Assembly: GCF_036967205.1 (NCBI RefSeq) | Contig: NZ_CP146022.1 | Span: 7,192,001 to 7,256,000, forward strand | DNA: 64,000 nucleotides | Direction: 5' to 3' | From: Streptomyces sp. Q6 | GTDB lineage: Bacteria; Actinomycetota; Actinomycetes; Streptomycetales; Streptomycetaceae | In this document: positions 1 through 64,000 of the stretch, piece by piece | How the letters are laid out: each line of letters starts with the position of its first letter | Numbering within the stretch: the stretch's first letter is position 1 | The notes under the pieces: model-generated | Database searches by the model: none | What the model saw: the letters and a program-made list of their open reading frames with translations, nothing else | Told to the model about the DNA's origin: nothing | Translations under genes and position numbers: made by a program

Positions 1-149
1 ACCAGGTGACCGCGTCCGATACGGTGCGGCTTGCGTACATGGGCATCCCAGATCTCCGCCTCGTATGCGAGACGCCGGAGCAGCGTGGGCAAGGCTGACA
101 GTTCTCCCTCGCCTTCGACGACGGAACCGATGGTCACCCGTTCACTCAT
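1..149 (-). CDS. DUF4276 (TOPRIM-like) protein, 5' part only
   Basis: The 5' end of a gene that runs off the left edge. The start ATG at 149 overlaps the stop of the upstream ATPase gene, so the two are translationally coupled. The visible 49 residues begin MSERVTIGSVVEGEGE and continue with LPTLLRRL; the VEGxGE signature followed by a PxLLRRL helix is typical of DUF4276, a small TOPRIM-like family usually encoded directly after an ABC/SMC-type ATPase. By analogy with OLD and PARIS pairs it may be the nuclease half of an ATPase-nuclease effector; that is inference. The acidic residues farther along the TOPRIM fold lie outside the window. Confidence 0.7.
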   Translation of the reverse strand, partial: MSERVTIGSVVEGEGELSALPTLLRRLAYEAEIWDAHVRKPHRIGRGHL

Positions 150-1437
150 CGCGACCCCCACCGGACTCCTGGGCGTCACTGGTGAGTTCGGGCTCCAACT
201 GGTCCGACCGCAGCAGGTCTTCGATCGTGGAGAGCCCGTCGGTGATGATGCCGCGGCTGATGCCGTCGAGTGGACCGATCACCGTCGCTCCGTCCTGAGA
301 CGCGACCATCTTCACCGCGTCGAGGTCGGCCTCCTTACGGTCGAAGAGCTGACTGCTCTGGCTGGTTCCCAGGACCTGCACGTGGTTGCTCGCCTCGGTG
401 AGCGCGTCGTACAGGGCTCCGGCGGCCATCGGGTGCAGACCCAGTTCGGGCTCTTCCACGGCGACGAGGCGGATCCTGCCGTCGCGGGCGCGAGGCTGGA
501 AGAGCGCGGCGAGCAGGCCGATCGCGCGGATGGTTCCGTCGGACATGGACTCGGCCCGAAAGGTTCGGGAAGGCTGTCCAGCGGCTGGCGCCAGGGTCAT
601 CTGAGCGGCGACGTAATCACCGGCACCTGAGGTCGGCGACGGCTCCACGCTGGTGAGGCCGGGGACGATGGCCGCCATGTAGGCGTCGATCCGCCTGCGT
701 ACGACCGGGTCCAGCTGGCTCAGTGTGGCACCGAGGTTGCCGCCGTCCTCGGACATGAGCGCGTTGGTGGTGAGCGGCCTGGGCTCCCGAAGCGCGGCCA
801 GGGCCGGATCGTAGAAGAACATGCCCGCGAGGCCGCGGTGGAGGGCGGCGTACACGGGACGGGTGCCGGCACTGGGCAGGTACAGGCTGTCCGTCTCGAC
901 CAAGCCCGTGACCCCGTTCATGTTGGGTGAACTCGGGAACTCGGAGTCCCTGACGAACTCTGCGGTGCGCGAGAAGCGGGCGGCCCGGCTTCCGTCCGGG
1001 GCGGTGAGCTCGCAGTCCTCGGTGTGGACGAACAGTTCTTCCTGCACCCCGTCCTCCGGCCCGGACGGCTCCGGCCCGTACCCGATGTCGAACGAGTAGG
1101 TTCCGTCCAAGTACGCGAGCGTTCCGCTCGCCTGCCTGCCTGGAACAGCAGAGGCAGGCAGGCGGACGCCTACGGTGATCCGGCATAGATCCGCCGGTTC
1201 CGGGTCCCGCCGCAAGACATTCAGGAGCCCGCCACGCGCGTCCACGGCCGGACCGAGCCCAGACGCGAGCGCGTCCCGTACGAAACGGAGAGCGTCCAGG
1301 AAGTTGGACTTCCCGGCCGCGTTCAGTCCGAGCAGCACGTTGAAGGCACCGAGCGACACGTCGCACGAGGCGATGGACTTGAAGTTCTCGATACGGACAC
1401 GGGTGACGAACGGGGCGGCGGGTGCGGTGTCGCTCAT
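142..1437 (-). CDS. AAA/ABC-type ATPase (RecF/OLD-like)
   Basis: A 431-residue cytoplasmic ATPase of the AAA_21/OLD type. An N-terminal strand-turn RIENFKSI leads to a P-loop GLNAAGKSN (residues 37-45). An ABC-like signature (SDGT) lies near residue 305 and a Walker B, VAVEEPELGLHP, near residue 330. The position that often holds the H-loop His reads GTSQSSQ. This organisation is seen in ATPases of OLD nucleases, PARIS AriA and related anti-phage pairs. Its start overlaps the hsdS stop by 4 nt and its own stop overlaps the DUF4276 start, so it belongs to the hsdMS transcript. It is probably an accessory effector embedded in a type I R-M operon; the role is inferred, the fold is confident. Confidence 0.85.
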   Translation of the reverse strand: MSDTAPAAPFVTRVRIENFKSIASCDVSLGAFNVLLGLNAAGKSNFLDALRFVRDALASGLGPAVDARGGLLNVLRRDPEPADLCRITVGVRLPASAVPGRQASGTLAYLDGTYSFDIGYGPEPSGPEDGVQEELFVHTEDCELTAPDGSRAARFSRTAEFVRDSEFPSSPNMNGVTGLVETDSLYLPSAGTRPVYAALHRGLAGMFFYDPALAALREPRPLTTNALMSEDGGNLGATLSQLDPVVRRRIDAYMAAIVPGLTSVEPSPTSGAGDYVAAQMTLAPAAGQPSRTFRAESMSDGTIRAIGLLAALFQPRARDGRIRLVAVEEPELGLHPMAAGALYDALTEASNHVQVLGTSQSSQLFDRKEADLDAVKMVASQDGATVIGPLDGISRGIITDGLSTIEDLLRSDQLEPELTSDAQESGGGRDE

Positions 1438-2723
1438 GACCCGTCAACTCCTCGACCGGAGGCGGTGGAGACGTCGAACTGGCCGGTTACGGCGGCGGTG
1501 ATGAGGGCCTGACGGCGTTCGTTGAGCAGTGCCACCTGGCGGCTCACCTTGTCCGCGAGATTGTCGATCTTGGCATTCTGGTGGCGGATCGAGGCAACGA
1601 TCTCGATTTGCTCATCCAGAGGCGGCAGTGGGATGCGCAGCATTTGGAGATCTGGAACATAGATCGTCTTATGGGTGGACCCCATAGCCAGCCGACCCAG
1701 CAGATCGGAGCGCATGGCGCGAAGGCACCACAGGAGGTAGTACGGGTTCAGGAGCGGACCGCACGTCCAGGTCACGAAGTCCTGGCTCGTGGCCATATCC
1801 AGCCCCATGACTCCGGAATATCCTGCGGACGCGGTGCGGCAGAGGAACACAGTTCCTACCGGATGTAGCTCGGCCGAGGAATTCGCGATACCCAATTCGC
1901 TGATTTTTTCACGGGTTTCGTGAAGGTCTTCCAGGCGGTCGTCTCGGACCTGCTTTACTTCGCCGGTTGTGATCCAAGGGATCGTGCAGCCTGTCCACCA
2001 CTCCGGGTGCGACCGGCTTGGTGTGTGGCCACTACCCATGCGGGAAACGAGCCCGACACTCACTTCTTTCCAGGTGTCTGGAATGCTTTCCATCCAGGCG
2101 AGCGTGGAGGCGCGGCGCTCAGGGACTGCGCTTCCTGAGACCGCATGGAAAACACCGGCACTGCGCCGCTCAGAAAGGCGGTCGAGGACCCGTGCTTCGG
2201 CATTCAGGAGGCTGTCGATGCGGGCGGTCTCGGCGTCGAGGAAGTCGGCGATGCGGCGCTGTTCCAGGGGGGCCGGAAAGGGAATCTTTAGATCGCGCAC
2301 CTGGCCATCACTAACGAACGGCAGAGGTGCAGACCCTGAAAGCTCTCCGAGATCAATGGTGGAGAGTGCGTACATCCAGAATCTCTGATCTCCAGCCTGG
2401 GGCACGACCGCCATCAAGTTGTTATCCATAGCCGATGCTTGCGTAAGCATTCTGCGAGGATTCTTAAGCAGGGCGGCTCCGACTTTCGGAAAAACTGTGG
2501 AGCCCGCAGGTGCCACACGTGCGCCAAGCGAGACGCTTTCCCTGCGGCTTACCCAGTTCCGCGCTCCCACCAATCGGTAGCCTTGGCGCTGAGTATTCAG
2601 GTCGGACACTTTAATGAACGGGACTTCTCCAGAATCATTGCCTTGATATTCGTGGGGAAATCCGACTCCGCTGATAATGCGTGCAACGCGACCCAACTTC
2701 ACAGTTGGAAAAAGGGTGGTCAT
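1434..2723 (-). CDS. hsdS: Type I restriction-modification specificity subunit HsdS
   Basis: 429 residues in the usual two-repeat layout: TRD1 (about residues 1-150) with the segment MTTLFPTVKLGRVARIISG, a first central helix (EQRRIADFLDAETARID, about 155-180), TRD2 (about 205-380) starting near PDTWKEVSVG, and a distal helix (DEQIEIVASIRHQNAKID). The helix pair matches conserved HsdS spacer helices that bind two HsdM subunits, and the two TRDs set a bipartite DNA target. The start overlaps the hsdM stop by 4 nt. The GC content of TRD1 is visibly lower than in neighbouring genes (AT-rich codons around 2300-2700), consistent with TRD shuffling or recent exchange. Confidence 0.93.
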   Translation of the reverse strand: MTTLFPTVKLGRVARIISGVGFPHEYQGNDSGEVPFIKVSDLNTQRQGYRLVGARNWVSRRESVSLGARVAPAGSTVFPKVGAALLKNPRRMLTQASAMDNNLMAVVPQAGDQRFWMYALSTIDLGELSGSAPLPFVSDGQVRDLKIPFPAPLEQRRIADFLDAETARIDSLLNAEARVLDRLSERRSAGVFHAVSGSAVPERRASTLAWMESIPDTWKEVSVGLVSRMGSGHTPSRSHPEWWTGCTIPWITTGEVKQVRDDRLEDLHETREKISELGIANSSAELHPVGTVFLCRTASAGYSGVMGLDMATSQDFVTWTCGPLLNPYYLLWCLRAMRSDLLGRLAMGSTHKTIYVPDLQMLRIPLPPLDEQIEIVASIRHQNAKIDNLADKVSRQVALLNERRQALITAAVTGQFDVSTASGRGVDGS

Positions 2724-4837
2724 TCGGTCACCTCGCCCAGCAGGGCCTGGATCTCCGACTCCAGCGCCTTCAATTCCGCGTCGATCTCCGCCAGTGGCCT
2801 CGGCGGTTCGTACACGTAGAAGTGGCGTGTGAACGGGATCTCGTAGCCGATCTTCGTTTTGGTGTGGTCGATCCAGGCGTCCGGGACGTGGGGGTGGACC
2901 TCACGGGTCAGGTAGGTCTCGACGTCGTCGTCCAGGGGGACGTTTTCGTAGTCGCGGAGGTCGGGGTCCGGTTCCTTGGCATGGCCCTTCAGCTTCTGGA
3001 CTTCGCCCTCGGGGTCGCGGACCCCGATCGCGTCGCGGAGCGCCTTCTTGAAGGTGACGCCCTTGGGGAGGGCCAGGCCGCCTTCGGCGGCTGCGGTGGT
3101 GAAAGCGACCTGGGCTTCGGAGAAGGTGGGCCAGGTCTGGCCGAGGAGGGAACTCAACGCATCGTTGAACGGCTGGAGTTCCGCGTCCACTAGCTTCGCG
3201 AGTTCGGCGGCCTCGTCGTCGGTGAGCTTGCGCCGGCCCGCGACCTTCTTCGCCGTCTCCGGGAGGGACTTGAGTGCCACGTCCTCGGCCTGCTTCTGCA
3301 TCGGCTTCGAGACGAGCAGAGCAGACAGGGTCTCGTCCGTCAGCTCGAAGCGGAGCTTCAAGGGGCGTTCAACCGTGATGCGCTGGTAGCCGAAGGCCGT
3401 GTTGTCGAAGACCTTGACCTTCGCGTGCATCGCGTGGGACGGGTCGGCCGCTGCCGTGATCGCCTCGCCGTACAGCTTCGTGATGTCGGCGATGTGGTTC
3501 GGCTTGCCGTTCTCGCCGTCGCCGAGTTCCTTGCGCTTGTCGCCCAGGGACTTGCGCATCTTCACCCACTGGTCGCGGGCGTCCAACAGCACGACCTTGC
3601 CCTTGTGTTCCGGCGACTTCCGGTTCGTCAGGATCCAGAAGTACGTCGAGATGCCCGTGTTGTAGAAGAGCTGGTCGGGGAGGGCGACGATCGCCTCCAG
3701 CCAGTCGTTCTCCAGGATCCAGCGGCGGATCTCGGACTCGCCCGAGCCGGCCGCGCCCGTGAACAGCGGGGAGCCGTTGAAGACGATGGCGACGCGGGAG
3801 CCGCCGCCCCCGTTTACGTCCACCGGCTTCATCTTGGACAGCATGTGCTGGAGGAAGAGGAGCGAGCCGTCGTTGATGCGCGGGAGGCCCGCGCCGAAGC
3901 GGCCCGCGTCGCCCATCGACTTGTGTTCGTACTCGACCTCGTCCTTGACCTTCTTCCACTCCACGCCGAAGGGCGGGTTGGCGAGGATGTAGTCGAACTT
4001 CTCGCGCTTGTGGCCGTCGTCGGAGAAGGAGTTGCCGTAGGCGATGTGCTCCGGGTCCTGGCCCTTGATCATGAGGTCGGAACGGCAGATGGCCCAGGAC
4101 TCGGGGTTGAGCTCCTGGCCGTAGACCTCGACCGTCGCGTCCTCGTTGAACCCGTGGACCTGCTCCTCGACCGCGCTCAGCATGCCGCCCGTGCCGCAGG
4201 CCGGGTCGAGCACGGTGCGGACGACACCGGGCATGGTCAGCGCGTCGCCGTCGGGGGCGATCAGCAGGTTGACCATGAGGTTGATGACCTCACGCGGGGT
4301 GAAGTGCTCACCGGCCGTCTCGTTGGACTGTTCCGCGAAGCGGCGGATCAGCTCCTCGAAGATGTAGCCCATGTTGTGGTTGGGAACCTTCTCGGGGCGC
4401 AGGTCGAGGTCGGTGAACTTGCCGATGACCTGGTAGAGAAGGTTCGCGTCGTCCAGCTTCTTGATCTGCTGGTTGAACTCGTACTTGTCGAGGACCTCGC
4501 GGGCGTTGTCGGAGAAGGCGCCGACGTACTTCGTCAGGAGCTGCCCCGCGTTCGACGCGTCGCCCGCGATGTCGCGCAGCGTGTACGTGCTGGTGTTGTA
4601 AAAGGAGTGGCCGGCGGCGCGGCGCAGGAAGTGACCGGTGTCGATGTCCTGGCCCTTGAAGCGCTCTACGGTCTCGTTGACCTTCTCGCGGGTCGGCTCC
4701 AGGACGCATTCGAGGCGGCGCAGGACGGTGAACGGCAGGATCACCTTGCCGTAGTCCGACTGCTTGTAGTCGCCGCGCAGGAGATCGGCGACGGACCAGG
4801 CGTGATTGGCCAGGGCCGTGTGGATGGCGCTGTTCAA
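2720..4837 (-). CDS. hsdM: Type I restriction-modification methyltransferase subunit HsdM
   Basis: 705-residue N6-adenine methylase subunit. The N-terminal HsdM helical domain (VADLLRGDYKQSDYGKVILP, residues 15-34) is followed by the SAM-binding motif DPACGTGGML (about 212-221) and catalytic motif IV NPPFG (about 282-286). It is longer than classical HsdM (around 520 residues): residues about 520-705 form a charged extension ending in a helix that probably contacts HsdS. First gene of an hsdM-hsdS-ATPase-DUF4276 run; the promoter presumably lies in the 184-nt gap upstream, which has a perfect palindrome. No HsdR is present in the window, so whether this is a full restriction system cannot be judged here. 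Confidence 0.95.
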   Translation of the reverse strand: MNSAIHTALANHAWSVADLLRGDYKQSDYGKVILPFTVLRRLECVLEPTREKVNETVERFKGQDIDTGHFLRRAAGHSFYNTSTYTLRDIAGDASNAGQLLTKYVGAFSDNAREVLDKYEFNQQIKKLDDANLLYQVIGKFTDLDLRPEKVPNHNMGYIFEELIRRFAEQSNETAGEHFTPREVINLMVNLLIAPDGDALTMPGVVRTVLDPACGTGGMLSAVEEQVHGFNEDATVEVYGQELNPESWAICRSDLMIKGQDPEHIAYGNSFSDDGHKREKFDYILANPPFGVEWKKVKDEVEYEHKSMGDAGRFGAGLPRINDGSLLFLQHMLSKMKPVDVNGGGGSRVAIVFNGSPLFTGAAGSGESEIRRWILENDWLEAIVALPDQLFYNTGISTYFWILTNRKSPEHKGKVVLLDARDQWVKMRKSLGDKRKELGDGENGKPNHIADITKLYGEAITAAADPSHAMHAKVKVFDNTAFGYQRITVERPLKLRFELTDETLSALLVSKPMQKQAEDVALKSLPETAKKVAGRRKLTDDEAAELAKLVDAELQPFNDALSSLLGQTWPTFSEAQVAFTTAAAEGGLALPKGVTFKKALRDAIGVRDPEGEVQKLKGHAKEPDPDLRDYENVPLDDDVETYLTREVHPHVPDAWIDHTKTKIGYEIPFTRHFYVYEPPRPLAEIDAELKALESEIQALLGEVTE

Positions 4838-4970
4838 CGGGGTCCTTTCCCTGCGTCACCCGCGAGTGCCGGGCGGCGGCTGTTGATGTCTGTCGTCGTG
4901 GACCACGTCATGAACGGGGTCACTGACGTTGTCGGTGTGGTCAGTGTGGTCGAAGTGCGGGGCGGCGGAG

Positions 4971-4992
4971 GCACTATCCGGCCGGATAGTGC
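4971..4992. promoter_or_regulatory. Perfect 22-bp palindrome upstream of hsdM
   Basis: Arms GCACTATCCGG and its exact complement meet with no loop. It sits in the 184-nt gap between the HTH-methylase gene and hsdM, about 135 nt before the hsdM start. Lack of a loop and of a T tract argues for a dimeric protein site rather than a terminator. Nearby are short direct repeats of GTGTGGTC (about 4935-4951). Confidence 0.5.
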
Positions 4993-5021
4993 TGGTCGCG
5001 TCGGGGGTCCGGGGCCCACTC

Positions 5022-7205
5022 CTATGGGGATGCAGGCCCCTCCGGTGGAAGCAGTGCGCCGGTAGCAAGTGCTCCGCTCATGAAATCGCTTGCTTGGGAA
5101 GCGAGTTCTGCGGCCCGGGTACCTGCGATCCGCAGCTCGTACAGGTGCCGGAAGACTTTGCCGTAACGGCGTTGCTCGGCCAGCGGGAGCAGAGGTACGC
5201 GTAGCTGGTTCGCGTCGATACGGAGGGTTGTGGAGCCGACGGCGGCGGCGCGGACGTTGCCGCCCGCGGAGAGGAAGCCGCCGAGGAACCATGGATCGAG
5301 GCGGGCCGGGTCAGGCCGGAAGAGACGGAGGTGCGGGCCGAGGAGGTTGCCCTCGTCCTCCTCGTCCGCGACCCGGAAGGGAACGGGGCCGGAACCCGTA
5401 CGGTCCTGCACGACGAGCGGGATGAGGATGTCGCCGGCCGATACGCGTACTGCTGTCTCCAGGTTCTCGTCGGGGGCAGGCTCCGAAGCGCGGGCACCGG
5501 TGGCTACGTCTCGCGCCTTCAGCATCAGGTTTGTGAAATGGGCAGTCTTGCCGCTGCCTGCGGTGACGTGCGCCCCGGTCGATGTGCTCGCCAACCCTCG
5601 GCTCGTCCTCTGCTTGAAAGGCGCGCTCGTGTACGTGGCCAGCGCACCGCCCCTGGACAGGTCGGCCACGGTCGCCGTGCGCCAGGCGCGTACCTCTTCC
5701 CCGGCTGGGGCCGGTTCGCCCAGGGCGGTGAGTGAAGCGGTCAGCCTCTGTGCGGCATCGGCCAGTCGGTTCCGCAGGCCGGTGGCCGTCGCCGCCGCTT
5801 CCGAAGGGACGACGACCGTGCCGGAGTTCACGTGCCGGGACGGCGTTAGGTCCACGCGCTCGTCGAGGAGGTCGACGAACGGGACCGCGCGTGCGACCCC
5901 TGGCACCGCCTCGAAACGGTCCGGGGCCTTGGCGTAGGCGTCCCAATGAGTGAGGACTGCCTTTGGAGGCTCGGTCGGCTCAGGTGCCCGCATCACTGCG
6001 GCCTGCGCGTCGACGAACAGGACGGACTGCGCCTCCGGCGGCTGCGGCGAGGGACGCTGAAGTACCCAGAGCTGAAGCCTCACGCTGGTGAAGGTGGTCA
6101 GCCCGCCGGGCAACTCCACCACCGCGCGCAGTGCGCCGGTACGCACCAGTTCGGCGCGCACCCGCCGTCCCGACCCGCTGAAGGCTGGGCTGGGCGGCAT
6201 CAGGAGGACAGCGCCGCCGCCGGGCCGGACGTGGGCCAACGCGTGCTGAACCCAGGCGAGTTCGGAGTCCATGCGGCTGGGGACACCGAAGGCCCATCGC
6301 GAGTCGTAGGCGAGCTCGTCGTGACCCCAGTCGCGGTCACCGTACGGCGGGGCGCACAGGACACCGTCGACGGTCAGCCCCGGATACGCGTCAGCACGCA
6401 GGGAGTCGCCGGCCCTGACAGAGGTGTGCGCCCCAGCGGCGGCGATCCGCAGCTGGACAGCGGCCCGCCGGGCCTGGACGGGTGCGATGTCCTGGCCGTA
6501 CAACTCGGTTGCTCCGGCGGTGGCAGCAGCGGCCAGGAGGGAGCCGCTGCCGCAGGCGGGATCGAGGACCCGGGTGGGGGCCGTCGCATCGCTGACGGCT
6601 GCGAGCAGGGCAGCCATCAGTTCGGGCAGTGGGGCAGGAGTGGCGTACGAACCTGTGGCCTTGGAGTCGGTCAGCTCGCGCTGGGCCAGAGCATCCAGAG
6701 TGGACGCGCCAGTCCCGCCGGACGTGAGCTCGGAGTCCACGCAGGCGGTGACTGCTCGGAGCAGTTCCGCGGCATCGGGGCCGTATACGTCCGGGCCCGC
6801 GTCCGGCTCAGGTGCTTCGACAGCGGCCAAGGTCGTGCTCACGGCCGCGGACGCCTGCTCGGCGAGAGCCGCGTCCGGCAGGCCGGACCAGGTGGCGCGC
6901 TGTTCCGCCCCTGCCTCCACCGCCGCGAGCACGAACGGGATCAACCGCGAGGCGGTCGCACCCCCCGACGGACCCTGGCGCAGCAGGTTCCGCAGCTCCT
7001 CCGCCGGGTCGGTCTCCGCCGTGTAACCACGGCCGGCCAGCCACTCGCGGACCGCTTTCACCTCGTACAACGGACTGCTGTCCGAGCCGCCGGTCGGCGC
7101 GGGGAAGTCCTCGTGGCGACGGCGCCAGTTGCTCACCGTGGCACGGGTGACTCCCGCCAGCCGTGAGATCTCGGCGGCGGTGACCAGGGTGGATGACGTG
7201 GGCAT
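5022..7205 (-). CDS. N6-adenine DNA methylase homologue with N-terminal HTH
   Basis: A 727-residue protein. Residues about 8-35 form a MerR/excisionase-like helix-turn-helix (AAEISRLAGVTRATVSNW) and continue into a short winged segment. The methylase core has motif I DPACGSGSLLAAA near residue 213 and motif IV near 283. Motif IV reads CAPPYGDRDWG, with Ala where N6-methylases normally have Asn, Asp or Ser. The C-terminal third (about 510-700) resembles an HsdS-like recognition region ending in LLPLAEQRRYG, so specificity is probably built in (type IIG/BREX-PglX-like design). The start at 7205 has an AAGGAAG ribosome site; an upstream ATG at 7244 is possible. The Ala suggests an impaired or purely regulatory enzyme, which needs testing. 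Confidence 0.8.
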   Translation of the reverse strand: MPTSSTLVTAAEISRLAGVTRATVSNWRRRHEDFPAPTGGSDSSPLYEVKAVREWLAGRGYTAETDPAEELRNLLRQGPSGGATASRLIPFVLAAVEAGAEQRATWSGLPDAALAEQASAAVSTTLAAVEAPEPDAGPDVYGPDAAELLRAVTACVDSELTSGGTGASTLDALAQRELTDSKATGSYATPAPLPELMAALLAAVSDATAPTRVLDPACGSGSLLAAAATAGATELYGQDIAPVQARRAAVQLRIAAAGAHTSVRAGDSLRADAYPGLTVDGVLCAPPYGDRDWGHDELAYDSRWAFGVPSRMDSELAWVQHALAHVRPGGGAVLLMPPSPAFSGSGRRVRAELVRTGALRAVVELPGGLTTFTSVRLQLWVLQRPSPQPPEAQSVLFVDAQAAVMRAPEPTEPPKAVLTHWDAYAKAPDRFEAVPGVARAVPFVDLLDERVDLTPSRHVNSGTVVVPSEAAATATGLRNRLADAAQRLTASLTALGEPAPAGEEVRAWRTATVADLSRGGALATYTSAPFKQRTSRGLASTSTGAHVTAGSGKTAHFTNLMLKARDVATGARASEPAPDENLETAVRVSAGDILIPLVVQDRTGSGPVPFRVADEEDEGNLLGPHLRLFRPDPARLDPWFLGGFLSAGGNVRAAAVGSTTLRIDANQLRVPLLPLAEQRRYGKVFRHLYELRIAGTRAAELASQASDFMSGALATGALLPPEGPASP

Positions 7206-7290
7206 CGAAGTCTTCCTTGCGGCGGGACGAGGCAGGACGGCCACGAGGGCTGAAAGCAGCTTACACCTCAGACAGACCTAAACGAGTGGA

Positions 7291-7310
7291 TTGACAGTGC
7301 TTTCACTGTC
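7291..7310. promoter_or_regulatory. Palindrome overlapping a -35-like hexamer in the divergent gap
   Basis: GACAGTG and CACTGTC (7293-7299 and 7304-7310) flank CTTT; TTGACA at 7291-7296 overlaps the left arm. It lies between the divergent HTH-methylase and DndB-like genes. A site like this suits autoregulation by the HTH-methylase, as in SsoII-type systems; binding is inferred. Confidence 0.45.
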
Positions 7311-7392
7311 GTGCTCTTCTGGTTGAGCTTTCGCCGCTCGGAGTCCTTCGGCGGCGTTCATCCGCACGTCCAGACACGAACCGAGGTGCCCC

Positions 7393-8646
7393 ATGTCCGC
7401 TTCAGCGCCCGCCGCCCCTTCCTTCGCCTTCCCGTCCGCCACCGCCGAAGGCATCCAGCTGACCGTCATTCCCGTCCGCAACGACGCGGTGATCGGCGCG
7501 ATGTCCCTGCTCACGCTGCTCCAGCTGGTCCCCGACCCGAAGAAGGAGGAGAGCAAGCAGGCCCTGAAGTACGCCTCCGGGGCCGCCCGCCGCCACGCCG
7601 AACTGCGCGCCCTCGTCCAGCGCACCCTCACCACCCAGAAGGGCAAGAACGTCACGACGTACGCCGCGTACATCGCCTCCGGCATCAGCGGGAAGAACGG
7701 CGCCGCCTGGTCCCTGCCGCCCGTCACGCTCTGGCTCGACGGCATGCCCGCCGCGATCGGCGCGGAACTGGTCGACCGCACCGGGATCTGCCCCCTGACG
7801 CTCACCCCGGGCTCCTCGATCGTCGCCATCGACGGCGAGACCCAGGTCACCGCCTGGCACCTGCTCCACGACGACCCCGAGCGCTTCGGGATCACGTATG
7901 CCGACCTCGGCCAGGTCCGTATCCCCTTCGAGCTGTACTTCGGGCTCTCCGTCGCCGACGCCCGGCAGATCTTCTACGACCGCAACGTCGAGGGCGTGCC
8001 GGTCGCGAAGAACCTCGCCATGTCCATGGACCAGCGCGACCTGGGCACGCAGATCACCCACCGGGTCGCGGACGCGGTCCGGGTCGAGGATGCCGACGGG
8101 AAGATCATCCCGTTCTCGAAGCTGGTGCAGGCACGCAAGCGGCAGCTCAGCAAGTCCGACCCCGAGGTCGTCCTCCTCTCCGCCCTTCGCGTTCTCGTCA
8201 TCACCGCCCTGCACGGCCGTCCGGGCCTCGCCCTCACCTCCGCCACGATCCACGACGGCAAGCTCCCCGACGGTGTCGACGCCGACCAGGTTCAGCGTGA
8301 GCTCGTACCCCTGCTCACTCGGCTGATCAGCCACCTGTACCCGCACTTCGCGGCCCGCGACGCGGTCACCACCCCTGCGGTCCTCGCCGGCCTCGGTATC
8401 GCCGCGCACCAGGCCGTGAGCTGGGCAGGCGACGCCCACGGCCGCCTGAGCGCTGACGAACTGCTCCGGCTTCTCGACTCCGTCCGCTTCGAGCGCGACG
8501 CCCGCTACTGGGACGGCGTCGCCGCCAGCGCCAACGCCGCCGGAACCCTCAACTTCGGCGGCGGCGCCAAGGACGCCGGGGGCCGGGTCGCTGACGCACT
8601 GCTCCGGCCCGACAGCGAGTACGGGCGCAAGATCCGCGGCTGGTGA
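7393..8646 (+). CDS. DndB/DGQHR-like domain protein
   Basis: 417 residues, similar in length and layout to DndB, the regulator of DNA phosphorothioation. The family is named for a DGQHR motif; here the equivalent is IDGETQ (residues 146-151) in AIDGETQVTAWHLL, followed by an FELYFGLSVADARQIF segment that matches the usual post-motif helix. No dndA/C/D/E or sspBCD is present, so the protein acts outside a standard sulfur-modification operon. GAGG lies 8 nt before the start. It is divergent from the HTH-methylase and 253 nt ahead of the helicase-chaperone operon. A regulator or sensor of modified DNA is plausible. Family assignment is moderate. Confidence 0.65.
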   Translation: MSASAPAAPSFAFPSATAEGIQLTVIPVRNDAVIGAMSLLTLLQLVPDPKKEESKQALKYASGAARRHAELRALVQRTLTTQKGKNVTTYAAYIASGISGKNGAAWSLPPVTLWLDGMPAAIGAELVDRTGICPLTLTPGSSIVAIDGETQVTAWHLLHDDPERFGITYADLGQVRIPFELYFGLSVADARQIFYDRNVEGVPVAKNLAMSMDQRDLGTQITHRVADAVRVEDADGKIIPFSKLVQARKRQLSKSDPEVVLLSALRVLVITALHGRPGLALTSATIHDGKLPDGVDADQVQRELVPLLTRLISHLYPHFAARDAVTTPAVLAGLGIAAHQAVSWAGDAHGRLSADELLRLLDSVRFERDARYWDGVAASANAAGTLNFGGGAKDAGGRVADALLRPDSEYGRKIRGW

Positions 8647-8899
8647 GCCCTTGGAAGCCGGGGCTGGGGCAGTGCCGGCCCCAGCTCCGTGGGCCAACTG
8701 CATCAGAGCCCCGGGCCTTGGACGATGAAGTCCGCTCCAGCCACCCCGGTGCCCAAGAGGTGGCAAAATAGATCGCGGCCTACAACCATCTGCACCCTGG
8801 TGAAGTCAGAAACTTGAGCGCCTTCGCCCCGGCTCGACAGGTCCGCGCTCCCCACACCTCCGACGCTGTCCGAGCCGAGATCGAGGAGTAACAGTCAGC
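8647..8899. other. Intergenic gap before the helicase-chaperone operon
   Basis: Contains a GC-rich hairpin at 8663-8685 (GCTGGGGC, 7-nt loop, GCCCCAGC) without a T tract, which may end the DndB-like transcript. The rest shows no convincing ORF. GAGGAG at 8884-8889 is the likely ribosome site for the next gene. A promoter is probable but no clear -35/-10 pair is seen. Confidence 0.4.
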
Positions 8900-11800
8900 A
8901 TGCCGAAGCGTGCCCGGCGAAGGGCTGTCCTCTTGGCCGAGCAACGGTCGGTCGACCACGCCTACGAGTGTCTGGAGCAGACCCGGCAGGAGGCCACGGA
9001 CCTCAAAGCGGTGAGTGCTGCCGCGAGCGGCAAAGACGCGATCGACGTGAACCAGGCCTGGCAGCGCGAACTGGAAGCCCTGGATCTCGGCGGAAATGCT
9101 CTGGTGTTTCTCCGCGCGGATGTGACCGAGACGACAGACGGCGAACGCGAGACGTACTACATCGGGCGCCGTACCGTCCGCGATGCGGAACGTAACAGGG
9201 TGGTCCTCTCGTGGACCGCGCCGGCGGCGATCAGGTGGCGGCTGACCGACGCGAAGGATCCTGGCGAGGTCGCGTTGCTGCGCCAGCTCGTCTGCCAGAC
9301 CCGCAAGGTCAAGCGCTACCTCGATCTTCATGGGGCCGAACCCGACCGCGAACCCTCGGTCGATGACGCAGAGCAGGCGGCGGCCCCGGTGGATGAGACG
9401 GCTGCCGAATCCGACGAATTCGGGTGGCACGACCACCTCCTCGAAGAGCTCGGGCGCGCCCGCGACGGCGCCATGCACGACATCGTCGAGACGATCCAGC
9501 GTGAGCAGTTGCTCCTGGTCGCGGAGAAACCGGAAGGCGTGCTGGTCGTCCAGGGCGGGCCCGGCACCGGCAAAACCGCCGTCGCCATGCACCGGGTGCG
9601 ATGGCTCCTCGACAATCAGCACACGACGGTGGGCGACCTGCTCGTCGTGGGCCCGAATCGCGGCTTCCTGGAGTACGTGGGATCCGCGCTCGGCGAATTG
9701 GGCGCCAATGGTGTCAGCCTGCTGGAACTGCCCGCTCTCTGGTCAGGGGCCGGCGCTCCCCGCGACATACACAATGTGGCGGCGGTCAAGTCCGGCCCGG
9801 GGATGGAAGAGGTTCTCCGGCGAGCAGTCGATCAGCAGGTCACCACCGATCCCGAACGTCTCGCTGCCGTCGTGGGCGGTCCGGAGTTCACCTTCGAACT
9901 CCGCAACCGTGAGGTCTCCATATCCGTGGCCGAACTGGCCGAGACCGCAGCACACACCCTCGCCGGCAGTAGCCCGTACCAGGTTCGGCGAGAACGCTTC
10001 CGTCAGCAGATGGTGCAGCGCCTCACCGACGCGTACATCGCGCTTCTGCCCGGACCTGCCGATATCGACTACTTCGAAGTCGTACTCGGTCTGAAACCCG
10101 TCACGCGCCTCCTCCGGCGCATCGCCCCCGAGCTGACCGCCGCCGGCGTGTACCGAAGGCTGCTCACCGACACGAGCGCGCTCGCCTCGGCCGCCGGTGG
10201 CACCCTTTCTGCTGAGGAGCAGTCTCTTCTCCGTGACCAGGGCGGGGGCGCCCGAGGTGGGGCGCAGCAGTTCAGCCTCGAGGACCTGGTGTGCCTGGAC
10301 GAACTGGAGCACATCCTGACCGGTCGGCCGGACCGGACGTACGGGCACATCGTCATCGACGAAGCCCAGGACCTCACGCCCATGCAGGCCCGGTCACTGG
10401 CCCGTCGTTGCCCGAGCGGGGCCATGACGGTCGTGGGCGATCTCGCTCAGGCCACCGGGCCGGTGCCGTACGAGAACTGGGACCAGCTGGGTGGGCTCCT
10501 TGCCCGACGAAACGGCTGGAGGCTGGCCGAGCTGCGTACAGGCTTCCGCGTCCCCGGCGAAGTGATGGAGTTCGTACGCCTTCTGGGAGAGCACTGCGCT
10601 CCGGGTGTCACCGCCCCGGACTCCGTCCGGCAGGCAGGCACCGAAGTGGCCGTCATGGAAGACGCTGACCCTGTGGGACGAGCGGTCATGTACGCGGTGG
10701 AACAGGCGGCGGACGATCCCCGGCGCACGGTGGCGGTGATCGTACCGGCGGACGGGGAGTGGCGAGAGAAGGCGGCAGCCGCGGTCAGCGGATACGGGGA
10801 GATATCGGTCCTGACACCGGAGGAAGCGAAGGGGCTGGAGTTCGACCACGTTGCCGTTGTGGAACCCACTGCGGTCGCGGACAGCGACCCGGCCGGCCCA
10901 TGCCACCTGTACGTCGCCCTGACCCGATGTACCCAGAGCCTCGCGGTCACCCACCGCAGTCCGCTGCCGGTGTGGCTCGGTGGTCCCGCCACCGTGCCCG
11001 GCCCATCGCCGAAACAGCTGGTCGGACGTCTCCAGGAACGCACTGCGGCCGTGCGGCCTGGCACCTGTAGCCGGTTCCATGCGGACGGCACCCGTTGCGT
11101 CAACGGCGCCGACCATGCTGACGGCTGGTGCCGCCAGCCAGAATGCGGGGGCTTCCGGACGGCCGAACCCATGTCGCCGGGCAAGGCGGGCTACCTCTCG
11201 GCGCCCCGGGACGCGGAGAGCGACCATCGGCTGGAGCTCGTACCCGACGACATCGCTCTCACGCGTATCGAGTCCTCCGCCTGTGCCGCTTTCACCGCGC
11301 GACACGGGGGCGACCGTGCCGAGGCAGCCGTCGAACTCCACTCGATGCTGCGTCCCTTCCTCGCGGAAGGGAAACACCACCGGACCAAGAACACGTGGTA
11401 CCTGGATCTCGACGGATACCGCCTGGTCCTGGATCCGGGAAGCAGGGCCGTCATCGGATACCACAGTGGGCACCCTGAACGAAGTTATTCCCAGTTCACC
11501 GCAGGTGTCCCTTCGCGCGTGGGGAAGGAAGCACGCGCTGCTCGCCGGTCCGCGTTGACCAGGCCATGGACAGAGCCGGGCACTCCCCTTGATGAAGCCG
11601 CCGCACGAGGGATACCGGTGGCAGGTATCCACCTCGCTCGTAGTGCCTGTCAGGGGTACGAGCGGATCCACCGCCTCCGAGTCGATCCGGACGACTCCTT
11701 CCTCCAGCGACTCCGTGAGGACCTCGCTTCGGACCTGGGTACCGGCACGATTCACCGGGTCGGCAATCGGATGGTCGTCGACGGCGAACGAAATCAGTGG

Positions 11801-12421
11801 ATCATGCGGGCGGACGGCGAGGCCCTGCTCTCCGTACGCCAAGCCGGAGCCGAGATCGACTGGGATCCCGCCACCCGGGCCACGTGCATTTCCCAGCCCA
11901 CCAACGGAAGCGACATGTCCCTAATGAGCACCCAAGGTCTCGCGGAAGTTCCTGATCCCGGGAAGAGTCTCCTGGCCTTGCCTCTGTCCGGGCTGGAGGC
12001 CTTGGTCTCGGTACGCGAGCAGAGCGCCCGGGCCGATCGATCACACGAAGGTCTCCGTCATCGTCTGCTTGGCGAACTCTTCGAGCTGGACGGCGATGTC
12101 GGCCATGACGGTTACGTCGACGCCTGGCACCTGGGCCCCGAAGGACTCACGCTCTTTGAAGCCGTGGCGACGGAATCCTGCATGTACACGGATCTCCGTG
12201 AGGCCGCACTGCATCTGCTGGAGAGCGCGGCTCTACGTCAAGGTGGGCAGCCCGAGTATCTGGTCGCCGTACTGCGGGACGCGCCGGCCGAACCATGGGC
12301 GGTCGACGCCGTACGACAGGCTTTCGGGGTGGAGGTCGCCTGGCGTGACCGGGGCGGCTGGGGAGGGCCGGGCGCTCGCCGCATCATCGGTGCAGGGACT
12401 GAGCAGGATGCTGATCGTTGA
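8900..12421 (+). CDS. HelD/UvrD-like ATPase with long C-terminal extension
   Basis: 1173 residues. The N-terminal part (1-200) is helical and charged as in HelD/HelR. The SF1 motor carries Walker A GGPGTGKTA (about 219-227), DEAQDLTPMQ (about 487) and motif III VVGDLAQATGP, ending near residue 700 with VAVVEPTA and YVALTRCTQSL. The extension 700-1173 is not part of normal HelD. It has a four-cysteine cluster (about 723-750: CSRFH, TRC, GWC, PEC) that looks like a zinc ribbon, a WYLDLDGYRLVLDP segment near 835, and a C-terminal region with VDAW...LFEA...YTDLREAALHLLE that recalls PD-(D/E)xK folds but lacks the Lys. First gene of a four-gene operon; the next gene begins 53 nt later. Motor assignment is strong, extension function unknown. 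Confidence 0.8.
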   Translation: MPKRARRRAVLLAEQRSVDHAYECLEQTRQEATDLKAVSAAASGKDAIDVNQAWQRELEALDLGGNALVFLRADVTETTDGERETYYIGRRTVRDAERNRVVLSWTAPAAIRWRLTDAKDPGEVALLRQLVCQTRKVKRYLDLHGAEPDREPSVDDAEQAAAPVDETAAESDEFGWHDHLLEELGRARDGAMHDIVETIQREQLLLVAEKPEGVLVVQGGPGTGKTAVAMHRVRWLLDNQHTTVGDLLVVGPNRGFLEYVGSALGELGANGVSLLELPALWSGAGAPRDIHNVAAVKSGPGMEEVLRRAVDQQVTTDPERLAAVVGGPEFTFELRNREVSISVAELAETAAHTLAGSSPYQVRRERFRQQMVQRLTDAYIALLPGPADIDYFEVVLGLKPVTRLLRRIAPELTAAGVYRRLLTDTSALASAAGGTLSAEEQSLLRDQGGGARGGAQQFSLEDLVCLDELEHILTGRPDRTYGHIVIDEAQDLTPMQARSLARRCPSGAMTVVGDLAQATGPVPYENWDQLGGLLARRNGWRLAELRTGFRVPGEVMEFVRLLGEHCAPGVTAPDSVRQAGTEVAVMEDADPVGRAVMYAVEQAADDPRRTVAVIVPADGEWREKAAAAVSGYGEISVLTPEEAKGLEFDHVAVVEPTAVADSDPAGPCHLYVALTRCTQSLAVTHRSPLPVWLGGPATVPGPSPKQLVGRLQERTAAVRPGTCSRFHADGTRCVNGADHADGWCRQPECGGFRTAEPMSPGKAGYLSAPRDAESDHRLELVPDDIALTRIESSACAAFTARHGGDRAEAAVELHSMLRPFLAEGKHHRTKNTWYLDLDGYRLVLDPGSRAVIGYHSGHPERSYSQFTAGVPSRVGKEARAARRSALTRPWTEPGTPLDEAAARGIPVAGIHLARSACQGYERIHRLRVDPDDSFLQRLREDLASDLGTGTIHRVGNRMVVDGERNQWIMRADGEALLSVRQAGAEIDWDPATRATCISQPTNGSDMSLMSTQGLAEVPDPGKSLLALPLSGLEALVSVREQSARADRSHEGLRHRLLGELFELDGDVGHDGYVDAWHLGPEGLTLFEAVATESCMYTDLREAALHLLESAALRQGGQPEYLVAVLRDAPAEPWAVDAVRQAFGVEVAWRDRGGWGGPGARRIIGAGTEQDADR

Positions 12422-12474
12422 GATTTCGGCGCCGCCCGCCGTGGCGCGCGGGGGTACGTGAGACGTGAGGGCGG

Positions 12475-14178
12475 ATGACTGAGAACAACGGTGCGTTCGT
12501 GTCGGCGCAGTCGTCGGGTGTGCCTTTGACGCGGGCCGAGGCGGTCGCAGCGTGGCGCGAGCATCGACGGGCCCGTCGTGAGGAGATAGCCGACGGCGCC
12601 GCCCGGTCCGACGGGCCGGACGGCTTCGTCCTGCGGCGCTGGCGCAGGGCCGGCGTATTCGGGGCGGAGGCCGTGGGGCTCGTACAGGAGCTCATTTCCG
12701 ACCTCCTGACCGATGCTCTCTCCAGGACCGACGTGCCGGAGGACGCACTGGACATCCTCCGCCAGTGCTGGGACGGCGAGCCCGTGGCCCAGTTGCCCGC
12801 CGCTGTGCGAGCCGTACTCGAAGGCGCGGCTCCGGATCGGATCGCCGCCGCTCTCAAGACCGTCCGAGACGTCGATCTGCCCTGGCTCACCGCCGAGGGC
12901 CGACTGCAGCTCGACTATCTGATGTCTTCAGAGAGCATCCGGCTTGATCGTGAAAACCTTCCGACCACGAGCCAGGATCCCGACGGTGCCTTCGCACTCC
13001 ACCAGATACTGCATGATCGCGATGTGCAGTCGCTGTCTCTCGTCCAATGGGCAAAAGCGCTGCCCTGGGCACCACTCGGGGTGCTGGACGATCTGATCGA
13101 CAGTGGCGTCATCACCCGGAGGACAGCGCCGTGGAACAAGCGGAGTAGCAAGCAGGAGCAGGCCTACCTGCTCGCTCGCCTCGCTCCTGAGTACGTCGAC
13201 CCTGAGGACGTCGTAGACCTCCACTGGACCGAAGCCCTGGACCGTCGACGGTTCCTCGACGAGGAGGACGTCGAGTGGGAGGAGGGCAGCGTCTACGACC
13301 TGCTGCAGAGCGCTGCGGACGGTGACACCAGCGTTCTCAAGAACCTGGAGTACGCGCTGCCGCGCTCTCTCGTGCTGGAGTTGCGCCGCATCCAGGACGG
13401 AGCCCTCACGGGCAACTGGGACCCGGACATCCTCGCGGACCAAGGCCTGTGGCGACTGATGTCCGCACTCTGGAGCCCCAAGACCGCGGTGAACCCGGGC
13501 AGGAGCGAGTTCCACGAGTTGACGGCGCTGCAGTTCGCCTACGACGCCCTCATCCTGGGGGAGATCAAGAAGGCCCGGCTCCAGCTCGACAAGATCGTGG
13601 AGTTCGTCGAGGGCGACCGGCGGCGCCAGACCGAAGCATGGAACATGCGTGCGTACCTCGCTCTCCTCGATGAGGATCTGGACAGTGCGCTGATCGCTCT
13701 GAGCAATATCGTCCAGCACGAGCCGATGGCCGAAGCCAATCTTCAGTTGGTTCGGCGACGTCAGGCCACCCCTCGTAATGATCGGGAGCGCGCCGCGAAT
13801 CCCTACCTCGAACTCGGACTGCCCCATGGTTCCCAGTTCTGGAAGGCTCGCTGGAGAGACCTGCGTCGGGAGTTCGAAGAAACCTCGGACCGTGATCAGT
13901 CAGCGCGCGTCAACTGGGCGCAAAGCCGTATCCGGCAGGCGGAACGCGACGAGGACTGGTCCGACATCTTCACGGTGCCGCTCGACGCCGACACCTTCAG
14001 GCTTCCGAGCGCACCACCCGTGCTGATCACACCACCGGTGGGGGCGCTGTCCCGCCGTACCGACCCGCAGAGTGCCGAGACTCTCGCAATCGTGCGCGAC
14101 CGTGCCGTCGCGGGTCTGCTCCCGACCTTGCTCAATGCGCCCCGGCGCCCCGACCACCAGCACAGGACGACCGCATGA
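12475..14178 (+). CDS. Helical-repeat protein with C-terminal J-like segment
   Basis: 567 residues with no family I can name. The body (about 60-430) is predicted largely helical; residues 345-430 (AYDALILGEIKKARLQLDKI, AWNMRAYLALLDEDLDSALI) read as TPR-like pairs. Residues about 442-494 follow the J-domain pattern NPYxxLGL, then an aromatic/basic helix (FWKARWRDLRREFEE), a loop, and a third helix (VNWAQSRIRQAERDED). The HPD tripeptide that triggers Hsp70 ATPase is absent; the loop reads TSDRDQ. The stop overlaps the next start (ATGA), and an Hsp70 gene follows one gene later, which supports a co-chaperone role. That role is inference. Confidence 0.7.
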   Translation: MTENNGAFVSAQSSGVPLTRAEAVAAWREHRRARREEIADGAARSDGPDGFVLRRWRRAGVFGAEAVGLVQELISDLLTDALSRTDVPEDALDILRQCWDGEPVAQLPAAVRAVLEGAAPDRIAAALKTVRDVDLPWLTAEGRLQLDYLMSSESIRLDRENLPTTSQDPDGAFALHQILHDRDVQSLSLVQWAKALPWAPLGVLDDLIDSGVITRRTAPWNKRSSKQEQAYLLARLAPEYVDPEDVVDLHWTEALDRRRFLDEEDVEWEEGSVYDLLQSAADGDTSVLKNLEYALPRSLVLELRRIQDGALTGNWDPDILADQGLWRLMSALWSPKTAVNPGRSEFHELTALQFAYDALILGEIKKARLQLDKIVEFVEGDRRRQTEAWNMRAYLALLDEDLDSALIALSNIVQHEPMAEANLQLVRRRQATPRNDRERAANPYLELGLPHGSQFWKARWRDLRREFEETSDRDQSARVNWAQSRIRQAERDEDWSDIFTVPLDADTFRLPSAPPVLITPPVGALSRRTDPQSAETLAIVRDRAVAGLLPTLLNAPRRPDHQHRTTA

Positions 14179-14822
14179 GTGCCATGAAGAAGACCAAACC
14201 CGCTGCCGGCGGGCAACAGCCGGCACAGAAGAAGGCCAGGGCGCCCCGCCGCGGGCAACAGGTGCAGGGGAAGACCAAGACCACCGGTCGCGAACACCGG
14301 GAGCAGAAGAAGCAGTGGATCGACGAGATGGAGCTGCGCACTCACCGACCCGAGGAGCTGCTCGACCCTGCGGCTCTGCTTGCTCGTTTCACCGAGCGGG
14401 CGGCCGGTCTCCTCGAAGCCTTGCCCGCGGACACGCGTCCGACGACGGCCGTGGTCACTGCTGCTCTGCGCCAGGCCGTACTGGAGGCCTTCCGGACTCG
14501 TGAGGAGTATGTGGCGCGGCTGGTCGAGAGCGATGCGCACTGCTGGGGCATCCTGCCCGCGGCAAAGGACATGCGTCGTGGCATCCGAACCTCGCTCGTG
14601 GACTCGGGTATCCGCGTCGTCGAGTCCCCGGAGGAAGAGGAACTGTTCGTGGTGGTCGAAGGCGAGGGGGAGGGCTTCGAGGTCGTACGCCCGGCCTACG
14701 TCGACCAGTCCACCGGAAAGCTCGTCCTTTCCGGACAGTTGCGCCGCATTCCGCTCCGCGTGGGCCGGCGGATCGACGACGAGGGCCGGGATGGGGCCGG
14801 GCAGGGGGCGACAGAAGCATGA
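14175..14822 (+). CDS. Small protein with basic N-terminus, possible Hsp70 partner
   Basis: 215 residues, unrecognised. Residues 1-45 are Lys/Arg/Gln-rich and likely disordered. Residues about 50-125 are helical, and 130-205 are beta-rich with a run of acidic residues (VESPEEEELFVVVEGEGEGF) and VRPAYVDQSTGKLVLSG. Sandwiched by 4-nt ATGA overlaps between the J-like gene and the Hsp70 gene, so stoichiometric expression is likely. A helix-then-beta layout and a position next to dnaK-like genes recall GrpE exchange factors, but no GrpE sequence signature is convincing. Confidence 0.65.
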   Translation: MSAMKKTKPAAGGQQPAQKKARAPRRGQQVQGKTKTTGREHREQKKQWIDEMELRTHRPEELLDPAALLARFTERAAGLLEALPADTRPTTAVVTAALRQAVLEAFRTREEYVARLVESDAHCWGILPAAKDMRRGIRTSLVDSGIRVVESPEEEELFVVVEGEGEGFEVVRPAYVDQSTGKLVLSGQLRRIPLRVGRRIDDEGRDGAGQGATEA

Positions 14823-16846
14823 CCAGCACCGGTATCGACTTCGGCACCACCAACTCCGTAGTCGCCCAGTGGCAGGGTGACGACGTCGAGGTACTACCCC
14901 TCGACGCCCATCACCTCGATGCGGACTGGCGCCGCCCCGGGTTCGAGTACCTCTTCCCCTCCGTGGTCGGAACGAGTTCGCTTCGGCGTGGCCCTCTCTT
15001 CGGGTGGGAGGCCAAGCTCCGTTCCGAAGAGGCCGCGGAAGCATGCAAGCGCCTCCTCAAGAGCGACGAGTACGTGAACATCCGTGACCGCAGATATGCG
15101 GCGACCACCGTCGCCGCCGGCGTCTTCAGCGCCATGAAGAGCGGCGCGCTCCACAACCTCACCGGCATCGACCGTGCTGTGATCACCGTTCCGGCCAACG
15201 CGACCGGTGCGGCCCGCTATCGGACCCGCGCGGCCGCTCGCTTCGCCGGGATCGAGGTACAGGCCCTCCTCAACGAGCCCACGGCAGCAGCGATCTCCCA
15301 CGTACACGACATGCAGGACGACGCTCAGATCCTGGTCTTCGATTGGGGCGGCGGCACGATCGACGTCACCGTGCTCGACTACGAGGGCGGCTTCTTCGAA
15401 GAACGGGCATCCCGAGGCGTGACCGAGCTCGGTGGCCTGGAGATCGACCGGCGATTGCGCCGGCTGATCCTGGACCGTGCTCCGGCACGACGGGAATGGA
15501 GCCCGGCGCAGGAACGGCAGTTCCGTCTCGACATCGAACGCAGCAAGATCCTGCTGTCCTCGCAGCAATCCGTCCGGATCCTCACCCCGGACGAACGAGA
15601 AGTCGAGATCTTCCAGGGCGAGCTCGAAGAAGCGATCACAGACCTCGTCGACCGTGCGCTCGCCCCGGTCGAGGCATGCCTCCGCGATCTGCACATGGCC
15701 CCGCTCGACGTCGACGACGTCCTCATGATCGGCGGCACCAGCCAGATCCCGAGCGTACGAGCCGCAGTGTCCGAAGCGCTCCAGATGCCTTTGGTCCCCA
15801 CGGACATCTGCGACCCGATGACCGCGGTGGCCCGCGGCGCCGCGATCGCCTCGGCCGTACTGGCCAAGGAGACCGACGGAGTCATCCAGGTCGCCAACAG
15901 CCACGCGCTGGGCACGGCGACGAAGGACCCCTCCGGCCGCAGCCGGTTCAGCGAGATCATCCCCCGTAACAAGGCACTTCCCTGGACCGAGAAGAAGAGC
16001 TACACCCCGAGGGACGATTACGCCCGCAAGCTGACCGTCCAGATCTGGGAGGGCGACCGCGACAAGGACCTGGACGACCCCGACAACGTCCAGCTCACCG
16101 AGATCACTCTCAACTATCCGAAGCCCCGGGTGAAGGAGAAGTCCCGCTTCGGCCTGGCCTACACCTATGACTCCAACGGCCTGCTGCACGTCAAGGCCAC
16201 GCTGGAGCACACCGGCGAGGTGGTGATCGACGAGGAGGTGAAGAGTTTCGGGACGGGAGGTCCCACCCCGGAGGTACGGCAAGAGCTCGACGACCTCATG
16301 AACGCAAATTCCGCGCCGACACCCGCGAGCATGGCGAACAAGCCGAAACCCGCAGATCGGCCGTCCACCGCCGCTCCGACGGACGGGCCAAGCACGATCG
16401 TGGTGGACGGTTCGAACCTGGCGTGGATCGGCCGATCTCCGGTGCGACCCGGCGTGTACCAGCCCGATGACCGACCGAGTTACAGCCAGCTGGGGGAGGC
16501 GCGTGACGCTCTTGCCAAGAAGTACCCGGATGCCGACATCCAGGTAATCGTGGATGCGACCTTCCGCCACAGGGTCGCGGATGACGAACGGGAGGCAGTC
16601 ACGGCGGCGCTCAACAAGAGCGAGATCGTTCAACCGCCTCCCGGCACCGAGGGCAAGGGAGATGCCCTGGTCACCGCGATCGCGGACGAGTGCGACGGTG
16701 TGATCGTCACCAACGACAACTTCGCCGAACTCCAAGACCGCTACCCGTGGCTCCGAGAGAGTGGTCGTGTGCTGGGCGCCACCCTCGTCAAGGGCAATTG
16801 GATTTTCACCGCCCGCACCTGCGTGGCTCCTCGCGGGAGGCGCTGA
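14819..16846 (+). CDS. Hsp70 (DnaK-like) fused to a Zc3h12a-type NYN ribonuclease domain
   Basis: 675 residues. Hsp70 nucleotide-binding domain: GIDFGTTNSVVAQW (5-18), NEPTAAAI (about 152), FDWGGGTIDVTVLD (about 174), MIGGTSQIPS (about 303). A beta substrate-binding region follows (about 360-480). The helical lid is missing; a 45-residue linker rich in Pro, Ala and Ser leads to a NYN/PIN-like domain (about 524-668): VVDGSNLAW with D530, VDATFRH with D579, KGDALVTAI with D615, and DGVIVTNDNF with D633. That order matches the Zc3h12a/Regnase-like RNase family, including its acidic metal-binding set. Last gene of a four-gene overlapping operon. A chaperone-gated RNase is inferred; both domains are clear. 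Confidence 0.9.
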   Translation: MTSTGIDFGTTNSVVAQWQGDDVEVLPLDAHHLDADWRRPGFEYLFPSVVGTSSLRRGPLFGWEAKLRSEEAAEACKRLLKSDEYVNIRDRRYAATTVAAGVFSAMKSGALHNLTGIDRAVITVPANATGAARYRTRAAARFAGIEVQALLNEPTAAAISHVHDMQDDAQILVFDWGGGTIDVTVLDYEGGFFEERASRGVTELGGLEIDRRLRRLILDRAPARREWSPAQERQFRLDIERSKILLSSQQSVRILTPDEREVEIFQGELEEAITDLVDRALAPVEACLRDLHMAPLDVDDVLMIGGTSQIPSVRAAVSEALQMPLVPTDICDPMTAVARGAAIASAVLAKETDGVIQVANSHALGTATKDPSGRSRFSEIIPRNKALPWTEKKSYTPRDDYARKLTVQIWEGDRDKDLDDPDNVQLTEITLNYPKPRVKEKSRFGLAYTYDSNGLLHVKATLEHTGEVVIDEEVKSFGTGGPTPEVRQELDDLMNANSAPTPASMANKPKPADRPSTAAPTDGPSTIVVDGSNLAWIGRSPVRPGVYQPDDRPSYSQLGEARDALAKKYPDADIQVIVDATFRHRVADDEREAVTAALNKSEIVQPPPGTEGKGDALVTAIADECDGVIVTNDNFAELQDRYPWLRESGRVLGATLVKGNWIFTARTCVAPRGRR

Positions 16847-16928
16847 GCTGTATCGGGGTGGTGAACACTGGACAGCACGATAACCGAGGGAGCAGTGCTG
16901 CCAGTTGGCGTGCGGAGGGGGCGGCGGG

Positions 16929-17921
16929 GTGGGCCGTTCCGGCCGTGTCGTGCTGCGGCACCGTACGAAGACGGTGGTGTGGGCGGCGTGCGCGGTGACG
17001 TTTGTCGCCTGCGGTGTCCTCAACGTCTGGGCCGGCTCCGTGGATCGTGGTCCGTTCGCCCCGCCGCCACGGCTCGAGCCGGGCTCGTACGCGCTGTGGG
17101 CCGTGCTCGCCACGATCTGTGCCCGGCGCGCGCTGCGTCGGGTCGTGCTCCGTCGGGAGGGGGCGGTTTTGGTCGGGTTCGTGCGCAATCGTCGGGTGCG
17201 GTGGTGCGAGGTCGCCGAGCTGGAGATCGCTCAGCGCACCGGCGGTACGGCCTTCAAGGGCGGCCGGTGGCGTATCGCGTTGCGGATGCGGGATGGCACC
17301 GCCCGGTGGGTGGAGTCCTTCGTGCGCGGCATGATGGCCAAGGGCAACGAGCTGGAGATTATGACCGACCGCCGCCGCGGGCCGGGGCGGCGAGAAGGTC
17401 ACGGGCGACGGTTGTCCGGGCGAAGACGAACATGGAGTACAAGCGCATCCTCTGCCTCACCGTCGTCGAGTTCCCCAATCGCACTCGATATCGCGGCGAG
17501 GACGATTCGGAGCAGGTTGAACTGGCCCTCCCGCCGGGGGGAGGAGTGCACCGAGGGCCGCACGTACGACAGCGCCCGGCTGCTCCGTACCGGCGGCTTC
17601 CCCGCCATGACCGAGGACACGCTGTTCGCACCCGGCGCCGATGCCGGCAACGTCGGGCTCGGCTTCGCCTGCCTGCTGGTCGCGGTCCTGTTCGTCCTGC
17701 CGTTCGGCGGCATCGCCCTGGCCATGTTGCTGGTCAGGGTCCAGGCCCGCACCGCCATCGAGGCCGCCCTCGCCTCGGGCCACCCGGACCGGGACGGCCT
17801 CGAGCGGCTGCGGCGTCTCGCCCAGGGGCCCCTGCGGGCGCAGTCCGCCCGGCTCGGCAGGGTGAACGCGGACCGCGCGCGCAAGGGACGAGGAACCTCA
17901 CGGCGAAAGAAGCGCCGCTGA
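16929..17921 (+). CDS. PH-like membrane protein, possibly composite or disrupted
   Basis: An open frame from GTG 16929, preceded by GGAGGGG. The N-terminal part has two hydrophobic segments (VVWAACAVTFVACGVLNV; ALWAVLATICA) and a bacterial PH-like stretch (AVLVGFVRNRRVRWCEVAEL, then WRIALRMRDGTARWVESF), ending near base 17350. The middle (17357-17606) has poor coding character, rich in Arg and Ser runs. The end (from ATG 17607) is a third unit with a membrane segment (LGFACLLVAVLFVLPFGGIA) and a basic tail. This looks like two small genes joined through a decayed or frameshifted centre. It ends before a strong hairpin. Function unknown. Confidence 0.45.
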   Translation: MGRSGRVVLRHRTKTVVWAACAVTFVACGVLNVWAGSVDRGPFAPPPRLEPGSYALWAVLATICARRALRRVVLRREGAVLVGFVRNRRVRWCEVAELEIAQRTGGTAFKGGRWRIALRMRDGTARWVESFVRGMMAKGNELEIMTDRRRGPGRREGHGRRLSGRRRTWSTSASSASPSSSSPIALDIAARTIRSRLNWPSRRGEECTEGRTYDSARLLRTGGFPAMTEDTLFAPGADAGNVGLGFACLLVAVLFVLPFGGIALAMLLVRVQARTAIEAALASGHPDRDGLERLRRLAQGPLRAQSARLGRVNADRARKGRGTSRRKKRR

Positions 17922-17931
17922 AGGGTACTTT

Positions 17932-17974
17932 CCGTGCGGTGCGAACGCGGCACCCTCGCGTTCGCACCGCACGG
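17932..17974 (+). terminator. 18-bp perfect hairpin
   Basis: CCGTGCGGTGCGAACGCG (17932-17949), a 7-nt loop, and its exact complement (17957-17974). It starts 10 nt after the stop at 17921. The stem is long and GC-rich, without a T tract, which is common for Streptomyces terminators. Confidence 0.7.
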
Positions 17975-18054
17975 AGTATGCGTTACGGCAGCTGAACCCG
18001 CTCCTCCAACATCAACGTGTAGGTAGCCGAAGTGTCCGTCCTCGGACACAGATC

Positions 18055-18089
18055 AGATCCCCACGGTTCCTCGGGAACCGTGGGGATCT
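18055..18089. terminator. 16-bp perfect hairpin with TTT tail
   Basis: AGATCCCCACGGTTCC, loop TCG, then the exact complement ending ATCT, followed by TT. A smaller 7-bp hairpin (GTGTCCG/CGGACAC, 18032-18049) sits just before it. It probably insulates the accessory block from the GH59 gene. Confidence 0.65.
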
Positions 18090-18124
18090 TTCGTTGGTGC
18101 CTTGGGGGGCATGGGGTGCCTGCC

Positions 18125-18152
18125 ATGTTCGAGTCCGAACGAGTGCGTTCGG
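18125..18152 (+). promoter_or_regulatory. Candidate DeoR-type operator upstream of GH59
   Basis: Holds the 11-mer ATGTTCGAGTC (18125-18135), which recurs exactly upstream of the DeoR/LacI regulator gene at 22387-22397, followed by an inverted repeat CCGAAC-N6-GTTCGG (18135-18152). Sharing between the regulator and its neighbouring enzyme gene suggests the regulator's own site. Confidence 0.4.
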
Positions 18153-18189
18153 GTCCGGGTGAGGCGTAGAGGGGCTGAGCGGGCGCGTT

Positions 18190-21168
18190 GTGTCATGGCG
18201 CATGCCTTCAGAGAAGAACGTGCGCGCGTCGAGGACGACGCGCGGCCAGGGAAGACCGCGATGGGGCGCGCTCTCCGTCGCCGCCGTGGTGGCGTTGGGT
18301 GCCGGGCTGCTGGCCGCGCCGCCCGGTCACGCCGCGGACGACCCCGTCGAGGTCGTCGTCGACGGGAACGACGTGCGGGCCGACAACGTCAACGGGCTGA
18401 CGTACAAGGGCCTCGGTGTGCTCAGCTGCAACAGCACGAGCAACCTGCTGATGGACTACAAGGCCGAACACCCGGAACGGTACTGGCAGTTCATCCGGAC
18501 GATGTTCGGTGGGTCGCACCCCCTGATCAACCACGTCAAGGTCGAGATGGGGTCCGACACCAACACCTCCACGGGCGCTGACCCTGCCACCATGCGGACG
18601 CGCGACGAACTCGCCGACGCGTCGCGTTCCCCGGGGTTCCAGCTCGCCGCCGACGCCAAGACGGTGAACCCGGGGCTCAAGGTCTCCGTTCTCCGGTGGG
18701 AGATGCCGCAGTGGGTGCAGACGGAGTGGAACAAGGGGACCGGCACCGATGAGATGTACCGGTGGTACAAGGAGACCCTTCTCGACGTGTACCAGAAATA
18801 CGGGTACATGGTCGATTACGTGAACCCGGACAAGAACGAGACGGGGACGCCGGACGTCTCGTTCATCAAGTGGTACAAGAACGCGGTGGCGAGCGACACG
18901 GAATTCTCCGACGCCCGATACGGAATTCCGGAAGGCCGGCGGGACGAGGTCGCGCGGGCCTACCACTCCATCAAGATCGTCGCTTCGGACGAGAACCAGT
19001 CGAAGAAGATCGGCCCGGCGCTGCTCACCGACACCGAACTCTTCGGCATGGTCGACGCGGTGGGCTACCACTACAACACCGACGACCGGCTCGACGGGGC
19101 CGCGGACAGTGCGACGTACCAGCCGTACACCAAGCTGGCGACCGGCAGGACTCCGAACGGGCAGGACAAGGAGGTCTGGTACAGCGAGGGGACCGGGTCC
19201 TTCGGGGTCACCGACTATCGGGTGAACAACAACGAAGGGCCGGGCGGCGCCAGTACCGGGATCGGCGGTGTGCAAAGCGCCCTCGACGTCGCCAATCGTC
19301 TGGTCAAGGGGTACGCGAACTCGAAGCGGACGCATTACATTTTCCAGCCCGCCATCGGGTCCTTCTACGAGGGTGCTCAGTACAGTCACAAGGAGCTTGT
19401 CAGCGCGCGCGATCCCTGGTCGGGGTATCTGCATTACGACGCCGCGATCTACGTGATGCAGCAGTTCACCCAGTTCGCGAAGACCGGGTGGGAGAACGAC
19501 ACGAACACCGCGGGGATCTGGCGGACCGTGCCCGAAGCCAGTCACAGCGGGGTGAGCGGGACCGAGAACCTCGACGGGTCCAACGGTGCCCCGAGTTATA
19601 TGACGCTCGCCGATCCCGCCAAGAAGGACTTCTCCACCGTCGTCGTCAACGACAGCGATCAGGCGAAGACCTATCGGATCAAGGCCGAGAACCTCCGGCT
19701 CGGCAGCGATCCGACCATGGAGGTGTGGGAGACGCGCGCGGCCGACGCCGGGCAGCGCTACGACGCCAACTTCAAGCACCTGGTCGACGAGATCCGGCCC
19801 GACGGCGACGGGTACTACGCGTACACCGTGAAGCCGCGCTCGATCACCACCCTCACGACCCTCGACGCGAGCGCCGACGACGCCACGGCCCGGCGACTGC
19901 CCGCGTCCGGCGAGCGGACCGTCCTCGACACCGACGCGAGCGGCGGCCGCGCCGACACCCGCGACCGGTATCTGTACGCCGACGACTTCGCGTACGACGA
20001 GGAGGGGAAGGTCCGCGTCGGGAAGACGTATCAGCCCTATCTCGCCTCGCGCGGCGACCAGCCCCGCTACATGGTCGACCAGACCGGCGCGTGGGAGGTG
20101 GGGGACGACGGGAAGCTGTACCAGTACATGGATCCGTCCATGAAGGACACCGCCGCCTGGAACAAGAACACCCCCAACACCACGGTGGGCGACTTCCGTT
20201 GGGAGAACTACACGGCGTCCGTCGATGTCTCCTTCCCGGACGCGGGCGGCGGACTCGCCGCGCTCGGCGTGCGGCAGCAGAAGGGGATGGCGATCAGTGA
20301 CGCCGCCTACAACGTGCGGATCGGGGCCGACGGAGCCTGGACGTTCCACGAGTACGGCACGGTCGTCGCCCAGGGCAAGGTCGCGGCCGCCGACCACTAC
20401 CGGCTCGCCGTCGAGGCGAAGGGGGCGCGGGTCACCGCGTTCGTCGACGGTGAGGCCGTCGCGACGTACGACGACCCGACCCCGGAGCGCGCGGGCCGCG
20501 TCAAGCTCGGCAGCGACTTCCACCGGACCGGCTTCGACAACCTGAAGGTCGAGACGGTCGACGGGTACGCCCCGTACGGCACCGAGCAGCTCGACAACAT
20601 GGACAAGTCTGTGCGGTATGAGGGGAGTTGGAGTCGTAAGGCTTCGCTCGGGGATGCCATGGACTGGTATCGGACCACGTCGACGAGCACGGCGGCCGGC
20701 GCGTCCTTCACCGTCCCGTTCCGCGGGACGGGCGTCGACGTCATCGGCGGCAACGACGGCAGCGCCGTGCTCGACGTGTACGTCGACGGCCACCTGGTCG
20801 CGCGGAACGCGAAGAGCGTCGCCGCCGACAAGCGGCTCGCGACGTACGCGCTGCGCGGCCTGCGGGACGGCAGGCACGAGGCACGGTTCGTGCTGAAGTC
20901 GGGCAAGCTCGTCGTCGACGCGTTGCAGACCGCGTCCGGCGCGGTGAGCGGCGCCGTGGACACCTCGGCGATCCGTGAGGCGCTGACGGACGTCGGTACG
21001 CCGGAGCGCGGTGCGTACACGGCCGCGTCCTGGGCCGTGTACGCGTACGACCGCGATGCCGCGCGGGCCGCGGTGGCCGGGCGGAAGGGGCTCGACGCCG
21101 TCGGTGTCGCGCAGATCGCGGACCGGCTGCGGGCCGCGTACGGCCAATTGGAGCCCGCGGGCGAGTAG
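18190..21168 (+). CDS. Secreted GH59 (galactocerebrosidase family) glycoside hydrolase
   Basis: 992 residues with a long n-region, a hydrophobic segment (ALSVAAVVALGAGLLAAP) and a cleavage site near AHA-ADD (about residue 48). The catalytic domain fits GH59: VKVEMGSDTNTSTGADP (about 116), an acid/base Glu in NPDKNE (E217) and a nucleophile Glu in WYSEGTG (E333). C-terminal to it are a concanavalin-like domain (about 590-790, FRWENYTASVDVSF) and a carbohydrate-binding-like module (about 800-925) ending in a helical tail. The family cleaves terminal beta-galactose; the natural substrate of bacterial members is little known. It ends 5 nt from the convergent regulator gene. Confidence 0.88.
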   Translation: MSWRMPSEKNVRASRTTRGQGRPRWGALSVAAVVALGAGLLAAPPGHAADDPVEVVVDGNDVRADNVNGLTYKGLGVLSCNSTSNLLMDYKAEHPERYWQFIRTMFGGSHPLINHVKVEMGSDTNTSTGADPATMRTRDELADASRSPGFQLAADAKTVNPGLKVSVLRWEMPQWVQTEWNKGTGTDEMYRWYKETLLDVYQKYGYMVDYVNPDKNETGTPDVSFIKWYKNAVASDTEFSDARYGIPEGRRDEVARAYHSIKIVASDENQSKKIGPALLTDTELFGMVDAVGYHYNTDDRLDGAADSATYQPYTKLATGRTPNGQDKEVWYSEGTGSFGVTDYRVNNNEGPGGASTGIGGVQSALDVANRLVKGYANSKRTHYIFQPAIGSFYEGAQYSHKELVSARDPWSGYLHYDAAIYVMQQFTQFAKTGWENDTNTAGIWRTVPEASHSGVSGTENLDGSNGAPSYMTLADPAKKDFSTVVVNDSDQAKTYRIKAENLRLGSDPTMEVWETRAADAGQRYDANFKHLVDEIRPDGDGYYAYTVKPRSITTLTTLDASADDATARRLPASGERTVLDTDASGGRADTRDRYLYADDFAYDEEGKVRVGKTYQPYLASRGDQPRYMVDQTGAWEVGDDGKLYQYMDPSMKDTAAWNKNTPNTTVGDFRWENYTASVDVSFPDAGGGLAALGVRQQKGMAISDAAYNVRIGADGAWTFHEYGTVVAQGKVAAADHYRLAVEAKGARVTAFVDGEAVATYDDPTPERAGRVKLGSDFHRTGFDNLKVETVDGYAPYGTEQLDNMDKSVRYEGSWSRKASLGDAMDWYRTTSTSTAAGASFTVPFRGTGVDVIGGNDGSAVLDVYVDGHLVARNAKSVAADKRLATYALRGLRDGRHEARFVLKSGKLVVDALQTASGAVSGAVDTSAIREALTDVGTPERGAYTAASWAVYAYDRDAARAAVAGRKGLDAVGVAQIADRLRAAYGQLEPAGE

Positions 21169-21173
21169 CGCGC

Positions 21174-22336
21174 TCAGACCGTTTCGCGGCGCCAGGCCGA
21201 CGGCGCGGGCAGCGTCTGCGGGGCGGCCGGGAGCGATGACGAGCGGATCATCAACTCCGGGAGGATCAGGGCCCGCCCCGCGGGCCTGCGGCTGCCTTCG
21301 AGGAGCCGTGCCAGCATCATCTCGACCGCCGTGCGGCCCACCAGTGCCTTGGGGGCCGCACGGCCGTGATGGCGGGATCGGCGAGGTGCGCGACCTCGTC
21401 GTCGTAGCTGACGAGCGCCATGTCGTCCGGGACCCGGATGCCCTGTTCGGTGAGGTACTGGACGATCGAGAGGGCGTCCGGGTCGCTGTGCACGATGAGC
21501 GCGGTGATGCGCGAGCGGCGGCAGCCGTCGAGGATGTCGGCGATGATCCGGCGGTGCCCGGGGACGTCGAGCGCGACGCTCTCGCGTATCAGGAAGGCGT
21601 CGGACAGGCCGAGTGCGGCGCAGGAGCGGTGCCAGCCGACCGCGAGGTGCGCCGAGGTGGGGCTGCCCTTGGACAGTACGAGGCCGATGTCGCGGTGGCC
21701 GAGCGTGTGCAGATGCCGGACCGCCATCTCCATGCCGGTCGCGTGGTCGCTGCGTACCCACTCCATCTGGTGCGGGGTCGGGGTCCACTCGGGCGTCTGG
21801 CGCTCCACGAAGACGACGGGGACCGGGAGTTTGCCGATCCAGTCGAGCATCTCGTGCATACCGGGGCCTTCGAGGTTCGGCGCGAGGAGCAGGCCTTGCA
21901 CCTGGCCCGATTCGGTCAGCCGGACGATCTGCCGCCGATCCTCGGCCTGGTCGTAACTGGAGCCGCGCAGCTGGACGTTGACGCCGTGCGCCGCCGCCGC
22001 GTTGCGAACGCCACTGACGATGTGCGGCCAGTAGAAGTCCAGCGAAGGAACGACCATCCCGATCGTGAACGCGGGCGTCGCGAGCCGCCGTCTGCGCACC
22101 GGCTCGTGCTCCAGCGGCGAGGGCAGCGTCGCCCCGCCGTGCACCCGGGTGAGCAGGCCGCGATCGGCGAGGGCCGCGATGTCGCGGCGGATCGTCAGCT
22201 CGCTCACCGAGAGGTCGCGGGCGAGATCGCGGACGCGAACGGCGCCGTGCAGGCGCAGCTGATCCATCAGGCGTTCGCGGCGTTGCAGCGCGAACAACTG
22301 GTCGGCCCCCTCGGAACCACCCCGTGTGGGCGTCAT
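21174..22336 (-). pseudogene. DeoR-HTH/LacI-type sugar-binding regulator, frameshifted
   Basis: N-terminal DeoR-type winged HTH (QRRERLMDQLRLHGAVRVRD, LSVSELTIRRDIAALADRG) joined to a periplasmic-binding-like effector domain (FTIGMVVPSLDFYWP, HLHTLGHRDIGLV, VSYDDEV). The intact frame stops early after AVRPPRHWWAARRSR; the expected continuation, PKALVGRTAVEMMLARLLEG to the TGA at 21174, is in the next frame. One base is missing in the G5 run at 21351-21355. The start at 22336 is chosen because GGGAGGGG lies before it. It is probably a local repressor of GH59 and of the dehydrogenase-ABC operon. If the shift is real, the last 60 residues of the effector domain are lost. Confidence 0.75.
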
Positions 22337-22386
22337 GGCGTATCCCCTCCCGTCCGGGTTCAAAGGCGGGCTCTGAGCCGGGCGCG

Positions 22387-22413
22387 ATGTTCGAGTCTGT
22401 TCAGATCGTTTCG
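22387..22413. promoter_or_regulatory. Second copy of the DeoR-type site
   Basis: ATGTTCGAGTC at 22387-22397 followed by GTTTCG, identical over 11 bases to the site upstream of GH59. It lies in the divergent gap between the regulator and the dehydrogenase-led operon, so it could serve autoregulation and operon control. Confidence 0.4.
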
Positions 22414-22550
22414 TATGTGGTCGAGCTCTGGTGACTTTGTGCGGGCGACCACTATCTCTGACTCAGCGACTTCTGGCTGGAACTCGCCGGAAACACGGAT
22501 GGCACCTGCTGTTGCAGCGGGCGCCCACAAGGCAGAGGAGCCCGCACCCC

Positions 22551-23570
22551 ATGCAGACCAAGGCCCGCGCTCTGGTCGTGATGAGCAGGTCCAGCTTCGA
22601 AGCCCACTTCGACCGGGACCGGCTGCGGCGCCTCGCCGACCTCGTGACCCTGGACGAGCCGTGCTGGACCGACGACCTGGACAGCGCCGGGGCGCGCGAA
22701 CGCCTCGCCCGCGCCGAGGTCCTCCTCACGTCCTGGGGCGCGCCCGCCCTCACCCCGCAGCGGCTCGCCGCCGCGCCCCGCCTGCGGGCCGTGCTGCACG
22801 GCGCCGGCAGCGTCCGCGACCTCGTCGGCCAGGAGGTGTGGCGGCGCGGGATCCGCGTCACCAGCGCCGCCGACGCCAACGCCGTACCGGTCGCGGAGTA
22901 CACCCTCGCGGCGATCATCTTCGCCGGGAAGAAGGTGCCGTTCCTCGCCGCCGACGAGCAGCGGGCGTACGGCGGCTGGGGCTCGGTCAGCGGCTACGGC
23001 GACCTGTCCAACTTCCACCGGACCGTCGGCGTCGTCGGCTTCTCGCGGATCGGGCGGCAGGTCGTCGAGCTGCTCAAGGTGCTGCGCGGCACCACCGTCC
23101 TCGTCGCCGACCCGTACGCCGACGCGGACGAGGTGGCGCGGGCCGGCGCGACGCTCGTACCGCTGGAGGAGATGCTGCCCCGGGTCCACGTGCTGTCCGT
23201 GCACGCACCCGAGACGGCCGAGACGCACCACCTCATCGGGGCCGAACAACTGCGCAGGCTGCCCGACTTCGCCACCGTCATCAACACGGCACGCGGCTCC
23301 CTTGTCGACTCCGACGCGCTGGCCGCCGAGTGCGCCGCCCGCAGGCTCTTCGCGATCCTCGATGTCACCGACCCCGAGCCGCTGCCCGCCGACTCGCCGC
23401 TGCGCAGCCTCGCTCGCGTGATGATCACGCCGCACGTCGCCGGCTCCCTCGGCAGCGAGATCGGCCGGCTCACCGACCACGTCCTCGACGAACTCGCCCG
23501 CTGGGTCGAGCGCCGGCCACTGCACGCCGAGATCACCGCGGAGAGCTGGGCCCTCGGCCTCAGCGCCTGA
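22551..23570 (+). CDS. D-2-hydroxyacid dehydrogenase family protein
   Basis: 339 residues. The NAD-binding Rossmann segment is VGVVGFSRIGRQVVELL (about 163-179), with a serine at the second variable Gly position of GxGxxG. Catalytic residues are conserved: Arg in NTARGSLVD (about 248), Glu in the DVTDPEPLP segment, and His in TPHVAGS. The start at 22551 has GGAG about 11 nt upstream; the frame is also open farther upstream, but the sequence there has no family similarity. First gene of a six-gene run ending in a heparinase-like enzyme, so a sugar-acid or keto-acid substrate is plausible; the actual substrate is not readable. Confidence 0.88.
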   Translation: MQTKARALVVMSRSSFEAHFDRDRLRRLADLVTLDEPCWTDDLDSAGARERLARAEVLLTSWGAPALTPQRLAAAPRLRAVLHGAGSVRDLVGQEVWRRGIRVTSAADANAVPVAEYTLAAIIFAGKKVPFLAADEQRAYGGWGSVSGYGDLSNFHRTVGVVGFSRIGRQVVELLKVLRGTTVLVADPYADADEVARAGATLVPLEEMLPRVHVLSVHAPETAETHHLIGAEQLRRLPDFATVINTARGSLVDSDALAAECAARRLFAILDVTDPEPLPADSPLRSLARVMITPHVAGSLGSEIGRLTDHVLDELARWVERRPLHAEITAESWALGLSA

Positions 23571-23574
23571 CACC

Positions 23575-23655
23575 ACCCGTACCCGCACCCGTACCCGCAC
23601 CCGCACCCGTACGTCGTTCCAAACGTCCCGACCGTCCCGACCGTCCCGTCCTCAA
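23575..23655. repeat. Short direct repeats between dehydrogenase and binding-protein genes
   Basis: A run of CCCGTA/CCCGCA hexamers (about 23578-23613) followed by three copies of CGTCCCGAC-like units (about 23627-23653). Likely slippage repeats; a role in differential expression inside the operon cannot be read from sequence. Confidence 0.55.
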
Positions 23656-23691
23656 CCGCTCCACCCGTGAGCTCAAAGGAGAGCCGCCGAC

Positions 23692-24960
23692 ATGAAGTTG
23701 AAGAAGAGCCTCGTCCGCATCGCGCCGCTGGTCGTCGCCGCGACCCTCACCGCCACCGCATGCGACGCCAGCGGCACGGACAGCGCCACGTCGTCCGACG
23801 GCAAGACCGTCGTCAAGATCGCGCTGTGGAACTACAAGACCACGCCCGAGTTCAAGGCCCTCATCGACGGCTTCGAGGCGAAGAACCCGACCATCGACGT
23901 CCAGCCGGTCGACATCCTCGCCGACAGCTACCCGGAGAAGATCACCACGATGCTGGCGGGCGGTGACACCACCGACATCCTCACGATGAAGAACGTCACC
24001 GACTACTCCCGCTACGCGACCCGCGGCCAGCTCCTGCCGCTGACCGACGAGGCGTCGAAGCTCGACAAGGCCTCGTACTCCGGGCTCAGCGACTACGACC
24101 TCCAGGGCAAGTACTACGCGCTGCCCTACCGCTCGGACTTCTGGGTCCTCTTCTACAACAAGGCCATGGTCGGCAAGACCGACCTGTCCAAGCTGACCTG
24201 GGACGACTACGCGACACTCGCCAAGCGGTTCACGAAGGGGTCCGGCGCCGACAAGGTCTACGGCACCTACCTGCACACCTGGCGCTCCGTCATCCAGGCG
24301 ATCTCCTCCGCGCAGACCGGCGGCGACCAGCTCGGCGGCGACTACGCGTTCTTCAAGGACCAGTACGAGATGGCGCTCGGCCTCCAGAAGGCCAAGGCGA
24401 CCATGCCGTTCTCCACCGCCTCCAGCAACCAGATCACGTACGACTCCCAGCTGACCACCGGCAAGGCCGCGATGGTCCCGATGGGCTCCTGGTGGGCGGC
24501 CGCGCTGCTCGCCGAGGCGAAGCAGGGCAAGAACGACATCAAGTGGGGCATGGCCCCGATGCCGCAGATCAAGAACGACGGGAAGACCGTCACCTTCGGC
24601 TCGCCGACCGGCTTCGCCGTCAACAAGAAGGCCAAGAACGCCGACGCCGCCAAGAAGTTCGTCGCCTGGGCCTCGGGCCCGGAGGGCGCCGCCGCCGTCG
24701 CGAAGATCGGCGTCACGCCCGCCTACACCAGCGACAAGATCCTCGACACCTTCTTCTCCGTCGACGGCATGCCGTCCGACGCGCTGTCCCGTACGGCCAT
24801 GCAGCCGTCCACGGTGAAGCTGGAGATGCCGGTCAGCGACAAGTCCTCCGACATCGACCAGATCCTCAAGGAGGAGCACGAGATGATCATGAGCGGGGAG
24901 AAGTCGGCCGACGCGGGCATCAAGGAGATGGACAGCCGCGTGAAGGACGAAGTCCAGTGA
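23692..24960 (+). CDS. ABC transporter sugar-binding lipoprotein
   Basis: 422 residues. Signal peptide MKLKKSLVRIAPLVVAA followed by the lipobox LTATAC (Cys24), so it is membrane-anchored outside the cell. The mature part is a family-1 solute-binding protein (ALWNYKTTPEFKALIDGFEA; TDILTMKNVTDYSRYA; WTDD-type ligand segment LTWDDYATLAKRF; GAAAVAKIGVTPAY). AAAGGAGAG precedes the start. It is followed by two permeases in 4-nt overlaps. The ligand is unknown; linkage to a heparinase-like enzyme suggests uronate-containing oligosaccharides. No ATPase gene is present, so it probably shares the genome's MsiK-type ATPase, as most Streptomyces sugar ABC systems do. Confidence 0.92.
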   Translation: MKLKKSLVRIAPLVVAATLTATACDASGTDSATSSDGKTVVKIALWNYKTTPEFKALIDGFEAKNPTIDVQPVDILADSYPEKITTMLAGGDTTDILTMKNVTDYSRYATRGQLLPLTDEASKLDKASYSGLSDYDLQGKYYALPYRSDFWVLFYNKAMVGKTDLSKLTWDDYATLAKRFTKGSGADKVYGTYLHTWRSVIQAISSAQTGGDQLGGDYAFFKDQYEMALGLQKAKATMPFSTASSNQITYDSQLTTGKAAMVPMGSWWAAALLAEAKQGKNDIKWGMAPMPQIKNDGKTVTFGSPTGFAVNKKAKNADAAKKFVAWASGPEGAAAVAKIGVTPAYTSDKILDTFFSVDGMPSDALSRTAMQPSTVKLEMPVSDKSSDIDQILKEEHEMIMSGEKSADAGIKEMDSRVKDEVQ

Positions 24961-25901
24961 GTGTCACCGCCCCGCCCACCACGAAGCACGTGTCCACCGG
25001 CGCTTCCGCGGCCCACCAGGCCGCCGTGAAGCGCCGGCGGCGCCGCACCACCCTCATCGGCTGGTCGTTCATCGTCCCCAACTTCCTGGGGTTCGCCGCC
25101 CTCACCCTCGTGCCGGTGATCGGCGCGCTCGCGATGTCCTTCACGCAGTGGGACTCGTACTCCACCCCGAAGTGGGTGGGCCTGGGCAACTTCGAGCGGC
25201 TGTGGAACGACTCGAACTTCTGGGCCGCGTTGCAGAACACCTTCTACTACGCGGCCGGGCACATCCCGCTCACCCTCGTGGTCTCGCTCGGCCTCGCCGT
25301 GCTGCTCAACCAGAAGCTGCGCGGCGTGCGCGTCCTGCGGACCGCGTTCTTCTTCCCGTACATCACCTCGCTCGTCGCCGTCGCCGTGGTGTGGAACATG
25401 CTGCTGAGCCCGGAGGCGGGCCCGGTCAACCAGTTCCTGACCTTCATCGGCATCGACAACCCGCCGGGCTGGACCAGCGACCAGGACTGGGCGATGCCCG
25501 CGCTGATCGTCGCGAGCGTCTGGCGCGACATGGGCTACTACATGGTCCTCTTCCTCGCGGGCCTCCAGACGGTCCCGGCCGAGCTGTACGAGGCGGCCCG
25601 GATGGACGGGGCCGGCCCCTGGCAGCGGTTCTGGCACGTCACGCTGCCGGGCCTGCGGCCCACGACCTTCTTCGTCACCGTCATGATCACGGTCTCCAGC
25701 TTCAAGGTCTTCGACCTGGTGCAGGTCATGACCGAGGGCGGCCCCGGCCGCTCCACCCTCGTCCTGTCCCAGCTGATCTTCCGCGAGGGCATCACCCAGG
25801 GCCGCTTCGGCTACGCCTCCGCCGTGTCCCTCGCGCTCTTCCTGATCTGCCTCGTGATCACCGTGATCCAGTTCCAGATGCAGCGAAGGAGCGAGCGATG
25901 A
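24957..25901 (+). CDS. Sugar ABC transporter permease (MalF type)
   Basis: 314 residues, six transmembrane helices beginning LIGWSFIVPNFLGFAALTLV. The EAA loop reads ELYEAARMDGAGPWQRFWHV (about 205-224), the contact site for the ATPase. The GTG start at 24957 overlaps the stop of the binding-protein gene (GTGA), which decides the start; the frame is open upstream but has no family match there. Partner of the next permease. Confidence 0.93.
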   Translation: MSVTAPPTTKHVSTGASAAHQAAVKRRRRRTTLIGWSFIVPNFLGFAALTLVPVIGALAMSFTQWDSYSTPKWVGLGNFERLWNDSNFWAALQNTFYYAAGHIPLTLVVSLGLAVLLNQKLRGVRVLRTAFFFPYITSLVAVAVVWNMLLSPEAGPVNQFLTFIGIDNPPGWTSDQDWAMPALIVASVWRDMGYYMVLFLAGLQTVPAELYEAARMDGAGPWQRFWHVTLPGLRPTTFFVTVMITVSSFKVFDLVQVMTEGGPGRSTLVLSQLIFREGITQGRFGYASAVSLALFLICLVITVIQFQMQRRSER

Positions 25902-26809
25902 ACACCACCGTGCTGCGCAAGGACAGCAGCGCGCCCGCCGAACCGGTACCCGCCGGGCCGGCGGCGGAGCACCGCGCCCGTGGCGGCGCGGCGGCGGCGA
26001 CCGGACGGATCGCCCTGTACGCGCTGCTCATCGTGGTGGCACTCGGCGTCCTGCTGCCGTTCGTCTGGATGCTGATCTCGTCGGTCAAGGACGACCGTGA
26101 CGTGTTCACGGTGCCGATCCAGTGGATCCCCGATGAGTTCAAGTGGGGCAATTTCACGAGCATCTGGACGCGGGTGCCGTTCGCCGCCTACCTCGGCAAC
26201 TCGTTCTTCCTGAGCGTCGTCATCACGTTCCTCCAGGTTCTCACCGGCAGCTTCGCCGCGTACGGCTTCGCGAAGATGCGCTTCCCGGGCCGGGACCTGC
26301 TGTTCACGGGCTACATAGCGACGATCGCCGTGCCGTGGCAGGCGTACATGGTGCCGCAGTACGTGATCATGCAGAAGCTCGGCCTGGTCAACTCCTATAC
26401 GTCACTGATCCTGCTCCAGGCCTTCGGCGCGTTCGGCGTCTTCCTGATGCGGCAGTTCTATCTGACGATCCCGGACGAGATCAGCGAGGCGGCCCGCCTC
26501 GACGGCCTGAGCGAGTACGGCATCTGGGCGCGGATCGTGCTCCCGCTGTCCAAGCCGGCCCTCGCCAGCCTCGCGCTGCTGACGTTCGTGAACACCTGGA
26601 ACGACTACATGGGCCCGTTCATCTACCTGACGGACAACCGCCTGTGGACCGTCCAGTTGGGACTGCGCGCCTTCATCGGTCAGTACGACGCCGAGTCGGC
26701 GATGATCATGACGGGCTCGGTGCTGTCCGTGGTGCCGGTCCTCGCGGTGTTCCTGCTCGGCCAGCGCTACTTCGTACGGGGTATCGCGACCACCGGCGTG
26801 AAGGGCTGA
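25898..26809 (+). CDS. Sugar ABC transporter permease (MalG type)
   Basis: 303 residues. The cytoplasmic N-terminus is followed by IALYALLIVVALGVLLPFVW, then the typical MalG-family order of six helices with a large first outer loop (DRDVFTVPIQWIPDEFKWGN). EAA loop: EISEAARLDGLSEYGIWARI. Ends with the common VRGIATTGVKG tail. ATGA overlap with the first permease fixes the start. Confidence 0.93.
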   Translation: MNTTVLRKDSSAPAEPVPAGPAAEHRARGGAAAATGRIALYALLIVVALGVLLPFVWMLISSVKDDRDVFTVPIQWIPDEFKWGNFTSIWTRVPFAAYLGNSFFLSVVITFLQVLTGSFAAYGFAKMRFPGRDLLFTGYIATIAVPWQAYMVPQYVIMQKLGLVNSYTSLILLQAFGAFGVFLMRQFYLTIPDEISEAARLDGLSEYGIWARIVLPLSKPALASLALLTFVNTWNDYMGPFIYLTDNRLWTVQLGLRAFIGQYDAESAMIMTGSVLSVVPVLAVFLLGQRYFVRGIATTGVKG

Positions 26810-26813
26810 GCGG

Positions 26814-27530
26814 GTGGCGACGACAGCGGGACCCGCGCGACGCGCCCGGCTCAACGTGGCCTACGGATCCTGGGAGTTGATCTGGTCCCACGTCCACCGG
26901 GTCCTGGTCGTCAACCTCGGCATCGCGGTGACGAATCTGCCGCTCCTGCTCGCGCTGCACGTGAGTCATCAGCCGTGGCGGCACCCGGTGTTCTTCGGGG
27001 TGTTGCTGCTGGTGCTGCCGGGTCCTTCGCTGGCCGCCGCGTTCGCGTACATGGGGGCGACGGTGGGATCGGTGGGAGGTGTCGGGGATGAGCAGGCGCC
27101 TGTGCGGCTGTTCGTTCGCGTCTATCGGCGGCTGTTCCGGCGGGCGGTGCTGGTGTCGGCACCGTTCGCGCTGCTCGTCGTCGCGGCCGTGGCGGACGCC
27201 GTGACGTTGCGAACGTCCGCTCTGGGCGCGGCGGTTGTGCCCATGGCGCTGGTGGTCGCGCTGGTGGCCCTCGCCGCCTGGCCGGTGGCGCTCGCGCATC
27301 TGGCGGGAGGCGGGACGGTGGGGCGACGGCTTTTCCTGCTCGCACCGTACGCCGCCCTGAGGCACCCGCTCCTCACCCTCATGAACCTGGCGCTCGCGGC
27401 GGTGGCCCTGCTCCTGGTCAACCAGGCACCCTTGTTGGGCCTCGCGGTGGTGCCCGGGTGCGTGCTGTTCGTGGTGGGGCGCAACTGTCAGGTCATGTCG
27501 GATCTCCGTGAGCGGGGAGTGGGGGGATGA
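26814..27530 (+). CDS. DUF624 (YesL-like) membrane protein
   Basis: 238 residues, five or six hydrophobic segments (VLVVNLGIAVTNLPLLLAL; VLLLVLPGPSLAAAFAYMG; LVSAPFALLVVAAVADAV). YesL/DUF624 proteins accompany polysaccharide-utilisation ABC operons, for example the B. subtilis yes locus; their exact role is unknown. Begins at GTG 26814, 4 nt after the permease stop, and overlaps the heparinase-like start by 4 nt. A second DUF624 gene lies at 47.3-48.0 kb in a matching context. Confidence 0.82.
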   Translation: MATTAGPARRARLNVAYGSWELIWSHVHRVLVVNLGIAVTNLPLLLALHVSHQPWRHPVFFGVLLLVLPGPSLAAAFAYMGATVGSVGGVGDEQAPVRLFVRVYRRLFRRAVLVSAPFALLVVAAVADAVTLRTSALGAAVVPMALVVALVALAAWPVALAHLAGGGTVGRRLFLLAPYAALRHPLLTLMNLALAAVALLLVNQAPLLGLAVVPGCVLFVVGRNCQVMSDLRERGVGG

Positions 27531-29377
27531 TGGGGTCGGGGTCTTCAGGAGGCCGGGCGCCGGGCAGCCAAGTGGCCCCGTCCGAGGGCGAGTTGGCGGA
27601 CCTCCGGCGGCGCGTCCGCGAGGCGGCCGGTGCCGCGCGGGGCGCGACCATGCCGGAGCTGACGTTCTCCGCGTACCGCCGTTTCGACGACGACGGTGAC
27701 CGCCTGGCGTACGAGGAGCTGTACTTCCGGCGCCGCGCGCACGTCACCGCCCTCGCCGCCGAGGTCCTGATCGACCCTGACGCCGAACTCGGCGCGCTGG
27801 CCGACGCCTTGTGGTCCGTGTGTGACGAGTACACCTGGGCGCTGCCCGCCCATGAGATGCACGCGACGCACTTCGGCCGCGGCATGGACCAGTGCCTCGA
27901 CCTGTTCGCCGCCCTCACCGCGCAGCTCCTGGCGGAGACCGTGCGGACGTGCGGCGACCGACTCGATCCCCGGGTCACCGCCCGTGTGCGCGCACAGGTC
28001 GACCACCGGGTCCTGTCCCTCCTCGCCGACGACGACCGGCCGCTCCTGTGGGAGAGCTGGGACCACAACTGGGCCGCCGTGTGCGGAGGTTGCACCGGGC
28101 TCGCCGCGCTGGCCCTGTGGGAACCCGGGCCCCGTCTGACGCGGGTGATCGACCGTTGCCGCGACGCCCAGCTGACGTACCTCAGCGGCTTCGGCGACGA
28201 CGGCGGCTGCGCCGAGGGCGCCGACTACTGGGTCTTCGGATTCGCGCACTTCGTCTACTTCGCCGAAGGGCTCAGGGAGTCCACTGGCGAGGATCTCCTC
28301 GCGCATCCCACGGCACGGGCCGTCGCCGGGTTCCCCGCGGCGGTGCATCTGGGCGGCGGGCTCTTCCCCGCGTTCTCCGACGCGGGCGAGCGGACCCTCG
28401 TACCGGCCGGACTCGCGCATCGACTCGCGCGGCGCCTCGGCGCCCACGTCCCGCCCGAAGCGATCGGCTGGGACCTGTCCAGGGACTGGGCGGATCTCTC
28501 CAGGACGCTTCGCTGGGTCGCAGGTGCCCCTGAAGGCGAGCCGTCTCAGGAGAGCGGCACCACGTACCTTCCCGACCTGGCCTGGGTCGTCGACCGCGGT
28601 CCCGGCGTGGCCTTCGGGGCCAAGGGCGGCCACAACGCGGAGCCGCACAACCACAACGACCTCGGCCAGTTCGTCCTCGCCGCCGAGGGCGAGGTGCTCC
28701 TCGCCGACCTGGGCGCCGGCGAGTACCGCAAGGGCTACTTCGACGACGCCACCCGCTACGACTTCCTGCACGCCTCGTCCCGCGCCCACTCGGTGCCCCG
28801 CGTGGGCGGGTGTGAGCAGTCCGCCGGCCGCGATCGGGCGGCGGTGGTGACGGACTGCCGAATCGGTGACGAGGGGGTCGTCTTCGCCCTCGACATCGCG
28901 GGGGCCTATGAGGTGGACGGCCTGACGGCGCTGCGGCGTCACTTCAACTGGCGGCGCGCGGACGGCGAGTTGCTGCTCGTCGACGAGGTGGAGGCGGAAC
29001 GGCCCCTGCCGGTGGAGGAGGTCTTCGTCAGCCGGGTGCGACCGGATGTCCGGGCGGACGGCGTCGTATGGGCGGGGCGGGCGGCGCAGGCCCGGCTGAC
29101 GTTGCCGGAGGACTGCGCCGCGCGCGTTGACGTGGAGACGGTGCACACCACGGACCATGACGGCGCCCCGGACACGGTCCATCTCCTGCGGCTCGGCTTC
29201 GAGCCGCAGGAGCCAGGTGCGACGGAACGAGGTGCGTCGGAACGAGGGACGACAGAACGAGGTGCGAAGGAACGAGGGACGGCGTCGCGGCTGGTGTTTC
29301 GGTTCCGCGTCGGTGCGCTGGACCGGGCCGGGGCCGGTGATCGGGGATCCGGACCGGGGCTGAACGAAGCGGGCTAG
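27527..29377 (+). CDS. Heparinase II/III-like polysaccharide lyase family protein
   Basis: 616 residues, no signal peptide, so probably cytoplasmic and acting on imported oligosaccharides. An alpha/alpha-toroid region (about 30-330: LLWESWDHNWAAVCGG, GFGDDGGCAEGADYW) precedes the Hep_II_III beta-sandwich (about 345-560) with the conserved HNAEPHNHNDLGQFVLAAEG and LADLGAGEY. His/Asn/Tyr residues in these stretches are those used by the lyase families. The last 60 residues hold five pentapeptide units of the type (G/A)xxERG, absent from the family, and the stop codon lies inside an 8-bp tandem repeat. Last gene of the operon. Substrate inferred to be a uronate-containing glycan. Confidence 0.88.
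   Translation: MMGSGSSGGRAPGSQVAPSEGELADLRRRVREAAGAARGATMPELTFSAYRRFDDDGDRLAYEELYFRRRAHVTALAAEVLIDPDAELGALADALWSVCDEYTWALPAHEMHATHFGRGMDQCLDLFAALTAQLLAETVRTCGDRLDPRVTARVRAQVDHRVLSLLADDDRPLLWESWDHNWAAVCGGCTGLAALALWEPGPRLTRVIDRCRDAQLTYLSGFGDDGGCAEGADYWVFGFAHFVYFAEGLRESTGEDLLAHPTARAVAGFPAAVHLGGGLFPAFSDAGERTLVPAGLAHRLARRLGAHVPPEAIGWDLSRDWADLSRTLRWVAGAPEGEPSQESGTTYLPDLAWVVDRGPGVAFGAKGGHNAEPHNHNDLGQFVLAAEGEVLLADLGAGEYRKGYFDDATRYDFLHASSRAHSVPRVGGCEQSAGRDRAAVVTDCRIGDEGVVFALDIAGAYEVDGLTALRRHFNWRRADGELLLVDEVEAERPLPVEEVFVSRVRPDVRADGVVWAGRAAQARLTLPEDCAARVDVETVHTTDHDGAPDTVHLLRLGFEPQEPGATERGASERGTTERGAKERGTASRLVFRFRVGALDRAGAGDRGSGPGLNEAG
29212..29286 (+). repeat. 15-bp tandem repeat encoding ERG pentapeptides
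   Basis: Roughly five units of 15 nt sharing GGAACGAGG, giving TERGASERGTTERGAKERG in the protein. In frame and in the C-terminal tail of the heparinase-like gene. A probable slippage-prone linker. Confidence 0.7.
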
Positions 29378-29414
29378 AGGCGTAGAGGTGTAGAGGTGTA
29401 GAGGTGTAGTGGCC
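29375..29414. repeat. 8-bp tandem repeat (TAGAGGTG) between convergent stops
   Basis: Five units: TAGAGGCG, three TAGAGGTG, then TAGTGGCC. The first TAG is the heparinase stop; the last unit abuts the GH30 stop. Each unit offers a TAG, and the 8-nt period places stops in all plus-strand frames. Confidence 0.8.
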
Positions 29415-30883
29415 TAGTGGCCCGCCGAGTTCAGCACCACGGTGACGACCGAACGGGCCGGGAGCTCTGCCGTCAGGCGGCCGCCGGAGACGTGCGCCAG
29501 ACCGTCCGTCGCGGTCACGTCATGCTCGCCGTCCGTGAGATACGCCGTCGCCTCGTGCCCCTTGGCGGCCTTCAGGGCCAGGTCGGTGGTCGTGGCCTGC
29601 GTGCCGGTGTTGATGAGGACGGCGATGTCGCTGCCGTCCGTGTTGCGGTACGCCGACACGCGCACCGTGTCATCGCCGGACGCGGCGTCCACCCGTACCG
29701 CTCCGGGCCGGATGAACTTGCTGTACGCCGCCATCGCCCGCAGCCGCGTCGAGACCTGGTAACTGTCGCCGTCCATACGCACCAGAGCGGCGGTGTTGCC
29801 GATCGAGGCGCCCAGCCAGAAGAGATAGGCGGAGGCGTCGGCGTCGGCGAGGGCGTCGTGGATGTGCTCGGCCACGTACAGTCCGGCCGCGTTCGTGCCG
29901 TCGTCCCACTTGCTGGGCCACACCCCCGTGCCCGCCCACTCCGACATCCAGGCGGGCTTCCGGCTGTCGACAAGGGGGCTGGTGGGGGAGGAGGCGTAGC
30001 TGTGGGCGCTGTACGCGCTGATCTCCTTCTCGGCCTTCGGGTCGGCGGCGATGGCCGCGGCGTAGGCCTTGCCCTGGTCCCAGCCGAAACTGTCGCAGCA
30101 GTACAGGTTCGTGCCGGGGGCCTTCGCCCGCAGCACCGGGCCGATCGCCTTCACCGCGTCCACCGCCTGCGCGGGCGTGAAGAGCATGGAGGCGTACGAG
30201 GCCTGCCAGTCGGGCTCGTTGGTGAAGTTGAGGTCGGTGACGCGGATGCCTTCCTTCTTGTAGAACTTCACGTACTGGGCGAGGTACGTGGCGTACGCCG
30301 CGCGCCAGTCGCCGCTCGCACAGTCGGTGCCGACGACGCCGCACAGAGTGCCGCCGTTCGCGTCGGAACCGTTCGTCTTCATGTAGCCGGGGGCGCTCCA
30401 CGCGTCCGCGATGATCCGCTTCACCCCGTACTTCTGGGCCTGTCGCGCGAGCCACACCTGGCCGCCGTCGTTGCCGTCCCACTGGTAGGAGAGCGGTTCG
30501 TCGGGGCTCGCGGGGGCGGTCGGGGCGATCGTCCTCATGTGGTCGTACACCTCGTCCGTGGACGAGCCGACGCCGAGCCTCAGCATGCTCAGGCCCGCGC
30601 CGTTCTCGCGCGAGAAGAGCCGCTCGACGATCTCGTCACCCTTCTCGGCCGACAGACCCTTCAGGCCGTGGATGACGGCGGCGCGCTGGAACGCCTCCGA
30701 GACGCCGAACCCGTCGATGCGCTGGTGGCGTTCCGAGAAGTCGATGCTCCCCGCGGTGTCGTCGGCGCCGGCCGTGGTCGCGCCCGGCAGGACGAGGGCG
30801 GCGCAGGACAGGGCGGTGGCGCCTGCGAGCAGGCCGATACGTACACGTCCGGCACGTCCGGCACGTCTGGGCTTCGACGGCAT
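29414..30883 (-). CDS. Secreted GH30 glycoside hydrolase
   Basis: 489 residues. An n-region rich in Arg, a hydrophobic core (IGLLAGATALSCAALVLPG) and a site near AGA-DDT indicate export. GH30 signatures: RIDGFGVSEAFQRA after the first strand, acid/base Glu in NFTNEPDW (E223) and nucleophile Glu in WMSEWAG (E315). A beta-rich C-terminal domain (about 385-489) follows the barrel, as in GH30 enzymes. Bacterial members include glucuronoxylanases and endo-beta-1,6-galactanases; sequence alone does not decide, although the xylan locus nearby and the shared operator favour a plant-polysaccharide target. Confidence 0.87.
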   Translation of the reverse strand: MPSKPRRAGRAGRVRIGLLAGATALSCAALVLPGATTAGADDTAGSIDFSERHQRIDGFGVSEAFQRAAVIHGLKGLSAEKGDEIVERLFSRENGAGLSMLRLGVGSSTDEVYDHMRTIAPTAPASPDEPLSYQWDGNDGGQVWLARQAQKYGVKRIIADAWSAPGYMKTNGSDANGGTLCGVVGTDCASGDWRAAYATYLAQYVKFYKKEGIRVTDLNFTNEPDWQASYASMLFTPAQAVDAVKAIGPVLRAKAPGTNLYCCDSFGWDQGKAYAAAIAADPKAEKEISAYSAHSYASSPTSPLVDSRKPAWMSEWAGTGVWPSKWDDGTNAAGLYVAEHIHDALADADASAYLFWLGASIGNTAALVRMDGDSYQVSTRLRAMAAYSKFIRPGAVRVDAASGDDTVRVSAYRNTDGSDIAVLINTGTQATTTDLALKAAKGHEATAYLTDGEHDVTATDGLAHVSGGRLTAELPARSVVTVVLNSAGH

Positions 30884-31294
30884 GCGAGGTACTCCCGTGG
30901 GTCTGGGGCCGGGCCCGGCTCGGGGCCTGCCACTGGTTCCGATGCGGCTCTTTGGGATGAGGTGAAGTGGACTTGCTGGGAGGGGAGTTGAGCGTGCGAC
31001 CTTCAGGTAAGGTCGCCACCGCCGGACAATCTGTCAAGGCCGTTGACAAATTCGATGGCGAGGGGATGGGGAGGGGAGGTTCGCGGGACCCGTCGGTCGC
31101 TCCGGTCGTTCCGGTGGCGTCGGCCGGCCGTCGGCTTCCTCAGCGGCGGCTGACGTGGGGGGACGGTGCGCGTCCGGGCGGACGGGACGGGGGGATTCGG
31201 GCCGATGGTAAGTTCGAGCGCGTGACCGCGTGATGTCCGCGGGGACGGTGAGCCGTACGGTGCTGAGCGAACGCCTTCGCGTGAGGTGACGGGG
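30884..31294. other. 411-bp divergent intergenic region
   Basis: Separates the GH30 gene from the MinD-like gene. Contains the inverted-repeat operator at 31028-31052 and a minus-strand TTGACA at 31037-31032, about 150 nt before the GH30 start, followed 17 nt later by GACCTT as a weak -10. No convincing ORF; the plus-strand ribosome site for the next gene is GAGG at 31283-31286. Confidence 0.5.
31028..31052. promoter_or_regulatory. Inverted-repeat operator upstream of GH30
   Basis: AATCTGTCAA, 5-nt centre GGCCG, TTGACAAATT: arms complementary at 9 of 10 positions. Same architecture as sites upstream of GH2, GH67 and bxlE. It overlaps a minus-strand -35-like TTGACA, so binding would block GH30 transcription. 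Confidence 0.6.
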
Positions 31295-33649
31295 ATGACG
31301 ACTTCGGGCGAGCGGCAGGACGGTGTCCTGCCCGACCTCAACACACCTTCAGAGGCGTCGATTTCGGCCGAGGACCGGGTGCCGTTGCCGGTGCGCGACC
31401 CGGACGAGCTCCGCCCGCACCCCGGACGTTGGCGCGCGGCACGGCGCACGGCGGAGCAGGTGGCGGGCGCGGAGCCGATCCCGGACACACCGACGCGGGC
31501 GACTCCGTTCCCGGCGGGCAAGGGATTGTCGGCGCGACTGTCCCGGCGCGGTGCGGCGCCGGAGGACTCGGCTGCGACGTCCGCCGAGAGCACCGCTGCG
31601 GAACCGCAGTCCCGCGAGGAAGACGCGTCGCTGCCTTTGCCGGAGGCGCCCTTGGAGGTGCCGGGGGCGGAGGCCGGGCTGCCCGTAGTGCCTGTAGTGC
31701 CTGCGGTGTCTGTGGCGCCGCCGGTGGTGGAGGCTGAGTCCGTGGCGATGCCGATCGCATCCGGGGAGGCGGGGTCGATGGTGAAGTCGTCCGTGCCGGG
31801 CCCGGCCGGAGGGGCTGAGTCGCCCCTGGCGCCGTCGGTGCCGGATCTGTCTTCGCAGGCTGACTCGTTGGCGACGTCGTCCGTGGGCGTGCCGTCGGTC
31901 GGGGTGCTGTCCGCGGAGGCTGGCTCCTCGGCAGCCCGGCCCGTGCCGGGTGCGTCTGTCGAGGCGGGGTCCGGGGTGGTGCCGGGTACGTCCGACGAGG
32001 CCGGGGGCACGGTGGCGCCGGGTGCGTCTGTCGAGGCGGGTTCCGCAGTGGCGACAGGTGCCGTCGTCGAGGCGGGGTCTGCGGTGGTGCCTGGCCCGTC
32101 TGGCGAGAGGGAGTCCTCTGTGGTGCAGGGCCCGCCGGTGAAGGCCGAGTCCGCAGGGGTCCCGGGCCCGTCTGCCGAAGGAGGGTCCTCGGTGACGCAG
32201 GGTTCGCCCGCGAACGACGGATCCGCAGTGGTGCCAGGCCCGTCTGTCCAGGGAGAGTCCCCGATGGTGCCGGGCCCGTCCGCCAAGCCGGCGTTGCCGG
32301 TCGCCCCCTTCGTGCCGGGCGAGCCCTTGCCGCTACCGGTGTCGGACAGCGTGCCCCCGCACATCCCGGCGCCCCCGCCTCCGCAGGAACCGCCCGCCAC
32401 CACCTCGGCCACGGTGGCCTCGGCTCCCGCGAGCCCACCCGCGCAGGCCGGGCCCGCACAGGCCGGGCCTCCCCAGGTCTCGACTCCGCCCCAGGGCCCG
32501 CACCAGGCCCAGGCGCAGGACCCGCACCAGGCCCCGTCGTCGGCCCCGTCGTCGGCCCCGGCATCGCTCCCCGCCCCGGCCCTGGCCACGCCCCTGCAAG
32601 CCCAGCCCCTCCCCGCCCCCTTCACCCCCACGAACCCGGCGACGGTCGCGCCCGTGGCGCCCGCGCCGCTCGCCGCCACCGGTGCGGTCCCGGCCGTGCG
32701 CCCCTCCCGGCAGGCTCAGTTGTCCGTCGCCGCGCCGCACCCCGTACCGACGCTCGATCCGCGGCTCGGGCTCGCGCTCGGGGCGCCGCAGCACGGGGAC
32801 TCGATGGCCCGGCGTTCCGGGAAGGGGCTGCGCAAGCTGGCGTCGTCCTCCGCGCGGGAGGCGGCCGAGGAGGCGCGCCTCGCCGGTTGGCTGCGGCAGC
32901 CTGTGGGGACGGGCCGGGTGGTCGCGGTGACGTCGATCCGCGGTGGCGTGGGGAAGACCACCACGGCGGCGCTGCTCGCCCGCACCCTCAACCATTACCG
33001 GCAGGACCCCGTGCTCGCCCTGGAGGCGGACTCCGCGCTCGGCACCCTGGCCGTGCGGATGGGGGCCGAGTCGGTGCGCTGGACCTGCGCCGATCTGGCC
33101 CGGATCGTCACGCCGTCGATGCAGATGGCCGATGTCACCGGGTACTTGGTGCCGGTGACGGACGGCGGCTGGCTGCTGCCCGCGAGCCAGGGCAGGCTCG
33201 GCGCCCCGCTGGACATCCCCACCTACCGCAAGGTGACGCTGGCGCTGCGCCGCTACTTCGCCGTCACCGTCGTGGACTGCGAGACGCTGCCCGGCGAGGT
33301 CGCCCGTACCGCCATGGACACCGCGCACGCCCGTGTCGTGGTCGCCCCGCTGACCGCGGAGGGAGTGGGCGGCACCCGGATCGTCCTGGACTGGCTCGCC
33401 GGACTCCCGCACGCGGCGCTCGCCTCCACCGTGGTGGCCCTGACGTCGAGCGCCCCTGACCCGAACCTCGACCTGAACGCGGCCACGGCCCATCTGCGGG
33501 AGACCGGCGTCACCGTCGTCCATCTGCCCTACGACCGTCATCTCGCCGGCGGCGGCCCGATCAGGACCGACCACCTCGGCACCGCCACCCGCGAGGCGGC
33601 CGCCCACCTGGCCGTCGAGGTCATGCAGCGAGCGGTACGGGTGCAGTGA
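31295..33649 (+). CDS. MinD/ParA-like ATPase with repeat-rich N-terminal region
   Basis: 784 residues. Residues 1-540 are low-complexity, Pro/Ala/Ser/Glu-rich and probably disordered. About 219-326 contain nine 12-residue repeats of the type GxSxEAGSxVVP. The C-terminal 240 residues are a MinD/ParA-type P-loop ATPase: SIRGGVGKTT (about 547-556), EADSALGTLAVRMG, VTVVDCETLPGEVARTAM and LVPLTAEGVGG-like segments. Such proteins are common in Streptomyces, often near type VII secretion loci, though none is visible here. ATG 31295 is preferred (GAGG 8 nt upstream) over GTG 31286. Function not assigned. Confidence 0.85.
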   Translation: MTTSGERQDGVLPDLNTPSEASISAEDRVPLPVRDPDELRPHPGRWRAARRTAEQVAGAEPIPDTPTRATPFPAGKGLSARLSRRGAAPEDSAATSAESTAAEPQSREEDASLPLPEAPLEVPGAEAGLPVVPVVPAVSVAPPVVEAESVAMPIASGEAGSMVKSSVPGPAGGAESPLAPSVPDLSSQADSLATSSVGVPSVGVLSAEAGSSAARPVPGASVEAGSGVVPGTSDEAGGTVAPGASVEAGSAVATGAVVEAGSAVVPGPSGERESSVVQGPPVKAESAGVPGPSAEGGSSVTQGSPANDGSAVVPGPSVQGESPMVPGPSAKPALPVAPFVPGEPLPLPVSDSVPPHIPAPPPPQEPPATTSATVASAPASPPAQAGPAQAGPPQVSTPPQGPHQAQAQDPHQAPSSAPSSAPASLPAPALATPLQAQPLPAPFTPTNPATVAPVAPAPLAATGAVPAVRPSRQAQLSVAAPHPVPTLDPRLGLALGAPQHGDSMARRSGKGLRKLASSSAREAAEEARLAGWLRQPVGTGRVVAVTSIRGGVGKTTTAALLARTLNHYRQDPVLALEADSALGTLAVRMGAESVRWTCADLARIVTPSMQMADVTGYLVPVTDGGWLLPASQGRLGAPLDIPTYRKVTLALRRYFAVTVVDCETLPGEVARTAMDTAHARVVVAPLTAEGVGGTRIVLDWLAGLPHAALASTVVALTSSAPDPNLDLNAATAHLRETGVTVVHLPYDRHLAGGGPIRTDHLGTATREAAAHLAVEVMQRAVRVQ
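31949..32290 (+). repeat. 36-bp in-frame tandem repeat array
   Basis: Nine imperfect 36-nt units plus a partial one, each encoding 12 residues such as GASVEAGSAVAT or GPSAEGGSSVTQ. The array lies in the disordered N-terminal part of the MinD-like protein. Units vary at the nucleotide level, so this is an old expansion. Confidence 0.75.
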
Positions 33650-33731
33650 CCCGCTGACGGCGACTCGGCCGACCGTGCGGACCTCGCGCCTCGCGGGCGG
33701 CGCGCCGCCCCGCGTGAACTCCGCGCGTCCC

Positions 33732-34553
33732 TCAGACCGCCGCCCGCGCCGCCCCCGCCAACGCCACCCGCTGCACCCGCACCAGTTCCGCCAGTGGATC
33801 GCGGGCCGAGGTGATCAGCGTGCCGCCCGCTGCCTGGACCGCGGCCGTGAGGCGGTCGGGGGCCGTGCCGAAGACCCAGGTGACCGTGTCGGGGGACGGC
33901 GGGCCGGGGCGGTACTCGGGCTCCTGGTAGGCCTGGGCCCAGGTGCCCGCGTTGTCGCGCATCAGCTGGGCCGCCGCCTCCGCGAGACCGTACGTCCAGC
34001 CGGTGCCGAGAAAGGTGAACTGGCGGGCGCCGAGCAGGGCTTGGGGGAGGGACTCCTCTATGGCCTCCTGCGCGTCGTCCGTGGCATCGTCCAGGTTCTC
34101 GCCCAAGTGGGCGCGGAGCAGGGCGAGGACCGTGGTGGGGAAGCGGGTGGCCGGTGTCGTCGACGGCTCCACCGTGAAGTCGAGGCGCAGCGTGTGGTCC
34201 GCGATGTCCGGGGCGTCGGGCGCCGCCGTGATGACGACACTCGGCACACTGCCGTGCACCTTGCCGAGCAGGCGCAGCATCACCGGGGCCGCGCCGGTGC
34301 GGGTCAGCGCCACGATGCGGTCGTACTCACGCCCGTACAGGAACGCCGACGCGCTGAACGCGTCCGTCTCGCCGTGGCCGCCCGCCTCGCGCAGCGCCGC
34401 GTACGCCTGCGCCATCGCGTACGAGGCTCCGGAGCCGACGACCGCGACGCGCTCGCCGCGTCGTGGCAGCAACGCCCGGTGCTGCGCGGCCAGTTCCGCC
34501 GCGCGCGTCCAGCAGTCCGGTTGCCCCTCGAAACCGCTCCCCATACTCCCCAT
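33732..34553 (-). CDS. SIS-domain (sugar isomerase-type) protein
   Basis: 273 residues with two SIS halves as in GlmS isomerase domains: RVAVVGSGASYAMAQAYAAL (about 36-55), VALTRTGAAPVMLRLL, and ARQFTFLGTGWTYGLAEAAA (about 165-184). It binds sugar phosphates; regulator or isomerase are both possible. The start MGSMGSGF at 34553 is chosen because the frame farther upstream reads as a shadow of the promoter region. Convergent with the MinD-like gene and divergent from the lipoprotein gene. Confidence 0.83.
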   Translation of the reverse strand: MGSMGSGFEGQPDCWTRAAELAAQHRALLPRRGERVAVVGSGASYAMAQAYAALREAGGHGETDAFSASAFLYGREYDRIVALTRTGAAPVMLRLLGKVHGSVPSVVITAAPDAPDIADHTLRLDFTVEPSTTPATRFPTTVLALLRAHLGENLDDATDDAQEAIEESLPQALLGARQFTFLGTGWTYGLAEAAAQLMRDNAGTWAQAYQEPEYRPGPPSPDTVTWVFGTAPDRLTAAVQAAGGTLITSARDPLAELVRVQRVALAGAARAAV

Positions 34554-34731
34554 GCCCCATGACCCCCGGCTGTTCAACTGTCGTGCGGTGCGGCCCCCTG
34601 CCGCGCTCAGGACGGTACTCGACGCGCGGCGCGGCCGGTCGGGCGAGGTGACGAAACTCGCAGGCGAAGGGGCGCGTCCTCGACGCGGGGGAGATGTCGA
34701 ACGTTTCCGGGGCCTGCCGCGTCGAGAGAGC

Positions 34732-35622
34732 ATGAGAAGACTGCGTACAGGTGTCAAAGCAGGTGCGGTGGTGCTGGCGGTGGCCGTGGCCGCGGTCGGC
34801 TGCTCGATGGGGGAGTCCGTCCCCGAGGGGCTCGTGCTCAAGAGCTCGAAGGCGCCCGCGTCCCGGTACGACGGGCCGCTCAAGGCGAAGACGCCGTCCT
34901 GGGTCGGGGAGGACAGCCCGCTCGAAGGCGGGGGCGCGTCGGTGCGGGCGCTGGAGTGTGCGGGGCGGCCGCTGGAGGGCGGCTCCGGGGCGGACTACGA
35001 CGACGGCGACGGCGCGAAGTCGCCGGACGAGGCGCTGGCCGGGCACGTCGGCGAGACGTTCTGGCGGGTCCTGCCGGATCGCGGGTACCGGGCCGAGCGG
35101 CGCACGAAGAGCCGGGTCCTCTACTCGTACGACGTCGGCGGGCGCACCCGGGCCGCCGTGATCGTCGCCAAGGACCTGCCGCGCAGGCCGGGTTGGAGCG
35201 TGGAGACGTTCGCCCTGTGCGACCCCTCCGAGTTCCGCGCGAAGGAACGCCGGAAGCTCGACACCCGCGTATGGGAGGACCGGCGTGGCCGGCCCGTGGC
35301 CACGACGCTGGTCGAGAGTTCGATGGGGCCCGAGCACTGTGACTGGCAGTCCGTGGAGTTCCTGTATCTGGGCCGGGCCGACGATCCGCACCACCGCGGC
35401 AGCCAGTATTTCGCCGATCCGGAAGGGCAGTTGACCGACTTCCGCGGGCTCACCTCCACGTATGCCCGCGATGTCACGATGCCCGCCGACGCCGTCGACA
35501 CCGGCTACCGCCACGACGGCCGCGAGCTGTGGCTCGCCCACGACAAGTCCGTCGCCTATGTACGAACCGACGGACGGGTCGAACGCTGGCCGGGAACCCG
35601 GGAACAGGTCGCCTGCATGTGA
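34732..35622 (+). CDS. Putative lipoprotein of unknown function
   Basis: 296 residues. Signal MRRLRTGVKAGAVVLAVAV followed by lipobox AAVGC (Cys24). No recognised domain after it; the protein has about four further cysteines (ECAG, LCDP, HCDW, final VACM) and a net mixed charge. Ends just before a strong hairpin at 35629-35656. Typical Streptomyces species- or genus-restricted lipoprotein. Confidence 0.75.
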   Translation: MRRLRTGVKAGAVVLAVAVAAVGCSMGESVPEGLVLKSSKAPASRYDGPLKAKTPSWVGEDSPLEGGGASVRALECAGRPLEGGSGADYDDGDGAKSPDEALAGHVGETFWRVLPDRGYRAERRTKSRVLYSYDVGGRTRAAVIVAKDLPRRPGWSVETFALCDPSEFRAKERRKLDTRVWEDRRGRPVATTLVESSMGPEHCDWQSVEFLYLGRADDPHHRGSQYFADPEGQLTDFRGLTSTYARDVTMPADAVDTGYRHDGRELWLAHDKSVAYVRTDGRVERWPGTREQVACM

Positions 35623-35628
35623 AGTCAC

Positions 35629-35656
35629 CCCCCTCTCGATGCCGTCGATGAGGGGG
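35629..35656. terminator. Bidirectional hairpin between convergent genes
   Basis: CCCCCTC (35629-35635) pairs with GAGGGGG (35650-35656); TCGA repeats inside the loop can extend the stem. It lies 6 nt after the lipoprotein stop and about 110 nt from the convergent lipoate-ligase stop. Confidence 0.6.
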
Positions 35657-35766
35657 CGCGTGTGCCGCTCGCCGCGGCGGACGGGGCGAGCATGAGCGGC
35701 GTGCACGACGGCGGGCCCCCGCTGGTGGGCGGACCACCGGCGAGGGCGACAACCGGTCGCGCCGGG

Positions 35767-36822
35767 CTACGGCACGCGCGCCGTCCACTCCCGCGTCCCG
35801 AACTTCGTCCGTACCAGTTCCTCGGCCCGTGCCATCTCCGCTTCGGTCACCGCGCTCTCGGTCAGGCCGTACCGGTTGCGGAAGGAGTCGATCATGCGGG
35901 CGATGACCTCCTCGCGGGGGAGGCCGGTCTGGCGGCGCAGGGGGTCGACGCGCTTCTTGGCGCTCTTCGTGCCCTTGTCGGAGAGCTTCTCGCGGCCGAT
36001 GCGGAGCACCTCGACCATCTTGTCGGCGTCGATGTCGTAGGACATCGTCACGTGGTGCAGGACCGCGCCCTGCCCGGCGGCCACCCGCTTCTGCGCGGCG
36101 CCCGCGACCTTGCCGACGTCCGTCGCGATGTCGTTCAGCGGCTGGTACCAGGCCTTGATGCCCATGTCGGAGAGCGCCCCGAGCACCCAGTCGTCGAGAT
36201 AGGCGTACGAGTCCTGGAAGGAGAGGCCGGAGACCAGGGACTCCGGGACCGCGAGGGAGTACGTGATCGTGGACTTCGGCTCCGCGAACATCGCGCCGCC
36301 GCCCGAGATCCGGCGCACCACCGTGACCCCGTGCCGGTCGACGCCCTCGGGGTCGACCTCGTTGCGCAGCGACTGGAAGCTGCCGATGATCACCGCCGGG
36401 CGGTCCCACTCCCATACGCGGAGCGTCGGCGGGCGTCTGCCGAGCGCGACCTCCTCGGTCATCACCTCGTCGAGCGCCATGTGCAGCACGGGGGACTGCG
36501 GCGCGTCGTGGATGAGTTGCCAGTCGTAGTCGCGCCAGTCGGTGGCCTGCGCGAGGGCGCGGCGCACGGCCGTGGCGACGCCCTCCGTGGTCAGGCCCAG
36601 CATCACCGTGCCCGTCGGCAGGGCCGCGTCCACCCGGGCGGCGAGGGCCGCGGTGTCCGCGTCGGCGGGGGCGCCTTCGAGGGCGGCGTTGATCGCGGGG
36701 AGTGCCTCGTCCGGCTCCAGGAAGAAGTCGCCCGCGACGCGGACGCCCCGCAGGGCGCCGTCCACCACGTCCACATCGACGACGACGAGCTTGCCGCCGG
36801 GGATCTTGTACTCGCCGTGCAC
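35767..36822 (-). CDS. lplA: Lipoate-protein ligase A / BPL-LplA family protein
   Basis: 351 residues. An N-terminal accessory domain (EYKIPGGKLVVVDVDV to about residue 90) is followed by the BPL/LplA catalytic fold: RPAVIIGSFQSLRNEVD (lipoyl-AMP pocket start), the conserved RRISGGGAMF, and VAGAAQKR with the Lys replaced by Gln-Lys. The accessory domain, usually C-terminal in E. coli LplA, is at the N-terminus here, as in other actinobacterial homologues. Start GTG 36822 (VHGEYK) is chosen on family start position; upstream ATGs in the frame exist. It attaches lipoate or octanoate to acceptor domains; unrelated to the surrounding sugar genes. Confidence 0.82.
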   Translation of the reverse strand: MHGEYKIPGGKLVVVDVDVVDGALRGVRVAGDFFLEPDEALPAINAALEGAPADADTAALAARVDAALPTGTVMLGLTTEGVATAVRRALAQATDWRDYDWQLIHDAPQSPVLHMALDEVMTEEVALGRRPPTLRVWEWDRPAVIIGSFQSLRNEVDPEGVDRHGVTVVRRISGGGAMFAEPKSTITYSLAVPESLVSGLSFQDSYAYLDDWVLGALSDMGIKAWYQPLNDIATDVGKVAGAAQKRVAAGQGAVLHHVTMSYDIDADKMVEVLRIGREKLSDKGTKSAKKRVDPLRRQTGLPREEVIARMIDSFRNRYGLTESAVTEAEMARAEELVRTKFGTREWTARVP

Positions 36823-37021
36823 GATGTGCCGCCTTCCGTCCTTGCCGGTCCTGAGCTGGTTCTCCGGCGTCGCCGGTCCCGCATCACTGTTCCTGATCGC
36901 GGTCAACGCTAACCGGAAGCCGGACATTCCGGGTGGGCAGGCGCGAGCGCATCTCTCTTGACACTTCGTCAGATCTCCCGCATGGTCCCCGAGCATCCGT
37001 ACCCGCCGGAGGAGCTCCGCG

Positions 37022-38137
37022 ATGGACCTCGATGTGCTGTACGAGATCGATGTACCCAAGCCCTGGAACGGCGCTCACCCGCACGGGCAGCGCGCCGCCG
37101 AGCAGCGGGCGTACCGAGAGGCGGTCGAGCAGATCCGGCTCGCCGACCGGGTGGGGTTCCGTACGGTGTGGGCCGTCGAGCACCACTTCAGGGAGGGGCG
37201 CTCGCACTGCCCCGCGCCCGAGGTGCTGCTCGGGCACCTCGCCGCGCTCACCGAGCGGATCCGGCTCGGCTTCGGGGTGACGCTCACGCCGTTCGGGTTC
37301 ACGCCGCCGCAGCGGATCGCCGAGAAGGTCGCCGCCGTCGACGTGCTGTCCGAGGGGCGCGTGGAGTGGGGGACCGGCAGGTCCACCCCGATGGAGCAGA
37401 CCGCGTTCGGCGTCGACCGCGAGCAGTCGCGGTCCGACTGGCGCGAGGCGATCGAGATCGTCACCGGCATGTGGCGCGAGGAGTACTTCGCGTACGCGTC
37501 CCCGCGCTTCCGCTTCCCGCGCCGCATGGTCACCCCGAAGCCCGTGCAGGACCCGCACCCGCCGTGCTGGATGGCCGCCACCTCGCCCGGTTCCGCGGAG
37601 GTCGCGGGCGCGGCCGGGCTCGGGCTGCTGTCGTTCTCGATCATGCAGCCCCTGGAGGCGATGGGCCGGCAGGTCGCCGCGTACCGGGCGGCCGCGCGGA
37701 CCCCGAGCCCGATCACGGACGTGACGACCGACCGCGTCGCCGCCTACACGCTCGTGCACGCCGCCGACCGCCCCTCGGCCCGCGTCTGGGACTCGGTCGC
37801 CTGGTGGTACCGCAACCTCGCCCAGTTCACCCTCGACTGGGAGCTGCCCCACCTCACCCCGGACGAGCGCGAGCGGACCTTCCCGCTCCTCACGCCGATC
37901 ATCGAGGGGAACGTGCCGGTCGCCGACTTCGATGCCGGCGACATGATCCTCATCGGCGACGCAGAGACGATCGTGCGCAAGGCCAAGCGGTACGCGGACC
38001 TGGGCGTCGACCAGCTCATCTGCTACGTCCAGTGGGGCTACCTGGAGCATCAGGAGATCCTGCGCACCATCGAGGTGCTCGGCAAGGAGATCATCCCCGA
38101 GCTGGCCGCGTACACGCCGCGGGCGGCCGCCTCATGA
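37022..38137 (+). CDS. LLM-class flavin-dependent oxidoreductase
   Basis: 371 residues, luciferase-like TIM barrel: MDLDVLYEIDVPKP, VGFRTVWAVEHHF (about 40-55), EGRVEWGTGRSTP (about 116-128) and the phosphate-binding region ATSPGSAEVAGAAGLGLL. Probably F420- or FMN-dependent monooxygenase-type. GGAGGAGC precedes the start, and TTGACA at 36958-36963 is a likely -35. First of three genes joined by 4-nt overlaps (LLM, SDR, SGNH esterase). The substrate is unknown. Confidence 0.86.
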   Translation: MDLDVLYEIDVPKPWNGAHPHGQRAAEQRAYREAVEQIRLADRVGFRTVWAVEHHFREGRSHCPAPEVLLGHLAALTERIRLGFGVTLTPFGFTPPQRIAEKVAAVDVLSEGRVEWGTGRSTPMEQTAFGVDREQSRSDWREAIEIVTGMWREEYFAYASPRFRFPRRMVTPKPVQDPHPPCWMAATSPGSAEVAGAAGLGLLSFSIMQPLEAMGRQVAAYRAAARTPSPITDVTTDRVAAYTLVHAADRPSARVWDSVAWWYRNLAQFTLDWELPHLTPDERERTFPLLTPIIEGNVPVADFDAGDMILIGDAETIVRKAKRYADLGVDQLICYVQWGYLEHQEILRTIEVLGKEIIPELAAYTPRAAAS

Positions 38138-38942
38138 GCGAGCCGCTCGACACCACCCCGGTCCCCGACTACGCCACCCTGCACCGCCTCGACGGCCGCG
38201 GCTTCGTTCTGCTCGGCGCGGGCAACGGCATCGGACGGCAGACCGCCCACGCGCTCACCGCGGCCGGCGCGCGCGTCCTGTGCGTCGACGTCGACAAGGA
38301 ACGGGCCGACGCCGTCGCCGCCGAGACCGGTGGCACCCCGCACGTCGCCGACGTCACGCGTCGAGCCGACGTGAGCGACCTCTTCGCCTTCGCGGACAGG
38401 GAATGGGGCGGGGTCGCGGGCGTCGTCGACATCGTGGGGATGGCCCGCTATGCGGCGCTCGACGCCCTCGACGACGACGCCTGGGACTGGCACTTCTCGA
38501 TGGTGCTGCGGCACGCCTGGCTCGCCGTTCAGTACGGCGCCGACGCCGTCGCACGGTCCGGCGGCGGCCCGCTGGTGTTCGTCGCGTCGGTGTCGGGCCT
38601 CACCGCGGCGCCGCTGCACGGCGCGTACGGGGCGGCCAAGGCGGGACTGATGTCGCTGGTGCGCACCGCCGCCGTCGAGTACGGACCTCGTGCCGTACGG
38701 GTCAACGCCGTCGCCCCGGGTGTCGTGTGGACGCCCCGCGTGGCCGGGCTGCTCGGCGACGAGGGCGCGCCCGCAACGCCGCGAACGCCCCACTCGACCG
38801 GGTCGCCGAACCCGCCGACATCGCCGCCGCCCTGCTCTTCCTCGCCTCGCCGCTCTCCTCGTACGTCACCGGGCAGACGCTCGTCGTGGACGGCGGCGCC
38901 GGGGTGAAGTTCCCGTATCCGACGATCGGCGGCGCCCGGTGA
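38134..38942 (+). pseudogene. Short-chain dehydrogenase/reductase, frameshifted
   Basis: About 268 residues if restored. Rossmann segment FVLLGAGNGIGRQTAHAL (about 22-39), NAG-like region VDIVGMARYAAL, catalytic Ser in VFVASVSG, and YGAAK (Tyr/Lys pair). The reading frame breaks after LLGDEG; the rest (RNAANAPLDRVAEPADIAAA to VVDGGAGVKFPYPT) is in another frame. One base is missing at the G3 run at 38763-38765. The ATG at 38134 overlaps the LLM stop and the restored TGA at 38942 overlaps the SGNH start, so operon geometry fits an intact gene. Confidence 0.75.
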
Positions 38943-39907
38943 GGGACTTCGTGCGCGGGGCCGTCTGGTGGGCCGCCGACGGGCGGCCCGTGCGCGCCGA
39001 TCCCGCCGACCGCGACCGCCTGCCCGCCGACACCTGGGGGCGGGCGCTGGTTCCGGCCGGGGTGCGCCTGGAGTTCGTGGCGCGCGGGGTCCACGAGATC
39101 GAGATCGGGTACGAGGGCCTGCGCCGGTCGGCGGCCGACCGGTACCGCACGGACCCGCCGGTGTTCGCGTTGCCGGGCGGCGCGGAGGTCCCCGCCGACA
39201 TCGGCGGCCACGCCGTCCGGCTGCCGCTGCCGCGCCCCGACGGCACGTACACCGTCCACCTCCCGGAAGTGCTGCGGCCGTTGGTGCGTGAGCTGCGTCC
39301 GGTCGGCGGCGGCACCCTCGAACCCGCCGCGCCGAAGCCCCGCTGGCTCGTGTACGGCGACTCCGTCGTCGAGGGCTGGATCGCGTCCAGGCCGCACCTC
39401 GCCTGGCCCGCCGTCGCCGGACGCGCGCTCGGCGTCGAGGACGTGAACCTCGGCTACGCGGGCGCGGCCCGCGGCGAACTCGCCTCCGCCCAGCAGCTCG
39501 CCTCTCTCGACGCCGACCTGCTCACCGTCGCGTTCGGCACCAACTGCTGGTCCCGTACGCCCCATTCGGCGCCGCTCCTGTACGAGACGACCCGCGCCTT
39601 CCTGACCGTCCTGCGGGCCGGGCACCCGCATACCCCGCTCCTCGTCGTCTCCCCGGTGATCCGCCCCGACGCCGAGAACACCCCCAACGAACTCGGCGCC
39701 ACACTGGCCGAGTTGAGGTCGGCGATCGAGGACGCGGCGCGCGCGGCCGTACGCGACGGAGACAAGCGGCTGACCCTGCTCCCCGGCGGCGAGCTGCTCG
39801 CCCCGCGCCACCTGGTCGATGGTGTGCACCCCGGCGACGAGGGCCACGCCCTCCTCGCCCACGCGGTGGCGGAAACCCTCTCGGGTGACGGCGCCCGTAC
39901 GCACTGA
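38939..39907 (+). CDS. SGNH/GDSL hydrolase (carbohydrate esterase-like)
   Basis: 322 residues, no signal peptide. The N-terminal 130 residues form a beta-rich module as in CE2-like esterases. The SGNH domain has YGDSV (Ser142), a Gly block GYAGAARGE, FGTNCW (Asn) and DGVHPGDEGH with Asp294 and His297. Probably a cytoplasmic deacetylase of imported acetylated xylo-oligosaccharides, inferred from context. GTG start at 38939 overlaps the restored SDR stop (GTGA). Confidence 0.86.
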   Translation: MRDFVRGAVWWAADGRPVRADPADRDRLPADTWGRALVPAGVRLEFVARGVHEIEIGYEGLRRSAADRYRTDPPVFALPGGAEVPADIGGHAVRLPLPRPDGTYTVHLPEVLRPLVRELRPVGGGTLEPAAPKPRWLVYGDSVVEGWIASRPHLAWPAVAGRALGVEDVNLGYAGAARGELASAQQLASLDADLLTVAFGTNCWSRTPHSAPLLYETTRAFLTVLRAGHPHTPLLVVSPVIRPDAENTPNELGATLAELRSAIEDAARAAVRDGDKRLTLLPGGELLAPRHLVDGVHPGDEGHALLAHAVAETLSGDGARTH

Positions 39908-39931
39908 GTTCGGCAAGGCTCTTGACGAATC
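39907..39931. promoter_or_regulatory. Inverted-repeat operator upstream of GH2
   Basis: AGTTCGGCAA, centre GGCTC, TTGACGAATC: weaker arms (7 of 10) than the other members but identical spacing, with the TTGAC half intact. It overlaps a -35-like TTGACG at 39922-39927, about 80 nt before the GH2 start. Confidence 0.5.
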
Positions 39932-40007
39932 CCTGTCCGAAGCCGAAAGAATCCGTTAGCTCAAGTGGCTTTCTGGTGAATCATGTTCGCTTCGAGGGGA
40001 CCCGCTC

Positions 40008-43000
40008 ATGCCTGTCACCCGCAGATCCGTGCTGGCCGCGGGCGCCGCCGCGCCGCTGGCCGGGGCGCTCGCCGCACCTTCCGTGGCCCGCGCCGCCGAC
40101 CGCGCAGGCCCCGTCGGCCGGCGTACCGTCGAGCTCACCGACGGCTGGCGGTTCGCGCTCGTCAGCCCGGACGGCATCACCGACCCGACCGGCGCCTACA
40201 CCGACGCCGAGCAGCCCGGCTACGACGACGGCGACTGGCGCACCGTCGCCGTCCCGCACGACTGGAGCATCGAGCAGACCCCCACCGCCGAGCACAACAC
40301 GACCAGCGGCACCGGCTTCCTGCCGGGCGGACTCGGCTGGTACCGCAAGACGTTCACCGTGCCCGCCGACTACGCGGGCAAGCGGATCTCCGTCGAGTTC
40401 GACGGCGTCTACATGGACGCGAACGTCTACGTCAACGGCGAACTCGTCGTCAACCACCCCTACGGGTACACCGGGTTCGCGCACGACATCACCGACCTGC
40501 TGCACGTCGACGGCAAGCGCGCCAACGTCCTCGCCGTCGAGGTCCGCAACCGGCTGCCCAGCAGCCGCTGGTACTCGGGCAGCGGCATCTACCGCCACGC
40601 CCGGCTCGTCGTCACCGAACCCGTCCACGTCGACCGCTGGGGCACCTTCGTCACCACGCCCGACCTCGCCGCCACCCTGGAGAAGGGATACGCGACGGTC
40701 GACGTGCGCACCACGGTCGTCGGCGAGTCCGGGACCGCGCGCGACGTCACCGTCGTCTCCACGATCCGCGACCCCGAGGGGCGCCGCGTCGCCCGGAGCG
40801 AATCCGTCCTCACAGCAGTGGCGGCCGACGGCGGCACCGCGCACCACCGACTCACCCTCGACACGCCGCGGTTGTGGTCCATCGAGACTCCGGAACACCG
40901 GTACACACTCGTCACCGACCTGCGGGTCGACGGCCGCGCCGTCGACACGTACCGCACCCGCTTCGGCGTCCGTCACGCGGTCTTCGACCCGGAGAAGGGC
41001 TTCACCCTCAACGGCACCTACGCCAAGATCAAGGGCGTCGACCTCCACCACGACCTCGGCGCGCTCGGCGCGGCCGTCCAGGCCGACGCGGTGCGCCGCC
41101 AGCTGACCCTCATGAAGAGCATGGGTGTCAACGCCCTGCGCACCTCCCACAACCCGCCCGCGCCCGAGGTGATCGAGGCCTGCGAGGACCTCGGGATCGT
41201 CATGCTCGTCGAGGCCTTCGACTGCTGGCGCACCGGCAAGAACCGCTACGACTACGGCCGCTTCTTCGACGCGCACTCCGACGCCGACATCGCCGAGATG
41301 GTGCGCGCCGCCCGCAACTCGCCCGCCGTCGTGCTCTGGTCCATCGGCAACGAGATCCCCGACTCGACCCGCACCGAGGGCATCGCCATCGCGAAGCGTC
41401 TCGTCGCCGGCGTCAAGGCCCTCGACACCACGCGACCGATCGTCATCGGCTCCGACAAGTACCGCTCGCTGCCCGCCGTCGGCTCGCCCGCCGACCTGAT
41501 CCTCGCCGAACTCGACGGCCTCGGCCTCAACTACAACACCGCGGCCTCCGTCGACGCGCTGCACGCCCGCTACCCGCACCTGTTCCTCTTCGAGTCCGAG
41601 TCGTCCTCCGAGACGTCGAGCCGCGGCACGTACCAGGAGCCCGAGCACCTCAACACCGGCGAGAACCACACGCCGGGCAGGCGCGCCACCTCGTCGTACG
41701 ACAACAACCTCGCCTCGTGGACGATGAGCGGCGAGTACGGCCTGAAGAAGGACCGCGACCGGCGCTTCTTCACCGGCGAGTTCCTCTGGTCCGGCATCGA
41801 CTACATCGGCGAGCCGACACCGTACGACGTGTTCCCCGTCAAGGCGTCCTTCTTCGGCGCGGTCGACACCGCCGGCTTCCCCAAGGACATGTACCACCTC
41901 TTACGCAGCCAGTGGTCGGACGAGCCGATGGTGCATCTGCTGCCTATGGACTGGACGACCTACGAACCGGGCCGGGAGGTGGAGGTATGGGCGTACGCGA
42001 ACGTCGCCGACGTCGAACTCTTCCTCAACGGCCGTTCCCTGGGCGTGCGTTCCTTCGACGAGAAGAAGACCGCCGACGGCCGCGCGTACCTGGAGACCAC
42101 GGAGGCGACCGGCGACGACAAGACCGTCACGGGCGGCCCCTACCCGGGCAGCTACACCTCGCCGGGCGGCAGCGCGGGCAAGCTGCACCTGACGTGGAAA
42201 GTCCCCTACGCGGCGGGCGAGTTGAAGGCCGTGGCCCGGCGGGGCGGCAAGGTGGTGGCGACGGACGTGCTGCGCACGGCGGCCGCGCCGCACGCGGTGC
42301 GACTGACCGCCGACCGCAGGTCGACCGGCGCGGACGGCCGCTCGCTCGTCTTCGTCACCGCCGAGGTCGTGGACGCGCACGGCGTCGTCGTCCCCGACGC
42401 GGCGCGGATCCTCGAATTCTCCGTCAGGGGCGGCGAGTTGGCGGGCGTCGACAACGGACAGCAGGAGAGCGCGGAGCGCTACCAGGCCAGCACCCGCACC
42501 ACCTTCCACGGGCTCGCGCTCGCCATCGTGCGGGCGGGAACCGAACCCGGCACGCTGACCGTCACCGCCCGCGCGGACGGGCTGCGCGCGGGGAAGGTGT
42601 CGGTACGCGTGACCGGTCCCGCGGGCGGCCCGGTGACCCCGGCCGAACCGTTCGCCCCGGACCCGGGCCCGGGACCCGTCGCCTACCCGCACGCGGACGC
42701 CGGCTACTCGGGCGCCGCGAAGACCCTGCCCGCCGCGATGCTGGACGGCGACCCGGCCACGCAGTGGTCCAACGCCTTCCAGAAGTCGGCCACCGCGCTC
42801 CTGCCCGCCTTCGACGGCGCCCGCCCCTCCGACTGGGTGTCGGTGGAATGGGAGCGGGACCGCACGATCGGCCGGGTGGAGGCCACCTTCGTGATCGACG
42901 GCCGGCACGCGCTGCCCGCGACGATCGACGTCGACGTCGCGGACGGTGAGGGATACCGGCCCGTACCCGACGTCGACATCGACTGGGCCGACGCGTCCGG

Positions 43001-43127
43001 CCGGCCCACCGTACTCACCTTCGACGCCGTACGCGGCCGACGGCTCCGCCTGACCATGACGAGCCGACAACCCGGTTCGGCCCAGGGTGCATTCGGGATC
43101 ACCGCGCTCGACGTCGCCGAGTCCTGA
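40008..43127 (+). CDS. Secreted GH2 beta-galactosidase-like enzyme
   Basis: 1039 residues. Twin-arginine-type signal (TRRSVLAAGAAAPLAGALA) with cleavage near ARA-ADR. Sugar-binding domain (about 35-200), Ig-like domain, then the TIM barrel (about 300-600) with NALRTSHNPPAPEVIEACED, acid/base Glu in WSIGNEIPD (E449), and a nucleophile Glu in the SETSSRG segment (about E535). C-terminal to it are a DUF4982-type Ig-like domain, another Ig-like segment (about 760-870) and a discoidin/F5-8-like carbohydrate-binding module (about 895-1035, LDGDPATQWSNAF). Members act on beta-galactosides or related beta-glycosides. 122 nt before GH67. Confidence 0.9.
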   Translation: MPVTRRSVLAAGAAAPLAGALAAPSVARAADRAGPVGRRTVELTDGWRFALVSPDGITDPTGAYTDAEQPGYDDGDWRTVAVPHDWSIEQTPTAEHNTTSGTGFLPGGLGWYRKTFTVPADYAGKRISVEFDGVYMDANVYVNGELVVNHPYGYTGFAHDITDLLHVDGKRANVLAVEVRNRLPSSRWYSGSGIYRHARLVVTEPVHVDRWGTFVTTPDLAATLEKGYATVDVRTTVVGESGTARDVTVVSTIRDPEGRRVARSESVLTAVAADGGTAHHRLTLDTPRLWSIETPEHRYTLVTDLRVDGRAVDTYRTRFGVRHAVFDPEKGFTLNGTYAKIKGVDLHHDLGALGAAVQADAVRRQLTLMKSMGVNALRTSHNPPAPEVIEACEDLGIVMLVEAFDCWRTGKNRYDYGRFFDAHSDADIAEMVRAARNSPAVVLWSIGNEIPDSTRTEGIAIAKRLVAGVKALDTTRPIVIGSDKYRSLPAVGSPADLILAELDGLGLNYNTAASVDALHARYPHLFLFESESSSETSSRGTYQEPEHLNTGENHTPGRRATSSYDNNLASWTMSGEYGLKKDRDRRFFTGEFLWSGIDYIGEPTPYDVFPVKASFFGAVDTAGFPKDMYHLLRSQWSDEPMVHLLPMDWTTYEPGREVEVWAYANVADVELFLNGRSLGVRSFDEKKTADGRAYLETTEATGDDKTVTGGPYPGSYTSPGGSAGKLHLTWKVPYAAGELKAVARRGGKVVATDVLRTAAAPHAVRLTADRRSTGADGRSLVFVTAEVVDAHGVVVPDAARILEFSVRGGELAGVDNGQQESAERYQASTRTTFHGLALAIVRAGTEPGTLTVTARADGLRAGKVSVRVTGPAGGPVTPAEPFAPDPGPGPVAYPHADAGYSGAAKTLPAAMLDGDPATQWSNAFQKSATALLPAFDGARPSDWVSVEWERDRTIGRVEATFVIDGRHALPATIDVDVADGEGYRPVPDVDIDWADASGRPTVLTFDAVRGRRLRLTMTSRQPGSAQGAFGITALDVAES

Positions 43128-43152
43128 CGCGCGTCGGGCGGTCCCCGGCGAC

Positions 43153-43197
43153 CCCCGACCCTTATTTGGTAAGGCTATTGACAAATAGGGGTCGGGG
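43153..43197. promoter_or_regulatory. 45-bp inverted repeat/operator upstream of GH67
   Basis: Left arm CCCCGACCCTTATTTGGTAA (43153-43172), centre GGCTA, right arm TTGACAAATAGGGGTCGGGG (43178-43197); 17 of 20 positions pair. The inner part is the shared operator. TTGACA at 43178-43183 is a plausible -35, so a bound protein would occlude RNA polymerase. The start codon is 53 nt downstream. Confidence 0.65.
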
Positions 43198-43249
43198 ACC
43201 GGGACAATCGCAACCGACATGCTCAGAAGATCACTCGGAGGGGCCGTCC

Positions 43250-45238
43250 ATGCCTGTCGTCGGTAGTGAGGTCGACCCCGCGTGGCTGCCCGACGAGGCG
43301 CTCCACGCGCTCGGATCGCGGCGCGTACGCGTCGAGGGCGAGGGCGATCTCGTCGACACGGTGCGCGGTGAAGTCGTCCACGCCTGCGGCCTGTACGGCG
43401 GCTCGGTGGTGGAGGACGACGGCCCGTACGACGTCCTGCTGCGACGGCAGCCGCAGTCCGGGGAGGCGCACGGCCCCGAGGGCTTCACGCTGGAGCGGGC
43501 CGGCGGACGCGTCACCGTCACCGCCGCCGCGCCCGCCGGCCTGCTCCACGGCTACTTCCACGTGGTCAGGCTCGGCCGGGCCGCCTTCACCGACGCGCCG
43601 CCCGAGACCCACCGCCCGGCCCTCGCCCTGCGGATGCTGAACCACTGGGACAACGTCGCCGTCCACCCGGTCATGGGCCAGGTCGAACGCGGCTACGCCG
43701 GCGGATCCCTGTTCTGGCAGGACGGGCGGGCACGCGGCGACCTGGCCCGCGTACGCGCGTACGCACGACTGCTCGCGTCCTGCGGCGTCAACGCCCTCAG
43801 TGTCAACAACGTCAACGTCCACGAGACCGAGGCCCACCTCCTCACCGACCGCGTCACCGAAGTCGCCGCCATCGCCGACGCGCTGAGGCCGTACGGCATT
43901 CGCACCCACCTCGCCGTCAGCTTCGCCGCACCCGTCGTCGTCGGCGGGCTCGACACCGCCGACCCCCTCGACGACGGTGTCCGGGCATGGTGGCGGGAGG
44001 CCGCGGCACACGTGTACGCGCACATCCCCGACTTCGGCGGCTTCCTCGTCAAGGCCGACTCCGAGGGGCAGCCGGGGCCCTTCGCCTACGGCCGCACCCA
44101 CGCCGACGGCGCGAACCTGCTCGCCGACGCCCTCGCGCCGCACGGCGGCACCGTCCACTGGCGGGCCTTCGTCTACGACCATCGCCAGGACTGGCGGGAC
44201 CGGACCACGGACCGGGCCCGCGCCGCCCACGACCACTTCGCGCCACTGGACGGCCGGTTCAGGGACAACGCGGTCCTCCAGGTCAAGCACGGGCCGATCG
44301 ACTTCCAGGTCCGCGAACCCGTCTCCCCGGTCATCGGCGCCCTGCCCCGCACCCGCGTCGCGGTCGAGCTCCAGGTCACGCAGGAGTACACCGGGCAGCA
44401 GCGGCACGTATGCGCGCTCGCACCCATGTGGGCCGACGTCCTGCGGTTCCGCCCCGAAGGCGAACACGGCCCGACCGTCGGTGAGTTGACCGCCTCCGGT
44501 GGCCTGGTCGCCGTCTCCAACGTCGGCGACGACCCCTTCTGGACGGGCCACCCGCTCGCCCAGTTCAACCTCTACGCCTTCGGCCGCCTCGCCTGGCAGC
44601 CCGACGCCGACCCCGACCGACTCCTCACCGAGTGGACCGAGTCGACGTTCACGCCGTGGGCCACCGCGGACCCGGACCGGCTGCGGGCCGGGCTGCGCGC
44701 GGTACTGCGCGACTCCTGGACCACGTATGAGAAGTACACGGCCCCCCTCGGTGTCGGCTTCATGGTGCAGCCCGGCCACCACTACGGGCCGAGCGTGGAC
44801 GGCTACGAGTACAGCCCGTGGGGCACCTACCACTTCGCCGACCGCGACGGCATCGGCGTCGACCGCAGCGCGGCCACCGGGACGGGCTACGCGGCCCAGT
44901 ACGCGAAGCCGTGGTCCCAGACGTACGAGAGCCCGGACACCTGCCCCGACGAGCTGCTCCTCTTCTTCCACCACGTGCCGTACGACCACGTCCTGCACAG
45001 CGGCACGACCGTGATCCAGCACATCTACGACACCCACTTCGAGGGCGTCGAGGAGGCCGAGGCCGCACAGGAGGTCTGGGACGGCCTCGCCGACCTGATG
45101 CCACCCGCGCGGCACGCGCGGGTGGCCGAGCGGTACGCGGAGCAGGTGCGCTCCGCCCGCGAGTGGCGGGACCAGATCAACAGCTACTTCCTGCGCGCGT
45201 CCGGGGTGCCGGACGCGCACGGGCGGCGCGTCTTCTGA
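43250..45238 (+). CDS. aguA: GH67 alpha-glucuronidase
   Basis: 662 residues, no signal peptide, so it acts inside the cell on imported aldouronic oligosaccharides. An N-terminal beta domain (to about 125) precedes the barrel: RMLNHWDNVAVHPVMG, PYGIRTHLAVSFAAP, and the catalytic set Glu272 (KADSEGQPGP), Asp351 (HGPIDFQ) and Glu379 (QVTQEYTG). Spacing of 28 residues between the last two matches characterised GH67 enzymes as I recall them. The C-terminal domain (about 500-660) includes WSQTYESPDTCPDELLLFFH. It removes (4-O-methyl-)glucuronic acid from the non-reducing end of xylo-oligosaccharides. GGAGGGG precedes ATG 43250. The best single marker that this is a glucuronoxylan locus. Confidence 0.93.
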   Translation: MPVVGSEVDPAWLPDEALHALGSRRVRVEGEGDLVDTVRGEVVHACGLYGGSVVEDDGPYDVLLRRQPQSGEAHGPEGFTLERAGGRVTVTAAAPAGLLHGYFHVVRLGRAAFTDAPPETHRPALALRMLNHWDNVAVHPVMGQVERGYAGGSLFWQDGRARGDLARVRAYARLLASCGVNALSVNNVNVHETEAHLLTDRVTEVAAIADALRPYGIRTHLAVSFAAPVVVGGLDTADPLDDGVRAWWREAAAHVYAHIPDFGGFLVKADSEGQPGPFAYGRTHADGANLLADALAPHGGTVHWRAFVYDHRQDWRDRTTDRARAAHDHFAPLDGRFRDNAVLQVKHGPIDFQVREPVSPVIGALPRTRVAVELQVTQEYTGQQRHVCALAPMWADVLRFRPEGEHGPTVGELTASGGLVAVSNVGDDPFWTGHPLAQFNLYAFGRLAWQPDADPDRLLTEWTESTFTPWATADPDRLRAGLRAVLRDSWTTYEKYTAPLGVGFMVQPGHHYGPSVDGYEYSPWGTYHFADRDGIGVDRSAATGTGYAAQYAKPWSQTYESPDTCPDELLLFFHHVPYDHVLHSGTTVIQHIYDTHFEGVEEAEAAQEVWDGLADLMPPARHARVAERYAEQVRSAREWRDQINSYFLRASGVPDAHGRRVF

Positions 45239-45259
45239 CCGGTCGGGCCGTGCCGTGGA

Positions 45260-47287
45260 TCACTCCAGGCGCAGCACGGCGACCCCCAGGGGGTCGAGGA
45301 CGAGCGGGTCCTCCCGCTCGACGCGCTTGCCGGTGAGGAGGTCGGTGGCGGCCGCGTGCGCCGACAGCTCCCTGGTCTGCGTCGAGTGGTTGAGGAGGAA
45401 GAGGAGTCGGTCGCCGTTCGGCGCGACCCGGGTCGCGGTCTCGACCCCGGCGTGTGCGGCGTACGGGCCGACCAGTCCGTGCCGGTCGAGGATCCGCCGC
45501 ACCACCCACTCCGTCCCGGCCTCGTCGAGATGTGTCGCCACGTACCAGCCCTCGCCGCCGCGCCCGCCGAAACGGTTGCGGGTGACGGCGGGGGTGCCCG
45601 CGTAGAAGTCCGACGTGTACGTGCCGACCGGCTCGGCGCCCCGGGGGATGACGATCTCGAAGACCAGGCGGGCCGCGGAGTCCAGGTCGCCCAGCCGCAC
45701 CGGGTGCGTCACGTCCGCGGGGCGCGTGTCCCACTCGTCCACCCGCACGCCCATGAGCGGCCCGAGCGGACCCGGCACATCGGTGAGGAACGCCCGGTCG
45801 TGCTCGTCGCCGCGCCCGGACAGGAACGTCGTCAGGACCGTACCGCCGCGCTCGGCCACCGCCTCCAGGCGCTCCGCGACCTCCCCCTTCACCAGGTGCA
45901 GAGCGGGCGCCAGGACCACGTCGTACCCCGACAGGTCCGCGGTCACCGGGACGACGTCCACGTCCGCCCCCGCCACCCGCGCCGCACGGTAGTAGGCGTG
46001 CACGACGTCCACGTACGTCACGAGGCGCGACGGGCCGTCCGACATCTCCAGGGCCCACCAGCTGTCCCAGTCGAAGAGCAGTGCCGTACGGGCCGGGGTG
46101 CGGGCGCCGAGCGTCACCGTCCCCGCGGCCTCCAACTCCGCCCCCAGATCGGCCACTTCGCGAAAGACGCGCGTGTCGTCGCGGCCCGCGTGACCGATCA
46201 CCGCCCCGTGGTACTTCTCGCACGCGCCGCGCGACGCCCGCATCTGGAAGTAGAGGACCGCGTCCGCGCCGTGCGCCACCGCCTGCCAGCTCGCGAGCCG
46301 CAACTCCCCGGGCCGGCGCAGCGGATTGACGTCACGGCACGCCGTCGTCGACGGTGTCTGCTCCATCAGCCAGAACGGCGCGCCGTCCTTGAGACCGCGC
46401 ATCAGATCGTGCGCAAGCGCCGGCCAGGTCGGCGGCGCGTCGAGCGGCGGATAGGAGTCCCAGGAGGCGAAGTCGAGGTGCGGCGCCCAGCGGTGGTAGT
46501 CCGACGGGCGGTACATCCCCATGAAGTTGGTCGTCACGGGCGTGTTCGTGCTGTGCGCGCGGATCGCCTCCTTCTCCGCGACGAAGCAGCCGAGCAGCGC
46601 GTCCGTCATGAAGCGCTGGTAGTCGAGCGTGATGCCCTGGAACGCGGTGTGGTCCGGGCCGCGCCAGTGCTCGGTGAGCGCGCTCGGCGGCTCGATCTGT
46701 GTCCAGTCCGTGTAGCGGTGCGACCAGAAGGTCGTCCACCACGCGTCGTTGAGCGCGTCAAGCGTGCCGTGCCGCTCCCGCAGCCAGACCCGGAACGCGT
46801 CCGCGCAGCGCGCGCAGTAACAGGCCCCGCCGTACTCGTTGTTGATGTGCCACGCGAGCAGCGCGGGATGCGCCGCGTAGCGCCGGGCGAGACGACCCGC
46901 AAGTGCCGTGGACAGACGCCGGTACGCCGGTGAGCTCGGGCAGAAGTTGTGCCGCTGCCCGTAGCCGTGCCGCCGCCCCTCGAAGTCCGTGCGATTGACC
47001 TCCGGGTAGGCCAGCGCGAGCCACGGCGGGAGCGCCGCCGTGCCGGTGGCGAGGACGACCTGCCGTCCTTCGGCGGCCGCCCGGTCCAGCGTGCGGTCCA
47101 GGGTCGTGAAGTCGTACGTGTCCTCGGTCGGTTGGAGCAGCGACCACGCGAACACGCCCACGGTGAGTGTGTCGATCCCGGCCTTCGTGAACAGCCGGTG
47201 ATCCGCGTCCGCCACCTCCTCGGGCCACTGCTCGGGGTTGTAGTCCCCGCCGTACGGGATCTTCGGGGTGCGGGGTGCGCCGCTCAT
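45260..47287 (-). CDS. GH42 beta-galactosidase (intracellular)
   Basis: 675 residues. GH42 hallmarks: IPYGGDYNPEQWPEE at the start, acid/base Glu in NNEYGG (E151) followed by the zinc-type CYCARC, and nucleophile Glu in FWLMEQTPS (E309). A beta-galactosidase trimerisation domain (about 390-600) and a small C-terminal sandwich (RVEREDPLVLDPLGVAVLRL) complete the family layout. No signal peptide. Last gene of a six-gene minus-strand operon; the start overlaps the DUF624 stop by 4 nt, which fixes ATG 47287. In this setting it may release beta-galactose or alpha-L-arabinopyranose side groups. Confidence 0.93.
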   Translation of the reverse strand: MSGAPRTPKIPYGGDYNPEQWPEEVADADHRLFTKAGIDTLTVGVFAWSLLQPTEDTYDFTTLDRTLDRAAAEGRQVVLATGTAALPPWLALAYPEVNRTDFEGRRHGYGQRHNFCPSSPAYRRLSTALAGRLARRYAAHPALLAWHINNEYGGACYCARCADAFRVWLRERHGTLDALNDAWWTTFWSHRYTDWTQIEPPSALTEHWRGPDHTAFQGITLDYQRFMTDALLGCFVAEKEAIRAHSTNTPVTTNFMGMYRPSDYHRWAPHLDFASWDSYPPLDAPPTWPALAHDLMRGLKDGAPFWLMEQTPSTTACRDVNPLRRPGELRLASWQAVAHGADAVLYFQMRASRGACEKYHGAVIGHAGRDDTRVFREVADLGAELEAAGTVTLGARTPARTALLFDWDSWWALEMSDGPSRLVTYVDVVHAYYRAARVAGADVDVVPVTADLSGYDVVLAPALHLVKGEVAERLEAVAERGGTVLTTFLSGRGDEHDRAFLTDVPGPLGPLMGVRVDEWDTRPADVTHPVRLGDLDSAARLVFEIVIPRGAEPVGTYTSDFYAGTPAVTRNRFGGRGGEGWYVATHLDEAGTEWVVRRILDRHGLVGPYAAHAGVETATRVAPNGDRLLFLLNHSTQTRELSAHAAATDLLTGKRVEREDPLVLDPLGVAVLRLE

Positions 47288-47964
47288 GCGGTGAACTCCT
47301 CCTCGGTCTCGACGATCATCGGTCGGCTGGTGCGCAGCAGGGACAGGAGCAGCAGCGGGGCGAGCAGCAGCGCCAGGACCTCCGTGAACCAGTACGTCGC
47401 CGCTCCCGCGACGATCAGCGCGCTCAGCGCCCCGGCCGTCGCACCGCCCCGGCGCAGCATGAAGTACGTGGCGAGACGCGCCGTGTCCGCCGTACGGAAG
47501 TGGAACAGGGACAGCAGCACGAGGGAGTTGGCGCCCCACAGCACCGCGCCGACCCCGGTCAGCGCGAGCAGGCCCGCCCACCAGCCGGGCAGCCCCGCGG
47601 CGGAGAAGTGCGTCAGGGTGTACGCGATCACCGTCAGCCACGTCAGCAACGGCACCCAAAGGCGCAGCGCAGCAACGGAGTTGAGACGCAGACCGCGCAG
47701 ATATGCGCGGGCCGGACGCAGCTGGGTCAGGTCGTGGCCGCGATGGTGCAGCGCGTACAGGGCGGCGGCGAGGGCGGGTCCGACCGGCACCAGGCACAGC
47801 GCCGCCAGCGGCAGCGTGCCCGGGGCGCCGCCCAGGAGGAACAGGGCCGCGCCGCCGGGCGCCACCGTCGCGACCAGCAGCACCTCGACGGTCAGGAGCG
47901 TGTGCACCAGGGCGCAGGCCCGCGAGAGCGGGCCCGCGCCGAAGTGGGCCGTGGCCGTGCTCAT
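47284..47964 (-). CDS. DUF624 (YesL-like) membrane protein, second copy
   Basis: 226 residues with about five hydrophobic segments (TLLTVEVLLVATVAPGGAALFLL; LWVPLLTWLTVIAYTLTHF; AALSALIVAGAATYWF-like). Ends in an acidic tail (MIVETEEEFTA). 4-nt overlaps with GH39 upstream and GH42 downstream. Same family as the protein at 26.8 kb; both sit in an ABC-plus-hydrolase operon, supporting an association with sugar uptake. Confidence 0.82.
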   Translation of the reverse strand: MSTATAHFGAGPLSRACALVHTLLTVEVLLVATVAPGGAALFLLGGAPGTLPLAALCLVPVGPALAAALYALHHRGHDLTQLRPARAYLRGLRLNSVAALRLWVPLLTWLTVIAYTLTHFSAAGLPGWWAGLLALTGVGAVLWGANSLVLLSLFHFRTADTARLATYFMLRRGGATAGALSALIVAGAATYWFTEVLALLLAPLLLLSLLRTSRPMIVETEEEFTA

Positions 47965-49469
47965 CCGGCCGTGCCGCCGCCGAGCAGGCGCCCCTCGTCC
48001 CACCAGGGCGGCGCCTCCTCCACGACCGGCTCCACCTCCACCAGGGTCACCTCGTTCCGCTCGAGGGCGAGGTCGAGGCTCGCCCTCATGTCCCGTACGG
48101 GCAGCCGGAGATGGGAGCGTCCGGGCTCGGCCGCCTCGTGCAGGACGTCTAGCTGACGCGGGCGCGGCGAGCGCGGGCTGCCCATCCGCCGCCACGCCCT
48201 GTACGCGTTGCCGCGCTCCTCGTCCACGTGGGAGCGGCGCGCGAACACCTCGTCGCCGGCGGCCGGCAGCGAGAGCCGCAGCGTGTGACCGTCCGCGCCG
48301 GCCGCGGCCCAGGCCAGGACCGCGATTCGGCCGTCCGGGTGCCGCGTGACGAGATGGTCGTCGCCGCGCGCGAGCACCTCGTCGCCGAGGCGCGCCATGA
48401 ACGCGTACAGGTGGAACGTGGGCTTCTTGACCTGGCGGTGCGTCAGAAGGCCAAACCCGCCGTGGAACAGCGCCGTCGGGACCCCCGCCTCCTCGAACAT
48501 GTCGCTGAACGTCCAGTACGAGAAGGAGTCCACGAGGTCGCCGCCCCCGGCCACGACCGGCGCCAGGTAGGCCGCGTTGTACGCCGTGTCGTGGATGAGG
48601 TTGTCCGGGCAGTACGACGAGTTGAACTCCGTGATGTGGACGGGGAGTTCGGCGAGCCGTGTCCCCTTGAGCTCCTGCCGCGGCGCCGCGAACTGCTCCA
48701 GCAGCCGCCCGGCCGGAGCCAGCGTCTGGTGCGAGCCGAACGGCACGTGCTGAGCGGGACCCGACGTGTACGCGTGCCGCGACACGAAGTCGACCGGCAC
48801 GCCCCGCTCCTCCACGAACTCCGCGAACCGCGCGAGCCACCCGTCGTCCGCGCCCGGCGAGACCGCGGGTCCGCCCACCTGGAGCGACGTGTCGACCTCC
48901 TTCACGGCGAGCGCCGTCACCTCGTACAGGCGGTGGTAGGCCGCCTGGTCCGCGTCCTTCCAGAAGTCCCGCAGATCCGGCTCGTTCCACACCTCGATCG
49001 GCCAGGTCCGCACCTCGTCCAGGCCGTACCGGTCGACCAGGTGCGCCACGGTCGCCCGTACCAGGTCCGCCCACTCCCGGTGCGAGGACGGCGGCGTCAC
49101 GTTGCCGCCCCACCAGAAGACGGTCTGGTCGCCCGACGCCAACGCGCGCGGCATGAAACCGAGTTCGAGGAACGGGCGGATGCCCAGATCCAGATAGGCG
49201 TCCACGACCTGGTCGACGTACGTGAACGCGTGCAGCATCCGCCGCTGGCCCTGCCACTCGTACGGCCGGTACACGCCCATGTTGTCGCTCAGCAGGCCGT
49301 GCCCGCGGATGTGCCGGAAGCCGATGTCCCGCTGGATCACGGCGAGGGAGTCCTGGTAGTCGCGGCGCAGTGCGAGGTCGAAGCGGCCGGTGCCGACACA
49401 CGCGCGCCAGGCGTCGCCGAGCCGGCCGACGGGCTGCGAGGGGACGTCGATCCGCGAGGGGGAGGTCAT
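47961..49469 (-). CDS. GH39 beta-xylosidase
   Basis: 502 residues, no signal peptide. GH39 signatures: IGFRHIRGHGLLSDNM (about 55-70), acid/base Glu in EVWNEPDL (E163), nucleophile Glu in VHITEFNSS (E281), plus SYWTFSDMFEE after it. These positions are close to those of Thermoanaerobacterium XynB. A C-terminal beta domain follows. It hydrolyses xylose from xylo-oligosaccharides inside the cell. It overlaps both neighbours by 4 nt (SBP gene upstream, DUF624 downstream). Confidence 0.93.
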   Translation of the reverse strand: MTSPSRIDVPSQPVGRLGDAWRACVGTGRFDLALRRDYQDSLAVIQRDIGFRHIRGHGLLSDNMGVYRPYEWQGQRRMLHAFTYVDQVVDAYLDLGIRPFLELGFMPRALASGDQTVFWWGGNVTPPSSHREWADLVRATVAHLVDRYGLDEVRTWPIEVWNEPDLRDFWKDADQAAYHRLYEVTALAVKEVDTSLQVGGPAVSPGADDGWLARFAEFVEERGVPVDFVSRHAYTSGPAQHVPFGSHQTLAPAGRLLEQFAAPRQELKGTRLAELPVHITEFNSSYCPDNLIHDTAYNAAYLAPVVAGGGDLVDSFSYWTFSDMFEEAGVPTALFHGGFGLLTHRQVKKPTFHLYAFMARLGDEVLARGDDHLVTRHPDGRIAVLAWAAAGADGHTLRLSLPAAGDEVFARRSHVDEERGNAYRAWRRMGSPRSPRPRQLDVLHEAAEPGRSHLRLPVRDMRASLDLALERNEVTLVEVEPVVEEAPPWWDEGRLLGGGTAG

Positions 49470-51121
49470 CCGTTGTCCTTCCGGTAGCGCTCGTAGGCCT
49501 TGGTGTGCAGATCGGCGAGGCGGTCGCTGTTCTTCGCCTTCGCCTCGGTGACGTACGCGTCCCATTCGGACATCGGCCGCTTGCCGAGCACGAACTTCAG
49601 CATGTTCTGGTTCATGTGGTCCTTCAGCGGCGTCTCCCAGAGCGTCACCTGCTCCTGCTCCGTCGACTCCAGCGGATGCGGCGGCGCGATCGGCAGCTGT
49701 TTCCGCGAGGCCATGGCGTCCTGGAACCTCTTCTCGTCCGGGCCGAACGACGACGACACCAGCTCCCAGCTGCCGCCGTACGTGAACACCCCGTTGAAGA
49801 AGCCGTAGTCCTTCTGAAGGTCCTTCGGCGCCTTCGGGTCGGAGCCCATCAGCGAGATGCCGGACTTCAGCTCGTACGAGGAACCGGACCTGGTGTACGT
49901 GACGCCCTCGACGCCCCACTTGCAGAACGCCTGGCCCTCGTCGGAGTACCAGAGCCAGTCCAGGAACTGCATCATCGCGACGAAGTTGTCGCTCTTGAGG
50001 GCCTTGCTGGAGACCATCACGCCGTTCTCCAGGCGGATGCCGTCCAGGATCACCTCGCCGGCCGGGCCGATCGGCACCGGGATCATCTCGATCTTCGCGC
50101 CCTTGACCTGCTTCTCCAGGTTGAAGCGGTAGTTCTGCACCAGCTCCTGCGGGTTCGCGCTGATCGCGAACGACTTCTCGCCGAGCAGCTTCTTCACCGC
50201 GTCGTCATCGGTCTGCGTGAAGCTCTCCGGGTCCAGCAGCTTCTCGGCGACCAGCTTGCGCAGGTACTCGACCACATGGCGGAACTCGTCGGTGGCGCCG
50301 GTGTAGACGAACTTCTTCGCCTTCCGGTCGAACGTGACGTTGTCGTACGTCCAGCCCGCGTGGATCCCGTGGGCCTGCCCGAGATAGCTGACCAGCGCGC
50401 CCGCGGGGTAGACCGTGTTGGTGCTCCAGCGGTCCGTGAGCGGATAGCGGTCGGGGTACTCGTCCTTGAGCGCCTTCAGGGTGTCGTACACCTCGTCCCA
50501 GGTGGTCGGCAGGGAGGCGCCGATCTTCTCCAGGACGTCGGTGCGGAAGGCCAGCGAGTAGCCGGCCTTGGGCTTCTCGTGCAGACCGGGGAGCAGGTAG
50601 TACTTGCCGTCGGACTGGCGGATGGAGTCCAGCTCCGGCTCCAGCTTCCACTTCTTGACCTTGTCGCGGAAGTTGGGCATCAGATGCACGTACTCGCTCA
50701 CCGGCAGGATCGCGCCCGACGACACGAACGCCACTTCGGAGGGGTGGTACGTCTTCGGGATCAGGAACGGGGCGTCGCCCGAGCCGATCAGCAGGCTGCG
50801 CTTCTTCTCGTAGTCGCTCAGCGGCACGTCGACCGGCTTGAGCGTGACACCGGTGCGCTTGCTGACCTCCTTCCAGAACAGCCAGTCCTTCTTCGTCGGG
50901 TACACCGGGTTGTTGTTGTGCAGCAGGGAGATCGACAGCGCCTTCGACGCCTTGAACCGCTCACCGGCGCGGTAGTCCTTCATCGCGCCTTCCTGCTTCT
51001 TCGACAGGTCCTTGGGGTCGCCCCCGTCGTCGCCGCTGCCGCAGGCGGTGAGGGCCGCGAGACCCGCGAACCCCGCCGCGGCCAGGAGCGACCTTCTCGA
51101 CAGCTGACCTTGGTTCGTCAC
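49466..51121 (-). CDS. ABC transporter oligosaccharide-binding lipoprotein (LipO type)
   Basis: 551 residues. The twin-arginine motif SRRSLLAAAGFAGLAA runs into lipobox LTAC, so it is a Tat-exported lipoprotein. The long mature part fits large oligosaccharide binders that work with LplB-type permeases (WNSWF partner; segments SKRTGVTLKPVDVPLSDYE, WFYSDEGQAF-like LDWLWYSDEGQAFCKWG). GTG 51121 is favoured by GGGAG 8 nt upstream; an ATG at 51142 is also possible. 70 nt after the permease pair and 4-nt overlap with GH39. Likely ligand: xylo-oligosaccharides or decorated forms; inference. Confidence 0.9.
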   Translation of the reverse strand: MTNQGQLSRRSLLAAAGFAGLAALTACGSGDDGGDPKDLSKKQEGAMKDYRAGERFKASKALSISLLHNNNPVYPTKKDWLFWKEVSKRTGVTLKPVDVPLSDYEKKRSLLIGSGDAPFLIPKTYHPSEVAFVSSGAILPVSEYVHLMPNFRDKVKKWKLEPELDSIRQSDGKYYLLPGLHEKPKAGYSLAFRTDVLEKIGASLPTTWDEVYDTLKALKDEYPDRYPLTDRWSTNTVYPAGALVSYLGQAHGIHAGWTYDNVTFDRKAKKFVYTGATDEFRHVVEYLRKLVAEKLLDPESFTQTDDDAVKKLLGEKSFAISANPQELVQNYRFNLEKQVKGAKIEMIPVPIGPAGEVILDGIRLENGVMVSSKALKSDNFVAMMQFLDWLWYSDEGQAFCKWGVEGVTYTRSGSSYELKSGISLMGSDPKAPKDLQKDYGFFNGVFTYGGSWELVSSSFGPDEKRFQDAMASRKQLPIAPPHPLESTEQEQVTLWETPLKDHMNQNMLKFVLGKRPMSEWDAYVTEAKAKNSDRLADLHTKAYERYRKDNG

Positions 51122-51191
51122 GCGAACTCCCTTGATATGCACGTTTGTTGAGGTGGAGAGAAGCCGGGTGGGGAGGTGGGGGCGGGAAGGG

Positions 51192-52082
51192 TCAGCCCTT
51201 GACCGCGCCGAGCATCACGCCCGAGACGAAGTACCGCTGCACGAAGGGGTAGACCGCGAGGATCGGCAGGGCCGTGAGCACGATGGTCACGGACTGGATG
51301 TTCGCGGCGGCCTGCGACAGCTGGTCGGTCCCCGCCCCCGCGTTGCTGCCCGTCGTGGCGCCCGCGATGAGGTTGCGCAGATACACCGTGGCCGGCATCA
51401 GCTCGGTGCGGTCCATGTAGAGGAAGGCCGAGAACCAGGAGTTCCAGAACGACACCGTGTAGAAGAGCAGCATCGTCGCGATGACGGCCTTCGACAGCGG
51501 CAGCACGATCCGCCACAGGATTCCGTACGTGCTCAGGCCGTCGATCTGCGCGGCCTCCTCCAGCTCGGCCGGCATGTTCTCGAAGAACGCCTTCATGACG
51601 AGGAGGTTGAAGACGCTGATCGCGTTCGGCAGGGCGATCGCCCAGATCGAGTTCTTCATGCCGAGGCTGGTGATCAGCACGTAGTTGGGGATCAGACCGC
51701 CGGAGAAGAACATCGTGAACACGGCGATCCCGATGAGCGCCCCGCGCCCGCGCAGATCCTTCTTGGACAGGACGTACGCGTAGATCGTCGTCAGCGTCAT
51801 GGCGACGATCGTGGAGACCACGGTGTAGAGGACGGTGTTCCCGTAACTGCGCCAGAAGGCGCCGTCACCGAACACGATCCGGTACGTGGTGAGGTTGAAG
51901 CCCTTGGGCCACAGCGTCACCTCGCCCGCCCTGATCTGCCGCTCGCCGCTGAACGAGCGGGCGACGATGTTGACGAACGGGTACAGCGTGACGACCACGA
52001 CCAGGGTGAGGATCACGCCGTTGACGCCCTGGAAGACCCGGTAGCCGCGGGTCGGCCGGTTCACTGACACACGCTGGCTCAC
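51192..52082 (-). CDS. Carbohydrate ABC transporter permease (YtcP/MalG type)
   Basis: 296 residues, six helices starting VFQGVNGVILTLVVVVTLYP. EAA loop: ELEEAAQIDGLSTYGILWRI. Ends in VQRYFVSGVMLGAVKG, typical of the YtcP family. GTG start overlaps the stop of the LplB-type permease gene (GTGA), which fixes the start. Partner of the LplB-type permease and the LipO-type binding protein. Confidence 0.93.
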   Translation of the reverse strand: MSQRVSVNRPTRGYRVFQGVNGVILTLVVVVTLYPFVNIVARSFSGERQIRAGEVTLWPKGFNLTTYRIVFGDGAFWRSYGNTVLYTVVSTIVAMTLTTIYAYVLSKKDLRGRGALIGIAVFTMFFSGGLIPNYVLITSLGMKNSIWAIALPNAISVFNLLVMKAFFENMPAELEEAAQIDGLSTYGILWRIVLPLSKAVIATMLLFYTVSFWNSWFSAFLYMDRTELMPATVYLRNLIAGATTGSNAGAGTDQLSQAAANIQSVTIVLTALPILAVYPFVQRYFVSGVMLGAVKG

Positions 52083-53065
52083 CACAGGCTCGTCCCCACC
52101 GTCTTGCGCGACATCTGGTTGGCCGACGTGATCAGTACGAGGCCGATGACCGCCTCGAACAGGCCGATCGCGGCGGCGTAGCTGAAGGAGTTTGACTCGA
52201 TGCCCGTGCGGTACAGATACGTCGAGACGACGTCGGCCGTCGGGTACGTCAGCGGGTTGTAGAGCAGCATGATCTTCTCGAAGCCGACCGCCATGAACGT
52301 GCCGATGTTCAGGATCAGCAGCGTCATCATCGTGGGGCGGATGCCGGGCAGCGTGACGTGCCAGGTCTGCTGCCAGCGGTTCGCGCCGTCGATGCGGGCG
52401 GCCTCGTACAGGTCGTCGTCGATGGTGCTCAGCGCGGCGAGGTAGAGGATCGTGCCCCAGCCCGCCGTCTGCCAGACCTCGGACCCGACATAGATCGTCC
52501 GGAACCATTCGGGCTCCTGGATGAAGCGGATCGGGTCGTGGCCGAACGTCGCGAGGACGTGGTTGACCGGGCCGTCCGAGGCCAGTATCTGCATCGTGAT
52601 GCCGGCGACGATCACGATCGACAGGAAGTGCGGCAGATACGAGACCGACTGGACGAAACGTTTCAACGCGGTGCGCCGGACCTCGTTGAGCAGCAGCGCG
52701 AGGACGATCGGCACGGGGAAGCAGAACAGCAGGGTCAGGAAGCCCATCCAGAGCGTGTTCCGGAAGACCTGCCAGAAGGCGGGGTCGCTGAGGAACATGT
52801 CCACATAGCGCAGCCCCACCCAGTCCTCGCCGAGGATCGAGCCGCCCGGCTGGAAGCGGCGGAAGGCGATGACGTTGCCGATCATCGGCAGATAGCGGAA
52901 CACCAGGAAGAACAGGATCGGCAGGAGGGCCAGGGAGTACACCTGCCAGTCGCGGCGCAGTGCCTGGCGCCAGGTGCGTCTGCCCGAAGGGATGTCGCGC
53001 GGCGGCGGCGGGTCCTGGGCGGGTTCGGTACGGGGCGGGCTGCCCGTCATGGCGGACGTACTCAT
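52079..53065 (-). CDS. ABC transporter permease (LplB type)
   Basis: 328 residues. A Pro-rich cytoplasmic N-terminus is followed by VYSLALLPILFFLVFRYLPM and the LplB-family order of helices. EAA loop: DLYEAARIDGANRWQQTWHV. First gene of the six-gene operon that runs to 45260; the promoter is at 53171-53199. No ATPase gene is linked, so the transporter presumably uses a shared MsiK-like ATPase. Confidence 0.93.
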   Translation of the reverse strand: MSTSAMTGSPPRTEPAQDPPPPRDIPSGRRTWRQALRRDWQVYSLALLPILFFLVFRYLPMIGNVIAFRRFQPGGSILGEDWVGLRYVDMFLSDPAFWQVFRNTLWMGFLTLLFCFPVPIVLALLLNEVRRTALKRFVQSVSYLPHFLSIVIVAGITMQILASDGPVNHVLATFGHDPIRFIQEPEWFRTIYVGSEVWQTAGWGTILYLAALSTIDDDLYEAARIDGANRWQQTWHVTLPGIRPTMMTLLILNIGTFMAVGFEKIMLLYNPLTYPTADVVSTYLYRTGIESNSFSYAAAIGLFEAVIGLVLITSANQMSRKTVGTSLW

Positions 53066-53140
53066 GCAGGGCCTTTCGTCACACGGGCATGCTCGGGGGC
53101 GCGCTGCGGCGCTCAGGGGCAGGGAAAGGCGGACCGAGAA

Positions 53141-53158
53141 CTTTCAGGAATCTTCCGG
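53141..53158. promoter_or_regulatory. CTTTC-N6-CTTCCGG element, copy 1
   Basis: CTTTCAGGAATCTTCCGG. An element with the same spacing occurs upstream of bxlE (55546-55563) and a weaker version upstream of the LacI gene (54323-54340). It lies between the divergent permease and esterase genes, downstream of the minus-strand -10. A candidate LacI-family site, low certainty. Confidence 0.3.
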
Positions 53159-53170
53159 TAACGTCGCCGC

Positions 53171-53199
53171 AACCTAAAGCCGCTCCCGACCCCTGTCAA
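53171..53199 (-). promoter_or_regulatory. Promoter of the minus-strand ABC-GH39-GH42 operon
   Basis: On the minus strand, TTGACA (53199-53194), a 17-nt spacer and TAGGTT (53176-53171), close to the vegetative Streptomyces consensus. It predicts transcription starting near 53164, about 100 nt before the permease start. Confidence 0.6.
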
Positions 53200-53249
53200 T
53201 GGGGTTCGTAGCAACGGGAGTTGGACCCCCGACCCGCTGTGAGGTGCCC

Positions 53250-54247
53250 TTGCCCGCCTTCGACCTGCCGCTCGACCAACTGGAGCGCTACCGTCCCGAG
53301 CCCGGCGAACCCGCCGACTTCGACGCCTTCTGGCGGGCCACCCTGAAGTCCTCCGCACACCCCGAACCGATCGTCCGTGCCCGGCCGACCGAGACGGGAC
53401 TGACCCTCGTCGAGAGCTGGGACGTCACCTTCCGCGGCTTCGACGGCGACCCCGTCCACGCCTGGTACACCCGGCCCGCGGGCGTGCCCGAACCCCTGCC
53501 GGGCGTCGTCGAGTTCGCCGGGTACGGCCGCGGCCGCGGCCTCCCGCACGAGCGCCTGACCTGGGTGAACGCCGGATACGCGCATCTGCTCATGGACAAC
53601 CGGGGCCAGGGCGACCAGTACGGCAACGGCGGCGCGACCCCCGACCCGCACACCCACGCCGCCGGCGGTCCCGGACCCGCCGTGCGCGGTCTGCTCGACC
53701 CGTACGACTTCCACTACCGGCGCCTGATCACCGACGCCGTGGGCGCGGTCGCCGCGCTGCGCGCTCTGCCCGGCGTCGACCCGGCACGCGTCGCCGCCGT
53801 CGGCAACAGCCAGGGCGGGGAGTGGCCCTCGCCGTCGCCGGACTCGTCCCCGACCTCGCGGCCGCGCTGGTCACGGCGCCGCTGCTGTGCGGCATCCGGC
53901 GCGCCCTCGACCTCACGGACGACGGGCCCTACGGGGAGATCGCGGGCTACCTCGCGGTGCACCGGGGCGCCGAGGCGGCCGCGTACCGGACGCTGTCGTA
54001 CGTCGAGGGCGTCTCGTTCGCCCGCCGCGCCCACGCGCCCCTCCATCTCGGCGTCGGTCTGCGCGACACCGTGTGCCCGCCGAGCGGCGCGTACGCGGCG
54101 TACCACCGCTACGGCGAACTCACCGGGAAGGACCCGGCGCGGGAGATCCACGCCTACCCCTTCAACGGTCACGAGGGCGGCGACGCCGTGCACGTACGCC
54201 GTCAACTTGCCTGGCTGGGGGAGGTGCTGGCCGTGACAGAAGCGTAA
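53250..54247 (+). pseudogene. CE7-type acetylxylan esterase, frameshifted
   Basis: About 330 residues if restored. FDLPLDQLERYRPEPGEPAD and FDAFWRATL open the CE7/AXE1 family; RGFDGDPVHAWYTRP, NRGQGDQYG and the nucleophile segment VGNSQGG follow. After GNSQGG the frame is lost; the expected VALAVAGLVPDLAAALV, HLGVGLRDTVCPPSGAY (Asp) and NGHEGG (His) continue in another frame to TAA 54247. One base is missing at the G4 run at 53817-53820, so the triad is split. Start TTG 53250 (GAGG 5 nt upstream) is preferred; ATG 53199 would overlap the divergent promoter. No signal peptide: intracellular deacetylation of xylo-oligosaccharides. Confidence 0.8.
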
Positions 54248-54378
54248 GTTCAGGGCCTGACGTTCGGCGGGTCGGACAGATTGCCGACTCGTCCGGCGGC
54301 GCTTGACGACATGACCTACGGTTTTCCGGAAAGCGTCCGGAGATCTTTCGGGCGCACAGCGTGATGGAGGTGGGGTAC

Positions 54379-55437
54379 GTGGCCCGCGACGGCGGCAAGG
54401 GCAAGGCAGCCACGCAGAGCGCGGACGGGCCGGGCAAGGTGACGATCACCGAGATCGCGCGGGAGGCCGGGGTCTCGGTCCCGACGGTCTCGCGGGTCGT
54501 GAACGGGCGCTCCGACGTGTCACCGGCCACCCGGGCCCGGGTGGAGGACCTGCTGCACCGGCACGGATACCAGCGGCGCCCGCCCGCGCCCGGCGACCGG
54601 GCGGCCCTGCTCGACCTGGTCTTCAACGATCTGGACAGCCCCTGGGCCGTGGAGATCATCCGCGGTGTCGAGGAGGTCGCGCACGAGGCCGGCGTGGGCA
54701 CCGTGGTCTCCGCGATCCACGACCGGGCGGGCGCCGCGCGACAGTGGATGACCAATCTGCGGGCTCGCGCCTCCGACGGCGTGATCCTGGTGACGTCGGT
54801 GCTCGAACCCGGTCTGCACGAGGAACTGCGGCGCCTCGGCGTGCCGTTGGTGGTGATCGACCCGGCGGGCTCACCCGCCACCGAGGCGACGACCGTGGGC
54901 GCCACCAACTGGGCGGGCGGGATGGCGGCGACCGAGCATCTCCTCGCGCTCGGCCATCGCCGGATCGGGTTCATCGAGGGGCCGCCCCGGCTGCTGTGCT
55001 CGCGGGCCAGGCTCGACGGCTACCGGGCCGCCCTCGACGTGGCGGGCGTCCCCGTCGAGGACGAGCTGATCGTGCCCGGCGACTTCTACCACGAGTCGGG
55101 ATTCACCGGCTGCAACGCGCTGTTGGACCTGGCCGCACCGCCCACCGCCGTCTTCGCCTCCAGTGACCAGATGGCCCTGGGCGCGATCGAGGCGCTGCGC
55201 CGGCGCGGCCTGCGGGTGCCCGAGGACATGAGCGTCGTCGGCTTCGACGACCTGCCCGAGGTGCGCTGGTCCGCGCCGCCGCTCACCACGGTCCGCCAGC
55301 CGCTCGCGGACATGGGCAAGCTGGCCGCCCGCTCCGTCCTCGATCTCACCCGCTCGGTCGCGCCCGCGTCGCCGCGGGTCGAGCTGGCGACGGAACTCGT
55401 GGTCAGGGCCAGTACGGCGGCTCCGCGCGACGTCTAG
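54379..55437 (+). CDS. bxlR: LacI-family regulator (BxlR-like)
   Basis: 352 residues. LacI HTH and hinge: VTITEIAREAGVSVPTVSRV (about 20-39) and VNGRSDVSPATRARVEDLL. The effector domain includes LDLVFNDLDSPWAVEIIRGV, HLLALGHRRIGFIEGP, FASSDQMALGAIEALR and VVGFDDLP. GTG 54379 is chosen because GGAGG lies 8 nt upstream. It stands directly ahead of the xylo-oligosaccharide transporter genes and GH3, the order of the Streptomyces bxlREFGA cluster, in which BxlR represses the operon in the absence of xylobiose. Identity rests on synteny. Confidence 0.85.
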   Translation: MARDGGKGKAATQSADGPGKVTITEIAREAGVSVPTVSRVVNGRSDVSPATRARVEDLLHRHGYQRRPPAPGDRAALLDLVFNDLDSPWAVEIIRGVEEVAHEAGVGTVVSAIHDRAGAARQWMTNLRARASDGVILVTSVLEPGLHEELRRLGVPLVVIDPAGSPATEATTVGATNWAGGMAATEHLLALGHRRIGFIEGPPRLLCSRARLDGYRAALDVAGVPVEDELIVPGDFYHESGFTGCNALLDLAAPPTAVFASSDQMALGAIEALRRRGLRVPEDMSVVGFDDLPEVRWSAPPLTTVRQPLADMGKLAARSVLDLTRSVAPASPRVELATELVVRASTAAPRDV

Positions 55438-55465
55438 CGACCGGTAGAACCACGCATTCCGTCTC

Positions 55466-55506
55466 GGGGTGTCAACAGCCTTTTTTGTTAAGGGCGTTGA
55501 CACCCC
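55466..55506. promoter_or_regulatory. Nested inverted repeats (operator) upstream of bxlE
   Basis: Outer perfect arms GGGGTGTCAAC (55466-55476) and GTTGACACCCC (55496-55506). Inner site: TTTTTGTTAA, centre GGGCG, TTGACA, the same layout as upstream of GH30, GH2 and GH67. It overlaps the -35 element. Confidence 0.6.
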
Positions 55507-55525
55507 GTTCTCGTTTCCGTAACTT
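55497..55525 (+). promoter_or_regulatory. bxlE promoter
   Basis: TTGACA (55497-55502), 17-nt spacer, TAACTT (55520-55525); the -35 is buried in the nested inverted repeat, consistent with repression. The start codon is about 48 nt past the -10. Confidence 0.6.
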
Positions 55526-55573
55526 CCGTGGCCGTCTCCCGATAATTTTCGGATCACTTCCGGAAGGTGCGCC

Positions 55574-56872
55574 ATGTCAGCCTCCGATTTCTCCCGCCGT
55601 CGATTCCTCGGCGCCGCCTCGGCGGCCGGTCTCGGCGCCGCAGCGCTCACCGCGTGCGGCGGCTCCGACTCCGGCAGTGGGAAGGACAGTTCCGGCCGGA
55701 CCGTCATCGAATGGTGGAACATCCAGACCACGGAGCCGTCGAAGACCATCTGGCCGGAGCGGGCGAAGGCGTTCGAGGCCAAGAACCCCGATGTGCGCAT
55801 CAAGCTCGTGACGCTGGAGAACGACGCCTACAAGTCCAAGATGACGGCGCTCACCAGCTCCGGAAAACTTCCGGACATCTACCACACCTGGGGTGGCGGA
55901 GTCCTCCAGCAGCAGATCGACGCGGGCCTCGTCGAGGACCTCACCACGTCCATGGAGCCGATGGCCGGCACCCTCGTCCCCGCGTCGGTCAAGGCCTACC
56001 AGTTCGACAGCAAGACGTACGCGATGCCCTTCGACATCGGCGCCGTCGGCTTCTGGTACAACAAGGCGCTCTTCAAGAAGGCCGGGATCAGCGCCCCGCC
56101 GACCACCTGGGACGACTACCTCGACACGGTCAAGAAGCTGAAGTCCGCGGGCGTCACCCCGATCGCCCTCGCGGGCAAGGAGAAGTGGCCCGGCATGTAC
56201 TTCTGGTCCTACCTGTCGATGCGGATCGCCGGCGTCGACGGCATGCAGAAGGCCGCCGACGCCAAGGACTTCACCGGCGACGACTTCGTCAAGGCGGGTG
56301 AGCACCTCAAGGAGCTCGTCGCGCTCAAGCCGTTCCAGAAGGGCTTCCTCGGCGCCGCCTACTCCACCCCCAACGGAGAGGCCGCCACCATGGGCAACGG
56401 CAAGGCCGCCATGGAACTGATGGGCCAGTGGGCGCCCGTCGTCCAGGCCGACGCGGGCAAGGGCATCGGCAAGGACCTCGGCTTCTTCTCCTTCCCCTCG
56501 GTCGCCGGCGGCAAGGGCCAACTCACCGACGTGTTCGGCGGAGGCGGCGGCTACGCCGTCCGCAAGGGCGCCCCCAAGGCGGCCGTCGACTTCCTGAAGT
56601 TCTTCATGACGGCCGAGTCCGACCGCATCCTCGTCTCCAAGGCCAACATGATCCCGGTCGTCAAGGACGCCGCGAGCGCGCTGACCGACCCGAACCTCAC
56701 CGCCGTGTCCGACATGCTCGGCAAGTCCACCGGCTTCCAGCTCTACCTCGACCAGGCCTACCCGCCGGCCGTCGGCCAGGAGGTCAACGACTCCGTGGCC
56801 GCCCTCATCGCCGGATCCAAGTCGCCCGAGCAGGTGGCCCGTTCGGTGACCCAGGTCGCCAAGAGCCAGTAA
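55574..56872 (+). CDS. bxlE: Xylo-oligosaccharide-binding lipoprotein (BxlE-like)
   Basis: 432 residues. Twin-arginine signal SRRRFLGAASAAGLGAAA into lipobox LTAC. Family-1 solute-binding fold: IEWWNIQTTEPSKTIWPER, the ligand-loop LPDIYHTWGGGVLQQ, and GGGGGYAVRKGAPKAAVDFL. GGAAGG precedes the ATG. First gene of a bxlEFG-A order; the Streptomyces lividans and S. thermoviolaceus BxlE proteins bind xylobiose and longer oligomers. Assignment by synteny and fold. Confidence 0.9.
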   Translation: MSASDFSRRRFLGAASAAGLGAAALTACGGSDSGSGKDSSGRTVIEWWNIQTTEPSKTIWPERAKAFEAKNPDVRIKLVTLENDAYKSKMTALTSSGKLPDIYHTWGGGVLQQQIDAGLVEDLTTSMEPMAGTLVPASVKAYQFDSKTYAMPFDIGAVGFWYNKALFKKAGISAPPTTWDDYLDTVKKLKSAGVTPIALAGKEKWPGMYFWSYLSMRIAGVDGMQKAADAKDFTGDDFVKAGEHLKELVALKPFQKGFLGAAYSTPNGEAATMGNGKAAMELMGQWAPVVQADAGKGIGKDLGFFSFPSVAGGKGQLTDVFGGGGGYAVRKGAPKAAVDFLKFFMTAESDRILVSKANMIPVVKDAASALTDPNLTAVSDMLGKSTGFQLYLDQAYPPAVGQEVNDSVAALIAGSKSPEQVARSVTQVAKSQ

Positions 56873-56878
56873 GGGACC

Positions 56879-57868
56879 ATGACTTCGACCTACGTAAAGG
56901 ACGCGCGGCCCGCCGTCGCCGAGGAGCCGCAGCGCGACCTCGGCAACCGGCGGCCGCTCGCCCGCCGCGTCACCGACTGGCTGACCGCCGTCTCCTTCAC
57001 CCTGCCCGCCCTGATCCTGTTCGGCGCGCTCGTCCTCGCCCCGATCATGTACGCGGTGTACGTGAGCCTCTTCAACTGGGGCGGCTTCGGGTCCCCCACG
57101 GACTACACGGGCCTCGACAACTACAGCCGCCTGATCAAGGACCCGGTCTTCCTCGGCGACCTGTGGCGCGGCCTGCTCCTCGTCGGCTTCTCCATCCTGG
57201 TGCAGCTGCCGTTCGCGCTCGCCATGGCCGTCCTGCTGAACCAGAAGCTGCGCGGCCGGGCCCTCTACCGGATGCTGTTCTTCGCCCCGTACGTCCTGTC
57301 CGAGGTGATCACCGGCGTCCTGTTCTCCATGATCTTCGCGCCGGACGCCGGCCTCGCCGACAAGGTGCTCGGCGCGGTCGGCCTCGACGGCCTCGGCGGG
57401 CTCTGGTTCGCCGACCAGTCGACGGTCATGCCGACCCTGTTCCTCGTCATGACGTGGAAGTACTTCGGGTTCCACATGATGCTGTACCTGGCGGGACTCC
57501 AGGGCATCCCGGCCGAACTGCACGAGGCCGCCCGCATCGACGGCGCGAACGCCTGGGAGCGCTTCCGGTACATCACCCTGCCGCTGCTCGGACCCACGGT
57601 GCGGATCAGCGCGTTCCTGTCGGTCATCGGCGCCATCCAGCTCTTCGACCTGGTGTGGGTGACCTCGCAGGGCGGTCCCGACCACGCCTCCGAGACGATG
57701 GCCATCACCCTGTTCCAGTACGGCTTCAAGCGCTACCAGATCGGCTACGCCAGCGCGCTCAGCATCGCGCTGTTCCTCATCAGCCTCGTCTTCGCCCTCG
57801 CCTACCAGCGCTTCGTGCTGCGTCGCGACACCGAAGGAGCCCTCACGAACATGCGAGCCACCCGATGA
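56879..57868 (+). CDS. bxlF: Xylo-oligosaccharide ABC permease (BxlF-like)
   Basis: 329 residues, MalF type. Six helices from WLTAVSFTLPALILFGALVL; EAA loop ELHEAARIDGANAWERFRYI. Starts 6 nt after the bxlE stop (AAGGG ribosome site within that gap). Its stop overlaps the bxlG start by 4 nt. Confidence 0.93.
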   Translation: MTSTYVKDARPAVAEEPQRDLGNRRPLARRVTDWLTAVSFTLPALILFGALVLAPIMYAVYVSLFNWGGFGSPTDYTGLDNYSRLIKDPVFLGDLWRGLLLVGFSILVQLPFALAMAVLLNQKLRGRALYRMLFFAPYVLSEVITGVLFSMIFAPDAGLADKVLGAVGLDGLGGLWFADQSTVMPTLFLVMTWKYFGFHMMLYLAGLQGIPAELHEAARIDGANAWERFRYITLPLLGPTVRISAFLSVIGAIQLFDLVWVTSQGGPDHASETMAITLFQYGFKRYQIGYASALSIALFLISLVFALAYQRFVLRRDTEGALTNMRATR

Positions 57869-58710
57869 GCGCCCCCGACACGGTGGGCCGCCGCCGCTTC
57901 GGCAAGGTGCCCCTGTACGTGATCGTGTGGCTGGTCGGCATCGTCATGGTGACCCCGCTGCTCTACGCCCTCATCTCCGGCTTCAAGTCCACCGACCAGC
58001 TCTCCAGCAACCCCTTCGGGCTGCCCTCGCCCTGGGTGACGTCCAACTACACGGACATCCTCGCCTCGGGGTCCTTCTGGCGGATGCTCGGCTCGTCCAC
58101 GCTGGTCGCCATCGGGACGACCCTGCTGACGGTGGGGGCCGCGGCCCTCGCCGCCTTCTCCCTGGCCCGGTTCTCCTACCGGGGGCGGGAACTGCTCTTC
58201 ACGCTCTTCACGATGGGGCTGATGTTCCCGTTCGCGGTGGCGATCCTGCCGCTGTTCATCCTGCTGCGCACCTTCGGACTCCTCGACAACCCGTGGGGCG
58301 TCATCCTGCCGCAGGCCGCGTTCGGCCTCCCCATCACCATCGTCATCCTGCGCGGCTTCTTCCGGCAGATCCCCGGCGAACTGGAGGAGGCGGCCACCCT
58401 CGACGGCTGCTCCCCGTTCGGCTTCTTCTGGCGGATCCTGCTGCCGATGGCCCGGCCCGCCCTCGGCACCGTCTCCGTGCTCGCCGTGGTGAGCAGCTGG
58501 AACAACTTCCTGCTGCCCCTCCTGGTGTTCAGCAACGAGACGTGGTGGACGATCCCGGTCGGCGTCCAGCAGTTCCAAGGGCAGTACGCCGCCGACATCG
58601 CCCGCGTCTTCGCCTACCTCGTCCTCGCCATGGTGCCCGCCCTCGCCTTCTACGCGGTGGCCGAACGGCAGCTGATCGGCGGCATCACGATGGGCGCCAC
58701 CAAGGGCTGA
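57865..58710 (+). CDS. bxlG: Xylo-oligosaccharide ABC permease (BxlG-like)
   Basis: 281 residues, MalG type. LYVIVWLVGIVMVTPLLYAL begins the first helix; EAA loop ELEEAATLDGCSPFGFFWRI; tail QLIGGITMGATKG. The ATGA overlap with bxlF sets the start. 56 nt ahead of the GH3 gene, probably the same transcript. Confidence 0.93.
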   Translation: MSAPDTVGRRRFGKVPLYVIVWLVGIVMVTPLLYALISGFKSTDQLSSNPFGLPSPWVTSNYTDILASGSFWRMLGSSTLVAIGTTLLTVGAAALAAFSLARFSYRGRELLFTLFTMGLMFPFAVAILPLFILLRTFGLLDNPWGVILPQAAFGLPITIVILRGFFRQIPGELEEAATLDGCSPFGFFWRILLPMARPALGTVSVLAVVSSWNNFLLPLLVFSNETWWTIPVGVQQFQGQYAADIARVFAYLVLAMVPALAFYAVAERQLIGGITMGATKG

Positions 58711-58766
58711 GCCGCAGCGTCGCGGATCGCCATCACCCCCTGCACGTACCGCACTTGAGGAGTTCC

Positions 58767-60994
58767 ATGGTCCAGCCCTGGCAGGACACCAGCCTGCCCG
58801 CGAAGGTCCGGGCGGCCGACCTGCTCGCCCGGATGACCAGCGAGGAGAAGAAGGCCCAGCTCTCCAGTGTGTGGCTGGGCGCCGACATCGAGACCGACAC
58901 CGCGGCGGTGGCGCCCGGACAGCACGCGTACGTCGCCGAGAGCGCGGTCCTCGACGCCCTGCTCCCGCACGGCCTCGGGCAGCTGACCCGCCCCTTCGGC
59001 ACCGTCCCCGTGGAACCGGCCGAAGGCGCCGCGCGGCTGGCCGAGCTGCAGCACCGGATCCGCGAGGGGAACCGGTTCGAGGTGCCCGCCCTCGCCCACG
59101 AGGAGTGCCTCACCGGCTTCGCCGCCTGGCAGGCCACCGTGTTCCCGACGCCCCTCGCCTGGGGCGCCACCTTCGACCCGGCCCTGATCACCGAGATGGC
59201 CGAGGCCATCGGTACGTCGATGCGCACGGTCGGCATCCACCAGGGCCTCGCCCCCGTCCTCGACGTCGTACGCGATCCGCGCTGGGGCCGCACCGAGGAG
59301 TCCATCGGCGAGGACCCCTACCTGGTCGGCACGGTCGGCGCCGCCTATGTGCGGGGCCTGGAGGCCGCCGGCATCGTCGCCACCCTCAAGCACTTCGCCG
59401 GCTACTCGGCCTCCCGCGGCGCCCGCAACCACGCGCCGGCGTCGCTCGGCCCGCGCGAGCTCGCGGACGTCATCCTGCCGCCGTTCGAGATGGCGCTGCG
59501 CGAGGGCGGGGCCCGCTCCGTGATGGCCTCCTACAACGACATCGACGGGCTGCCCGGCCACGTCCACGCCGGGCTGCTCACCCGACTCCTGCGCGAGGAG
59601 TGGGGGTTCACCGGCACGGTCGTCGCCGACTACTTCGGCATCGCGTTCCTGGAGTCCGCTCACAAGGTCGCCGCCTCCGAGGGGGACGCCGCCCGGCTCG
59701 CCCTCGCCGCCGGCGTCGACGTCGAACTGCCGGCCGCGCGCTGCCTGCCCGCCGCCGGCCACATCCCCGAGGACCTGCTCGACCGCGCCGCGCTGCGCGT
59801 CCTCACGCAGAAGTGCGAACTCGGGCTGCTCGACCCGGGCTGGGAGCCGGTCACCGGCGACGAGCCCATCGACCTGAACCCCCCTCAGATGCGGGACCTG
59901 GCGCGTGCGGTGGCACAGGAGTCGGTCGTGCTGCTCGCCAACGACGCGGGGCTGCTGCCACTGCCCGACGGGCTGCGCGTCGCCCTGGTCGGCCCCCTCG
60001 CCGACGAACAGGCCGCGATGCTCGGCTGCTACACGTTCCCGCGGCACGTCGGCGTCAACCACCCCGGGCTCGCCGCCGGTGTCGAGGTGCCGACGCTCGC
60101 CGAAGCGCTCCGCGCGGAGCTGCCCGGCGCCGTCTTCGTCGACGACCCGGCGGACGCCGACGTGTGCCTCGCCGTCGTCGGTGACCGCTCGGGCCTGTTC
60201 GGGCGCGGCTCCTCCGGCGAGGGCTGCGACACGGAGGACCTCGAACTTCCCTATCAGCAGGGCGCGTTGCTGGACGAGGTGTTCGGTGCGGGAACGCCCG
60301 TCGTGCTCGTCGTGCTCAGCGGCCGGCCCTACGCGCTGGGCCGCTGGGCCGACCGGGCCGCCGCCGTCGTCCAGGCGTTCTTCCCCGGCCAGGAGGGCGG
60401 CCCCGCCGTCGCCGGAGTCCTGTCCGGACGCGTCGAGCCGTCCGGACGGCTGCCGATCGGCGTGCCGCGCACCCCGGCGGCCAGCCCGCGCCGTACCTCG
60501 CGCCACCGCTCGGCCGCCGCGGCGACCCCAGCAACGTCGACCCCACCGCCCTCTACCCGTTCGGCCACGGCCTCTCGTACACCACGTTCGCCTGGGACAC
60601 CCCGCAGTGCGACGCCCCCGAACTGCCCACCGACGGCGAGACCACCGTGCGGCTCACCGTCCGCAACACCGGTGACCGGCCGGGCACCGAGATCGTCCAG
60701 CTCTACCTCCACGACCCGGTCGGCACCGTCGCCCGCCCCGAGGTGCGGCTCGTCGGCTATGCCCGCGTCCCGCTCGACGCGGGGGCGAGCGCCGAGGTGC
60801 ACGCCACGTTCCCCGCGGACCTCGCCGCGTACACCGGTGCCGACGGCCGCCGCGTCGTCGAACCCGGCGCGCTCGAACTGCGCGTCGCCGCGTCCAGCGA
60901 ACACGTCCACCACACCGTGCCGCTCACCCTCACGGGAGCGGAGCGGGAGGTCGGGCACGAGCGGCGGATGCGCTGCGAGCTGCGCGTCAAGTAG
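58767..60994 (+). pseudogene. bxlA: GH3 beta-xylosidase (BxlA-like), frameshifted
   Basis: About 742 residues if restored. GH3 N-domain: GIHQGLAPVLDVVRDPRWGR, ATLKHFAGYSAS (Lys-His), nucleophile Asp288 in VVADYFGIAF. Alpha/beta sandwich: GEGCDTEDLELP. The frame breaks after PIGVPRTP; the expected GGQPAPYLAPPLGRRGDPSN, TALYPFGHGLSYTTFAWD and a fibronectin III-like end continue in another frame to TAG 60994. One base is missing at the C4 run at 60472-60475. No signal peptide. Last gene of the bxl order; cleaves xylobiose and longer oligomers to xylose. The unshifted frame runs on into the GH10 gene and mimics a fusion. Confidence 0.83.
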
Positions 60995-61151
60995 CCGGCG
61001 CCGCGCCCCACGAACCGCCGGGCGTCACGACGTCCCTGTGGCGCCCGGCTCACGAACGCGGGGCGCGCCGTCTCGGCGCGCCCCGCCGCGCAAGGACAAC
61101 GACCCGCCCAGCTGTGCGAGTTGGGATCTCATCGAGTTGAGGAGCCGCACC

Positions 61152-62243
61152 ATGCGCACGTCCCCCCGATCCGCCCGCACCAGATCCGCCGCCGGCGCCG
61201 CCCTCGCCGCGACGGCCCTGCTGCTCGGCCTCGCCGCCGCCCCGTCCGCCCAGGCGGAGACCGGCGCGAAGCAGCACACGCGGACGCTCGACGACCTGGC
61301 CCGCCAGAGCGGCCGCTACTTCGGCTCCGCCGTCGACAACCCGGAGCTGGCCGACACCGAGTACGCCGACCTGCTCGGGCGCGAGTTCGGCAGCACCACC
61401 CCCGGCAACGCCATGAAGTGGTACGCCACCGAACCCCAGCGCGGCGTCTTCGACTTCACCGCGGGCGACGAGATCGTCGACTACGCGCGGGCCAACGGCC
61501 TCAAGCTCCGCGGCCACACCCTGCTGTGGCACAGCCAGCTGCCGGACTGGCTCTCCTCCGGTACCTGGACGAAGGACGAACTGCGCTCCATCCTCAAGAA
61601 CCACATCACGCACGTGGTGAAGCACTACCGCGGCAAGGTCTTCGCCTGGGACGTCGCCAACGAGATCATGAACGAGGACGGCACCTACCGCGAGAACATC
61701 TTCTACAAGACCATCGGCCCCGGCTACATCGCCGACGCCCTGCGCTGGGCCCGCGCCGCCGACCCGAAGGTCAAGCTCTACCTCAACGACTACAACGTCG
61801 ACGGACTCGGCGCGAAGTCGGACGCCTACTACGCGCTGATCAAGCAGCTCAAGGCGGACCGCGTACCGATCGACGGCTTCGGTCTCCAGGGCCACCTGGC
61901 GCTCCAGTACGGCCTGCCCGGGGGCATCAAGGAGAACCTCCAGCGCTTCGCCGACCTCGGCGTCGACGTCGCCTTCACCGAGCTCGACATCCGCATGATC
62001 CTGCCCGCGGACGAGGCGAAGCTGGCCCAGCAGGCCGACTGGTACGGCCAGGTCACCAGTGCCTGCCTCGCCGTGAAGCGGTGCGTCGGCATCACGGTGT
62101 GGGGCTACTCCGACCGCCACTCGTGGATCCCCGCCGTCTTCGAGGGACAGGGCGCCGCGCTGCCCTGGGACGAGAACCTCCAGCGCAAGCCCGCCTACGA
62201 CGCGATCAGGGCGGCGCTCCTCGCCGCCGCGAAGAAGGACTGA
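61152..62243 (+). CDS. Secreted GH10 endo-1,4-beta-xylanase
   Basis: 363 residues, single-domain. Signal peptide SAAGAALAATALLLGLAAAP with cleavage near AQA-ETG (about residue 36). GH10 landmarks: GSTTPGNAMKWYATEP, HTLLWHSQLPDWL, acid/base Glu171 in DVANEIMNE, and nucleophile Glu277 in FTELDIRM, with WGYSDRHSWIP at the end of the barrel. No carbohydrate-binding module, so it probably acts on soluble or exposed xylan. GAGGAG precedes ATG 61152. It supplies oligomers for the Bxl transporter. Confidence 0.95.
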   Translation: MRTSPRSARTRSAAGAALAATALLLGLAAAPSAQAETGAKQHTRTLDDLARQSGRYFGSAVDNPELADTEYADLLGREFGSTTPGNAMKWYATEPQRGVFDFTAGDEIVDYARANGLKLRGHTLLWHSQLPDWLSSGTWTKDELRSILKNHITHVVKHYRGKVFAWDVANEIMNEDGTYRENIFYKTIGPGYIADALRWARAADPKVKLYLNDYNVDGLGAKSDAYYALIKQLKADRVPIDGFGLQGHLALQYGLPGGIKENLQRFADLGVDVAFTELDIRMILPADEAKLAQQADWYGQVTSACLAVKRCVGITVWGYSDRHSWIPAVFEGQGAALPWDENLQRKPAYDAIRAALLAAAKKD

Positions 62244-62322
62244 CCGCCCGGCGCGCCCGGCCTGTCCGTCGTCCCCGGCACACCCGTCGTCCGCGTCGCA
62301 GTCGTCGTCCCCGTCGTCCCCG

Positions 62323-63102
62323 TCAGAGAGAAACGGTTCCTCCGATGAGGTGCGCCGCGTGGTGCACGTACAGCTGCAGCCCACCGGGCAGCCGGGAGGT
62401 CGTCACCAGGATCGAGGCCTCCCCGTAGACGGGGTGACGCAGCCGGCGCGTGCACGCGTCGGACGGCAGCCGGACCGCCCGGCTCCGCCACAGCCCCGCG
62501 CCGAGCGGATCGGCGGTGATCCGCTCGGCGAGGGCGCGCAGCGCGGCGTCGGCGGGGATCCGGCCGATCGCCGCGCGCACCCGCGCGACGGCGTCGGCAC
62601 GGACCTGGCCGATGTCGGCGAACCGCTGCTCCGCCTCCGCGGTGAGCAGCCACAGCACGAGGTTGCGGTCGTGGCGCGGGGACCGCTCGGGGTCGGCGAA
62701 GAGCCGCGCCACCGCGGCGTTCGCCGCCAGCACGTTCCACGCGTGGTCCGTGATCAGCGCCGCGTTCGGGTCCATCAGGTCGATGTGCGCGAGCTCCTCG
62801 ACGGTCGGCCTGCGCCGCTCGACGAGGTCGTGCGCGCAGACGCCCGGCTCCGCCGCGAGCAGCAGGAACGTCTCGCGCGCCGCACCGGTCAGACCGAGCC
62901 CGTCGGCCACGGACTTCAGCCGCTCCAGGCCGAGGCCCGTGCCGTGCGGCGCGCCGCTCTCCAGCGCCGCGTACTGCCGCGCGGACAGGCCGACGGCCCG
63001 TGCCGTCTGGTCCCCGGTCAGACCGAGCGCCTGTCTGCGCGCGCTCAGCAGCTCCCGCAGCTCGGTGCCGCGGGTGTCGTCGTGGCCCCCGTCGGATGCC
63101 AT
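62323..63102 (-). CDS. XRE-family regulator with MmyB-like ligand domain
   Basis: 259 residues. HTH (LLSARRQALGLTGDQTARAV, GLSARQYAALESG, residues about 16-50) followed by the MmyB-like PAS/ligand domain (about 105-255: ALITDHAWNVLAANAAVARL, RNLVLWLLTAEAEQRF, HPVYGEASILVTTSRLPGG). Such regulators usually control a divergent oxidoreductase or membrane gene, but here the divergent neighbour is a small secreted protein. Convergent with GH10 across a 79-nt gap of CGTCGTCCCC-like repeats. Confidence 0.88.
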   Translation of the reverse strand: MASDGGHDDTRGTELRELLSARRQALGLTGDQTARAVGLSARQYAALESGAPHGTGLGLERLKSVADGLGLTGAARETFLLLAAEPGVCAHDLVERRRPTVEELAHIDLMDPNAALITDHAWNVLAANAAVARLFADPERSPRHDRNLVLWLLTAEAEQRFADIGQVRADAVARVRAAIGRIPADAALRALAERITADPLGAGLWRSRAVRLPSDACTRRLRHPVYGEASILVTTSRLPGGLQLYVHHAAHLIGGTVSL

Positions 63103-63441
63103 GGGTTCCCCCCTTGTCAGCGGTGCCCCTCGGGCACGTGGTGCAGATGCGGACATGGGTGATGATGCGGAGCGACGGGGTCCAGGTTCATCGTCACCGG
63201 TGGTTATCACCCTTAAGTGGGTTTCCCTGTATGCCAGTTCGGTCGGTGGGGCGTGAACTGGGACGTTGGGCGGGAGTGGGTGTGCGCCGGGGCGGAGCGC
63301 GGTTGCGGAGCGTGGCCGGAGCGGGACCGATCGGGTGGTTGACGGACCGACAGGTATCGCATGGGGGCGCGGCCGTCCACACATCAACCGGAGATCGGGT
63401 GCCGCCCGCGCGCCCGTGACCGTCCCCGAGAAAGGCCCCGC
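63103..63441. other. 339-bp divergent intergenic region
   Basis: Between the XRE regulator and a secreted-protein gene. I see no clear -35/-10 pair, long repeat or credible ORF. The last bases include GAGAAAGG, the likely ribosome site for the next gene. Confidence 0.35.
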
Positions 63442-63975
63442 ATGTCCCTGCCGCGCCACGCCCTCGCCGTCTCCCTCGCCCTGACCCTGCTCGCCGGCCC
63501 CTGCGCCGCGGCCGCCGGGCGCGCCGCGCCCGGCGGTACGCCGACGTACCGGTGCACCACCAGCGAGAAGTCCGTCGACACCCCGTCGTACTCGGGCCCC
63601 TGGGCCGACAACTGGGACTTCACCGTCACGGTGTGCGCGGCCCGCTCCGGGACGAAGGCGCACGCGTACGCCAAGGCGTCCTGGGACGGTCCCGCCGCCG
63701 GGTTCAAGGAGGACTTCTTCAACGACGCCTACCTCACCCTCCGCGTCGAGCGGGGCCACCGCGTCCTGAAGGCGGGCAGCTTCCACGGGATCAAGAACCG
63801 TCTGGAGAACGGCGACAACTTCTGGGGCAACCACAACGGCTCGTACCGCACCCCGGTCGTCACCGCGCACGTCGGCCGCGGCCGCGTCGTCGCCGACAGC
63901 AGCATCAGCCTGGACTGGCGCAACCACGGCAGCGGCTACCAGCGGCACCACTTCGCCGCGTCCCCGGCGCGATAG
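63442..63975 (+). CDS. Small secreted protein of unknown function
   Basis: 177 residues. Signal peptide MSLPRHALAVSLALTLLAG with cleavage near AAA-GRA. The mature chain has two cysteines (YRCTT, VTVCAAR) about 40 residues apart that could form a disulphide, and is rich in aromatic and basic residues toward the end (GYQRHHFAASPAR). No family recognised. AAAGG precedes the start. Confidence 0.72.
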   Translation: MSLPRHALAVSLALTLLAGPCAAAAGRAAPGGTPTYRCTTSEKSVDTPSYSGPWADNWDFTVTVCAARSGTKAHAYAKASWDGPAAGFKEDFFNDAYLTLRVERGHRVLKAGSFHGIKNRLENGDNFWGNHNGSYRTPVVTAHVGRGRVVADSSISLDWRNHGSGYQRHHFAASPAR

Positions 63976-64000
63976 CACCCGCACGGCAACCTTTTCGCCC

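Follow-up and report, generated by a model that had tools for sequence, protein, structure and literature searches.

A co-inherited TPR/J-like, GrpE-like and Hsp70 gene cassette beside DNA-targeting defence systems

The three genes at positions 12475-16846 of the window, by which we mean the whole 64,000-nucleotide stretch of Streptomyces sp. Q6 DNA that was analysed, form one co-inherited cassette. They encode a J-like/TPR protein (JTPR), a small GrpE-like protein (SMALL) and an Hsp70 fused to an NYN RNase domain. What is passed on together, beside changing restriction-type partners, is an Hsp70 which keeps its ATPase residues and a peptide-binding SBD-beta, along with a GrpE-like protein and a TPR/J-like adaptor. 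Our tentative reading, to which we give somewhat under an even chance, is that they act as a private Hsp70 switch on DNA-targeting defence systems, with an RNase under its control in most lineages. Earlier work (PMC11090510 and PMC7159879) already lists predicted Hsp70 components of bacterial conflict systems, and the anatomy of the cassette adds a testable claim to these. Literature searches for a paper on the three-gene cassette found none.

The cassette belongs to a run of four codirectional ORFs on the forward strand (8900-12421, 12475-14178, 14175-14822 and 14819-16846), in which a 53-nt gap between the helicase and J-like genes is followed by two 4-nt overlaps. This layout, together with the adjacency of restriction-modification (R-M) genes, had been noted from the letters of the window, and the ORF check and family scans bore both out. 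A DndB-like (DGQHR) protein is encoded at 7393-8646 on the forward strand (Pfam DndB, 32.9 bits, cut-off 29.1), and such a gene is present too at three of the cassette loci with R-M partners (L054, L055 and L075). On the reverse strand lie a second N6 DNA methyltransferase (5022-7244; Pfam N6_Mtase 121.2 bits, PADLOC MTase_I 649.6 bits), HsdM (2720-4837) and HsdS (1434-2723) of a type I R-M system, both from Pfam and PADLOC scans, and, within the R-M operon, a HEC-01 type AAA ATPase (142-1437; PADLOC HEC-01A, 382.9 bits). The ATPase gene is overlapped by a DUF4276 gene (HEC-01B, 252.8 bits) which continues past the window edge (L047), and HsdR is found further upstream than the HEC-01 genes, just beyond that edge. 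HsdR, HsdM and HsdS being all present, the type I system is complete.

The sequence-only reading had taken all four genes as one unit and had assigned a nuclease-like tail to the helicase. This 1173-aa SF1 protein (8900-12421, forward strand) is closest to the HelR/HelD RNA-polymerase recycling motors, its best NCBIfam match reaching 242.9 bits against a curated cut-off of 1100. No nuclease family was seen among its library matches, and the nuclease tail was dropped; by BLAST, 12 of 20 relatives share the final portion of this tail. Judged from bit scores, the long helicase family occurs in 22 of 199 genus genomes, its own included. Cassette genes were found in none of the 20 stretches of 20 kb fetched around helicase relatives (22 places other than its own were listed, and all but G107 and G192 were covered), and in 69 cassette stretches, a set which overlaps with the first, only fragments or weak matches of the helicase were seen and no intact copy. 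The helicase is a separate family which does not belong to the conserved cassette, and the four genes were given up as a conserved unit. Whilst the shared strand and the 53-nt gap could suggest that helicase, J-like protein, small protein and Hsp70-RNase make up one four-part machine, and one other genome (G172) has a long HelD-like gene about 30 kb from a cassette, these counts make such a machine highly unlikely.

For the other three genes the picture is different. The J-like gene precedes the Hsp70 gene in all 49 named loci, with no more than 1193 bases between the two, such that the expectation of a gene order conserved beyond this strain held for this pair, though not for the helicase. 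An ORF was called in the middle slot at 45 loci and recovered by translation at three more; at L089 none was found. In 43 of the 45, the middle ORF overlaps the start of the Hsp70 gene by 4 nt. Co-inheritance is reflected in distance correlations of 0.95-0.98 over 32 loci.

JTPR (567 aa; 12475-14178, forward strand) has an AlphaFold2 model with a pLDDT of 90.3 which is nearly all helical, including its N-terminal region. TPR repeats, proposed earlier for this protein, are borne out by the model and by TPR matches at about residues 330-435 (13462-13779). They are followed at about residues 440-495 (13792-13959) by a J-like region, modelled as helices of plausible length with two residues between both helices. 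SMALL (215 aa; 14175-14822, forward strand) has a basic N-terminus and a GrpE-like part at about residues 86-184 (14430-14726). In hhalign comparisons using profiles that were motif-selected (RPA-V, HPD) and so favour typical members, JTPR gave a weak match to the J domain (47%, score 25.7, best of 100 column shuffles 16.3; 30 of 32 rows) and SMALL a match to GrpE (88.8%, score 43.1, best of 100 column shuffles 17.4; 19 of 31 loci). The J-like and GrpE-like assignments are thus suggested by profile matches, and no library models covering these two middle proteins were found: JTPR had no significant Pfam, PADLOC or NCBIfam family (SnoaL_4 at E 0.06 being nothing useful), and SMALL had no family match in the same libraries. 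Profile searches of PDB sequences with both proteins returned chance-level rows only (E 0.12 and up), and in the structural search with the JTPR model the rows shown were filled by TPR and other helical proteins, with no J-domain chain named. The small protein, put forward earlier as a possible exchange factor, is GrpE-like in the profile comparison. The J-like region scored above its shuffled controls, but it lacks the HPD motif. Indeed, HPD is absent from all 39 J-like proteins in alignment A4 (38 loci and the window, with 11 of the 49 left out as near-copies, short calls or doubtful starts), and from the whole length of the 49 named JTPR proteins and the window's own as called, some calls being short.

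The third protein (675 aa; 14819-16846, forward strand) matches both Pfam HSP70 and RNase_Zc3h12a above the cut-offs, in agreement with the earlier description of an Hsp70 carrying a predicted ribonuclease. The ATPase domain and SBD-beta extend to about residue 490 (to 16288; 213.6 bits), where the match to the HSP70 profile stops at 490 of 599, and the usual alpha lid would not fit between SBD-beta and the NYN domain at about residues 526-646 (16394-16756; 28.5 bits, cut-off 23). Its acidic residues are D530, D579, D615 and D633, of which D530, D615 and D633 align with ZC3H12B and ZC3H12A, and D579 is kept in eight of eight aligned. PDB matches were to ZC3H12A/B/C and KHNYN; the domain is of the same family as human Regnase (ZC3H12) and KHNYN and has matching acids, but differs from them in being fused to Hsp70, and its RNase activity is predicted from sequence.

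Like DnaK-DnaJ-GrpE, the cassette is a three-part set whose Hsp70 has an ATPase domain and SBD-beta. The ATPase residues D8, T11, K70, E171, D194 and T199 are kept in 47 or 48 of 48 Hsp70s (counts made without L067 and L069, whose ORFs are cut or short; alignment A1 is without L030 and L046), and the SBD-beta pocket residues remain hydrophobic. In contrast to DnaK, the set has no HPD, no room for the alpha lid and an RNase fusion, and the DnaK contact residues R167, Q378, D393, Y145, N147, D148 and V218 are absent in all 48. PMC7289447 and PMC8215388 connect HPD with R167 and Q378, and R167 in turn with D393. The genome's own DnaK has R167, Q378 and D393. It too lacks D481, and for this reason D481 was dropped as a lost contact. 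The pattern is unique only in part, since another Hsp70 encoded in this genome (838 aa) is also without D393, Q378, N147 and D148, though it keeps R167, Y145 and V218. The cassette's chaperone cycle is thus predicted not to be canonical. A complete DnaK-DnaJ-GrpE-like triad with an RNase had been proposed: the triad-like set is there, but a working canonical cycle is made less probable by the loss of HPD in 39 of 39 aligned adaptors and of its contact residues in all 48 Hsp70s. This joint loss poses the question of how an Hsp70 could work when no standard J-domain drives it.

Seeded DNA-targeting defence families were present at 38 of the 49 cassette loci and at one of 35 control stretches, which were taken some 60 to 210 kb away on the same contigs (Fisher p 1.2e-12), a contrast which reflects the recurrence of these families and not of all defence genes, because the seeds were taken from the window and the cassette loci. 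The partner families are type I R-M, Druantia IV and DpdE/DrmMI-type sets; an Hsp70-like gene in two of the control stretches was not scored as a partner. The linkage to defence foreseen by the sequence-only reading is thus upheld, and control could run in either direction between cassette and partner. At 11 loci no seeded partner was present; proteins from five of these were scanned, with matches of restriction or defence type at L066, L056 and L080 and none at L067 and L053. Such loci, and the finding of no relatives on plasmids, phages or viral contigs, would suit a stress or proteostasis cassette which accumulates with defence genes in variable chromosome regions and has no defence role. 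We consider this quite unlikely, as the controls from the same contigs contain the partner families just once and the order DruF-DruL-DruE-cassette recurs in 16 named loci (17 with DruE).

The partners have been exchanged repeatedly: on the Hsp70 tree, type I R-M changes five times and HelC-DpdE six times, with L060, L066, L071 and L081 assigned by eye on the basis of their ORF sizes and, for L066 only, of scans. Since the cassette shifts among several classes of DNA-targeting system, a chaperone layer may sit atop restriction. The nature of that layer is where the strong rival to the switch reading comes in, namely a dedicated assembly or remodelling chaperone that folds, assembles or recycles large restriction machines (HsdR/M/S, DruE, DpdE), with the NYN optional, for example trimming complex-bound RNA or autoregulating mRNA. 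The partners are indeed very large or multi-subunit enzymes, and the peptide pocket is still hydrophobic. Moreover, the NYN is intact in 28 of the 48 Hsp70s (D530, D615 and D633 kept), degenerate in three and absent in 17, with the chaperone part retained in these 20. It follows that the RNase cannot be a universal output, and its proposed role as essential effector is correspondingly weakened. However, the same cassette accompanies unrelated partners, the NYN active site is complete in 28 of the 48, and the lid and J-contact residues are lost. In addition, the second methyltransferase's family has members (E up to 1e-60) in 191 of 295 genomes of the genus, and five of the 26 near-full-length matches listed at 50% identity or more are within 14 kb of a cassette, so these systems mostly manage without it. 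We regard the assembly chaperone as possible, though less probable than the switch.

Two predicted families of conflict systems resemble the cassette in part. GAP1-N2 GTPase-centric systems, many of them actinobacterial, are described in the account of Kaur et al. 2020 (PMC7159879) as including HSP70, GrpE and a DnaJ- or TPR-bearing protein. Their core there consists of GTPases with GAP1 and FNIII-repeat proteins, whereas none of these was matched in the scanned window proteins: no GTPase family was found in 10 window stretches scanned and five more (four upstream, one downstream), and JTPR had no FNIII match in Pfam. The cassette differs further in the NYN RNase borne by its Hsp70 and in its lack of HPD. 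CoCoNuT CnuD and Hsp70-McrB fusions are likewise Hsp70 homologues, predicted to act with restriction systems and RNases, and the CnuD discussion in PMC11090510 predicts such homologues to bind RNA. By analogy, the cassette Hsp70 could bind RNA instead of peptides and bring its NYN to viral or aberrant RNA, and the 16 K/R among the first 60 residues of the window's SMALL and the CxxC in 12 of 36 small proteins would be compatible with this. Yet the argument made for CnuD in that discussion is its degenerate ATPase motifs, and its RNase is HEPN; the cassette retains its ATPase residues and its peptide pocket, and has NYN. No McrB or McrC family was found by Pfam among the scanned window proteins. 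An RNA-targeting Hsp70 is therefore, in our judgement, unlikely.

For the switch reading, the following course can be envisaged. In the resting state, adaptor and GrpE-like protein would keep the Hsp70, and thereby the RNase, in an inactive nucleotide state. As the HPD contact is lost, the trigger for ATP hydrolysis would presumably be no standard J-domain. It would instead be a ligand of the TPR/J-like adaptor or of SBD-beta, the likeliest candidate being a stretch exposed on a phage protein or on the partner restriction complex in action. The cycle would then release the NYN, RNA would be cut and the infected cell halted, as a second line behind DNA restriction. More broadly, the cassette could perhaps represent a transferable class of Hsp70 relay, in which a private, HPD-independent cycle with a co-evolved, HPD-less adaptor and GrpE-like partner reports on several unrelated restriction machines and, in most lineages, has an RNase under its control; we put this forward with reserve. 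If true, it would be, to our knowledge, the first immune RNase under Hsp70 control.

The Druantia IV clade is without the RNase. All 17 NYN-less Hsp70s adjoin Druantia IV (Fisher p 2.4e-13), an association which is no evidence of repeated events because the tree places it as a single one. Here the switch would presumably act directly on the Druantia proteins. DruE, DruF and DruL are the genes named for type IV in the PADLOC description (PMC8565338), so that in part of Druantia IV the operon has three genes beyond those named there, and, were the relay to exist, the cassette would be an unlisted part of a Druantia IV sub-branch. None of the three Dru families was among those listed by PADLOC for nine window proteins (for four of them, the best 25 only), and DruL had no match at E 1e-5 in the window's genome. 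Among the nine DruL loci in the genus sample, five have the cassette, three have a PIN-type gene in that place and one has neither. The tails of the NYN-less Hsp70s show VNG where VVDG would be expected, a possible trace of NYN, although this is suggestive only.

An ORF check recovered four plus-strand genes exactly where the sequence-only reading had placed them: a HelD/HelR-like SF1 helicase (8900–12421) and, after a spacing of 53 nt, genes for a J-like protein with TPR repeats (JTPR, 12475–14178), a GrpE-like small protein (14175–14822) and an Hsp70 (14819–16846), the last three joined by two 4-nt overlaps. The Hsp70 does carry the proposed ribonuclease, a Zc3h12a-type NYN domain which follows the Hsp70 part and scores above its Pfam cut-off; a search of the PDB with the NYN profile retrieves ZC3H12A/B/C and KHNYN. 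The helicase has its nearest matches in HelR and HelD, which recycle RNA polymerase, with scores far under the cut-offs of those models. JTPR and the small protein gave no useful family match in Pfam, PADLOC or NCBIfam. The restriction genes said to lie beside the operon are HsdS, HsdM and a second N6 methyltransferase, all on the opposite strand, with HsdR just beyond the window edge; a DndB-like gene separates this set from the helicase and its neighbours. The R-M operon encloses a HEC-01 ATPase/DUF4276 pair between HsdS and HsdR (window 1–1437, continuing upstream at L047:19035–19661 in a fetched stretch), and past HsdR on the same strand lie a UvrD-type helicase and a protein kinase with a TPR match (L047:11693–15574).

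The J-like protein is present in 22 of 295 genus genomes, its own counted, and in two of 396 genomes sampled across the phylum, its own and another of the same genus. One scan with a short pattern, which makes the figure a lower bound, gave at least 49 named loci (45 Streptomyces, two Actinomadura, one Actinacidiphila and one Nocardiopsis). The gene order is conserved beyond this strain: at 49 of 49 the J-like gene is followed by the Hsp70 gene on the same strand, at most 1193 bases away. With a codon-usage script trained on 12 window ORFs, an ORF was called between them at 45 loci, and translation reveals one at three of the remaining four; at the other, L089, neither calling nor translation gave an ORF in this slot. 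Of the 45 called ORFs, 43 share 4 nt with the beginning of the Hsp70 gene; BLAST identifies 43 as the small protein, those of L073 and L080 being assigned from position alone. The inter-locus distances of the three proteins correlate at 0.95–0.98 (32 loci). Order, middle ORF and correlated distances together lead us to conclude that the three genes are one inherited cassette. No relatives were found on the plasmids, phages or viral contigs searched.

The linkage to defence that had been supposed also held. The partner families sought were DNA-targeting defence families, with seeds drawn from the window and the cassette loci themselves; 38 of the 49 named loci have such a family, a count which holds when near-identical self matches are barred. 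The same contigs supplied 35 control stretches, each 20 kb long and at a distance of about 60 to 210 kb from a cassette; these gave a single match, DpdE-type, of 97.8 bits (Fisher p 1.2e-12). At six loci the partner is type I R-M together with the second methyltransferase, and at 17 it is Druantia IV, with DruF, DruL and DruE at 16 of these; ten loci have DpdE-type genes, which are often accompanied by a DrmMI-type methylase or a large DruE-like helicase and, at some of these loci, by LeoA/LeoBC-type genes. An extra, unnamed cassette locus, L043, adjoins a PglW-type gene. Proteins were scanned at five of the 11 loci that have no seeded partner, giving restriction or defence matches at L066, L056 and L080 and none at L067 and L053. 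In the clade closest to the window, a dynamin-like LeoBC/LeoA-type gene pair lies immediately 3′ of the cassette (L029:14580–19293 and relatives).

The association is looser when viewed from the partners. The second methyltransferase family occurs in 191 of 295 genus genomes (E up to 1e-60), and only five of the 26 listed near-full-length matches (≥50% identity) are within 14 kb of a cassette; R-M systems with this enzyme thus mostly manage without one. DruL was found at nine loci in the 295 genomes, five with the cassette. At three of the other four, another gene stands in its place directly after DruE: the one scanned (L109:14085–15545) encodes a PIN_8 protein with no match in PADLOC, and the others (L110:14258–15682 and L112:13831–15273) are 75–84% identical to it.

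The helicase, read earlier as the first gene of the operon, does not belong to the cassette. Across 69 cassette stretches tblastn gave only fragments or weak matches to it, in four stretches that represent two places seen twice. Conversely, the 20 stretches (up to 20 kb) fetched around helicase relatives, from 22 listed places besides its own, hold no cassette genes, and three have a partner family. By our own reading of bit scores the long HelD-like family is present in 22 of 199 genus genomes, its own counted; any HelD-like match is found in 196. In one genome (G172) a helicase relative lies ∼30 kb from a cassette. In five named loci of the R-M type, a gene of about 190 aa without a Pfam family (c17, L033:11850–12425 and relatives) stands between the cassette and a DndB-like or methyltransferase gene, where the window has the helicase.

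Aligning the window Hsp70 with those of 47 loci, we found the NYN acids D530, D615 and D633 jointly kept in 28 of 48 proteins; the domain is degenerate in three and absent in 17, which are exactly the Druantia IV loci. Two further Hsp70s with a degenerate NYN are seen, one near type I R-M (L046:6138–8204) and one near the PglW-type gene (L043:12250–14307). On the Hsp70 tree the intact, degenerate and absent states each form one group, and the partner label changes five times for R-M, six for HelC-DpdE and once for Druantia IV. The intact Nocardiopsis protein branches below the degenerate-plus-absent group (support 93/80), which favours loss over gain, with some uncertainty since its branch is long. 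The cassette may sense infection and halt the cell, and the RNase would then be its output. A strong rival reading makes the cassette an assembly chaperone, and it keeps its force because the RNase can be absent while the chaperone part stays. Other Hsp70-bearing conflict systems are described in passages of Kaur et al. (PMC7159879) and of the CoCoNuT paper (PMC11090510). Our search of the open-access literature, with subscription papers and most preprints outside it, found no description of the three-gene cassette, and a check of PMC10482375 for five terms gave no hit.

The complete DnaK-DnaJ-GrpE triad proposed earlier is weakened as a canonical cycle: profile comparisons give GrpE-like and J-like matches, and the contact residues are missing. 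The small-protein profile matches GrpE (88.8%, score 43.1; top of 100 column shuffles 17.4) and that of the JTPR C-terminus matches J domains (47%, score 25.7; best shuffle 16.3). The predicted JTPR structure (pLDDT 90.3) has TPR repeats and a J-like end of two helices, 2 residues apart; HPD is found in none of 39 aligned sequences, and the 49 named proteins as called lack it over their whole length. In the Hsp70, 47–48 of 48 sequences preserve the ATPase residues, and the SBD-beta pocket remains hydrophobic. Y145, N147 and V218 matter in DnaJ binding, and these, together with R167, Q378, D393 and D148, are absent from all 48 cassette Hsp70s and retained in the DnaK of the same genome. In the relevant passages of PMC8215388 and PMC7289447, the aspartate of HPD forms bonds with R167 and Q378, D393 is the pairing partner of R167, and D148 transmits the substrate signal. 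As judged from the alignments, both halves of the standard J-domain contact are missing together; either the trigger would thus be new, or the cycle may be slow and gated otherwise. About 0.3 Mb away on the same chromosome lies a second defence-like cluster (L229, G000:C1:7509000–7528900) with its own Hsp70 and GrpE gene, along with McrB/McrC-type genes, a UvrD helicase, an N6 methyltransferase and DrmMI/DpdE-type genes. Its Hsp70 (838 aa, with a zinc-ribbon match) is without D393, Q378, N147 and D148 and keeps R167, Y145 and V218.
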